The notes under the pieces are model-generated. The model worked only from the letters and a program-made list of their open reading frames with translations. It ran no database searches and was not told the origin of the DNA. From an uncultured Mycobacteriaceae bacterium (GTDB taxonomy: Bacteria; Actinomycetota; Actinomycetes; Mycobacteriales; Mycobacteriaceae): 39,215 nt of DNA. Location: positions 1-39,215 of the forward strand of contig CADEGF010000023.1 of the NCBI GenBank assembly GCA_902826815.1, written 5' to 3'. A program made the position numbers and the translations under genes. This document shows, in pieces, positions 1-39,215 of this stretch (within the stretch, counting starts at the first letter, position 1; the number at the start of each line of letters is the position of its first letter).

Positions 1-46
1 GAAACGGGCAAGCCCCCCAACCTATTGACAAAATCCACTTACGTTG

Positions 47-75
47 GTGTCGCGTGCAAACGCGCACGCTCGCGG
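47..75. repeat. 29-bp direct repeat, copy 1
   Basis: A 29-bp sequence (gtgtcgcgtgcaaa... to ...cgctcgcgg) occurs here and identically at 240-268. Its right end, GCACGCTCGCGG, also appears inverted at 205-216. The first 327 bases contain no convincing gene: the one open frame (54-299) is low-complexity Arg/Ala-rich and lies inside the repeats, so I do not call it. Confidence 0.85.
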
Positions 76-239
76 GGCTTCGCGCTCGCGATCCTCACCT
101 CTTTCGCGCGAGCGTATGGGCTATGGATAGATACGGCCTTGCCGCATACCTAGCCCATACAGTCGCGCTCCGATGGGCGGCAACATTACCCGCCGAATCT
201 TGCACCGCGAGCGTGCACAGAATGCCAGCATTTGGCGGC

Positions 240-268
240 GTGTCGCGTGCAAACGCGCACGCTCGCGG
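240..268. repeat. 29-bp direct repeat, copy 2
   Basis: Second exact copy of the element at 47-75, 193 bp apart start to start. The intervening DNA holds an inverted partial copy (205-216). The function is unknown; it could be a dispersed intergenic repeat of this genome. Confidence 0.85.
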
Positions 269-306
269 TGCCAAGGCGGCGCAAGGCAGTGCAAGGTGAG
301 CTCGGC

Positions 307-336
307 GTCAGCTAGCCAGCTAGCCAGCTAGCTGAC
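307..336 (-). terminator. palindromic hairpin at the end of the ABC operon
   Basis: The arms GTCAGCTAGC (307-316) and GCTAGCTGAC (327-336) are perfectly complementary. The 10-nt middle continues the GCTAGCCA tandem pattern and contains a GCTAGC palindrome. The ATPase stop codon (328-330) lies inside the stem. No T-run follows, so this would be a mycobacterial-style tail-less terminator or a 3' stabilising structure. Confidence 0.5.
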
Positions 337-1071
337 GGCCATTGCCCCCAGGCTCTCGAAGGTCTTGAACACATCGGCCTTCATCAACGCGACCTCGCTG
401 TCGGCGACATCGCGCGGGAACGGCAGCTTGACGTCGATATCGTCGGCGAGACGACCACCCTTGGCGAACACCAGGATTCGGTTGGACAGCTCGACGGCCT
501 CGCCGACGTCATGGGTGACGAAGACGACGGTCTTACCCGTCTCGGCCCAGATCGTGTGCAGCTCCCTGCGCAGCGTGCGGGCCGTGATCGCATCGAGGTG
601 GCTGAACGGTTCGTCCATGAACAGCACATCGGGTTCGGTCGAGAACGCCCGCGCGATACCGACGCGCTGCTGCATACCGCCCGACAGCTCACCGGGGTAC
701 TTGCCGCCCTTGTCGCCGAGCTGCACCATCTCGAGATAGTGCTGGCAGCGGTCGCGCGTCTCCTGATTGCGCTCCTTCTGCACGAACAGCATGTTGTCCA
801 TGACTGATCGCCACGGCAGCAGCCGCGCCGCCTGGAACACGTAGCCGGCCCGCGCCGCCTTGCCGTCCTGGGTGATGCTCACCCTGCCGCTGCTCGGCAC
901 GTCGATGCCGGACAGGATGTTCAGCAGCGTCGACTTGCCGCAGCCCGACGGGCCGACGACGGAGACGAACGAGTGCCCGCTGATGCTCAGGTTCACGTTC
1001 TCCAGCGCGACGACCTTGTCGGCACCCAGACCGAATTCCTTGTGCAGGTTGTTAATTGTGATGTCAGCCAT
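328..1071 (-). CDS. ABC transporter ATP-binding protein, NitT/TauT (SsuB/TauB) type
   Basis: 247-aa nucleotide-binding subunit of an importer, expected on the cytoplasmic face with the two permeases encoded just upstream. Walker A GPSGCGKST is at 40-48, the Q-loop Gln at 80, the signature LSGGMQQR at 129-136, Walker B VLFMDEPF at 149-156, and the switch His in FVTHD at 187. All catalytic elements are intact. GGGAGA lies about 10 nt before the ATG at 1071. It is the last gene of a four-gene leftward operon (binding protein, permease, permease, ATPase), 15 bp after the preceding permease. Known relatives of this subclass import sulfonates, nitrate, aromatic acids or pyrimidine precursors; the substrate here cannot be read from the sequence. 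Confidence 0.93.
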   Translation of the reverse strand: MADITINNLHKEFGLGADKVVALENVNLSISGHSFVSVVGPSGCGKSTLLNILSGIDVPSSGRVSITQDGKAARAGYVFQAARLLPWRSVMDNMLFVQKERNQETRDRCQHYLEMVQLGDKGGKYPGELSGGMQQRVGIARAFSTEPDVLFMDEPFSHLDAITARTLRRELHTIWAETGKTVVFVTHDVGEAVELSNRILVFAKGGRLADDIDVKLPFPRDVADSEVALMKADVFKTFESLGAMAVS

Positions 1072-1086
1072 GGAAGTTTCTCTCCC

Positions 1087-2082
1087 TCAGTCCTTGGGTG
1101 GTTCTTCTAGCTCGTCTTCGACGCTCTGCGGGCGTCCCGTTGTCACCATCGTGATGCTGCCGAGCGCTGCGCCGGTTGCCGTCGATGCCGCGGCGGCGGC
1201 ACCGATGGAGGCCTTCGCCGGGGCGTCGAACTGCTGCTCGACCACCTCGACGTCATCGAGGGACGGCCGCCACTTGAACAGTCGCTTCGACAGCTGGTCG
1301 AACATGAACTTCTCGAATACCAGCGCGAAGATCACGAAGAACAGCGCATAACCGATGACGCCGTAGGCGCGGTGCGCGTCGTACCAGAACTTGATCGTCC
1401 AGCCCGCGCCGTCCTGGCCGCCGAACACCTCGGCGACGACCAGGCCCTTCCACCCCAGGGCGAAGCAGTACCGCGCCGCCGCGAACAGGAACGGCAACAG
1501 CGACGGAATCAGCACCTGCCGGATGACCCGCTGCCGAGGCACATCGAAGGCCCGCGCCATGTCGAACAGATCGGCGGGCGTGTTCCTCACGCCCTCGCGG
1601 ACGTTCATGATCACGAACGGAATGCCGGTCAGTACCACGGTGATGATCGGGCCGGTGTCGCCGAACCCGAAGGCCAGGCTACAGAACAGTGCCCACGCCA
1701 GGTTCGGCATGGCGAGGATCGCCACGACCCAGTCATTGAAGAAGGCGTCGACGGCCTTGGACAGACCCATCGCGAGGCCGATGATGGTGCCGAGGATCAT
1801 CGCGATGGCCATGCCGATGGCCAACCGCTGCAACGAGATACCGAACGTCACGTACATGTTGTGCGGGGCCAGTGTGTGGCCGGTGATCTCGTCCCACATG
1901 AAGTTGAGCACCTGCCACGGCGTCGGCAGCACGTCGACCGCGAACGGCCAGATGGTGGTCACCAGCTTGATCCCCACCAGCCAGATCACCAGGCAGACAA
2001 CAGGGAACAGCAGCCTGCCGGTCAGCGAACTGCGTGTCAGCCACCGCCATGCGCGGCCCGGTGTCATCGTCGGGGTGCTCAT
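1087..2082 (-). CDS. ABC transporter permease (BPD_transp_1, NitT/TauT type)
   Basis: 331-aa inner-membrane permease with about six hydrophobic segments. The cytoplasmic EAA-like coupling loop lies around residues 160-200 (NTPADLFDMARAFDVPRQR). It is longer than the usual ~260-280 aa because of a C-terminal tail of ~45 residues rich in Ala/Thr/Glu with no membrane segment; the tail's role is unknown. The ATG start overlaps the stop of the upstream permease by 4 bp (ATGA, 2079-2082), which indicates translational coupling and a heterodimeric permease pair. Confidence 0.92.
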   Translation of the reverse strand: MSTPTMTPGRAWRWLTRSSLTGRLLFPVVCLVIWLVGIKLVTTIWPFAVDVLPTPWQVLNFMWDEITGHTLAPHNMYVTFGISLQRLAIGMAIAMILGTIIGLAMGLSKAVDAFFNDWVVAILAMPNLAWALFCSLAFGFGDTGPIITVVLTGIPFVIMNVREGVRNTPADLFDMARAFDVPRQRVIRQVLIPSLLPFLFAAARYCFALGWKGLVVAEVFGGQDGAGWTIKFWYDAHRAYGVIGYALFFVIFALVFEKFMFDQLSKRLFKWRPSLDDVEVVEQQFDAPAKASIGAAAAASTATGAALGSITMVTTGRPQSVEDELEEPPKD

Positions 2083-2918
2083 GACTTCAGCTCCACTCGC
2101 CAGGAGAAGAACCGTCGTTCGATCGTCTCAAGTACGACCTTGTCGAGGAACAGCGCGAGCACGTAGAACGCCAGGATCCAGGTCAGGAACTCGTCGAGTC
2201 GGAATAGCTGTGTCGCCGTTCTCATCTCGAAGCCGATGCCCTTGGACGCGGCGAACACCTCGGTCAGCACCGTGACCTTCCACGCGATGGAGAAGCCGAA
2301 CCGGATACCGGTGAAGATGAACGGCGCGAGGTGCGGCAGCACGATGTGTCGGTTGCGTCGCACCACGCCGACATCGAACGACTTCCCCATGTCGATGAGG
2401 TCCTTGGGCAGCGACTTGATGCCTTCGGACACATTGACCGTGATGAGCGCAAAGGTCGTCAACACAATCGCCAGAATCGGACCCGCATAGCGGTTGCCGA
2501 AGATGATGGCGGTGATGAGCGCCCAGATCAGGCCCGGCGTCGTCACCCCGATCGTCACCGCGTCGCGGAAGAACCCGTTCAGGAATCGGTTCTGCATCAG
2601 CACGCCGATCCCGATGCCGAGGAAGAACGCGATTGTGAACCCGACTGCGATGCGGGCAAGCGTCGTGCCGAAGGCGCCCGGCACCTCACCGGTCGCCCAC
2701 AGCTTTCCGAAGGTTTCGAAGACGGTCGACGGGCCCGGCAGCAGACGCTCGTCCATGACCCTGCCGGAGGCGAGCTCCCAGATACCAAGGAAGAAGACAT
2801 AGCCGGCGATTCGCCAGCCCCACCTCGTTATGCGATTTTTACGCTTGGTCGCACGTACGAGGTCTTCCTCGCTTGTGCGCTTCTCGGTCACCGGCGGTGA
2901 CTCCAAGGTCGTCGACAC
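2079..2918 (-). CDS. ABC transporter permease (BPD_transp_1, NitT/TauT type)
   Basis: 279-aa permease, the partner of the protein encoded at 1087-2082. It has a charged N-terminus of about 30 residues, then a membrane segment (around 34-52), more hydrophobic helices, and a coupling loop near residues 165-190 (SLPKDLIDMGKSFDVG). The start is GTG at 2918, with GAAGGGA a few bases upstream. It follows the binding-protein gene after a 58-bp gap that contains a very stable hairpin. Confidence 0.92.
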   Translation of the reverse strand: MSTTLESPPVTEKRTSEEDLVRATKRKNRITRWGWRIAGYVFFLGIWELASGRVMDERLLPGPSTVFETFGKLWATGEVPGAFGTTLARIAVGFTIAFFLGIGIGVLMQNRFLNGFFRDAVTIGVTTPGLIWALITAIIFGNRYAGPILAIVLTTFALITVNVSEGIKSLPKDLIDMGKSFDVGVVRRNRHIVLPHLAPFIFTGIRFGFSIAWKVTVLTEVFAASKGIGFEMRTATQLFRLDEFLTWILAFYVLALFLDKVVLETIERRFFSWRVELKS

Positions 2919-2942
2919 AACATCCCTTCATCTCTTGGTTGC

Positions 2943-2969
2943 GCCGGGGCCGGCATCGCCGACCCCGGC
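2943..2969 (-). other. strong intercistronic hairpin between binding protein and permease genes
   Basis: Two 12-nt arms, 2943-2954 and 2958-2969, separated by 3 nt, pair completely in the leftward RNA, with one G·U pair and otherwise nearly all G·C. No U-tract follows. Hairpins at this place in importer operons are known to protect the binding-protein message and lower downstream permease expression; that role here is inferred. Confidence 0.7.
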
Positions 2970-2976
2970 CAGGTGA

Positions 2977-4047
2977 TCACTGGGGGTTGATGGCTTCGAA
3001 CCGAGGTGTCGGCGCATCCGGTGCGAGGTAGTTCGCGTTGTCGGGGTTGAGCTTCTTCTGCAGCTCCCAGATCTGCGTCTCGTTGTCGATCCAGTCCTTG
3101 TCCAGCGCGATCTTGTCGGCGAACCAGTCGTTGTCGCCGGAGACGAAGTCGATCATGTAGTTGACGTCCTCTTCGGACTCGACCGAGAAGTGCTGCGGGT
3201 ACTTGCGCACCGTTTCGGCCTTCTGCTCTTTCCACATGTCGACGCCGGTCTGCCACAGCTCGATGAACTTCGCAGCGAGATCCTTGTGCGCGTCGTACCA
3301 CTTCTCGGTGGCTACGAAGTTATTGCCCGACACGTGCAGCTTGCCGTCGCTGTTCGGCGCAAACTCCTTGTACAGCTGGAACGGCAGCTTGCCGTCGTAC
3401 ATGATCTCCAGCTCACCCTTGCGCAGCTGCGGGATGGCGGCCTCGGGGATGACGGCAGCGGCCTCGCAGTCACCGCGCAGCAGGTTCGTCGGGTTGACGA
3501 AGTGGTCGTTGACCACGAGGTCGAAGTCGCCGCCACCCACGCGGTAGTCGAGGCCGTGCATCTCGTTGGCCAGAATCGTCCAGAACGCAGTGTTCGACGT
3601 CGGCCCGGACACGCAGATCTTGCTGCCCTTCGGGATGTCGGCGAGCGTCTTGTACGGATCACCTGCCCGCTTCAGCATCGGAACGCGCTGGTAGTTGTAC
3701 TTGCCGAAGGTCACCGTCTTGATGCCGGTCTCGGCCTCGAGCACCGGCGTCTCCTGGGTGGCCATCGAGACGATGTCGCCGTGACCACCGGCGAAGTAGG
3801 TGAACTCGTCCCACGTCGAGCTCGTCTCGATCTTGACGTTGTTCTCCTCCTCCCATTTGGCCGTGGTGCCTGAATCTTTCAGCAGGTCCCACACCGGGTC
3901 CGGCGCGAACGCGAACTTGATGACCTGCGCATCGCCCTCGGCGCCTTGCTGATCACCGCCAGATCCCCCACCTCCGCTACAACCCGCAACAACCGCAAGC
4001 GCCGAGACCGCAGCCGCGGCGACGCGTATTGCCCTTTTGACCTTCAC
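2977..4047 (-). CDS. ABC transporter substrate-binding lipoprotein (NMT1/THI5-like)
   Basis: 356-aa exported solute-binding protein. The frame is open up to 4212, but the start is GTG at 4047: GAGGAGGG lies just upstream, and the product then begins with a Lys/Arg n-region, a hydrophobic stretch and the lipobox VAGC with Cys at residue 23, followed by a Gly/Ser linker. The mature part has the two-lobed NMT1/SsuA-like pattern (DPVWDLLKDSG near the N-terminus, then GSKICVSGPTSN, then NPTNLLRGDCEAA). It is first gene of the importer operon and divergent from the LLM oxidoreductase gene, so transporter and enzymes are probably co-regulated. The ligand is unknown. Confidence 0.9.
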   Translation of the reverse strand: MKVKRAIRVAAAAVSALAVVAGCSGGGGSGGDQQGAEGDAQVIKFAFAPDPVWDLLKDSGTTAKWEEENNVKIETSSTWDEFTYFAGGHGDIVSMATQETPVLEAETGIKTVTFGKYNYQRVPMLKRAGDPYKTLADIPKGSKICVSGPTSNTAFWTILANEMHGLDYRVGGGDFDLVVNDHFVNPTNLLRGDCEAAAVIPEAAIPQLRKGELEIMYDGKLPFQLYKEFAPNSDGKLHVSGNNFVATEKWYDAHKDLAAKFIELWQTGVDMWKEQKAETVRKYPQHFSVESEEDVNYMIDFVSGDNDWFADKIALDKDWIDNETQIWELQKKLNPDNANYLAPDAPTPRFEAINPQ

Positions 4048-4296
4048 GATGACCCTCCTCGGTGAGCGCCCCACCAACTGGATGGAAGCCGACTGTGATG
4101 CTTGCCACTGCTGAGTACAGTGCCACCACGCCCGACGTCCTATGTCGGCCCCCGTGAATTTCGATCGCGAAGGGTGTCGCGCCCTGTGACGCCTCCCGTC
4201 GCCGCCGGCCACGGTGACGAATCGCGTGATCGAAACGGCCGTGAATTCTCGGCCGACGCCACTGACCGGTGGATCTTTGCGGCATTGACTGACTCA
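4048..4296. promoter_or_regulatory. divergent control region, importer versus LLM operon
   Basis: 249 bp with no gene separates the divergent starts at 4047 and 4297. At its right edge a 7-bp inverted repeat, GCATTGA-N5-TCAATGC (4282-4300), overlaps the LLM start codon. This position suits a repressor operator. No clear -35/-10 pair was recognised. Confidence 0.45.
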
Positions 4297-5385
4297 ATGC
4301 GACTCGGCTATTTCTCCATGCCCCTGCACCCCGCCGGCCGGAACTGGTCGGAGACGCTTCGCGAGGACCGGGAGGCGGTGCTGCTCGCCGACCGTCTCGG
4401 GTTCTACGACGCGTTCATCGGCGAACACCTCACCGACCGGCACGAGAACATCACCAACAGCCTGGTGTTTTTGGCGACGCTGATCTCGGAGACCGACCAG
4501 ATCAAGCTCGGCACCGGCACCACGAACCTCTCGCAGCAACACCCCGTGCTCGTCGCGGCGAACTCCGCGATGTTCGACCACCTCGCCGACGGCCGCTTCA
4601 TCCTCGGCATCAGCCCGGGCGCGCTGCCGTCGGACGCCGAGGCGCTCGGCATCCTCGACCAGGACCGCAACGAGATGTTCGCCGAAGCGATCGACGTCAT
4701 CACCGCCATCTGGGAGGGCGAGCCCCCGTATTCGCTCGTGCGCCAGGGCGGGCGGTTCAACGTCACCACCGAAAAGACACTCGACCTCGAACTCGGCGTC
4801 GGCATCCTGCCCAAACCGTTGCAGCAACCGCGCCCCGAAATCGTCGGCACCGTCGTCGCCCCCTTCTCCAAGGGCGTCATCGCGATGGGTACCCGCAACT
4901 TCCATCCGTTGTCAGCCAACTTCCTTCTGCCGCAATGGGTTGCGACGCACTGGCCCAACTACGTCCAGGGCAAGGAGTCGGTGGGCGAAACCGCGACCAC
5001 CGACGACTGGCGAGTGGCCCGCACGGTGTTCGTCAACGACGACGCCGCTGTCGCCGAGGCGTACGGCCGCACCGATGCGCGCAGCCCGTACCGGTTCTAC
5101 TACGACAAGATGCTGACCAAGATGCGCAAGATCGGCCGCCTCGAGCTGTTCAAGACAAGCCGCGAACAACCCGACGACGAGGTGACCCTCGACAGCGTCG
5201 TCGACGAACTGGTCATCACGGGCACCCCGGATTCCGTCGCCGACCAGCTGCTGGCCTTCCGCGAGCAGACCGGCGACTTCGGTGAGCTGGTGTACGCGGG
5301 GCTGGACTGGGTGGACCCCGACCTGGCGCGGCGGTCCATGGAGCTGATGGCCCAAGAGGTCATGCCCCGGGTCGATGCCGGCTGA
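4297..5385 (+). CDS. LLM-class flavin-dependent oxidoreductase (luciferase-like monooxygenase)
   Basis: 362-aa TIM-barrel enzyme of the bacterial luciferase family, predicted to hydroxylate or cleave a small organic substrate with O2 and reduced flavin (or F420). The frame is open from 4102, but family members start at MRLGYFSMPLHP, so the ATG at 4297 is chosen. Typical features are the EHLTDRHENITNSL segment near residue 45, the GTGTTNLSQQHP segment near 70, and HLADGRFILGISPGALPSD around 90-110. The closest family I can name is the limonene-1,2-monooxygenase-like group; the substrate is not readable. A flavin reductase gene (9178) in the same island could supply FMNH2. The downstream gene overlaps by 11 bp. 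Confidence 0.9.
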   Translation: MRLGYFSMPLHPAGRNWSETLREDREAVLLADRLGFYDAFIGEHLTDRHENITNSLVFLATLISETDQIKLGTGTTNLSQQHPVLVAANSAMFDHLADGRFILGISPGALPSDAEALGILDQDRNEMFAEAIDVITAIWEGEPPYSLVRQGGRFNVTTEKTLDLELGVGILPKPLQQPRPEIVGTVVAPFSKGVIAMGTRNFHPLSANFLLPQWVATHWPNYVQGKESVGETATTDDWRVARTVFVNDDAAVAEAYGRTDARSPYRFYYDKMLTKMRKIGRLELFKTSREQPDDEVTLDSVVDELVITGTPDSVADQLLAFREQTGDFGELVYAGLDWVDPDLARRSMELMAQEVMPRVDAG

Positions 5386-5947
5386 ACTGGCCACCGGCGC
5401 CGACCGGTTACCGCTTCCGTCGACGCTGTCGGCGGACCAGCAGTACGCGATGGACAAGGTCGCTTCGGGCCCGCGCGGTGGGCTGATCGCGCCGTTCGTG
5501 CCGCTGCTGCGGGCCCCGGAGCTGATGACCCGGCTGCAACTGGTCGGCGAGTACCTTCGCTTCGGCTCTGGGCTCCCGCCGCACCTGACCGAGCTGGTGA
5601 TCCTGGTGATCGCGCGACGCTGGGATCAGGACTACGAGTGGGGCCACCACGTCCCGCTCGCCCGCGCGGCAGGCCTCGACGAGGACGTCATCGCCGCTGT
5701 GCGCGACGGCGGAACGTTCACCGGCCCCGACGACGTCCGCGCGGTGTGGCGACTGGTCAGCGAGCTCGAGTACCGCCGCGGCGTCAGCGATTCCACGTTT
5801 GACACCGCACTGGACGCCGTCGGCGACGACGGTGTCGTCGAGGTGATCGCGGCGGCCGGCTACTACACCACGCTGGCGATGACCATGAACGCCGCCCGCA
5901 CACCGGTGCCGGACGACTACGAGCGACTGCCTGCAAGGGGATCATGA
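5375..5947 (+). CDS. carboxymuconolactone decarboxylase (CMD) family protein
   Basis: 190-aa all-helical protein. The core around residues 69-101 (PPHLTELVILVIARRWDQDYEWGHH..LARAAGL) matches CMD/AhpD-like folds, with Glu88 and His91/92 at the conserved E..H position. The redox CxxC of AhpD is absent, so it belongs with the gamma-carboxymuconolactone-type branch rather than the peroxidase-partner branch. Its start lies inside the end of the LLM gene and its end overlaps the hydrolase start by 4 bp (ATGA), so the three genes are translationally coupled. An isomerase/decarboxylase step on the oxygenated intermediate is the inferred role. Confidence 0.86.
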   Translation: MPAELATGADRLPLPSTLSADQQYAMDKVASGPRGGLIAPFVPLLRAPELMTRLQLVGEYLRFGSGLPPHLTELVILVIARRWDQDYEWGHHVPLARAAGLDEDVIAAVRDGGTFTGPDDVRAVWRLVSELEYRRGVSDSTFDTALDAVGDDGVVEVIAAAGYYTTLAMTMNAARTPVPDDYERLPARGS

Positions 5948-6666
5948 GCGCACCGATTGTCTTCCTTCACCCGCTGGGCGCCGACGCCCGCTTCTGGGAT
6001 CCGGTGCGCGCCGTGCTCGCTTCCGAGTCGACGGCGGCCTTCGACCTGCCCGGGCACGGCTCGGCCCCGCCGCCACCGAAGGGTGCGGGAATCGACGCCT
6101 ACAGCGCACCCGTGGCGCTGCGGATCGCCGCGTTGGGCGAGCCCGCGCACCTCGTGGGCATGTCGCTCGGCGGCTTGGTGGCCCAGCATCTCGGCGCGGT
6201 GCACCCGGACCTGGTCGCCTCTGTCGTGCTGGCCGACACCGTGCCGGTGTACCCCGAGCCCATGCGTCAGATGTGGCGAGACCGGGCGCAGACGGCCAGG
6301 GAGGGCGCACTGGCCTCGCTCGTCGAGCCGATGGTCGAGATGTGGTTCACCGCCGAATTGGCCGAGCGCAACGACCAGCGGGTGGAACAGGCGCGGCGCA
6401 CCTTCGCGGCCACCGATCCCGAAGGCTATGCGCGCACCTGTGAGGTGTTGGCTGATGTCGATCTCCGGGAAGGCGTTGCCACGCTCACGGTGCCCGCGAC
6501 CGTGGTCTGCGGGGACGACGATGCCCCAGCGTTCCGCGACGCAGCGCAGTGGCTGGCCGATGCGACCGGCGGATCGGTCCAGTGGCTACCCGGCCGTCAC
6601 GCCTGCCCCGTGGAGAGCCCCGAGCGGTTCGCCGGGCTGGTGGCGGCTACGACGGCGACGGTGTAG
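5944..6666 (+). CDS. alpha/beta hydrolase (3-oxoadipate enol-lactonase-like)
   Basis: 240-aa alpha/beta-hydrolase. The oxyanion region HPLG is at 9-12, the nucleophile elbow GMSLGG at 72-77 (Ser74), the acid Asp in the VVCGDDD strand at 188-193 and the base His219 in PGRHACP, so the triad is complete. Size and motifs resemble PcaD. Pairing with a CMD-type protein directly upstream recalls the beta-ketoadipate PcaD/PcaC pair, which are sometimes fused, so lactone or ester hydrolysis downstream of oxygenation is likely. It ends in a 20-bp convergent overlap with the regulator gene. Confidence 0.88.
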   Translation: MSAPIVFLHPLGADARFWDPVRAVLASESTAAFDLPGHGSAPPPPKGAGIDAYSAPVALRIAALGEPAHLVGMSLGGLVAQHLGAVHPDLVASVVLADTVPVYPEPMRQMWRDRAQTAREGALASLVEPMVEMWFTAELAERNDQRVEQARRTFAATDPEGYARTCEVLADVDLREGVATLTVPATVVCGDDDAPAFRDAAQWLADATGGSVQWLPGRHACPVESPERFAGLVAATTATV

Positions 6667-7972
6667 GCGGCGTCTCCTCGATTCCTGACAGCAGCCGGAT
6701 CAGGCGGGCCGCGACCTGAAGCTCGGTGCGGCGCTCGTTGAGCGTGTGGCCGAGCAGTTCCTCGGCCTTGTGCAGGCGGTTGCGGACGGTGTGCTCGTGC
6801 AGCTGCAGATGCTCGGCGGCCGCGACATGCGAGCCGAACCGAAACGACGCCTCCAGCGTCTCGCGCAGCCTCGACGCCTCGACCGTGTCGCCCGCCAGCG
6901 GACCGAGTTCGCGCTCGACGAACTGCCGCGCCTGTTCGGGATCACGCATGAGCAGGATCTCGAGGCCGACATCGCTGTGGTGCACCACCGACGGCGCACC
7001 GGGCCGATCCCACGCCGCGCGGATCCGTTCGGCGTCCACCGCCTCGGCCAGCGTGGTGCGGAACCCGTCGATTCCGCCATGCGCCCCGCCGACCGTCGCG
7101 GGTACGCCCGCCTCGGTCAGCACGTCGTCGAGCGAGTCGAGAACCGACCGCTTCCACTCCCCGATCCGGCCCAGCCACACCACCGTCGAGCTGAGCGTCA
7201 GCGGGTAGACCAGCGAATGCTGGCAGCTGACCGCGTTGCGCAACCCGACCGCCAACTGGGTTGCCGCGCCCTCCGCCACGGTCGGCAGCAGGACCGCGAT
7301 GTGGCGGCTCGCCAGGTCATAGGTAAGGATCGCGGCGTCCGAGCCGGACAGCACTCCGCTTTCGTCGCGCAGGATGTCCTTGATAAGACTGCGACGCATA
7401 TGAGCCCGAGACCTGTTGAGCGCCTCGTAATCTCGGGTGTAGGTCTCGGCGACCTGGGAGGCGACGAAGTCCTGATAGCCCAGCACCGTCTGGGTCAACA
7501 GCTGCTGGGCCAGCGCCGCCTCGTCACGGTCCACATCCCCGTCTTTGATGGCCCGACGCAGATGCCCGCTCCACGCCTCCCACATCGTGTAGAAGCTGAT
7601 GCGGTACGACCGCTGCATCGATTTCTGTGGAATACGAAGTTGCGCTTGCACTTTCGCGAACGACAACACCGTCTCCAAATAGACGTCCTCCAGCGCGATC
7701 TCGCCGGCGATGACCGACCGCAGGCATCGGGCGTTGGCGCTGGTGCTGGCCGTCAGGTATTCGCGGAATTCGTCGTCGTGCGCCTGGTTCGGGAACGCGA
7801 TCGACAGGCAGCGACCGATGATGACCTCGACGAGGTCGTCGACGTCGAAGTCCCCTGCAAGCGCCTGCACCCACGCAGGCAGCGGCCGATCATCGTGCCA
7901 GAGGTTCAGCGGGGCAGGCATACGCACGTCAGCGGACTCCATGGCGTGACCGTCATCGATGGTCAGTGACAT
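6647..7972 (-). CDS. PucR/CdaR-family transcriptional regulator
   Basis: 441-aa regulator. The C-terminal 55 residues (LRETLEASFRFGSHVAAAEHLQLHEHTVRNRL, then LLGHTLNERR) form the PucR-type HTH_30. The middle (~residues 185-330) resembles the degenerate GGDEF-like region of CdaR proteins. The N-terminal ~170 residues are helical, like the sensory part of actinobacterial PucR regulators. Start ATG at 7972, with GAGGTG about 9 nt upstream. It follows the Gfo/Idh gene on the same strand after 69 bp and is convergent with the hydrolase gene. It is the obvious candidate activator of this island; ligand and operator are unknown. Confidence 0.87.
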   Translation of the reverse strand: MSLTIDDGHAMESADVRMPAPLNLWHDDRPLPAWVQALAGDFDVDDLVEVIIGRCLSIAFPNQAHDDEFREYLTASTSANARCLRSVIAGEIALEDVYLETVLSFAKVQAQLRIPQKSMQRSYRISFYTMWEAWSGHLRRAIKDGDVDRDEAALAQQLLTQTVLGYQDFVASQVAETYTRDYEALNRSRAHMRRSLIKDILRDESGVLSGSDAAILTYDLASRHIAVLLPTVAEGAATQLAVGLRNAVSCQHSLVYPLTLSSTVVWLGRIGEWKRSVLDSLDDVLTEAGVPATVGGAHGGIDGFRTTLAEAVDAERIRAAWDRPGAPSVVHHSDVGLEILLMRDPEQARQFVERELGPLAGDTVEASRLRETLEASFRFGSHVAAAEHLQLHEHTVRNRLHKAEELLGHTLNERRTELQVAARLIRLLSGIEETPPTPSPS

Positions 7973-8041
7973 CGCGATGCACCTCGATCAGATTGTGTGC
8001 GCGATTTTAGTCCGACGCCGGATATCCGCTGCGGTCGCACC

Positions 8042-9058
8042 TCACCGGACCGGCTCTACCGAACCGCTGTGCGCTGACCTTGTGATGGCTTCGAAGGTGC
8101 GCGCGTTGGCCACCATCTCCTCCAGCGGAATCGGGTAGGGCACCTCACCTGCGACGGCCTTCGCGAAGGCCTCGATGTTCTCCCGCACCGACCCGTGCGG
8201 CGGGAAGAAGTCCGAGCTGGCGGGCTCGCCACGGACCTGCCGGGTGACGTCCCAGCCCTGCGAATCCTCGGGATGGTTGCGGTCTCGGATCTCCACCCAC
8301 CCCTCCGAACCCAATACGGTGATCCGGCCGACGAACGGGGTCGCCAGAATCGCCGTGATCAGCGCGGTCTGGCCTTTCTCGAACGCCAGCGTGATCGCAA
8401 GGGTGTCGCCGTTGGCGAAGCTGGTCGCCTGCGTCGAGAGCCTCGCCCACACCTCTGTCGGGCGGCCAAAGATGCCGATCGCCAAGTCGACGAGGTGGAT
8501 GCCGGTGGCCGACAACGGCCCGACGGGCGCCTCGACGGCGGACAGTCGCCAGTTGTCGGCGGGCAGATCGAGGAACTTGTCCTGGCTGAAGTTGCCCTCG
8601 AAGACCAGCGGGGTGCCCAGCTTCCCGTCCATGATGGCGCGGCGCAGTTCGACGACGGCGGGCTCGAAACGCCGTTCGTGTCCGATGCCCAGCTGCAGTC
8701 CTGCGGCGGTGATCGCATCGACGGCGCGCTGGGCGTCCTCACCGGAGGCGCTGAGCGGCTTCTCACAGAACACGTGTTTGCCGTGTGCCGCCGCGGCGAT
8801 GATCTGCTCGGTGTGGAATTTGTGTGGCGTGCAGAGGATCACGGCATCGACTGCGTCGTCGGCCAGTACGGCGTCGATGTCGGGGTAGACGTTTACCAGC
8901 GAGCCGGCGATCGCCTCGCGCGCGGCAGGGTCTACGTCGACACCCGCGACGATCTGCACGTGTTCGTTGCCGTCAAGATCGGCAACGATCTTGCGGCCCC
9001 ACCACCCCAGTCCAACGACGGCTGCATTGATCACACCGACAGTCAATTGCCAGCGCAC
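8042..9058 (-). CDS. Gfo/Idh/MocA family oxidoreductase
   Basis: Up to 338 aa. The N-terminal Rossmann domain begins AAVVGLGWWGRK, and the CEKPLS motif carries the conserved EKP lysine; the C-terminal alpha/beta domain (GHERRFEPAVVELRRAI onward) is of the GFO_IDH_MocA_C type. The family reduces or oxidises sugars, inositols and other polyols with NAD(P). The start is uncertain: GTG at 9058 gives the full frame and GTG at 9034 is closer to the Rossmann strand; neither has a clear ribosome-binding site. It is divergent from the flavin reductase gene. Its substrate here is unknown. Confidence 0.88.
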   Translation of the reverse strand: MRWQLTVGVINAAVVGLGWWGRKIVADLDGNEHVQIVAGVDVDPAAREAIAGSLVNVYPDIDAVLADDAVDAVILCTPHKFHTEQIIAAAAHGKHVFCEKPLSASGEDAQRAVDAITAAGLQLGIGHERRFEPAVVELRRAIMDGKLGTPLVFEGNFSQDKFLDLPADNWRLSAVEAPVGPLSATGIHLVDLAIGIFGRPTEVWARLSTQATSFANGDTLAITLAFEKGQTALITAILATPFVGRITVLGSEGWVEIRDRNHPEDSQGWDVTRQVRGEPASSDFFPPHGSVRENIEAFAKAVAGEVPYPIPLEEMVANARTFEAITRSAHSGSVEPVR

Positions 9059-9177
9059 CGGCGATGCATTGTCTGCGGACGTGAACTTCGCGCCTGTGTG
9101 TGTCGCAATCCGTGAGTGTCTGCACCCCGGTTGTCGACGTTCAATTGACCTACCAACGCAACTACGGGAGATCGGTC
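9059..9177. promoter_or_regulatory. divergent control region, Gfo/Idh versus flavin reductase
   Basis: 119 bp between divergent starts. It contains the palindrome TCAATTGA (9141-9148), and a related GTCAATTGC lies just inside the leftward gene near 9042-9050. Both share the half-site TCAAT with the inverted repeat in front of the LLM gene (4294-4300). A common regulator for the island is possible, but the motif is short. Confidence 0.35.
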
Positions 9178-10326
9178 ATGACACAGGACTACGTGCACAC
9201 CGCTGAGACGGTCGACACGGACCTGTTCCGGCACGTGGTCGGCCACCTGGCCAGTGGTGTAACCGTCGTGACAACCAGAGACGACGGCCGCGACCACGGT
9301 ATGACCGCAAGCTCGGTGACGTCCCTTTCGATGGACCCGCCGATGATGCTGGCGTGCGTGAACAACGCGGTGCCGACCGCGGCGGCGATCGAGCGCAGTG
9401 GCCGGTTCACGGTGAATGTGCTCGGCCGGACGCACGGCGACCTGGCCTACCAGTTCGCCACCCCGCGGCCGGACAAGTTCGAAGGCGTCACCGTCGACCG
9501 TGGGGCCGGCGGCGTCCCGATGCTCGCCGAGGCCATCGCGTCGATCGAGTGCGAAGTGACCGAGAAGGTGGCAGGCGGGACTCATTCGGTGTTCCTCGGC
9601 CATGTCACCGCGGCGACTGCGCGCGAGGGGGATCCGCTGACGTACTTCCGCGGCGGGTTCGGCCGTTTCGAGTTCGAACGCAACGATCGCGCCTACGAGC
9701 GTTCGAGGGACATGGTGCTGAGCCGTGTATTCGCTGCGGGACAGGTGATCACCGTCGACGAGCTCGCCGAGCATCTCGATGGCGACCGGGCGCGCGCCTT
9801 CTACGCGCTGACCCGGCTGTCCGGCGACGGCCTTGTCCGACGCGATCCCGATCTCGGCTACGTCATCACGCCGTTCGACGTGCGCACCTCCGACGACACC
9901 TTCGAGGCCCGGCTCGCCATCGAGTTGGGTGTCATCGATCGCGTTGCTGCTCAGGGGGATCCGGATCTGCTCGCCGATGCCCGACGGCACCTCGACGCGA
10001 TGTCCCGGTATCTGGTCGACGACCATTTCGAGGACTTCCACGCCTACCTTGACGCGAATTACGCCTTCCACGAGGCGATCGTCGCGTTGTCGGGCAACCC
10101 GCTTCTCATCGCGGCCTTCGGCTCGCTTAGCGTGAAGAACGTGATGGCACGCAGCTTCGGCACGACTGCCCAGTCGTCGCACGCATTCCTCGCGGTGCAG
10201 CGCGACCTGCTCGTCGCGCTCGAGAACGGCGACGCCGACGGCGCCCGAACGGCAGCAAAGGCCTACTGCGAACTGGCCAAGGCGCGGGCCCGTCAACTGC
10301 TGGCTCTGACGGGAGGGCAGGTCTGA
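9178..10326 (+). CDS. flavin reductase fused to winged-helix and FCD-like regulatory module
   Basis: 382-aa fusion protein. Residues ~15-172 are an HpaC/NtaB-type flavin reductase (GMTASSVTSLSMDPPMML at 41-58; GDPLTYFRGGFGRF at 151-164). Residues ~176-232 look like a winged helix (DELAEHL, then AFYALTRLSGDGLVRRDP). Residues ~238-380 resemble the FCD ligand domain of GntR regulators (NYAFHEAI..LSGNPLL at 294-310; LLVALENGDADGA at 344-356). The usual FCD metal-binding His before that last helix reads Gln-Arg (341-342) and the terminal His position reads Tyr/Cys (363-364), so metal binding is probably lost. The frame opens at 9100, but ATG 9178 directly precedes the reductase domain. It likely supplies FMNH2 to the LLM enzyme. 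NtaB-like reductases with a C-terminal extension are known in mycobacteria. Confidence 0.85.
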   Translation: MTQDYVHTAETVDTDLFRHVVGHLASGVTVVTTRDDGRDHGMTASSVTSLSMDPPMMLACVNNAVPTAAAIERSGRFTVNVLGRTHGDLAYQFATPRPDKFEGVTVDRGAGGVPMLAEAIASIECEVTEKVAGGTHSVFLGHVTAATAREGDPLTYFRGGFGRFEFERNDRAYERSRDMVLSRVFAAGQVITVDELAEHLDGDRARAFYALTRLSGDGLVRRDPDLGYVITPFDVRTSDDTFEARLAIELGVIDRVAAQGDPDLLADARRHLDAMSRYLVDDHFEDFHAYLDANYAFHEAIVALSGNPLLIAAFGSLSVKNVMARSFGTTAQSSHAFLAVQRDLLVALENGDADGARTAAKAYCELAKARARQLLALTGGQV

Positions 10327-10745
10327 TGGCCGACCGGGTAGGAGTGATCCTGCGGCCCGCGGAGATCCCGGCGCGGGAACGGGGCGGCGGGGCGAGCACG
10401 ATCCCGCTGGTGTCGCAGAAGGTCGGGTCGAAAGACTTCCTCAACGGCATTACCCGATTCGGGCCCGGCGCGGCGATCGCCGAACACTTCCACAACTGCG
10501 ACGAGAGCGTCATGCTGCTGCGCGGCGAGGCAATCGCGCACATCGACGGGGTCGCGCACCGCGTCGGCGTCGGCGACACGTCGTTCATCCCGGCAGGCAT
10601 TCACCACCACTTCGAGAACGCCTCGGCCACCGAGGAGATGCAGATCTTCTGGACCTACGCATCCGTCGACGCGACGCGAACCATCGTCGCCACCGGCGTC
10701 ACGACCCGCATCGACGAGGAGCACGGAACCGCCGTACACACCTGA
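10326..10745 (+). CDS. cupin-domain protein
   Basis: 139-aa single-domain cupin. Motif 1 is GPGAAIAEHFHNCDESVMLLRG with His54, His56 and Glu60 as metal ligands; motif 2 is GDTSFIPAGIHHHFEN with His93-95. The start codon shares one base with the preceding stop (TGATG, 10324-10328), so it is translationally coupled to the flavin reductase fusion. Small cupins like this can be dioxygenases, isomerases or sugar/effector binders; the coupling suggests a role in the same pathway. Confidence 0.88.
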   Translation: MADRVGVILRPAEIPARERGGGASTIPLVSQKVGSKDFLNGITRFGPGAAIAEHFHNCDESVMLLRGEAIAHIDGVAHRVGVGDTSFIPAGIHHHFENASATEEMQIFWTYASVDATRTIVATGVTTRIDEEHGTAVHT

Positions 10746-10796
10746 ACCGTCGGGATTTGAGTGCTTCTACTCAGATACTCGCGCGCAGGTCATGCC

Positions 10797-10808
10797 TAGA
10801 TTTGCGGC
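10797..10808 (+). promoter_or_regulatory. -10 box TAGATT for a leaderless start at 10809
   Basis: TAGATT (10797-10802) fits the mycobacterial TANNNT -10 element and lies 6 nt from ATG 10809, the spacing expected when transcription starts on the A of the start codon. It supports 10809 as the original start of the acyltransferase gene. Confidence 0.55.
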
Positions 10809-10899
10809 ATGAGCACCCACGCTGTGTTTCCCAGCCCGGCTGAGGTCGAGGCGAACACACCCGCCACGCGGGGACCGTGCGATCGACGTCATCCGGATC
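10809..10899 (+). pseudogene. 5' end of the acyltransferase gene, out of frame by one base
   Basis: From ATG 10809 the first frame reads MSTHAVFPSPAEVEANTPAT and then loses sense. The conserved family opening R(D)RAIDVIRIVSLLG continues in the +1 frame, which has a stop at 10810-10812 and no start before GTG 10900. Removing one G from the run GGGG at 10870-10873 joins the two frames perfectly (TRDRAIDVIRIV). This is either a real frameshift or a sequencing error. Confidence 0.72.
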
Positions 10900-12153
10900 G
10901 TGTCGCTGTTGGGCGTCGTCGTCGGACACACGATCATGGCGACGAGCATCATCGAAGACGACGTCTTCATCTGGCGCAACCTGCTCACCGAATCCGTCGT
11001 ATTCCAGGCGCTGACCTGGGTTTTCCAGATCATGCCGCTGTTCTTCTTCGCGGGCGTCGCGGCGAGTGTCGACGGTTGGCATTCCGGCCGGAGCTGGGGC
11101 GACTGGCTGATGCGCCGCTGCACCCGGCTGTATCGGCCGGTGTTCTACTACCTGGCGTTCTGGGTCGCCGCGCTGGCGATTCTGCGCTACTTCCTGCCGG
11201 AGCACGTCTACGAACCGGTCGCAGGCATCTCGATCCAGCTCTTGTGGTTTTTGGGAGCCTACGTCTGCGTCCTGGCCGCAGTCCCACTGCTGGCGCGCAT
11301 CACCTCCACGGGCCGCCTCATCGGCGCCGTCGCGGGCACCTACGCGTTCATCGCGGTCATCGACGCGATCCGAATCAACACCGACGTGCCTGCGGGCGTT
11401 GGCTACCTCAACCTCGTCGCCTGGTTGATCCCCGGCATGCTCGGCGTCGGCTACCGCAGGCGCCTGCTGGCGGGGCGCGCGGCGATGCTGCTCGGCGCCG
11501 CGATGTTCGCCGTGAACCTCATGCTGATGTGGGCGGGCCCGTACGAACTCAGCCTCGTCGGCATCGAGACCCAGCAGCTGAAGAACATGACACCGCCGTC
11601 GCTGTTGCTGGCCGGCCACGCAATCATGATGTGCGCGTTCGCGATTGCCGCAGCGCCTGCGATCGCCCGCTGGGCACAGCGCCCGCGCGTGTGGTGGCTG
11701 ACCGCGATCGGCAACTCCGGCGCGATGACGCTGTACCTGTGGCATATCCCGGCGCTGCTGGGAATGCACCTTGTCTTCGACTACCTCGGCTATCCGCGTT
11801 ACGACGCAGGGAGGCCCGGCTTCGTCGCGCTCAGCCTGCTGCAACTGGTGATCATGGCCTGCCTGGTCGCGGCCGCGTTCGTCGCGCTGCGACCGCTGGA
11901 GAACAACCCGCTTCCGCTGTGGGACGGCGGCCATGTGGCCGCGACGGGTGCACGCAGCGCGGCCGTCGGCGCCCTGCTGTGTGTGGCTGGTGCCGCGACA
12001 CTGGCGTCCGTCGGCTGGGGTCTCAAGGGTCCCGGCCTCTACTGCGTCGCGGTGATGCTGGCGGCGCTGATCGCGGCGAGGTTCCTGGCGAGCGACCGAC
12101 CGGTCACCGCTCAGCGCGTCTGCGCGGCCAGCCTGCCCGCCAGCACGAGGTAG
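10900..12153 (+). CDS. acyltransferase family 3 membrane protein (5' frameshift)
   Basis: 417 aa from GTG 10900, about ten membrane segments. The start of the product (SLLGVVVGHTIMA) contains the catalytic-type His of acyltransferase-3 proteins. The conserved Asp and Arg just upstream (AIDVIR) are encoded at 10879-10896 but in frame only if the GGGG indel is corrected. Family members transfer acetyl, succinyl or other acyl groups to surface sugars or lipids. The last 43 bp overlap the convergent LysE gene. If the frameshift is real the protein lacks its first conserved motif and is probably inactive. Confidence 0.82.
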   Translation: MSLLGVVVGHTIMATSIIEDDVFIWRNLLTESVVFQALTWVFQIMPLFFFAGVAASVDGWHSGRSWGDWLMRRCTRLYRPVFYYLAFWVAALAILRYFLPEHVYEPVAGISIQLLWFLGAYVCVLAAVPLLARITSTGRLIGAVAGTYAFIAVIDAIRINTDVPAGVGYLNLVAWLIPGMLGVGYRRRLLAGRAAMLLGAAMFAVNLMLMWAGPYELSLVGIETQQLKNMTPPSLLLAGHAIMMCAFAIAAAPAIARWAQRPRVWWLTAIGNSGAMTLYLWHIPALLGMHLVFDYLGYPRYDAGRPGFVALSLLQLVIMACLVAAAFVALRPLENNPLPLWDGGHVAATGARSAAVGALLCVAGAATLASVGWGLKGPGLYCVAVMLAALIAARFLASDRPVTAQRVCAASLPASTR

Positions 12154-12722
12154 GTGGCGCCGAAGCTGCGGCGCACCCAGGCCACGACGCGGGGCCGGGT
12201 GAAGACCTTGTTGCGGACCGCGGCGGCGAACACTCCGTAGAGGCTGAACACCGCGAACGTCACCGCCATGAAGATCACGCTCAGGTACGCCATCAGCGGC
12301 ACGGCGCCCGCCCTGTCGGCGGGCACGAACTGGGGCAGGAACGCGAAGAAGAAGATGGTCAGCTTCGGGTTGAGGGTGTTCACCAGAATCCCTGACACGA
12401 TCACCCGCCACGGCGACGGCTTCTCCGGTTCGGCGTCGATCGCGAAGACCGACTTGTCGCGGAACGTCTTCCACGCCAGATACACCAGGTAAGCGACGCC
12501 GAGCCACTTGATGATCGAGAAGGCCACCGCGCTGGCGTGCATGATCGCGGCAAGGCCGGTGACCGCGGCGATCACGTGCGGAACGATCCCGAGCGTGCAG
12601 GCGAACGCCGCGACGATGCTGGCCTGCCAGCCGCGCGATACCCCGGCCGCCAGCGTGTAGAGCACACCCGCGCCGGGAGTGGCCACCACGACGAGGGTGG
12701 TCAGCAGGAACTCCGGAGTCAT
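12111..12722 (-). CDS. LysE/RhtB-family amino-acid exporter
   Basis: 203-aa membrane protein with about six hydrophobic segments and the family opening PEFLLTTLVVVATPGAGVLYTLAAGVSRG (ATPGP-like motif at residues 14-18). The middle has KWLGVAYLVYLAWKTFR, and the second half begins ILVNTLNPKLTIFFFAFLPQF, both typical. Inferred role: export of an amino acid or related metabolite. Its ATG is 15 bp downstream of the small DUF5302-like gene on the same strand, so the two are probably one transcript. Confidence 0.92.
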   Translation of the reverse strand: MTPEFLLTTLVVVATPGAGVLYTLAAGVSRGWQASIVAAFACTLGIVPHVIAAVTGLAAIMHASAVAFSIIKWLGVAYLVYLAWKTFRDKSVFAIDAEPEKPSPWRVIVSGILVNTLNPKLTIFFFAFLPQFVPADRAGAVPLMAYLSVIFMAVTFAVFSLYGVFAAAVRNKVFTRPRVVAWVRRSFGATYLVLAGRLAAQTR

Positions 12723-12737
12723 CCGCTCACGCCTGCC

Positions 12738-12905
12738 CTAGCCGCTCTTGCGACGGAACTCCCGCCGACTTTCCAGGGGTCCGTGCGCCCTGGGCTGCTT
12801 GTTTCCGCCGTCCTTGTGATCGGCTCCGCCGCCGGCGTTCGCCTTCTTCTTCTCCAGCGCCTCCCGGAACTTGCGTTTCGTGTCGTCTTCCGGTGATTCA
12901 GCCAT
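12738..12905 (-). CDS. DUF5302-like small hydrophilic protein
   Basis: 55-aa protein starting MAESPEDDTKRKFREALEKK, with a middle HKDGG motif and ending RREFRRKSG. This is the pattern I associate with the actinobacterial DUF5302 family, whose function is unknown. It is highly charged with no membrane segment; the KRKFREALEKKK stretch should be helical. A TAGGCT -10 box sits 6 nt before the ATG, so the mRNA is probably leaderless. It is transcribed with lysE downstream and lies after the PPOX gene on the same strand. Confidence 0.8.
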   Translation of the reverse strand: MAESPEDDTKRKFREALEKKKANAGGGADHKDGGNKQPRAHGPLESRREFRRKSG

Positions 12906-12911
12906 AGCGGC

Positions 12912-12917
12912 AGCCTA
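12912..12917 (-). promoter_or_regulatory. -10 box TAGGCT (leaderless start of the 55-aa gene)
   Basis: On the minus strand TAGGCT is followed by 6 nt and then ATG at 12905. The same hexamer precedes the PPOX and DoxX genes at equal or near-equal distance. Confidence 0.6.
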
Positions 12918-12953
12918 GCGCGGCGCACCTGGCGTCGTCGCGGCCTTTATCGC

Positions 12954-13409
<456 letters not shown>

Positions 13410-13452
13410 CGTCGGCCGCCTGCGGGGCCGACCCCTATTCGCACGTCGTACC

Positions 13453-13458
13453 TACTAT
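13453..13458 (+). promoter_or_regulatory. -10 box TACTAT (leaderless start at 13465)
   Basis: TACTAT fits TANNNT and is 6 nt before ATG 13465. With the box at 13404-13409 on the other strand it forms a compact divergent promoter pair inside 67 bp. Confidence 0.6.
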
Positions 13459-13464
13459 GACCCC

Positions 13465-14289
13465 ATGGCCCCAATCAGCGGCGACACCCTGGAAGGCATC
13501 TCGGCAACCACGCTGTGGACACTGCACAACCGCGGCACCGAGGCCAACCGGTCCGACGGCGTCATCAAGGATCCGTGGGCCGTCTCGCTGTTCGACTCGA
13601 TCTCCTACGACTACCTCAAGTTCGGCAAGCCCGACCAGTCGCACGGCCTGCGGGCAGTGGCCTTCGACGCGGTGATGCGGGAATACCTCGCGTCGCACCC
13701 GAAGGCGTCGGTAGTGGCCCTCGCAGAGGGCCTGCAGACCAGCTTCTGGCGACTGCACGCCGCGGACCTCGCCGACGAATTGACTTGGTACTCCATCGAC
13801 CTACCGGCGGTGATGGCGATACGTGCACAGCTGCTCCCGCACGACGACCGCATCGTCGCGCTCGCGCAGTCGGCACTGGACCACAGCTGGATGGACAAGG
13901 TGGACAACGCGCACGGGGTCTTCATCACCGCCGAGGGCCTGCTCATGTACCTGCAACCCGACGATGCGATCGGGCTGATCCGCGAATGCGCCGCCCGGTT
14001 TCCCGGCGGCCGGATCATGTTCGACAACATCCCGCCGTGGTTCAGCCGCCGAACGTTGAAGGGCTTCAAGCTCTCTGACCGCTACACCGCACCGCCGATG
14101 CCGTTGGGGATGACATCCGAACAGGGCCTCGCGCTAGCCGACACAATGCCCGGTGTGCGCGCCGCGCATGACATCACGTTGCCTGCGGGTCGCGGCTTGT
14201 TCAAGGTCGCCGCGTGGCCGGCGCTGGACCGGATCGGGTTTCTGCGCCGCATGCGGCCCAGCATCACGCTGCTGGAGTTCGGGCAGTGA
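13465..14289 (+). CDS. LCM-family class I SAM-dependent methyltransferase
   Basis: 274-aa enzyme of the leucine-carboxyl-methyltransferase/TcmP-like fold. The SAM-binding segment [17 protein letters not shown] follows strand 1, then DLPAVMAIRAQLLP, then the [19 protein letters not shown] segment of the conserved LMYL motif. The frame is open from 13219, but ATG 13465 fits both the -10 box and the start of its paralogue. It is a tandem paralogue of the 14804 gene (same length, conserved start ISATTLWTLHNRG versus [13 protein letters not shown]). Its stop overlaps the next start (GTGA). It is probably an O-methyltransferase; the substrate is unknown. Confidence 0.9.
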   Translation: MAPISGDTLEGISATTLWTLHNRGTEANRSDGVIKDPWAVSLFDSISYDYLKFGKPDQSHGLRAVAFDAVMREYLASHPKASVVALAEGLQTSFWRLHAADLADELTWYSIDLPAVMAIRAQLLPHDDRIVALAQSALDHSWMDKVDNAHGVFITAEGLLMYLQPDDAIGLIRECAARFPGGRIMFDNIPPWFSRRTLKGFKLSDRYTAPPMPLGMTSEQGLALADTMPGVRAAHDITLPAGRGLFKVAAWPALDRIGFLRRMRPSITLLEFGQ

Positions 14290-14807
14290 CCCGGTACGCC
14301 GCGTTCCTGCGCGGCGTCAACGTCGGCGGGGTCAACCTCAAGATGGCCGAGGTGGCCGCAACCTTGGAGGATGCCGGGTTCAGGGGCGTCAAGACGATCC
14401 TGGCGAGCGGTAACGTGTTGCTGGAGAGTCGATCTGGTGTCGACGCCGTCCGCACGACGGCCGAGAAGGCACTGCGCGACAGGTTCGGCTACGAAGCCTG
14501 GGTCCTGGCCTACGACATCGACACGGTCAAGGCGATATCGGACAAGTTCCCGTTCGAGCGTGAGGTCGAGGGGTTCCACAGCTACGTCACGTTCGTGACC
14601 GACGCCGACGTGCTCGACGAACTGGCCGCGCTCGCCAAGGATGCGGGCGAGGACGAGAAGATCGAGCGCGGCAAGGGCGTCGTCTACTGGCAGGTGCCCA
14701 ACAAGGGCACGCTGGACACCACGATCGGCAAGACGATGGGCAAGAAGCGCTACAAGTCGTCGACGACGACGCGCAACCTGCGGACGATCGACAAGGTGCT
14801 GAAATGA
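14286..14807 (+). CDS. DUF1697 family protein
   Basis: 173-aa protein starting with GTG 14286 in the overlap GTGA with the preceding stop. The opening TRYAAFLRGVNVGGVNLKMAE followed by a TILASGNVLLES segment is the DUF1697 signature; the remaining part (KGVVYWQVPNKGTLDTTIGKTMGKKRYKSSTTTRN) is also typical. Function is unknown. It sits between two methyltransferases and is coupled to both (4-bp overlaps on each side), so the three products are made together. Confidence 0.9.
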   Translation: MTRYAAFLRGVNVGGVNLKMAEVAATLEDAGFRGVKTILASGNVLLESRSGVDAVRTTAEKALRDRFGYEAWVLAYDIDTVKAISDKFPFEREVEGFHSYVTFVTDADVLDELAALAKDAGEDEKIERGKGVVYWQVPNKGTLDTTIGKTMGKKRYKSSTTTRNLRTIDKVLK

Positions 14808-15628
14808 GTAAGGCTGACGGCTCCGCGCTGACCGGGGTGTCCGAAACGGCGCTGCTGACGCTGCTGGTGCGCGCCACGGAGGCACGGCGACCTGACTCCG
14901 TCATCGACGACCCGATGGCAATCAAGCTGGTCGACCAGATCGACTTCGACTTCGCCAAGTTCGGCTTCACCCGTCGTCAGGACATGGCACTGCGGGCGGT
15001 CACCTTCGACAGGTACACCGGGCGTTATCTCCTCGACCATCCGTCGGCCACCGTTGTCGCTCTCGCCGAGGGGCTGCAGACCAGCTTCTACCGACTGGCC
15101 GCCTCCAACGTCGGTGATCAGTTCCGTTGGCTCACAGTAGATCTGCCGCCGATCACCGAGGTGCGCGAACGGCTGCTTCCCGCGTCGGATCGGGTGACGA
15201 TGATCTCGCAGTCCGCGTTGGACTACAGCTGGATGGACCGGGTGGACCCGTCGGACGGGGTGTTCATCACCACCGAGGGCCTGCTGATGTATCTGCAACC
15301 CGAGGAGGCCCTCGGGCTGATCGCCGAATGCGCAAAGCGATTTCCCGGCGGGCAGATGATGTTCGATTTACCGCCGGTGTTCTTCGCCTCATGGCTACGG
15401 GGCGGCTCGCGGGTATCGCTGCGTTATCGGGTGCCGCCCATGCCGTTTTCGCTGTCGCCGTCGGATATCGCAAACCTGGCGAACACTGTTCCCGGCGTCC
15501 GCGCGGTGCATGACCTGCCGATGGCGCCTGCGCGCGGCAAAGTGCTCAACGGGTTGATGTGGACCTTGCAGCGAGTTCCGGTGCTTGATTCCCTGCGGCC
15601 GGTCATGACCCTGCTCGAATTCGGTTAG
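14804..15628 (+). CDS. omt: LCM-family O-methyltransferase, Omt (Rv1153c)-like
   Basis: 274-aa methyltransferase, paralogue of the 13465 product. The SAM motif region [17 protein letters not shown], the [14 protein letters not shown] acidic loop and [14 protein letters not shown] are all present. Length and gene order match what I recall for M. tuberculosis Rv1153c (omt, 274 aa), next to a GntR gene and the sirtuin. The ATG overlaps the DUF1697 stop (ATGA). Its stop overlaps the convergent GntR stop by 4 bp. The methyl acceptor is unknown. Confidence 0.88.
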
Positions 15629-16008
15629 CTGAACGCCGCCTCGACGTATTTGAGCGCCTCGTCCTTGTCGACGCCGAGGGCCTTCGCCGTCGACGCGTAG
15701 CTGTGCGCAGCGGTAGCCATTGTCGCGTCGGCCGGATCGGTGCGTGCGACGAAAGTGCCGAAACGGCCCCGTGTTTCGAGAATTCCGGCCGACTCGAGCT
15801 CGCGATACGCGCGCGCTACCGTGTTGACCGCCATGCCCAGCCGTCCGGCGAGTTCGCGCACCGTCGGGAGCCGCGTCCCGGGTTTCAGTCGGCCAGTTCG
15901 AATCCCATCGATGATCTGGCCCCTGAGCTGGTCAAACAACGGCTTGCTCGCGTGCGGATCGGCCTGAACCCATTCCCCCAAATCGGTCACGTGCTCAGTA
16001 TCGCCCAT
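15625..16008 (-). CDS. GntR-family regulator, YtrA type
   Basis: 127-aa repressor-type protein. The N-terminal winged helix ([51 protein letters not shown] at about 22-72) is canonical GntR; the short C-terminal tail (~45 residues) without a ligand domain marks the YtrA subfamily. The frame is open up to 16533, but that part is the antisense of the sirtuin; ATG 16008 is chosen, with GTG 15990 as an alternative. It is divergent from the sirtuin gene with only 18 bp between starts, so binding would affect both. It corresponds by position to Rv1152. Confidence 0.86.
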
Positions 16009-16014
16009 ACGCGT

Positions 16015-16020
16015 TAGTTT
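16015..16020 (+). promoter_or_regulatory. -10 box TAGTTT (leaderless start of the sirtuin gene)
   Basis: TAGTTT, then 6 nt, then GTG at 16027. It also lies immediately upstream of the divergent GntR start, so any GntR operator here would cover it. Confidence 0.55.
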
Positions 16021-16026
16021 GGTGAG

Positions 16027-16740
16027 GTGCAATTGACGGTGCTCAGCGGGGCGGGTATCTCCGCCGAAAGCGGGGTTCCGACGTTTCGCGACGTCGAGAC
16101 GGGGTTGTGGGCCAAAGTCGACCCGTACGAGATTTCGAGTGCGGAGGGCTGGCAACGGCATCCCGAGAAGGTCTGGGCCTGGTACCTGTGGCGTCACTAC
16201 CTCATGCAGGACGTTGAGCCGAACAACGGCCATCGCGCCGTCGCCGCCTGGCAGGATCACGCCGAGGTGCACGTCGTCACCCAGAACGTCGATAACCTGC
16301 ACGAACGCGCCGGCAGTCAGCATGTCTACCACCTCCACGGCAGCCTGTTCGAGTTCCATTGCGACCGTTGCCAACGCCGGTACGAGGGCGAGCTGCCCGA
16401 TATGCCCGAACCCGTCGATACGGTGACGCCGCCCGAATGCCAGTGCGGTGGCCTGATCAGGCCGAACGTGGTGTGGTTCGGCGAGCCGTTGCCCGATTCC
16501 GCCTGGCAGAAGTCGATCGATGCGGTTGCCCATGCCGATGTCGTCATCGTGGTGGGAACATCGTCGATCGTCTACCCCGCTGCCGGGCTGCCCGAACTGG
16601 CGCTGGCCAACGGAATTCCGGTGATCGAGGTCAATCCCGAGCGCACCCCACTATCAGACGCGGCGACGGCCACGGTTCGCGAGACTGCCGCGGGTGCCTT
16701 GCCGACGCTGCTGCAGCGGCTGCCATCGATCCTCGGCTGA
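16027..16740 (+). CDS. cobB: NAD-dependent protein deacylase, sirtuin family
   Basis: 237-aa sirtuin. [14 protein letters not shown] at 8-21 and [12 protein letters not shown] at 85-96 bind NAD; His104 in HLHGS is the general base; Cys112, Cys115, Cys138 and Cys140 form the zinc site; GTSSIVYPA follows near 178. Tyr53 and Arg56 (WYLWRH) match the Y-x-x-R that reads acidic acyl groups in class III sirtuins such as E. coli CobB and SIRT5, so desuccinylase or demalonylase activity is likely besides deacetylation. The start GTG fits a leaderless -10 box. Gene context matches Rv1151c. Confidence 0.94.
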
Positions 16741-16753
16741 CTCTATTGGCGAT

Positions 16754-16797
16754 TTCGGCGCGCTAATCCACCGTCAAGCGTCGCAAAACGCGCCGAA
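16754..16797. terminator. possible bidirectional terminator, sirtuin / methyltransferase
   Basis: Arms TTCGGCGCG (16754-16762) and CGCGCCGAA (16789-16797) are perfectly complementary but with a 26-nt loop. They occupy the 61 bp between convergent genes. Weak by itself. Confidence 0.35.
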
Positions 16798-16801
16798 TTC
16801 A

Positions 16802-17464
16802 CTAGGAAGCGGGCTTGATGGCGCGGCCGATGGTGTATTCGGAGACCGGCGTCGGGAACCAGGCGGGCAGCGCAGGAGCGCGACGGGTGCGGTCCACCTC
16901 GAAGCCCGCGCCGACGATCGACGACTCGGTGTCGCGATGCGTGTGGCAGTTGCCCATCATCCTGGGCCAGACGGTCGCATCGGCGAGCTTCTGCAGCCGC
17001 CCACGGAAGCCGCCGCTCCTTACGTGCTCGAGGAAGCGCACCTCGCCGCCGGGGCGAACAAGTGAAAACAGCTGCCGCAGAACGCTGTCCGGATCGTCGA
17101 CCGAGCAGAGCACCAGCGAGCACACCACCGCGTCGAACGGCGTGCCGTCGGTGTCACTCAGATATCTCTCGACGGTGCCCGCGCTCACCGTGACGGGTAC
17201 AGGCGCCCTCCCCGCCGCGTCACGCGCCTGTGGCGCCAGCCGCACCTCGGGTTCGACAGCGACCACCTCGGTCACCGTCGCGGGGTAGTACGCGAAGTTC
17301 GTACCGGTGCCCGCACCGACTTCGAGCACCCGGCCGGAAAGTCCGGCCACGTTCTCGGTGCGCAGCCGCTGGATCTCCTCGGTCTCGTGGTTGGACAGGA
17401 ACGTCCACAGCTTGGCGAAGAACGGGTTGTCTGTGGTGCCTTTGGTGTCGTTGGTGTCTGTCAC
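16802..17464 (-). CDS. class I SAM-dependent methyltransferase (Rv1147-like)
   Basis: 220-aa methyltransferase of the UbiE/phosphatidylethanolamine-methyltransferase-like group. Motif I is VLEVGAGTGTNFAYYP, then VVAVEPEVR with the acidic residue for SAM ribose, and FDAVVCSLVLCSVDDP before the PGG loop. The start is GTG 17464: AGGAAAGGAAG lies just upstream and the GTGA overlaps the TetR stop by 4 bp; the longer frame to 17611 would run through the TetR gene. Third gene of the MmpL-TetR-methyltransferase operon. It might modify the lipid exported by MmpL, which is an inference from the context. Confidence 0.88.
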   Translation of the reverse strand: MTDTNDTKGTTDNPFFAKLWTFLSNHETEEIQRLRTENVAGLSGRVLEVGAGTGTNFAYYPATVTEVVAVEPEVRLAPQARDAAGRAPVPVTVSAGTVERYLSDTDGTPFDAVVCSLVLCSVDDPDSVLRQLFSLVRPGGEVRFLEHVRSGGFRGRLQKLADATVWPRMMGNCHTHRDTESSIVGAGFEVDRTRRAPALPAWFPTPVSEYTIGRAIKPAS

Positions 17465-18156
17465 GACTTCCTTTCCTGCGGTTTGCGATTCAGCAACCAG
17501 TCGACGGTCTGCGAAGGTGTGGCATCGGCGTCTTCGACGAGTCCGAGCACGATGCTTCCCAGGCAGGCCGCCGACAGTGTCTGGTCGGCGAACTCCTCGA
17601 CATCGCCCCACGGTAGATACGGCTTCGATATCAGCAGTGCGGCGACGCCGTGCGCAGCGGTCAGCAGTTGAAGGGCGGCGATGGTCGGATCGCCCGGCGG
17701 ATAGATGCCCTCGTCTATCAGTCCCTGCACGGAGTGGCGCAGATGCAGAAACGCCGAGCTGTTCAGCGTCATGTCGACGTCACTGCCCTCGCGCCCCTCG
17801 CCCATGGTGGCGATCCGGTACAGCTCGGGAGTCTGCGTGGCGAAGCGGACATAGGCCAGACCCTGCGCTCGCAGCACCTCGACCGTCGACGGCTGATCAG
17901 CGGCGGCCTGCTGCATCTCCTCGTCGAGCTTCTCGAAATAGCGCGCACAGACCGCGTCCAGCAAGGCGTCCTTGTCGGCGAAATGCAGGTAGATCGACGG
18001 CGGCGTGACGCCGACCCGCTGCGCCACCAACCGGATCGACACAGCCTTGGCATGGCCGGTCTCCAGCAGCAACTCGGTGGTGGCGTCGAGGATTTCGTCT
18101 CTCAGCTGTTCACCTGAGCCGCGCGGGGCGCGCCGTCGCTTGAGTGGCAGAGACAT
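17461..18156 (-). CDS. TetR-family transcriptional repressor
   Basis: 231 aa from ATG 18156 (TTG 18162 is an alternative). The basic N-terminus LPLKRRRAPRGSGEQLR is followed by the TetR helix-turn-helix (ILDATTELLLETG..AVSIRLVAQRVGVTPPSIYLHFADKDALLDAV, about 22-68). The C-terminal domain with QGLAYVRFATQTPELYRIAT is of the TetR_C_13/WHG type. The gene begins 2 bp after the MmpL stop. It very probably represses its own operon through the duplicated palindromes at 20476-20500. Confidence 0.91.
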   Translation of the reverse strand: MSLPLKRRRAPRGSGEQLRDEILDATTELLLETGHAKAVSIRLVAQRVGVTPPSIYLHFADKDALLDAVCARYFEKLDEEMQQAAADQPSTVEVLRAQGLAYVRFATQTPELYRIATMGEGREGSDVDMTLNSSAFLHLRHSVQGLIDEGIYPPGDPTIAALQLLTAAHGVAALLISKPYLPWGDVEEFADQTLSAACLGSIVLGLVEDADATPSQTVDWLLNRKPQERKS

Positions 18157-18158
18157 CG

Positions 18159-20441
18159 TCAACCAGTCTCCGTCACAGTGACCGCCGCGCGCTCGCGTTT
18201 CTCTGCGGGCGGTATCAAGTCGTCCGACGACTCGCTGATACCGAAGCGTTCGTGGAGCCGGGCCAGCGGTTTAGGCGCCCACCAGGTCCAGCGGCCGAGC
18301 ACGTGCATGAAGGCAGGCACGAGCAGCATGCGCACCAGGGTGGCGTCGACAAGGATCGCCAGCGTCAGACCGACGCCGAACATCCGCATGAACGACACCT
18401 GCGCGGCCATCAGCGCGGCGAACGAAATCGACATCACCACGGCCGCCGCGGTGACCACGCGGCCGGTGCGGGCCAGGCCAAGCGCGACGGCCTCGTCGTT
18501 GTCGGCGCGGGTCTTACCGGACAACGAAAGCCAGTACTCCCGGATCCGGCTGACAAGGAACACCTCGTAGTCCATCGACAGCCCGAATGCGATGCAGAAC
18601 AACAACACCGGCATGTTGGCGACCAGTGTTCCGGTCGGCGTGGTGCCGAGCGCGCCGAGGTGGCCCTCCTGGAATATCCACACCAGCGCACCGAACGCGG
18701 CCGTCAACGACAACATGTTGAGTACCAATGCCTTCAGCGGCAGCACCACACTGCCTGTCAACAGGAACAACAACACGAATGTGATGACGGCAATGACCGC
18801 AAGCACGACCGGGAGGCGGTCGGTGATGCCCGTCGAACTGTCCCTGTTGATCTGCGCGACGCCGGTCAGTTCCACCGGCTTGCCTGCGGGCGTGTTCACC
18901 GCGCGGATCTGATCGAGTTGGGCCTCAGACGCTTCGGAGAACAGCGGCGCAACGCTACCGACAGTCAGGAACGCACTGCCGTCCTTTAATCCTGTTGCGG
19001 CAGAGGGTGGTCCAGCTGGTCGGCCATCGACGAACGCTCCGACCGGCGACGAAACCGACGATACCTCGGGCACTCGGGACAGCTCGGCCGCGTAGGTGCC
19101 GAGGTCCTGGGGCGTCACCCCTTCGGCATCGGGAATGACGACCGTCACGCTGCGCGCCGAGTCCACGGCGAAGTCGTCGCGCATCTGGTCGCCGACCTCA
19201 CGGGCCGACAGCGAGGTGGGCAGTACGCGATCGTCGGGGAAGCCCCACTTGGCGCCGAGGAACGGTGCGCCGAGAAGGAGCAGCAGGGCCACGATCGCCA
19301 GACCGATCGGAATCGACCGGCGCATAACGAATTTGGTGGACCGATACCAGAAGTTCTCTTCAACGGGTTTGGGCCTCGGCTCGGGACGGCCGAGTATGCG
19401 CCGGAGCAGTCGGCGCACATCGAACGAGTCCAGCCGGTCGCCCAGTAGCACGATCGCCGCGGGCGCCACCACGATGGCTGCACATGCCGCGAATGCCACC
19501 ACCGCAATACCCGCATATGCGAACGACTTCAGGAAGTACATCGGGAACAGCACCATCGCAACCATCGACAGCGCAACCGTCAGCGCCGAGAACAACACCG
19601 TCCGCCCGGCGGTGGCCATCGTGCGGATCAGTGCCTCGTCCCGACCCGATCCGGCGGCCAGTTCGTCGCGATACCGACTGACGATCAGCAGTGTGTAGTC
19701 GATGGCGAGGGCAAGCCCCAGCGCCACACTCAGATTCAGCGCGAATATCGATACGTCGGTGATGAAGGTGATCGCGTGCAACACCGCCATCGACCCCAGA
19801 ATCGCGAACGCGCCAACGGCAAGGGGCAGTGCCGCGGCCAGCAGGCCGCCGAACACCCAGACCAGCACGATGAAGCTCAGAGGTATCGCGATGGATTCCA
19901 TCAGCAGCAGATCTCGTTCGCTCTGGCCGTTGATCTGTACGTAGACCATCGCCTCGCCGCCTGCGCGCACGGTGACACCGTCGTGGTCGTGTACGAGCCG
20001 CTCGGTCAGCTCCTTGGTGTACTTCTGCGCATCGTTCTCACCGCCGGTGATGCTCGCGACGATCAGCCCGGTCTTACCGTCCTTGCTGATCAACGCGGGC
20101 GCCGATGACGCGGGTGCGGTCCATGCCGATGTCACGTCGGCCACGTGCGGCGATGTCCGCAGCTGGGAGACGAGGTCGTCGGCGACCGCGCGCGACTGCG
20201 GGCTCTGCGCCCCGGCGTCCGACGTCAGGCTGAGCACGAGCTCCATATCGCCGTGGCCGAATTTGTTGACGAGCAGCTGGCTGGCCTTGGCCGACTCCGA
20301 TGTCGGGTCCTGAAATCCGCCTGCCGACAGGGCTTTGGTCACCGGAATGCCGAAGATTCCGGTGGCCACCATCACCAGCAGCGCGATGACGACGATCCGC
20401 TTCGGGGCTCTGATTGCCATCCGGGCGATCTGTTGCAGCAC
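18159..20441 (-). CDS. MMPL-family RND transporter (intact MmpL13-like)
   Basis: 760-aa inner-membrane RND transporter with the two-repeat MMPL layout: TM1 at ~15-33, a periplasmic domain to ~180, five TM segments to ~335, TM7 at ~380-396, a second periplasmic domain to ~542, and a second TM bundle. The proton-relay Asp-Tyr pairs are present in both repeats (Asp248-Tyr249 in AIDYTLLIVSRYRDE; Asp624-Tyr625 in SMDYEVFLVSRIREYW). The start GTG 20441 has GGAGGA 5 nt upstream; the longer frame to 20462 does not. It exports a lipid or hydrophobic compound. By position it corresponds to mmpL13a/b, split in M. tuberculosis. Confidence 0.91.
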   Translation of the reverse strand: MLQQIARMAIRAPKRIVVIALLVMVATGIFGIPVTKALSAGGFQDPTSESAKASQLLVNKFGHGDMELVLSLTSDAGAQSPQSRAVADDLVSQLRTSPHVADVTSAWTAPASSAPALISKDGKTGLIVASITGGENDAQKYTKELTERLVHDHDGVTVRAGGEAMVYVQINGQSERDLLLMESIAIPLSFIVLVWVFGGLLAAALPLAVGAFAILGSMAVLHAITFITDVSIFALNLSVALGLALAIDYTLLIVSRYRDELAAGSGRDEALIRTMATAGRTVLFSALTVALSMVAMVLFPMYFLKSFAYAGIAVVAFAACAAIVVAPAAIVLLGDRLDSFDVRRLLRRILGRPEPRPKPVEENFWYRSTKFVMRRSIPIGLAIVALLLLLGAPFLGAKWGFPDDRVLPTSLSAREVGDQMRDDFAVDSARSVTVVIPDAEGVTPQDLGTYAAELSRVPEVSSVSSPVGAFVDGRPAGPPSAATGLKDGSAFLTVGSVAPLFSEASEAQLDQIRAVNTPAGKPVELTGVAQINRDSSTGITDRLPVVLAVIAVITFVLLFLLTGSVVLPLKALVLNMLSLTAAFGALVWIFQEGHLGALGTTPTGTLVANMPVLLFCIAFGLSMDYEVFLVSRIREYWLSLSGKTRADNDEAVALGLARTGRVVTAAAVVMSISFAALMAAQVSFMRMFGVGLTLAILVDATLVRMLLVPAFMHVLGRWTWWAPKPLARLHERFGISESSDDLIPPAEKRERAAVTVTETG

Positions 20442-20475
20442 GGGTGTCCTCCGAACGTCCAACGAAGCTAGCGCC

Positions 20476-20500
20476 GGTAACTTACCAGCGGTAACTTACC
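20476..20500. promoter_or_regulatory. tandem TetR-type operators, two GGTAACTTACC palindromes
   Basis: GGTAACTTACC, a perfect palindrome around a central C, occurs at 20476-20486 and again at 20490-20500, centre to centre 14 bp. The pair lies 35-59 bp upstream of the MmpL start, where a promoter is expected. It is the natural binding site for the TetR repressor of the same operon. Confidence 0.75.
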
Positions 20501-20632
20501 AACGTCAACGCGTATCTCTCTTCGTAACCACGTCCGATGCAGCCGAATCGTTCATCGGGAAAACGTCGCGATTAATTCAGCGGTCCACCCGAGTCAGATC
20601 TGCATGACATCCACAGGATCCTCACAGGCCCC

Positions 20633-20638
20633 TAGGCT
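20633..20638 (+). promoter_or_regulatory. -10 box TAGGCT (leaderless start of the DoxX gene)
   Basis: TAGGCT, then 7 nt, then ATG 20646. Same hexamer as in front of the PPOX and DUF5302-like genes. Confidence 0.6.
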
Positions 20639-20645
20639 CGGCGGC

Positions 20646-21176
20646 ATGGCCACCACCGAAACCACACCACTGTCCACCTCAGCGGTCGACCTCGGCCTGC
20701 TGATTCTCCGTATCGGCGTCGGCGCCGCCATGATCCAGTTCGGGCTGATCAAGGCCCTCGACTTCGGTACCACCGTCGGCTTCATGGAGTCTGGCGGCTG
20801 GAACCTGCCGACACTGGGCGCCCTTATGGTGACCGTCGCCGAGACCGCAGGCGGTATCGGGCTCATCCTCGGCCTGCTGACGCCGCTATCCGCGTGCGCG
20901 GTGGTCGGCGCGATGACCTGCGCCTGGGCCGTCAACGTCTCGCAGGGCGCTTTCTGGTCAGACCCGTTCAACGTGCCGTTTCTGCTGTTCATCGGGGCGG
21001 CCACGCTGCTGTTCACCGGCGCCGGGGCGTATTCGGTGGACGCCAGGGTGCTCGGCGGGCTCCGCTGGTCTCCGAAGATCGCCGTCGGACTGCTCGTTGT
21101 GGCGTTCGCCGTGGCGATCCTGACGTGGATTCTGTTGAACGGCACAAATCCCATTCACTTCAGCTCACCGGCGTAA
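20646..21176 (+). CDS. DoxX-family membrane protein
   Basis: 176-aa protein with four hydrophobic segments. The first (LGLLILRIGVGAAMIQFGLIKALDF at about 15-39) carries the DoxX signature with the LR.G.....FG.xK pattern; the second half contains AETAGGIGLILGLLTPLSA. The frame is open from 20604, but ATG 20646 fits the leaderless box. DoxX proteins are implicated in redox or thiol homeostasis in mycobacteria; no specific role can be given. It is divergent from the MmpL operon and monocistronic as far as can be seen. Confidence 0.88.
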   Translation: MATTETTPLSTSAVDLGLLILRIGVGAAMIQFGLIKALDFGTTVGFMESGGWNLPTLGALMVTVAETAGGIGLILGLLTPLSACAVVGAMTCAWAVNVSQGAFWSDPFNVPFLLFIGAATLLFTGAGAYSVDARVLGGLRWSPKIAVGLLVVAFAVAILTWILLNGTNPIHFSSPA

Positions 21177-21277
21177 TCGCAGGTCAGCTACTCGCCAGTA
21201 ACCTCAGACCCTACCGGGCGGTAAGAATTGCCAGGATTCTCCGAATCGTGACTCAATGATTCCTTAATAGTGACACT

Positions 21278-21283
21278 TACTGT
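21278..21283 (+). promoter_or_regulatory. -10 box TACTGT (leaderless start of the 43-aa ORF)
   Basis: TACTGT, 7 nt, ATG 21291. This is the same arrangement as the other leaderless genes in the window and supports the small ORF being expressed. Confidence 0.5.
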
Positions 21284-21290
21284 TCAGTAC

Positions 21291-21422
21291 ATGTGGATCG
21301 ACGACACCAGTGCTGATGTCATCAAGGTTGACTTCGAGGCGCTCTACCACGGCGATGTTCTCGTCGAGGGCGACACCTCCGAGCAGCTTGACGACGCACA
21401 GCAGCTGCCCTACGCAGTCTGA
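21291..21422 (+). CDS. probable 43-aa acidic micro-protein
   Basis: Product begins MWIDDTSADVIKVDFEALYH and ends SEQLDDAQQLPYAV; about a quarter of the residues are Asp or Glu, with no membrane segment or Cys. I do not recognise the family. Three things suggest a gene: a TANNNT box 7 nt before the ATG, an acidic composition quite unlike the Arg-rich shadow frames of this DNA, and a perfect 12-bp-stem terminator beginning 1 nt after the stop. It lies alone between DoxX and the convergent NMO gene. Confidence 0.55.
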   Translation: MWIDDTSADVIKVDFEALYHGDVLVEGDTSEQLDDAQQLPYAV

Positions 21423-21423
21423 G

Positions 21424-21450
21424 TCAACGCGCTCGTATCGAGCGCGTTGA
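21424..21450. terminator. perfect 12-bp stem with 3-nt loop
   Basis: TCAACGCGCTCG (21424-21435), loop TAT, CGAGCGCGTTGA (21439-21450). It follows the micro-ORF stop (21420-21422) by one base and stands 66 bp before the convergent NMO stop, so it may act in both directions. There is no long T-run. Confidence 0.78.
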
Positions 21451-21516
21451 GCCGTCAGACGGTTTGCCCCTTCCGGGGCCCTCGCCGATCCTTCTTTGCT
21501 TCCAAAATTCTGTTGC

Positions 21517-23264
<1,748 letters not shown>

Positions 23265-23333
23265 TTAGTGCGTTCCCTTCATTTCGGTTAGCGGGGTCAC
23301 GTTCTTCGGGCGAGCAGAAGAGGTGCGTTGCAT

Positions 23334-24425
23334 TCACTTCCAGTCGCGCAGAACCGATTCGATGTCGGTGCCCGGTGTGCCCAACGGCATGGGTGTGTCC
23401 GGCACGCTGCGGGAGAACCGCGGCGCCGGTGACGGCAGCAGCACGTCGCCGTCGCGATAGAACGTGTCGCGCTCGGTGATGTGAGGTTCGGTCTCCACCT
23501 CGCCGAATGCCAACACCGGCGTGGCGCACGCGTCGGTGCCCGCGAACACGTTCGCCCAGTGGTCACGGTCCTTCGATGCGAACACCTCGGTGAACCTTGC
23601 ACGCAGCTCGGGCCAGCGGCTGACGTCGTTCTGGCCGGGCAGATCTTCACCGTCGAGGCCGAGGCCTTTGAGTAGTTCGGCGTAGAACTGCGGCTCGATC
23701 GACCCGATCGACATGTAGCGGCCGTCGGCGCACTCGTAGGTGTCGTAGTACGGCGCACCGCTGTCGAGCATGTTGGTGCCGCGCTCGTCGAACCACATGC
23801 CACCGGCGCGCATCCCCCACATCATCGCCATCAGGATGTTGGAGCCGTCGATCATCGCGACGTCGACGACCTGACCCTTGCCGGAGGTCTGCCGCTCCCA
23901 CAGCGCGGCAAGGACGCCGACGAGAAGGAACATCGAACCGCCGCCGAAGTCGCCGGTCAGGTTCAGCGGTGGGACGGGCCTGCCGTCCTTATGGCCGATG
24001 GAGTGCAGCAGCCCGTTGAGCGAGATGTAGTTGATGTCGTGGCCGGCCTGCTGGCTGCGCGGACCGCTCTGCCCCCAGCCGGTCATCCGCGCGTACACCA
24101 ACCGCTCGTTGACTTTGGCGCAGTCCTCGGGCCCCAGCCCCAGCCGCTCGGTGACGCCGGGGCGGTAGCCCTCGATCAGCACATCGGCCTTCGCGATGAG
24201 CGCGAGCACCTGCTCGCGGCCTTCGTCGGATTTCAGGTTGGCCGCCACCAACCGCCTGCTGCGGTTCAAGGGTTCGTGGCTGCCCTTCGGCACGCCGCCG
24301 GTCCCGCCGGGGCGTTCCACCCGGACCACGTCGGCGCCCAGATCGGCGAAGATCATCGCGGCGTGCGGTCCGGGGCCGATGCCGGCCAGCTCGACGATTC
24401 GCAAACCCTGCAGTGGTCCCGCCAT
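23334..24425 (-). CDS. mcr: alpha-methylacyl-CoA racemase, CoA-transferase family III
   Basis: 363-aa enzyme. His129, Asp159 and Glu244 (in GHDINY, TGDFGGG and GSIEPQFY) line up with His126, Asp156 and Glu241 of M. tuberculosis MCR with a constant shift of 3, so the racemase active site is intact. It interconverts 2R- and 2S-methylacyl-CoA, needed before beta-oxidation of branched chains. The frame is open to 24458; ATG 24425 gives the family start [19 protein letters not shown]. It is divergent from the crotonase gene and 69 bp upstream of the SDR in the same direction. Confidence 0.93.
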
Positions 24426-24463
24426 TGGAAACCTGCCTCCCGTAGTTGACCGCGACATAGCTT

Positions 24464-24479
24464 ACTTGTATAACCAAGT
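24464..24479. promoter_or_regulatory. inverted repeat ACTTG-N6-CAAGT in the mcr/crotonase divergent region
   Basis: ACTTGTATAACCAAGT (24464-24479) is a 5-bp-arm inverted repeat with an AT-rich centre, 38 bp upstream of the mcr start and 45 bp upstream of the crotonase start. It is a plausible operator for a lipid-responsive regulator; its identity is not known. Confidence 0.45.
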
Positions 24480-24512
24480 GGACCAGTCGCGGGCCTGTTG
24501 GCCAACCCGATC

Positions 24513-24518
24513 TAAGGT
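24513..24518 (+). promoter_or_regulatory. -10 box TAAGGT (leaderless start of the crotonase)
   Basis: TAAGGT, 6 nt, ATG 24525, with no Shine-Dalgarno sequence. Confidence 0.55.
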
Positions 24519-24524
24519 TCACCA

Positions 24525-25334
24525 ATGACCATCGACTCCAGCACCGGAGCGTATGTGAGCGTCGAAGGGCTCGAGGTGAGCGTCGACGACGGGGTGCTGT
24601 CGCTGACGCTGAACCGGCCCTACAGCCTCAACTCCCTGACCGCCACGATGCTCAACGGCATCGCCGACGCACTGGACCGGGCGGCCACCGACCCGCAGGT
24701 CAAGGTGGTGCGGTTGGCCGGTGCTGGACGCGGTTTCAGCTCGGGCGCGGGAATCAGCGCAGACGACCAGGCCAAGAAGGCCGGCGGCCTGACCGTGCTG
24801 GATGCGGCGAACCGGGCGATCCGGGCCATCGTGGCGCTGCCCCGACCGGTCGTCGCGGTCGTGCAGGGTCCCGCGGCCGGCGTCGGCGCATCGCTGGCCC
24901 TGGCGTGTGACGTCGTAATCGCTTCGGACAAGGGCTATTTCATGCTCGCGTTCACGAAGATCGGGTTGATGCCCGACGGCGGCGCTTCGGCTCTCGTCGC
25001 CGCGGCCGTCGGCCGGATCCGGGCGATGCGGATGGCGCTGCTGGCCGACAAGATCCACGCCGATGAGGCGTTCCGGGCGGGCCTGGTGACGGCGGTGTAT
25101 CCGGCCGACGAACTCGACGCCGAAGTCGACAAGGTGGTCGCGAAGTTCGTGGGCGGTCCGGTGGTGGCGTTGGCGAAGACCAAGGACGCGATCAACTCCA
25201 CGACGCTGACCGAACTCGAAGCGGCACTCGAGCGTGAACACTCCGGCCAGGCCGCACTGCTGCGCGGCACCGACTACCGCGAAGGCATCAAGGCGTTCCA
25301 GGAACGGCGATCGGCCAACTTCACCGACTCCTGA
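24525..25334 (+). CDS. crotonase-fold protein lacking hydratase glutamates (EchA10/11-like)
   Basis: 269-aa crotonase. The oxyanion-hole segments are present (GRGFSSGAGIS around 69-78 and QGPAAGVGAS at 114-123). The two Glu of true enoyl-CoA hydratases (Glu144 and Glu164 of the rat enzyme) are replaced by Ser123 and Thr144. The following IGLMPDGGAS has Asp151, as in PaaG-type isomerases. It is therefore better described as an enoyl-CoA isomerase-like crotonase than a hydratase. Its position beside mcr matches echA10/echA11 of M. tuberculosis. A strong terminator follows 4 bp after the stop. Confidence 0.88.
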   Translation: MTIDSSTGAYVSVEGLEVSVDDGVLSLTLNRPYSLNSLTATMLNGIADALDRAATDPQVKVVRLAGAGRGFSSGAGISADDQAKKAGGLTVLDAANRAIRAIVALPRPVVAVVQGPAAGVGASLALACDVVIASDKGYFMLAFTKIGLMPDGGASALVAAAVGRIRAMRMALLADKIHADEAFRAGLVTAVYPADELDAEVDKVVAKFVGGPVVALAKTKDAINSTTLTELEAALEREHSGQAALLRGTDYREGIKAFQERRSANFTDS

Positions 25335-25338
25335 CTTT

Positions 25339-25370
25339 TGCGCCCAAACCGACATTTGGGCGCATTTGTT
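25339..25370 (+). terminator. intrinsic terminator with T-rich tail
   Basis: TGCGCCCAAA (25339-25348), 6-nt loop, TTTGGGCGCA (25355-25364), a perfect 10-bp stem followed by TTTGTT. It ends the crotonase transcript and isolates the MFS gene. Confidence 0.85.
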
Positions 25371-25452
25371 CAAGTACGTGGCGCCATTTCGTCGATCTCG
25401 GCGAGGCGAAATTCGGTGGACGCGGCCGTGGCCGGTCAGCCACCATCTACTG

Positions 25453-26739
25453 GTGAGCACGCAATTCGACATTGATAAGCCGGTAATTCCTGCCGGCCGA
25501 TGGCGCGTGCTCGCCCCCTTCCACTCCCGCGAGTACCGCCTTCTGATCACCGCGGTGTCGCTGTCGATCTTCGCCGACGGCATGTTCGCCGTCGTGCTGG
25601 CCCTTCAGGTGATCGAACTCGACAACAACCCCGTGTCGTTGTCGATCGTGACGACCTGCTGGGGCGCGGCCTTCGTCGCATTCGTCTTGGTCGGCGGAAT
25701 CACCGCGGACCGAATCAAACAGCGCACGATCATCATCTTCACCGAGTCCGTCAACGTGATCTCCGCATCCGCCATCGCGGTGCTGGGGCTGGTCGGTGCG
25801 CTGCAAGTCTGGCATCTCGCAGTCGCCTCAGCGGCGATGGGCACCGCGGCGGCGTTCTTCTTCCCCGCGTACAGCGCGATCCTGCCGAGGATCCTGCCCG
25901 CCGAGCAACTGCTCGCAGCCAACGGCGTCGAAGGCGTTGTGCGCCCGGTGTTTCAGCGCGCTATCGGTCCTGCGGTCGCCGGGATCGTGGTGGGCGCGAC
26001 GTTCCCTGCACTGGGCGCCACCACCGTGGCGGCGTTGTTCGCCATCGGCCTGATGCTGCTTGTGGCAACCCGGTCGTCGTCGAAAGCGCATCTTGCAGAC
26101 CCTGATCACGAGCGGCCACACGTACTGCGCGATATGCGCGACGGCTTCGTCTTCATGCTGCGCACGCCGTGGCTGCTGTGGACCCTGCTGTTCGCCAGCA
26201 TGATGGTGCTCCTGGTGCTCGGCCCGATCGAAGTGCTGCTGCCGTTCATCGTCGACGACCGCTTCGCCGACGGCGCCAAGACGTACGGGTTCATCCTGGC
26301 GTGCTTCGGGACGGGCAGCGCACTTGGCGCGCTGGCGGTCTCGGCACGGCGGCTGCCACGGCGCTACCTGTCGGTGATGATGGCGATGTGGAGCCTCGGG
26401 TGCATCCCGCTGGCGGTCCTCGGCTTCACGTCGTCGTTCCCGGTGATGGCGGTCGCGACGTTCGTCATCGGTGTCACCGACGGTGCCGGCATGGTCATCT
26501 GGGGCACGCTGCTGCAGCGCCGGGTACCGAGGGAGATGCTTGGCCGGGTTTCGAGCCTGGACTTCTTTGTCTCGCTGGCGTTCATGCCCGTGTCGTTCGC
26601 GATCGTCGGCCCGCTGTCGAAGGTCGTCTCGATGGAGACCATCTTCCTGGTGGCAGGCATCGTGCCGGTGGTATTCGCGGCCATCGCGTTTTGCGCGGCG
26701 CGGATGCGCAAAGACGAGTTGGCGAACCCGCTGCGCTAG
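25453..26739 (+). CDS. MFS transporter, EntS/MFS_3 type exporter
   Basis: 428-aa protein with 11-12 membrane segments. The N-terminal half has FADGMFAVVLALQVIELDNNP and the loop GGITADRIKQRT (MFS motif A); the TM4-5 loop has FPAYSAILPRILPAEQLLAANGV, typical of the MFS_3/EntS group. The second half repeats GFILACFGTGSALGAL and LLQRRVPREMLGRVSSLD. The frame is open from 25234, but the segment before GTG 25453 spans the terminator and is not protein-like, so GTG 25453 is chosen. Substrate unknown; relatives export siderophores or drugs. Its stop overlaps the convergent CPBP stop in the shared CTAG. Confidence 0.87.
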   Translation: MSTQFDIDKPVIPAGRWRVLAPFHSREYRLLITAVSLSIFADGMFAVVLALQVIELDNNPVSLSIVTTCWGAAFVAFVLVGGITADRIKQRTIIIFTESVNVISASAIAVLGLVGALQVWHLAVASAAMGTAAAFFFPAYSAILPRILPAEQLLAANGVEGVVRPVFQRAIGPAVAGIVVGATFPALGATTVAALFAIGLMLLVATRSSSKAHLADPDHERPHVLRDMRDGFVFMLRTPWLLWTLLFASMMVLLVLGPIEVLLPFIVDDRFADGAKTYGFILACFGTGSALGALAVSARRLPRRYLSVMMAMWSLGCIPLAVLGFTSSFPVMAVATFVIGVTDGAGMVIWGTLLQRRVPREMLGRVSSLDFFVSLAFMPVSFAIVGPLSKVVSMETIFLVAGIVPVVFAAIAFCAARMRKDELANPLR

Positions 26740-27473
26740 ACGCCGAAGATCGGCGGGAGTACGAGCACCATCGTCAAGCCCCACACCATGTGGGTCAGGA
26801 TCGGTGCGAGTACTCCCCCGGTCGCCCGGCGCTCGAACGCACACACCGCGCCGAGCACCAGCGCCGCGAACCCCAGCATCGGGTTACGGGTCGCGACCAA
26901 GATCGCGATCGTGTAGATCACCGTGGAAATGATTGCGGGATGGTGCTTTTCCAGCGCCGTGTACAGCGCGCCGCGGAAGAACAACTCCTCGGCGATGGCG
27001 TTGAGCAGGATGCTGAACACCATCAGCCAGAGCGTCTGGTAGTTCGCGAACTCCAGCACACCGGTCACATAGTGTGCGAGCGCGGGGATTTCGCGGGCCA
27101 CCAAGGCACCGAGTACGAACGCCGCACCGACCACTACACCGACGACGATGCCGGTGATGACCGGGCGCTCGTTGCGGCCGAAGAACCGGACGTGGCCGAG
27201 GTGCACCGGCCCCGACGCGAAGGCGCCGACGGTCCACACTGCCGCAAGAGCCAGGGTCAGCCAGTAGAAGGACGCGTCACCGGGCTGCAGTCCCAGTGAG
27301 TAGCCGAGCAGTATCCCGCCGACCACCACGACGAACGCGACCGCAAACCGGCGGCGCTTCACCACAATTGGCGGCTCGTGGACCGGAATGGCGACCCGGG
27401 TGATGTTCTCCTTCACTTCCTGGAGGAAGGGAGGATGTGGGGCGGGGTGCTCGGTGGCGGGCGGTTCTGTCAT
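26736..27473 (-). CDS. CPBP-family intramembrane protein (CAAX protease-like)
   Basis: 245 aa from ATG 27473, which overlaps the previous stop (ATGA). It has a proline-rich cytoplasmic N-terminus (~40 residues) and then about 7-8 hydrophobic segments. Motif 1 is AEELFFRG with Glu162-Glu163 and Arg167; His228 in LTHMVWG would be motif 3. The middle motif (F-x-x-x-H) is not recognisable; the equivalent stretch reads TVIYTIAILVA without His. So the fold is CPBP, but protease activity is doubtful. The longer frame to 27641 lies inside the neighbouring gene. Confidence 0.85.
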   Translation of the reverse strand: MTEPPATEHPAPHPPFLQEVKENITRVAIPVHEPPIVVKRRRFAVAFVVVVGGILLGYSLGLQPGDASFYWLTLALAAVWTVGAFASGPVHLGHVRFFGRNERPVITGIVVGVVVGAAFVLGALVAREIPALAHYVTGVLEFANYQTLWLMVFSILLNAIAEELFFRGALYTALEKHHPAIISTVIYTIAILVATRNPMLGFAALVLGAVCAFERRATGGVLAPILTHMVWGLTMVLVLPPIFGV

Positions 27474-28606
27474 GCCGGACGCGCTTTCGGGGTGAGGTTG
27501 ATGAGGGTGTCTAGCCCGGTCCGCAACGCTGCGGCGACGGGTCCTGGTACGGCGCTGAGCAGGCCCAGTGCGGGCCTGGCGATCGACGGGGTGATCGAGC
27601 TGGCGAGTCGCTGGATGCGCAAATTGTCGCCGCCTGCCCATTCGGGATCGGTGTCGGCGAGGTGGTGCGGGTCGGCGAGTTCGTTGACGGGTCGCGGGCG
27701 TCCGTTGGGCAGCGACAGTGTAATCGCGTCGTCGATGGAGACGAAGCCGCCAGGCGGATCGGTCACGAACTCGTGCAGGCCGTCGGAAGCGCGCATCGGA
27801 TGATCAAGTGACTCAACGAGATCAGCGGCCAATCCACCCGGCACGGGTAGGGCTAGGGCGGTCAGCATCGATGCCAAACCGGTATCCACTCCACGGATCG
27901 GCACACTAGCCCGCCACGTGCCTGTCGCGCGGGCGTATGCGGCCAACAGGTCGCGGTATGTGGTCGTCTCCGGTCCGGCGATATCGTAGGCGCCCGCGGG
28001 CACCCGGTCGTCGTCGGCCGCCGCCAAAAGGTAGTAGAGGACGTCGCGGACCGAGATCGGGTCGATCGGGTTTTCCATCCACAGAGGCAACGGGACCAGC
28101 AGGAAGCGGTCCCCGACGTAGCGCAGCATCTCGAACGATGTGGAGCCCGCCCCGATGATCATCGCCGCGCCGAGCCACACCACTTCGGGGCCACCCTCGA
28201 CGCTGAGCGCTTGCGCGACCTCGGCCCGGCCGGTGAGGTGCTCGGACAGTTCTCCTTCTTCGGGAACGAAGCCACCGAGATAGACGATGCGCCGCACGCC
28301 GGTCTCCGTGGCGATCGCGGCGACGTTGGCTGCAGCGGCGTTGTCGGCACCGCGGAAATCCGGCTGACCGATGCCGTGCACCAGGTAGTAGACGATGTCG
28401 ATCGGGCCTGCCTCGACGAACGCCGCCCGCACCGACCCCGGATCGTGCGCATCGAGCGCGACGGCCACAACCTCGTCGGACCAGCCGAAATCGGCCAGCC
28501 GCTCGATCTTGCGCGAGGTGGCGACGACGTCGTGGCCTTCGGACAGCAGTTCGGTGACGAGCCGGGAGCCGACATAGCCGGTGGCCCCGGCGACCAGAAT
28601 TCGCAT
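27470..28606 (-). CDS. atypical SDR, NAD(P)H-binding NmrA-like protein
   Basis: 378-aa protein. The N-terminus MRILVAGATGYVGSRLVTELLSEGHDV has the GATGYVG dinucleotide loop of extended/atypical SDRs. A YYLVHGIGQPDFRGADN stretch follows and a TYRDLLAAYARATG region is near residue 235. The C-terminal third is Pro/Ala-rich and ends without a known domain. Start ATG 28606 is chosen because TACGGT stands 7 nt upstream; GTG 28615 is also in frame. Similar mycobacterial proteins of unknown function carry this N-terminal domain. Translationally coupled to the CPBP gene. Confidence 0.87.
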   Translation of the reverse strand: MRILVAGATGYVGSRLVTELLSEGHDVVATSRKIERLADFGWSDEVVAVALDAHDPGSVRAAFVEAGPIDIVYYLVHGIGQPDFRGADNAAAANVAAIATETGVRRIVYLGGFVPEEGELSEHLTGRAEVAQALSVEGGPEVVWLGAAMIIGAGSTSFEMLRYVGDRFLLVPLPLWMENPIDPISVRDVLYYLLAAADDDRVPAGAYDIAGPETTTYRDLLAAYARATGTWRASVPIRGVDTGLASMLTALALPVPGGLAADLVESLDHPMRASDGLHEFVTDPPGGFVSIDDAITLSLPNGRPRPVNELADPHHLADTDPEWAGGDNLRIQRLASSITPSIARPALGLLSAVPGPVAAALRTGLDTLINLTPKARPA

Positions 28607-28613
28607 TGCTTTC

Positions 28614-28619
28614 ACCGTA
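28614..28619 (-). promoter_or_regulatory. -10 box TACGGT (leaderless start of the NmrA-like gene)
   Basis: On the minus strand TACGGT, 7 nt, ATG 28606. Confidence 0.5.
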
Positions 28620-28657
28620 CGGTCTTGCCCGCACTCAACTGACGGGAACCGAATGGA

Positions 28658-29182
28658 TCAGTCGAGCGCGGCGCGGTGAAGTTCGATCAGCCGCTGATAC
28701 ACCTGCGCATTGTGGCGGTTGTTGGCGATCTCGGCGTCGCTGAGTTCGCGCCGCACCGACCCCGGTACGCCGGTCACGAGTGACCGCGCGGGCACCACGA
28801 TGCCCTGCGGCACCACGGCACCGGCCGCGATCAACGAGCCCGCGCCGATGTGGGCCCCGTTGAGGATGACGGCGCCCATCCCGATGAGGGCGTCGTCCTC
28901 GATCGCGCAGCCGTGCAGCACCGCGTTGTGGCCGACGCTGACGCCCGCACCCACTCGGACGGGGAACTCCGCGTCGACGTGGATGGTGACGCCGTCCTGG
29001 ATGTTGGTGCCGAACCCGATGTCGATCGGTTCCGCCTCGGCCCGCAGCGTTGCGCCGTACCAAACGCTGGCCCTGGCCGCGAGGACGACCTGACCGATCA
29101 GGCTCGCGTTCGGCGCGACCCAACTCTCGGGGTGCAACTCGGGCGCTCGACCGCGAATGGCGACGATCAGCGGCTCGGCCAT
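28658..29182 (-). CDS. gamma-carbonic anhydrase-like hexapeptide protein
   Basis: 174 aa from ATG 29182 (ATG 29191 adds MAR). A left-handed beta-helix is built from hexapeptide repeats (VAPNASLIGQVVLAARASVWYGATLR onward). With the longer-start numbering, zinc ligands His71, His88 and His93 (TIHVD, VGHNAVLHG) and Arg50, Gln65 and Asp66 of the gamma-CA active site are present. The last ~35 residues form the usual C-terminal helix (LSDAEIANNRHNAQVYQRL). The product may hydrate CO2 or be an acyltransferase-like scaffold; many members are inactive as anhydrases. Length fits M. tuberculosis Rv3525c (174 aa, from memory). Confidence 0.9.
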   Translation of the reverse strand: MAEPLIVAIRGRAPELHPESWVAPNASLIGQVVLAARASVWYGATLRAEAEPIDIGFGTNIQDGVTIHVDAEFPVRVGAGVSVGHNAVLHGCAIEDDALIGMGAVILNGAHIGAGSLIAAGAVVPQGIVVPARSLVTGVPGSVRRELSDAEIANNRHNAQVYQRLIELHRAALD

Positions 29183-29196
29183 GCGCGCCATCGTCG

Positions 29197-29257
29197 CGCG
29201 AACGTTCCGTACCCGTCGAAAAATCGCCGAAAATTCGACTGGTAGGGAACGTTCGCG
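29197..29257 (-). terminator. long hairpin between AraC-type and gamma-CA genes
   Basis: 24-nt arms (29197-29220 and 29234-29257) match at 22 of 24 positions, the outer 12 perfectly (CGCGAACGTTCC / GGAACGTTCGCG), with a 13-nt A-rich loop. It begins 21 bp after the AraC gene stop in the direction of transcription and ends 5 bp before the longer gamma-CA start. Most likely the terminator of the AraC transcript, possibly also controlling the next gene. Confidence 0.72.
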
Positions 29258-29272
29258 GGGGTGGGGAAGGGA

Positions 29273-30229
29273 TCAGGCGCCCTGGTAGACCTTGCGATAG
29301 CTCGACGGGGACATACCCATCCCGCGACGCAGGTGATGTCGTAGGTTGCCGCCGCTGCCGAGGCCCGACAGCCGGGCGATCTCGTCGACGGGCAGGTCCC
29401 GGGACTCCAGCAGTTCGCGCGCACGGTCGACGCGCCTGCTACGTATCCACACGCCCGGCGACTCGCCCGTCTCCTCGCGGAACCGCCGGTTGAAGGTGCG
29501 GACGCTCATCTTCGCGTGCGCCGCCAGCCGCTGCACCGTCAGTTCCTCGCCGAGGTGGGCAAGCGCCCACTCCCGCGTCGGCGCCGTCGAGAAGTGATCC
29601 GGTGGCGGCACCTGCCGGTCGATGAACTGCGCCTGACCGCCTTCGCGCCACGGCGGCACCACGCAGTACCTGGCGACGGCGTTGGCCACCCGCGCGCCGT
29701 GGTCACGCCGAATGATGTGGAGGCACAGGTCGATTCCGGCGGCCAATCCCGCGGACGTCAGGACATCTCCGTCGTCGACGAACAACACGTTCTCGTCGAC
29801 GAGCACCTCGGGATGTAGCAGGCGCATCGCGTCGGCGAACTTCCAGTGCGTGGTCGCACGCCGCCCGTCGAGCAGGCCTGCCGCGGCGAGGACGAAGGCA
29901 CCCGTACAGATGGACACCAGCCGGGTGCCTGGACGGATCAACGCAAGGGCATTCGACACCTCTGCGGGCAGCACGCCGTCGACGCGGGCGGGCGGATAAC
30001 GCGTACCGGGGATCACCACGGTGTCCGCCGTGGCCAATGCCTCGGGCCCAGCGCCGGGCAGGATGCCGAACCCCGCTGTCGCCTCGATCGGACCATCGGT
30101 CACTGCACAGGTGATGACGTCGTAGAGCGCGTCGCCGTCGGCGTCGGTCGCGCTGGAGAACAGCGTCGGCGCGATGGCCGCATCGAAACCGACCACGGGC
30201 GGCAGCAGCAGGACGGCGACGCGGTGCAT
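29273..30229 (-). CDS. GlxA-family AraC-type regulator with DJ-1/PfpI domain
   Basis: 318-aa regulator. Residues 1-~185 are a DJ-1/PfpI-like glutamine-amidotransferase fold with the nucleophile-position Cys in SICTGAFVLAAAGLLDGRRATTHW. Residues ~215-318 carry the AraC double helix-turn-helix (LTVQRLAAHAKMSVRTFNRRFREETGESPGVWI, then EIARLSGLGSGGNLRHHLRRGMGMSPSSYR). Start ATG 30229, with CAAACT 6 nt upstream as a weak -10. It is divergent from the MFS gene (82 bp), so that transporter is the likely target. Confidence 0.93.
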   Translation of the reverse strand: MHRVAVLLLPPVVGFDAAIAPTLFSSATDADGDALYDVITCAVTDGPIEATAGFGILPGAGPEALATADTVVIPGTRYPPARVDGVLPAEVSNALALIRPGTRLVSICTGAFVLAAAGLLDGRRATTHWKFADAMRLLHPEVLVDENVLFVDDGDVLTSAGLAAGIDLCLHIIRRDHGARVANAVARYCVVPPWREGGQAQFIDRQVPPPDHFSTAPTREWALAHLGEELTVQRLAAHAKMSVRTFNRRFREETGESPGVWIRSRRVDRARELLESRDLPVDEIARLSGLGSGGNLRHHLRRGMGMSPSSYRKVYQGA

Positions 30230-30311
30230 GACCCCAGTTTGGCATGTTTTTGACGACTGCTGTCATTCTTGCCACTATCCGCCGACGGGACTGATCCGCC
30301 ACAGTGTTCGT

Positions 30312-31592
30312 GTGACGCTCGCCGCCGCAGACAAACGCGCGCCTACCGGCCGTATCCACTGGGCCTGGGTGGTGGCCGCCGTCAGCTTCGTCGCCATCCT
30401 CGGCGCCGCCGGTTTCCGCTCGGTGCCCGGCGTGATGATGACCCCGTTGCACCACGAGTTCGGCTGGTCGCACGGCGTGGTCGGGCTCGCGATGTCGGTC
30501 AACATGACGCTGTTCGGCCTGACGGCCCCGTTCGCCGCGGCACTGATGGACCGCTTCGGCGTCCGGCCGGTGCTGTCGGTCGCGTTGACACTCATCGCGA
30601 CCGGATCGGCGCTGAGCGTGTTCATGACAGCCAGCTGGCAGCTGGTGCTGCTGTGGGGGGTGCTGGTCGGCGTCGGGACCGGCTCGATCTCGATGGGGTT
30701 CGTCGCGACGGTGGCGACCAGGTGGTTCGAGGCGCGCCGCGGGCTGGTCACCGGAATCCTCACCGCCGCCAGTGCGACGGGCCAGTTGATCTTCCTGCCG
30801 GTCGTCGCACAGGTCACCGAACGCCACGGCTGGCGCTGGGCGTCGCTGATCGTGGCGGCGGCCGCACTTGCCGTGGTGCCGTTGGTCGCGATCTTCATGC
30901 GAAATCAGCCGCAGGACAAGGGTTTAACGGCCTACGGCGCGACCGAGACGGCCAAACCCGCCGCGGTGCCTGCCTCCAGTTTCCGGGCGGCGTTCGACGG
31001 GTTGCTGCTCGGCGCGAAGGTGCCCGCGTTCTGGCTGCTGGCCGCCAGCTTCGCGATCTGCGGCATGACGACCAATGGGCTGATCGGCACGCACTTCATC
31101 CCTGCCGCCAATGACCACGGCATGCCGACGACGGTGGCGGCGGGTCTTCTCGCGACGATCGGCATCCTCGACGTCGCGGGCACCGTGTTCTCCGGTTGGC
31201 TCACCGACAGGGTGGACCCGCGACTGCTGCTGGTCGTCTACTACACCGGTCGCGGCGTTTCACTGCTGCTTCTGCCGTCGCTGCTGTCCCCGCACGCCCA
31301 GCCAAGCACGTGGGTGTTCGTCATCTTCTACGGGCTGGACTGGGTCGCCACTGTGCCGCCGACGATCGTGCTGTGCCGCAATTACTTCGGCACCAACGCG
31401 CCCGTGGTGTTCGGCTGGGTGTTCGCGTCGCACCAACTCGGCGCGGCGATAGCGGCCGCGGGGGCCGGCAAACTGCGCGATCTGCAGGGTGATTACGACC
31501 TCGCGTTCTACCTCGCCGCAGGCCTCTGCATCGTTGCAGCGGGGCTTTGTGCGAATGTTCGCAAAGCGCAGGTCAGCACCCCTGCAACATGA
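30312..31592 (+). CDS. MFS transporter (monocarboxylate/OFA-like)
   Basis: 426-aa transporter with 12 predicted membrane segments. ALMDRFGVRPVLS is motif A after TM2; the TM4-5 region has ATRWFEARRGLVTGILTAASATGQLIFLPVVA, typical of the OFA/MCT group; the second half repeats the pattern with GWLTDRVDPRLLL. The frame is open from 30174, but that part antisenses the AraC start; GTG 30312 gives VTLAAADKRAPTGRIHWAWVV before TM1. Relatives carry organic acids. Divergent from the GlxA-type regulator. Confidence 0.88.
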   Translation: MTLAAADKRAPTGRIHWAWVVAAVSFVAILGAAGFRSVPGVMMTPLHHEFGWSHGVVGLAMSVNMTLFGLTAPFAAALMDRFGVRPVLSVALTLIATGSALSVFMTASWQLVLLWGVLVGVGTGSISMGFVATVATRWFEARRGLVTGILTAASATGQLIFLPVVAQVTERHGWRWASLIVAAAALAVVPLVAIFMRNQPQDKGLTAYGATETAKPAAVPASSFRAAFDGLLLGAKVPAFWLLAASFAICGMTTNGLIGTHFIPAANDHGMPTTVAAGLLATIGILDVAGTVFSGWLTDRVDPRLLLVVYYTGRGVSLLLLPSLLSPHAQPSTWVFVIFYGLDWVATVPPTIVLCRNYFGTNAPVVFGWVFASHQLGAAIAAAGAGKLRDLQGDYDLAFYLAAGLCIVAAGLCANVRKAQVSTPAT

Positions 31593-31611
31593 GATCTCGG
31601 CGATCTTGACT

Positions 31612-31641
31612 TTGGCAATGTCCGTTCAGTGCACCTAACAT
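31612..31641 (+). promoter_or_regulatory. SigA-like promoter of the fasciclin gene
   Basis: TTGGCA (31612-31617), 18-bp spacer, TAACAT (31636-31641). Transcription would start near 31648, giving a ~25-nt leader that contains GAGGAG (31661-31666), 6 nt before the GTG start. Confidence 0.5.
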
Positions 31642-31672
31642 GCCTAGCGAATGACGAGCTGAGGAGCCGAAC

Positions 31673-32395
31673 GTGAAGACTCGCACCAGCAAGGCCATGG
31701 GTGCAGCGGCAGCAATCGCCGCGATCGGGGCATCGATCCCGCTGGCGGTAACCGCCTACGCCGATCCGGAGCCCTCGCCGCAGCCTGCGGTGGAGATCCC
31801 CGACCCGCAGGGCAACTGCGACCCGTTCAAGGCGGCAGTGCCCAACTGGAAGGGGCTCAACGACGTGCCGGTCAGCAAGGCGCTGGCCAGCATCCCCGAC
31901 ATCAGCACCTTCAACTCGGCGGTCTCCGGGGGGCTGAACCCCGAGGTCAACATCACCGCGGTGCTGGACAACGGGCCCTACGTGGTGTTCGCGCCGACGA
32001 ACGAGGCGTTCGCCGCACTCGAGCCCGGCCAGCTGGAGGCCCTCAAGACCGACCCGGCAGCGCTGACCAAGCTGGACTATTACCACGTCTTCCTTGGCCT
32101 GCTCGGCCCCGAAGACGTGCACGGTCAGCGGCCCACCCAGGAGGGCGCCGACATCAAGGTCGAAGGCAAGAACGGCGACATCAAGGTCAACGACACCACC
32201 AAGGTGATCTGCGGCGGCATCCAGGCGCAGAATGCACGCATCTACATCATCGACACGGTGCTGGATCCTGCGAGCCCGCCCGAGCCGCTCACCCCGACCG
32301 TGAGTGGCACGTCGTCGACGACCACCACGACGACCACGACGTCGGAGACGCAGAGCGCCGAGGTGGTTCCCGGCGCTGAGGCGCCTGCGGGCTAG
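31673..32395 (+). CDS. secreted fasciclin-domain protein
   Basis: 240-aa exported protein. The signal peptide (KTRTSKAMG, hydrophobic core, then AYA|DPEP) is predicted to be cleaved after Ala30. A Pro-rich linker follows, then one fasciclin (FAS1) domain: NYNA-like start at SVSKAL..IPDISTFNSAV, the H1 box YVVFAPTNEAFAAL, the middle YYHVFLG and the H2-like IQAQNARIYIIDTVLDP. The C-terminus is a low-complexity tail with eight consecutive Thr, likely a glycosylated or extended linker. Mycobacterial FAS1 proteins (MPT70/MPT83 type) are secreted or surface adhesins. Start GTG with a good GAGGAG site. Confidence 0.88.
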   Translation: MKTRTSKAMGAAAAIAAIGASIPLAVTAYADPEPSPQPAVEIPDPQGNCDPFKAAVPNWKGLNDVPVSKALASIPDISTFNSAVSGGLNPEVNITAVLDNGPYVVFAPTNEAFAALEPGQLEALKTDPAALTKLDYYHVFLGLLGPEDVHGQRPTQEGADIKVEGKNGDIKVNDTTKVICGGIQAQNARIYIIDTVLDPASPPEPLTPTVSGTSSTTTTTTTTSETQSAEVVPGAEAPAG

Positions 32396-32404
32396 AGCCG
32401 GCCG

Positions 32405-33202
32405 CTACTTGGCCTTCCAGACGGGCTGACGCTTCTCGGCGAACGCCAGAGGGCCCTCCTTGGCGTCCTCAGACCGCATCAGCGTTCCGATTTCGCGCAT
32501 GGTCCTGGCCCAGCCGGGCTCGTCGCCGGTGATGACGCCGTCGTCGACGCCCATCGCGACCCGCTTGCTCGCCCAGACGGCGAGCGGCGCGTTGACGGTG
32601 ATCCGCTCGGCCAGTGCAAGCGCGGCGTCGACGGCGGTGCCGTCGGGGACAACCTGATTGATCAGGCCCCATTTGAGCGCGTCGGCCGAACTCATCGGTT
32701 CGCCGGTGAGGATCAGCTCCATCGCGACCTTGCGCGGCAGGTGGTCGACGATGCGGAACACGCCACCGGCCGCGGCGATCAAGCCCCGCTTGACCTCGGG
32801 CAGCCCGAATTTCGCACGTTCCTCCGCCACCACCAGGTCGCTGGCGAGCGCAAGCTCGGAGCCGCCACCGAGCGCGGTGCCGTTGACCGCCGCGATGGTC
32901 GGCTTGTCGATGTAGTGGTGGACGTAGCCCGCGAAACCCCAATCGCTGTGGTCGGGGTGGAAGAGATTCTCACGACGCGATATCGCCTTGAGATCGGCAC
33001 CCGCACAGAAGGATTCACCGGCGCCGGTGATGACGACGGCGCGGACGTCGGGATCGTCCTGCGCTTGCTGGAGTGCATCGCCGACGGCGGTGCTGAGGGC
33101 GCCGTTGACGGCGTTACGTGCCTCGGGCCGGTTCAGCGTGATGACCATGACGTTGCCCCGCCGCTCGGCGAGAGCGGCGGGAGCGGTCACGTCAGCGGTC
33201 AC
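32405..33202 (-). CDS. enoyl-CoA hydratase
   Basis: 265-aa crotonase with both catalytic glutamates in place: GTALGGGSELALASDL (Glu144 equivalent) and FGLPEVKRGL (Glu164 equivalent), plus the oxyanion segment GESFCAGADLK. It hydrates trans-2-enoyl-CoA in beta-oxidation. The frame runs on to 34081 antisense-in-frame through the thiolase, but the start is GTG 33202, which overlaps the thiolase stop (GTGA); GTG 33190 is an alternative. In contrast to the crotonase at 24525, this one should be a working hydratase. Confidence 0.91.
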   Translation of the reverse strand: MTADVTAPAALAERRGNVMVITLNRPEARNAVNGALSTAVGDALQQAQDDPDVRAVVITGAGESFCAGADLKAISRRENLFHPDHSDWGFAGYVHHYIDKPTIAAVNGTALGGGSELALASDLVVAEERAKFGLPEVKRGLIAAAGGVFRIVDHLPRKVAMELILTGEPMSSADALKWGLINQVVPDGTAVDAALALAERITVNAPLAVWASKRVAMGVDDGVITGDEPGWARTMREIGTLMRSEDAKEGPLAFAEKRQPVWKAK

Positions 33203-34344
33203 AGCAGCTCGATGATGGTGGCGTTGGCCTGGCCGCCGCCCTCGCACATGGTCTGCAATCCGTACTGAATTCCCTTGTCCCGCATGTGGTACAGCATGGT
33301 CGTCATGATGCGGGCGCCCGAACCGCCGAGCGGGTGGCCGAGCGCGATCGCGCCGCCGTTGGGGTTGAGCTTCTTCTCGTCGGCGCCGATCTCCTTGAGC
33401 CACGCCAGCGGCACCGGGGCAAACGCCTCGTTGACCTCGAACACGCCGATGTCGTCGAGCTTGAGGCCCGAGCGCTTCAGCGCCTTCTGGGTGGCGGGGA
33501 TCGGGGCGGTCAGCATGATCACCGGGTCCGCGCCCGCGAGTGTGGCCGTGTGCACCCTGGCAAGCGGCTTGAGCCCCAACGACTTCGCCTTCTCCGCCGA
33601 CATGAACAGCAACGCGGCGGAGCCGTCGGAGATCTGCGACGAGTTGCCCGCGTGGATCACGCCGTCGTCCTTGAACGCCGGCTTGAGCGTGGCCATCTTC
33701 TCGATGGTGGTGCCGCGGCGGATGCCCTCGTCCTTGAGCACCGGATTGCCGTCCTGATCCTTGATCGCGACGATCTGGTCGTCGAACGCGCCGGAATCCT
33801 GTGCGGCGGCTGCCTTCTCGTGGGAGCCCAGGGAGAACTCGTCGACCGCGGTGCGATCGAAACCCCACTGCTCGGCGATCATCTCGGCGCCGATGCCCTG
33901 GTTCGGGGTCTTCTTGTAGCGGTCCTTGAAGCCCTGCGGATACGGGTTGCCGCCGCCTGCAAGCGATGCGCCCATCGGGGTGCGCGACATCGACTCGACA
34001 CCACCGGCGACGACGGCGTCGTAGTGCCCGGCGATCACACCCGCCGCGGCGAAGTGGATCGACTGCTGGCTCGACCCGCACTGCCGGTCGATGGTCACTC
34101 CGGCCACGCTCTCGGGCCAGCCGGCGGTCAGCAGCGCGGTGCGGCCGATGTCGAGCGCCTGCTCGCCCGCCTGCATGACGCAGCCCCAGATGACGTCGTC
34201 GACGATGCCGGGGTCGATGCCGGTGCGCTCGGCGAGCCCGTTGAGAACCTGGGCCGAGAGTTCGGCCGGGTGCACACCCGACAGTCCGCCGTTGCGCTTG
34301 CCAACTGGTGACCGCACAGCCTCCACGATTACGGCTTCAGCCAT
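33199..34344 (-). CDS. acetyl-CoA acetyltransferase (thiolase)
   Basis: 381-aa thiolase. The acyl-accepting Cys89 is in DRQCGSSQQ, His337 in GGAIALGHPLGGSGAR, and the second Cys367 in TMCEGGGQANATI, so the active site is complete. The start ATG 34344 has AGGAGA 7 nt upstream. It cleaves 3-ketoacyl-CoA in beta-oxidation (or condenses in reverse). From memory it resembles FadA3 (Rv1074c) or FadA6-type mycobacterial thiolases; I cannot decide between them. Coupled to the hydratase downstream; a beta-oxidation pair without a dehydrogenase in the operon. Confidence 0.92.
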   Translation of the reverse strand: MAEAVIVEAVRSPVGKRNGGLSGVHPAELSAQVLNGLAERTGIDPGIVDDVIWGCVMQAGEQALDIGRTALLTAGWPESVAGVTIDRQCGSSQQSIHFAAAGVIAGHYDAVVAGGVESMSRTPMGASLAGGGNPYPQGFKDRYKKTPNQGIGAEMIAEQWGFDRTAVDEFSLGSHEKAAAAQDSGAFDDQIVAIKDQDGNPVLKDEGIRRGTTIEKMATLKPAFKDDGVIHAGNSSQISDGSAALLFMSAEKAKSLGLKPLARVHTATLAGADPVIMLTAPIPATQKALKRSGLKLDDIGVFEVNEAFAPVPLAWLKEIGADEKKLNPNGGAIALGHPLGGSGARIMTTMLYHMRDKGIQYGLQTMCEGGGQANATIIELL

Positions 34345-34425
34345 GACACTTCTCCTTCGAAGGTTTTGGTGGGTTCTCCCGGTTCACCCACAGAGTCCAC
34401 TTTGAACGTAGAGGAACAAGGTTTA

Positions 34426-34449
34426 CTAGGTCAACCTACTGGTTGGTAG
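34426..34449. promoter_or_regulatory. possible operator upstream of the thiolase operon
   Basis: CAACC-TACT-GGTTG (34432-34445) is a perfect 5-bp inverted repeat inside CTAGGTCAACCTACTGGTTG (34426-34445), followed by GTAG. It lies about 88 bp upstream of the thiolase start. The pattern resembles operators of TetR-type acyl-CoA regulators; which regulator is unknown. Confidence 0.4.
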
Positions 34450-34499
34450 ATCACACCATCTCGGCGGACCATGCCATATCGCCCTCGAAGCCCAGGTCG

Positions 34500-35252
34500 T
34501 CAGGTCACGGCGACGAGGTACTCGCCGCGGTAGCGCAGCGTTCCGTCGTCGGCATCATTCACGTCGTTGACCCAGCCCATATATGTCTCGCGCACGATCT
34601 CGTCGCCGAGGTCGGCTCGCATGGCGACCAGGGGTGGAAAACGGGTCAGCATGAATTCGGCGTAGCTCTCGGGCGACGGCTCCCCGAACTCGACGTCATG
34701 CCGCTCGAATTCGGCGCCGTCACCGAGCAGTTCGCGCACATGACCTTCGGTACCCCACAGCAGCGGCGATTGGAAACCCGCAGGCGGCGGCGGCGAGATC
34801 TCGCTGAGTCGCCGGAACATGGCGCCGATGCTGCCCTCCGGCGTCCAACAGGCAATCGCGATACGGCCGTCTTCCCGGCTGACGCGGCGCAACTCATCAG
34901 CTGTCCGCCTGTGGTCAGGCGCGAACATGTGCCCGATCGCAGAGATGACCCGGTCGAAGCTGTCATCGTCGAATGGGAGCGACTGAGCATCCCCTTCGAG
35001 CCACTCGATGTCGACATTCGCCTCGACTCCCCGCCCGCGCGCGATCGCGATCAGGCCCGGCGAAAAGTCCAAGCCGGTGACTCGCGCACCCAGTTCGGCC
35101 GCCGCGATGCTCGCATTGCCCGTCCCGCATGCGACGTCAAGCACCGTCATCCCGGATTCGATGTGCGCACGCTGCACGAGGACCTCGGCGATGGACGTGA
35201 CTTTCTCCGCGACTGCTTCGTAGTCCCCTGCCCCCCACATGTCGTCGGTCAT
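34500..35252 (-). CDS. class I SAM-dependent methyltransferase
   Basis: 250-aa methyltransferase of the Methyltransf_11/25 type. Motif I is VLDVACGTGNASIAAAELG, then VTGLDFSPGLIAIAR with the Asp for SAM ribose, then EGDAQSLPFDDDSFDRVIS. The GMTVLDVACGTGN and the MWGAGDYEAVAEKV opening resemble UbiE-like enzymes acting on small molecules or quinones. No Shine-Dalgarno sequence; AAGGCT is 7 nt before the ATG, a near match to a leaderless box. Monocistronic; substrate unknown. Confidence 0.88.
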   Translation of the reverse strand: MTDDMWGAGDYEAVAEKVTSIAEVLVQRAHIESGMTVLDVACGTGNASIAAAELGARVTGLDFSPGLIAIARGRGVEANVDIEWLEGDAQSLPFDDDSFDRVISAIGHMFAPDHRRTADELRRVSREDGRIAIACWTPEGSIGAMFRRLSEISPPPPAGFQSPLLWGTEGHVRELLGDGAEFERHDVEFGEPSPESYAEFMLTRFPPLVAMRADLGDEIVRETYMGWVNDVNDADDGTLRYRGEYLVAVT

Positions 35253-35338
35253 GGCGTCAAGCCTTCGCCGGTTGTCGCCAATAAGCCAGGGCGCGTTTCA
35301 AGTGCCGTGCCCCCTACCCACGACATGGTTTACTGAGT

Positions 35339-35344
35339 TGTACA
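35339..35344. promoter_or_regulatory. TGTACA palindrome upstream of the FadR-type gene
   Basis: GAGTTGTACACC (35335-35346) contains TGTACA and partly fits the GT-N(x)-AC core of GntR/FadR operators. It is 46 bp upstream of the regulator start. Possible autoregulatory site, weak. Confidence 0.3.
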
Positions 35345-35389
35345 CCTGAACCTCCCGGCAGGTGTCTTACCTCGTTACCAGGAGTGGTG

Positions 35390-36187
35390 GTGGCTCGCAG
35401 TACACCGTTGGCGCCGATGATCGGCCCCGACGCGGTTCCATCTACCGCAGGCGCGCCGATCCGATCGCCCAAGACCGCCGAGCTGGTCGCCGGGACGCTG
35501 CGGCGCATGGTGGTCGACGGCCAACTGAAGGAAGGCGACTACCTGCCCAACGAGGCCGAGCTGATGACGCACTTCGGCGTCAGCAGGCCGACCTTGCGCG
35601 AGGCTGTCCGGGTTCTGGAGTCCGAGCGGCTGGTCGAGGTGCGCCGCGGATCGCGTACCGGCGCGCGCGTGCGGGTGCCAGGCCCAGAAATCGTCGCCCG
35701 CCCCGCGGGACTGCTGCTCGAGCTTTCGGGCGCAACGATCTCCGACGTGATGACCGCCCGCTCCGGTATCGAACCGATGGCGGTGCGACTGCTCACCGAC
35801 GCCGGTACCGCGGATGCGTTCGACGAGCTCGAGCGCATGCTCGACGAGGACATTCCGGCGGGCTGGCAGTCGGGACGCCTTGCCGAGACGACGGGCGAGT
35901 TCCACCGAAGGCTTGTCGAACTGTCCGGCAATGCGACGCTCGGGATGATCGCGGGGATGTTGCACGAAATCCAGGTACGGCACACGGCGTTCGTGTTCAA
36001 GGAGCGCCGCCCAGTGTCGAAGACCGACTACGAGAAGGTGATGCGGTCCTACCGCCGGCTGATGGAGTTCATGCGGTCCGGCGACGGCGCCGCAGCGGAA
36101 GCGCACTGGCGCAAGCACCTCGACACAACGCGCAACCTGCTGTTGAAGGGACTGGAGACCGTCAAGGTCCGCGACGTCGTCGGGTGA
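35390..36187 (+). CDS. FadR/GntR-family regulator with FCD domain
   Basis: 265-aa regulator. The winged helix at ~25-95 (SPKTAELVAGTLRRMVVDGQLKEGDYLPNEAELMTHFGVSRPTLREAVRVLESERLVEVRRG) is followed by the FCD ligand domain at ~115-250 (GIEPMAVRLL, then EFHRRLVELSGNATL, then AHWRKHL). Three GTG codons lie in a row; the third (35390) is 5 nt after AGGAG and is chosen. FCD regulators bind fatty acids, CoA esters or organic acids. It is flanked by lipid genes and is convergent with the DUF3556 gene; its targets are not evident. Confidence 0.9.
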   Translation: MARSTPLAPMIGPDAVPSTAGAPIRSPKTAELVAGTLRRMVVDGQLKEGDYLPNEAELMTHFGVSRPTLREAVRVLESERLVEVRRGSRTGARVRVPGPEIVARPAGLLLELSGATISDVMTARSGIEPMAVRLLTDAGTADAFDELERMLDEDIPAGWQSGRLAETTGEFHRRLVELSGNATLGMIAGMLHEIQVRHTAFVFKERRPVSKTDYEKVMRSYRRLMEFMRSGDGAAAEAHWRKHLDTTRNLLLKGLETVKVRDVVG

Positions 36188-36217
36188 ACCACCTCTCGCG
36201 TCTGCGGGGAGATCGCG

Positions 36218-37987
36218 CTATCCACTCGATTCGCGATCTGTGCGCAGTTTCGATGAGTCAGAGGACCATTCGACGTGCACGGGTATGTCGTCGGTCCACG
36301 GTTGACCCGTCACCATATCGGCGACGTTCACGTAACCCCGCTCGAATTCCCCTGTCGCGGCGTCGACTAGCCGATACTCCTGCCGTTGCCGATGGAACGG
36401 TTGCGCATCCAGCAGAATGACCCGCACCTCGCCTGGCTCGAAGTTGCAGCGCTCGTGCATCGCGTCGATCAGCTGCTCGTTGTGCATGTGCCCGTCGCCG
36501 AAGTTCCATCCGACAGCGGTACTGCACAGCCGCTCACCCTCGGTGATCATGTAGTCGTCCTCGTTGCGCCCCGCCAACGCGTTGTGCACAAGCGTCAGCA
36601 ACGCCTTACCGTGAGAGTTGAAGCCGCGGAACGCATATCCCTTGTAGAGGAAGATCATCGCCTGCTCTTCGCTGCCGTAGAACTTCGCAAGCTGGGAGGC
36701 GGGCATGCTCGCGATCGCTACAAGGCCGCTATCGATCTTCTCGTTCGCCGACGGCTTGATGCACCACCACGAGGTGTCCCAGTTGCCTGCGTAGTACCGC
36801 ATGCCGGGCAAAAACGAGATCTTGCGCGGGAACAGATTGCCCAACGCCACGATCGTCGCGAGTACGACGAACAGCAGCACGGGAAGCGGGGTGGTCATAT
36901 CCGACAGGCCCACTTCGGCGTGGCCGACGAACAGCGCGATCACCGAGAACATCATGAAGACGTTCCACTCCAGCGGCACGCCCATCGGAATCGCCGACAG
37001 GATGCCGAAGTGGAAACACAGCATCACGAACACGGCGATGGCCGTCGGCCAACCGCCGTGAGAGAACAACAACGCCAACGGCACCAGCATCTCGATCGCG
37101 GTGCTGAAGTGGGCGATGAACCGCGACACCCGGCCTGGGCGCAGATCGTCTGGAAACTTCTCGAAGAACTTGCGCTTCAGCCACTTGGTCCGGATCAGCG
37201 GGTTGTTCGCCATCATCGTCGAGATCACGAACGGGAAGTGCTTGTTGAGCTTCGACGTCGCGGCCCCCACCCAGATCGCGACGCACACCAGCTTGCACGC
37301 GATGATCAGGTCGACGCCAAAGCCGGCAAACAGGAACGCAACGGTGAACGACCCGTACACCTCGCCGCGGGCGGCCAGGAAGATCACCTTGTCCCGCAGA
37401 CCCGCGACCGCAAGCAGCGCCAGAATCGTCGCGATCTGCCACATCGGCAACACGCCGATGGTCGTGCCGAGGGCCGGAATCGGCCCCGTCCCGTCGGAGA
37501 ACAACGCGATGACGAGCACCACCAGCAGCGCCCCGTACAGCACGACGTCGATCGGCGACCGGCCGGTGCCCTTCGTCAGCGGCACCCGGTCTGGCCACGG
37601 AGGCAGCCGAATGGTGTTGGGCCGCAGCCAGTACAGGATCGATCCCAACGGCGGGAAGAATCGATTGTTCAGCGGTCCGAAGCCGCAGCCGAGACCCACC
37701 ACCTCGAACAGCATCGTGTAGATCACGACCTTCTCGAACACGATCGGTTCGGTCCACCACTGCCCGACGTTGGTGAAGCCGTCGACGCCGTTGGTGGCGA
37801 GCGCGAACAGCCAGCCGCCGAGGATGTAGAGCAGGATCTTGACGACGTAGAACAGGTGCATCACGACGGGCGTGCCGAAGCCGACCTCGGCCCAGTGCCT
37901 GGCCATCGGGCGGATCTTCTCTGAGCGGCTGCCTTTGATCCACTCGGCGAAGTCGACGACGGGCATATCGGGCTTCAGGAATCCCAT
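36218..37987 (-). CDS. DUF3556-like large transmembrane protein
   Basis: 589 aa. After a soluble ~35-residue start (MGFLKPDMPVVDFAEWIKG) come about 8-10 membrane segments to residue ~395, with a topology and an ATSKLNKHFPFV stretch reminiscent of HTTM/gamma-carboxylase-like membrane domains. A cytosolic C-terminal domain of ~190 residues follows (NWDTSWWCIKPSANEKID to the end). I identify it tentatively as DUF3556, a mycobacterial family of unknown function. GAGG is 4 nt before the ATG. A perfect KstR-type box lies 12-27 bp upstream, so a link to sterol or lipid metabolism is likely. Confidence 0.82.
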   Translation of the reverse strand: MGFLKPDMPVVDFAEWIKGSRSEKIRPMARHWAEVGFGTPVVMHLFYVVKILLYILGGWLFALATNGVDGFTNVGQWWTEPIVFEKVVIYTMLFEVVGLGCGFGPLNNRFFPPLGSILYWLRPNTIRLPPWPDRVPLTKGTGRSPIDVVLYGALLVVLVIALFSDGTGPIPALGTTIGVLPMWQIATILALLAVAGLRDKVIFLAARGEVYGSFTVAFLFAGFGVDLIIACKLVCVAIWVGAATSKLNKHFPFVISTMMANNPLIRTKWLKRKFFEKFPDDLRPGRVSRFIAHFSTAIEMLVPLALLFSHGGWPTAIAVFVMLCFHFGILSAIPMGVPLEWNVFMMFSVIALFVGHAEVGLSDMTTPLPVLLFVVLATIVALGNLFPRKISFLPGMRYYAGNWDTSWWCIKPSANEKIDSGLVAIASMPASQLAKFYGSEEQAMIFLYKGYAFRGFNSHGKALLTLVHNALAGRNEDDYMITEGERLCSTAVGWNFGDGHMHNEQLIDAMHERCNFEPGEVRVILLDAQPFHRQRQEYRLVDAATGEFERGYVNVADMVTGQPWTDDIPVHVEWSSDSSKLRTDRESSG

Positions 37988-37998
37988 GACCTCACAGA

Positions 37999-38014
37999 CT
38001 AGAACGTGTTCTAG
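37999..38014. promoter_or_regulatory. KstR-type operator CTAGAACGTGTTCTAG
   Basis: 7-bp perfect arms around GT. Positions 38000-38013 match every fixed base of the published KstR consensus TNNAACNNGTTNNA, the repressor of mycobacterial cholesterol catabolism. It stands in the 49-bp gap between the SDR stop and the membrane-protein start. Confidence 0.75.
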
Positions 38015-38036
38015 CTCCGTGGCGTCGATTCGGTCG

Positions 38037-38801
38037 TCACACGGCCGCGAAGCCGCCGTCCACGCTCAGGATCGTGCCGTGGATATTCGCGGCGTCGTCG
38101 CTGGCCAGGAAGGCGACGGCGGCGGCGATCTCGTCCGGTGTGCTCATCCGCCGCGACGGGATGCGGGCGAGCATCGGCGCGACGTGGTCGGCGAACTCCG
38201 CTTGGCGTTCGGTGGCGATCGGCCCCGGCGCGACGGCGTTGACGCGCACACCCGACGGTCCGAACTCGGCTGCCCAGGATCGGGTGAAGGAGTGCAACAC
38301 CGCCTTCGTCGCGTCATAGACCGCCGAGCCATCGCTTCCACGCAGGCCGGTGATCGAGCCGACGTTGACGACGGCGCCGCGACCGCGTTCCGCCATCGAC
38401 GGCGCGATCAGTCCGGTGAGCAGGAACGGTGCGAAGACATTGACGTCGAACGCATCACGCAGCAGCTGTTCGGGCACGTCGGCGGTCGGCGTCGGCATCA
38501 ACAACATTGCCGCGTTGTTGACCAGGATGTCGATGTGCCCGCCTGCCGCGGCGAGTGCCGTGTCGCCGAGACGCGCAACTTCGGCCTCCCCCGCGCCGAG
38601 GTCGGCGGCGACGAACTCCGCGCCCGCACCTGCCGCACGGATGTCCGCGGCGACGGCGTCACCGCGTTCTTTGTCGCGGCCACTGACGACGACGAAGGCG
38701 CCCTCGGCCGCCAGCGTCGATGCGATCGCCACTCCGAGGCCGCCGGTGGAGCCGGTGATCAATGCTGTGCGGCCCGCAAGCCGCGTACTGTTTGGACTCA
38801 T
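38037..38801 (-). CDS. short-chain dehydrogenase/reductase
   Basis: 254-aa classical SDR. TGSTGGLG (16-23) binds the cofactor and Arg42 after the second strand (VVSGRDKER) suggests NADP; NNAA at 95-98; Ser149, Tyr162 and Lys166 are the catalytic residues; the C-terminal HGTILSVDGGFAAV is typical. The frame is open to 38858, but ATG 38801 is the family start and lies in the centre of a palindromic operator shared with the divergent TetR gene. Alcohol/ketone substrate unknown; repression by the adjacent TetR protein is likely. Confidence 0.91.
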   Translation of the reverse strand: MSPNSTRLAGRTALITGSTGGLGVAIASTLAAEGAFVVVSGRDKERGDAVAADIRAAGAGAEFVAADLGAGEAEVARLGDTALAAAGGHIDILVNNAAMLLMPTPTADVPEQLLRDAFDVNVFAPFLLTGLIAPSMAERGRGAVVNVGSITGLRGSDGSAVYDATKAVLHSFTRSWAAEFGPSGVRVNAVAPGPIATERQAEFADHVAPMLARIPSRRMSTPDEIAAAVAFLASDDAANIHGTILSVDGGFAAV

Positions 38802-38808
38802 GAGTCCA
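38793..38808. promoter_or_regulatory. operator 1, TGGACTCATGAGTCCA palindrome over both start codons
   Basis: A perfect 16-bp palindrome. Its central CATG contains the start codon of the leftward SDR (38799-38801) and the first possible ATG of the rightward TetR gene (38800-38802). Related to operator 2 at 38828-38843. TACTGT (38786-38791) could be the -10 box for rightward transcription, 8 nt before the ATG. Confidence 0.78.
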
Positions 38809-39215
38809 CATGCTCCGCCGACGAAAATGGACCCGCAAGTCCATAATCTGACACCCAAGGGTCAGGCCACGCGGCAGCGGATCATCGAAGGCGCGGCGGC
38901 TGAGATCCGACAAACGGGCATCTCGATGGCGACCTTGGACGACATCCGCGCACGCACCCAGACCTCGAAGAGCCAGCTGTTCCACTACTTTCCCGGCGGC
39001 AAGGAGCAATTGCTGTTGGCCGTGGCCGAGTACGAGGCGCAGATGGTGCTCGACGACCAGCAGCCGTACCTGGGCGAGCTGACATCGTGGGCCGCATGGC
39101 AGCGCTGGCGCGATGCGGTGGTCGATCGCTACCGGCGACAGGGTCAGCACTGCCCGCTGGCGGTGCTGATGTCCGAGATCGGGCGCACCACACCGGGTGC
39201 GCAAGCCGTGACGTC
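38800..39215 (+). CDS. TetR-family repressor (runs off the window)
   Basis: At least 138 codons, truncated at the right edge. The helix-turn-helix (KGQATRQRIIEGAAAEIRQTGISMATLDDIRARTQTSKSQLFHYFPGGKEQLLLAV, about 20-73) is canonical, and the following region (GQHCPLAVLMSEIGRT) fits the TetR_C_13-like ligand domain with its conserved Cys-Pro. Start ATG 38800 gives MSPHAPPTKMDPQV; ATG 38827 (MDPQVHNL) is the alternative. It is divergent from the SDR gene and is expected to bind the two operators and so control itself and the SDR. Confidence 0.86.
   Translation, partial: MSPHAPPTKMDPQVHNLTPKGQATRQRIIEGAAAEIRQTGISMATLDDIRARTQTSKSQLFHYFPGGKEQLLLAVAEYEAQMVLDDQQPYLGELTSWAAWQRWRDAVVDRYRRQGQHCPLAVLMSEIGRTTPGAQAVT
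38828..38843. promoter_or_regulatory. operator 2, TGGACCCGCAAGTCCA
   Basis: Same TGGACY-N4-AGTCCA layout and length as operator 1, centre to centre 35 bp. It lies inside the first codons of the TetR gene, or just after its second candidate start (38827). Confidence 0.72.

Follow-up and report, generated by a model that had tools for sequence, protein, structure and literature searches.

The window analysed here is a stretch of 39,215 nucleotides from an uncultured Mycobacteriaceae bacterium, and all of the ORFs A to K were found intact in it, at the positions given in Table 1. The original prediction had read the region 328..10745 as a single catabolic system. Its genes and domain types were all there as intact ORFs with agreeing Pfam domains, but its count of nine enzyme/transport genes and one PucR gene became ten and one on recounting. 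ORF ends overlap at B/C, E/F, F/G and J/K, as they would in translationally coupled genes. The predicted limit at position 328 did not hold: contig C79 of the same genome carries at its end six further enzyme genes, encoding two ACMSD-like amidohydrolases, two Gfo/Idh proteins, Ldh2 and FAH. This end was placed beside the left edge of the window because of synteny with relatives, and a 37-base repeat is common to both contig ends. The whole regulon would comprise about 17 genes, the window set plus the six on C79, and no ring-cleaving dioxygenase was recognised among these 17. The cupin gene K, present in two of 34 actinobacterial loci, is by locus comparison outside the conserved set. The predicted gene list lacked the six C79 genes.

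Table 1. Positions of the genes and candidate operator sites, numbered from the first base of the window.
Feature	Position	Strand	Basis or remark
A: ABC transporter ATPase, nitrate/sulfonate/taurine type	328..1071	-	Pfam ABC_tran, 101 bits
B: permease	1087..2082	-	Pfam BPD_transp_1
C: permease	2079..2918	-	Pfam BPD_transp_1; overlaps B
D: putative lipoprotein solute-binding protein	2977..4047	-	GTG start at 4047; lipobox-like signal AVVAGC
Operator copy 1, TGTC-N6-CGTGAATTTCG	4143..4163	+	between divergent D and E
Weaker second copy, D/E	4175..4191	+	32 bases after copy 1; read by eye
E: LLM (luciferase-like) monooxygenase, presumably FMNH2-dependent	4297..5385	+	Pfam Bac_luciferase, 127 bits
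F: CMD-family protein	5375..5947	+	Pfam CMD, 36 bits; overlaps E
G: alpha/beta hydrolase, PcaD-like	5944..6666	+	Ser in GMSLGG; TIGR02427
H: PucR-type regulator	6647..7972	-	C-terminal HTH_30 42.8 bits, GGDEF_2 25.5 bits, both above gathering threshold
I: Gfo/Idh/MocA oxidoreductase	8042..9058	-	Pfam GFO_IDH_MocA
Operator copy 2, TGTC-N6-CGTGAACTTCG	9070..9090	+	between divergent I and J
Weaker second copy, I/J	9101..9118	+	31 bases after copy 2; 2 mismatches
J: flavin reductase + GntR-type winged helix + FCD ligand domain (fusion)	9178..10326	+	Pfam, profile
K: cupin	10326..10745	+	Pfam Cupin_2; overlaps J by one base; peripheral
N, Q: two ACMSD-like amidohydrolases	contig C79		

Protein A showed 78-94% identity in L001-L006 and L012, and the best 25 of its 187 NCBIfam matches were all under their cut-offs. 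D was without a match in Pfam or NCBIfam and matched lipoproteins in the PDB weakly (4ib2, E 3e-4). When D and FAH were searched for in 31 genomes, from which that of L025 was left out, eight carried D at 75% identity or more, and the same eight carried FAH at 63% or more; in the remaining 23, D was at most 53% identical or not found, and FAH at most 55% or not found. Judged by these matches, the importer and the C79-type operon go together in the genomes searched.

The start of E is best put at the position in Table 1 because conservation begins there. In a profile comparison with the PDB, the best match of E was 3,6-diketocamphane 1,6-monooxygenase at 222 bits, with a runner-up at 102, and the full-length comparison with the diketocamphane monooxygenase gave E 5e-24. 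Residues E43-H44 were unchanged in all 51 of the 51 rows aligned. Among the best 25 of its 28 NCBIfam matches, E reached 80 bits at most. FMNH2-dependent oxygenation, as originally predicted, is supported by this family membership. The neighbouring protein F had no NCBIfam family and no PDB match at E 0.1. G scored 155 bits with the PcaD model TIGR02427, under the cut-off of 256, and its best PDB match was the 3-oxoadipate enol-lactonase 2xua.

The Pfam scores of the fusion protein J were 151 bits for Flavin_Reduct, 68 for FCD and 26.5 for GntR, the last just missing its cut-off of 27. J matched flavin reductases by profile, and its positions 171-359 matched TM0439-type GntR proteins. GntR/FCD factors have a VR(E/D)AL-type recognition helix with an Arg. 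This motif was not found in the C-terminal half of J, from which the recognition-helix Arg is absent: Phe208 stands opposite the Arg of TM0439 VRDAL and is directly followed by Tyr209, both present in 27 of 27 orthologues. FCD domains have Asp and His metal ligands. In a gapped pairwise alignment with TM0439, His298 was kept (27/27), Asn294 (27/27) lay opposite the metal-ligand Asp with Asp292 (24/27) two residues earlier, and the other FCD His positions held Ser326, Gln341 and Tyr363 (27, 25 and 27 of 27, respectively). The GntR/FCD half may act as an on-board substrate sensor, such that the reductase would run only with substrate present; we infer this gating by analogy. Elsewhere in the phylum, a genome has a J-type fusion adjoining an HpaB oxygenase, and the J-like fusion of genome G654 had no neighbour readable as informative.

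H has the PucR-type domain layout, with HTH_30 at the C-terminus and a GGDEF-like domain. A candidate operator, TGTC-N6-CGTGAAYTTCG, had exactly two matches in the 6.87 Mb genome, at the D/E and I/J promoter regions, with a pattern that was defined from the sites themselves. Between D and E, L001-L005 all have the 20-base core of copy 1 unaltered; the core of copy 2 is unaltered at the corresponding site in L001, L003, L004 and L005 and has one mismatch in L002. With a slightly broader pattern, nine of ten exact copies in five relatives fell inside this cluster. The operator stands before all three units, the C79-type operon included, in the genome of L005, and likewise in that of L001 with one mismatch at Q. 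When three mismatches were allowed, the window held 10 matches against 5.5 expected, which is not striking.

These regions were also scanned with a matrix for which 12 sites, from the window and L001-L005, served as training set, the background being drawn from the same loci. At p<0.01, sites were seen at D/E in L006 and L012, at I/J in L012, and at E in L011, L014, L023, L024, L041 and L056; L007-L009, L025-L027 and L066 are among the loci with no site at E and J at this threshold. Upstream of Q in the window's own genome, p was 0.08. The matrix scan gave no operator upstream of H in the window and L001-L005 (p >=0.19), and the lowest p there in other loci was 0.02, in L026. The operator is shared and nearly confined to this cluster, and H is presumably the protein that binds it.

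The same gene set was sought in other actinobacteria, as the original prediction had proposed. Thirty-four actinobacterial loci were found through E, L013 (an uncultured bacterium) being counted among them by similarity, and a gene was counted only above an identity threshold and with at least half of the query covered. F was present in 32 of these loci, G in 29, H in 25, I in 20 and J in 29; the counts are lowered by short and truncated loci, which were not removed. The core of the set recurs in many, distantly related actinobacterial genera, and divergences of the proteins correlate (r 0.74-0.92, a statistic that ignores the species tree). The distribution of the set is patchy (one of 251 family genomes). 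Conserved neighbourhoods, correlated divergence and the shared operator support the predicted single system, and the coherence of the gene set is well supported. Outside the actinobacteria, 25 of 37 loci had E (51-68%) without any match to the proteins F to J in the stretch examined; E can therefore work elsewhere. Agrobacterium, Mesorhizobium, Ancylobacter and Phaeobacter have LLM clusters (37-43%) that differed in gene content and were left out of the pathway reading, although alignment A2 does include the LLM proteins of L074-L077.

Genes in related loci offered clues to the substrate. A gene of L023 had 2,6-dihydroxypyridine hydroxylase as its best solved relative (2vou, E 1e-76; next 2e-18), and eight of the 34 loci had this family, which was tested in L023. 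Four of the 34 had allantoinase-like and asparaginase genes and three a TRZ/ATZ-like amidohydrolase; an amidase of at least 84% identity was found in three. Among the 71 loci, seven had homologues of a Mo-hydroxylase large subunit, adjoining E in L057, and seven a PuuE-like gene, one of them weak. The window cluster has no dihydroxypyridine-hydroxylase-like, Mo-hydroxylase, allantoinase-like, asparaginase or PuuE-like genes, and its own genome no close relative of the dihydroxypyridine-hydroxylase-like protein (best E 6e-11). Because related loci carry hydroxylase-like, Mo-hydroxylase and C-N hydrolase genes, an N-heterocycle is favoured among the substrate classes first suggested; a terpenoid-like ketone is less likely, though the closest solved relative of E is 3,6-diketocamphane monooxygenase.

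Several leads were set aside. L072 and L045 each have a TPP enzyme adjoining or close to E; considered as glyoxylate carboligases, both match PRK07586 (730 and 738 bits), with no glyoxylate carboligase model among the best 25 of 46 matches. A nucleoside (BmpA) type was at first assumed, on inspection, for the ABC importer in L025 and L027, which is called ribose-type on account of its Pfam domains, Peripla_BP_4, BPD_transp_2 and two stretches of ABC_tran. In the literature searched, no matching gene set came up for trigonelline, homarine, pyrrole-2-carboxylate or hydroxypyridine, and this literature, with most subscription journals outside its scope, gave no description fitting the present gene set.

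We tentatively favour the reading that the window is the right-hand part of one pathway-specific, patchily distributed catabolic regulon for an imported N-heterocyclic acid, in which E and J open the ring. H would respond to the substrate or to an intermediate and turn on the three promoter regions, and D-C-B-A would take up a small, probably charged, N-heterocyclic acid. The dehydrogenases (Gfo/Idh, Ldh2) and the ACMSD-like decarboxylases N and Q may trim side groups. E, supplied with FMNH2 by J, would insert oxygen beside a ring carbonyl or the ring nitrogen, and the hydroxylated ring would open. G with F would hydrolyse the opened product, and Gfo/Idh and FAH would carry the fragments into central metabolism. 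Both the ring nitrogen and the order of the steps are our inference from the genes. A more specific proposal, possible and on the whole doubtful, is an undescribed aerobic N-heterocyclic-acid route in which the ring is opened by an LLM enzyme of the diketocamphane-monooxygenase type instead of by a dioxygenase. The GntR/FCD half of J, once a transcription factor, would have lost its DNA-reading residue and been recruited as a brake, operated by the substrate, on the flavin reductase that partners E. Different heterocycles would reach the E-F-G-J core through peripheral modules (importer and ACMSD-like decarboxylases, ribose-type importer and TRZ/ATZ-like amidohydrolase, or dihydroxypyridine-type hydroxylase and cyclase).

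The wide margin by which a diketocamphane monooxygenase leads the solved relatives of E also suits a route without ring nitrogen, which we consider rather unlikely: the importer would bring in a keto-acid, alicyclic or terpenoid, on which E would act as a Baeyer-Villiger monooxygenase of type II, G would open the lactone, and F and Gfo/Idh would follow. G is nearest to enol-lactonases, and the proteobacterial hydrolase of L059 comes near the PcaD cut-off (239 vs 256 bits), but the C-N hydrolases, the 2,6-dihydroxypyridine-hydroxylase-like protein and the Mo-hydroxylases of related loci argue for a nitrogen ring, and no P450 came to notice in the E-F-G-J clusters. It is improbable that the cluster consists of two separable modules, a widespread E-F-G-J core and an importer with a C79-type operon for another purpose, sharing a regulator by chance. 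In 27 of 34 actinobacterial loci no close importer lay in the stretch examined; L016, one of these, has a close importer on another contig of its genome. Against the two-module reading, the genomes of L007, L021, L023, L062 and L066 have on the contig of E an N-like amidohydrolase and a more distant member of the same importer family. The operator before all three units in L005, and nearly so in L001, likewise speaks against separate modules.

Sulfonate scavenging of the Ssu/Tau kind, with import and FMNH2-dependent desulfonation followed by sulfolactate-type dehydrogenation, is very unlikely. A, B and C do match sulfonate/taurine models, and the top match of the C79 Ldh2 protein is L-sulfolactate dehydrogenase (248 bits, 500 being required). 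All these matches were well under cut-off, however, with A at 174.7 vs 395 and 167 vs 357 bits and the permeases at 67-79 vs 342-347, and Ssu/Tau membership was rejected on these values. The SsuD model was not among the best 25 of 28 NCBIfam matches of E, and sulfonate systems are not known to require a CMD protein, a PcaD-like hydrolase or decarboxylases of the ACMSD-like kind. That the genes are chance neighbours without common function, as the patchy distribution might suggest, is scarcely credible given their conservation over many actinobacterial genera and the shared operator.

If the N-heterocyclic-acid reading is true, the locus would give a recognisable marker cluster for the breakdown of N-ring compounds in soil and freshwater actinobacteria, ring-opening LLM chemistry would reach another clade, and a ligand-binding regulator domain would have been reused to control the flavin reductase J. 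The operator is a ready reporter for finding the inducing compound.

Among known systems, the Rut pathway acts on a nitrogen ring with the LLM enzyme RutA, the flavin reductase RutF and the hydrolase RutD. The present cluster is similar in joining an LLM monooxygenase, a flavin reductase and an alpha/beta hydrolase (E, J and G). It differs in a PucR regulator, an ABC importer, CMD and Gfo/Idh, extras relative to the Rut gene content, and Rut membership fails on cut-offs: G reached 31 bits vs 238.5 for RutD and J 84.5 vs 254.75 for RutF. RutA, a pyrimidine monooxygenase (PMC10696468), was not among the best 25 of 28 NCBIfam matches of E, and any match among the other three would have E >1e-6. 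With the beta-ketoadipate branch (PcaC, PcaD) the cluster shares adjoining CMD and PcaD-like genes, F and G; membership was rejected, the PcaD score of G being under cut-off and F giving no match to a PcaC model or any other in NCBIfam. In the trigonelline (Tgn) and pyridine (Pyr) pathways an LLM-type enzyme opens the pyridine ring, a likeness to the step proposed for E. The nearest solved LLM relatives of E, the diketocamphane monooxygenases (type II Baeyer-Villiger enzymes of camphor), are two-component and need a separate flavin reductase (PMC5192521). E differs in its gene context, where ACMSD-like decarboxylases and an importer, and in relatives also C-N hydrolases, stand in place of camphor genes. 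The reductase J shares with AbHpaC-type reductases an N-terminal flavin reductase and a C-terminal regulator-type domain. In AbHpaC, the reductase of Acinetobacter 4-hydroxyphenylacetate hydroxylase (5zc2), the C-terminal MarR domain binds the substrate and lifts self-inhibition (PMC10816480); in J, by contrast, the regulator-type half is GntR with FCD, and an LLM oxygenase stands beside it in the cluster.

The gene set named in the original prediction was present in the window, as the list of open reading frames and Pfam scans confirmed. The importer genes D-C-B-A (solute-binding lipoprotein, two permeases and ATPase) lie on the minus strand. The LLM monooxygenase gene E, the CMD-family gene F and the PcaD-like hydrolase gene G follow on the plus strand, each overlapping the next, and the PucR-type regulator gene H is convergent with G. 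The Gfo/Idh gene I is on the minus strand, and J and the cupin gene K are on the plus strand. J encodes a fusion of flavin reductase, GntR-type winged helix and FCD domain. The nearest named relative of E was in Mycolicibacterium stellerae (94%).

A single scan of 84,980 species genomes, which returns close relatives only, gave 71 E loci; 34 were taken as actinobacterial and 37 as non-actinobacterial, and all locus counts are conditional on E, through which the loci were sampled. Several of the genes recurred together in other actinobacteria: F was found in 32 of the 34 loci, G in 29, J in 29, H in 25 and I in 20. A HIBADH-like gene (22/34), an ALDH gene (12/34) and a cyclase gene, c12 (10/34), were also seen, with D at 60% or more in 7, FAH in 6 and K in 2. 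Of the 37 non-actinobacterial loci, one had F (38%), three had I (33-54%), eight had G (27-34%) and four had the reductase half of J (34-38%); H and D were in none of the 37, and in 25 of them none of F, G, H, I and J had a match. Some non-actinobacterial E relatives (L028, L044, L069) had housekeeping-type neighbours, of the UDP-glucose dehydrogenase, CTP synthase and EF-Tu-like GTPase families, and lacked the usual partners. The window's own genome was the sole carrier of E among 251 family genomes (E<=1e-100) and among 396 phylum genomes (E<=1e-90). This patchiness suggests possible horizontal spread.

Alignment of the divergent D/E and I/J promoter regions revealed a common element, TGTC-N6-CGTGAAYTTCG, hereafter the operator, with a weaker second copy 31-32 bases further on in both. 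It had two exact matches in its own genome; with two mismatches allowed, it had 60 matches compared with 10 for a control pattern. Within the window, matches with three mismatches allowed were not significant. A slightly broader pattern gave 10 exact matches in five relatives, 9 of them inside this cluster, and its three exact matches in the genome of locus L005 were all at the D/E, I/J and Q promoters (Q is an amidohydrolase_2 gene described below). A matrix trained on 12 sites from the window and loci L001-L005 found the operator at p<0.01 in L006 and L012. At single E/J or E promoters, p was 0.002-0.005 in L011, L014, L023, L041 and L056 and 0.007 in L024; many other loci had no site at p<0.01. 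Upstream of Q in eight genomes, p was about 0.002 in two, 0.075-0.09 in five (including the window's own) and 0.70 in one. The matrix scan saw no operator upstream of H. GabR of Corynebacterium, also PucR-type, is described in PMC7652997 as using two 21-bp inverted repeats. We infer that H is the protein that binds the operator. The cluster very probably forms one catabolic regulon.

The catabolic cluster extends past the window. Loci L001-L005 carry a second operon directed toward the importer: Q, two Gfo/Idh genes (P, O), a further amidohydrolase_2 gene (N), an Ldh2 gene (M) and a FAH gene (L). Q lies at or past the left edge of some of these stretches and was detected separately. The same six genes, in the L001 order, fill the end of C79, another contig of the window's genome. 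A 37-base repeat is common to the end of C79 and the left end of the window and is a likely cause of the break in the assembly. For both Q and N, the nearest solved structure was ACMSD. The second-operon genes were also present in Plantactinospora (L012), in Acrocarpospora, where O was not called by the gene caller, and, over the part covered, in a Propionibacteriales MAG, with N inverted in each (see table). The Acrocarpospora FAH-to-Q genes are on the contig of E, about 20 kb from it. CRISPR-Cas genes (Cas3, CT1975-type by Pfam) interrupt the cluster between them and E.

Coordinates of features in the window and in compared stretches
Feature	Stretch	Position	Remark
Exact operator matches	window	4143; 9070	
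Best start for E	window	4297	LLM protein
37-base repeat	window	205-241	
37-base repeat	C79 end (L080)	first 125 bases	
N amidohydrolase gene	L012	2501-3562	outside Mycolicibacterium; strand opposite to neighbours
N amidohydrolase gene	L082 (Acrocarpospora)	9255-10331	as for L012
N amidohydrolase gene	L095 (Propionibacteriales MAG)	6652-6999	as for L012
CRISPR-Cas genes	L081 (Acrocarpospora)	~7000-14500	
Histidinol-dehydrogenase-like gene	L090	4108-5415	
PRK07586-type gene	L072	13162-14700	
PRK07586-type gene	L045	13549-15213	
J-type fusion and HpaB oxygenase	L111	6607-9307	

Of 31 genomes searched, 8 had D at 75% or more. FAH reached 63% or more in exactly these 8, and the remaining 23 had neither gene at that level. 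Five further E carriers had a distant D-family importer and an N-like amidohydrolase on the contig of E, which suggests a recurring front end of uptake, oxidation and decarboxylation. A histidinol-dehydrogenase-like protein was also there in the genomes of L007, L021, L062 and L066 and was absent from the set in that of L023. Such a protein recurs by a D-family importer or near E (L062, L065, L090, L092, L093, L094, L097). Two proteins tested matched the hisD model at 454-456 bits, and the protein is probably a catabolic paralogue.

Among solved LLM proteins, the match of the E profile to 3,6-diketocamphane monooxygenase was far above the others. Glu43-His44 of E was invariant in all 51 alignment rows; a His44 is catalytic in bacterial luciferase. 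G is PcaD-like and scored under the PcaD cut-off. In Paracoccus and in a Beijerinckiaceae MAG, a gene for a PRK07586-type thiamine-diphosphate enzyme lay next to the LLM gene or close by. Genes of related loci, no single one decisive, gave a clue to a nitrogen ring. In raw counts, one family occurred in 8 of the 34 loci (best solved relative of the L023 member tested, 2,6-dihydroxypyridine hydroxylase, E 1e-76; no close relative in the window's own genome), and allantoinase-like and asparaginase-type genes occurred in 4 of the 34. One protein of each of these two types was scanned, the allantoinase-like one scoring 282 of 358 bits, plus a second asparaginase from the L023 contig. Also in raw counts, Mo-hydroxylase large-subunit homologues (34-42%) were in 7 of the 71 loci, immediately upstream of E in L057, and a PuuE-like protein, which scored 116 of 425 bits, in 7 of 71, including the query, L057, and a weak match in L040 (30%). 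Three loci, the query among them, had an amidase at 84% or more; one of the cyclase-family proteins matched an arylformamidase model (56 of 223 bits), and TRZ/ATZ-like amidohydrolases (subfamily PRK08204) with a ribose-type importer were in L025, L027 and the alphaproteobacterial L067. None of these kinds of gene was within the window cluster. An N-heterocyclic substrate is about an even prospect, if anything slightly favoured, and opening of the ring by E is a possibility we hold with some doubt.

The C-terminal half of J matched TM0439-type GntR-FCD proteins. In all 27 orthologues, phenylalanine (Phe208 in J) occupies the position of the recognition-helix arginine, as assigned from the GntR motif. 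Conservation was 0.81 in the recognition helix, compared with 0.73 in the whole winged helix and 0.71 in the FCD domain. The replaced arginine in a well-conserved helix fits retention of the domain for a role other than standard DNA reading. J-like fusions were in 3 of 396 phylum genomes (E<=1e-70), own genome counted. Because one such fusion (41-42%) adjoins an HpaB oxygenase in another phylum genome, that of L111, which had no E at the threshold used, the flavin reductase-GntR-FCD architecture is not restricted to pairing with LLM enzymes.

No paper among the matches listed combined flavin reductase with GntR, and none of those listed in searches for the gene set describes it. According to PMC10816480, the MarR domain of AbHpaC is self-inhibitory until substrate is bound; substrate gating of J is a tentative proposal. 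The finding is real and useful, and the cluster is a new form of two-component flavin monooxygenase pathway.
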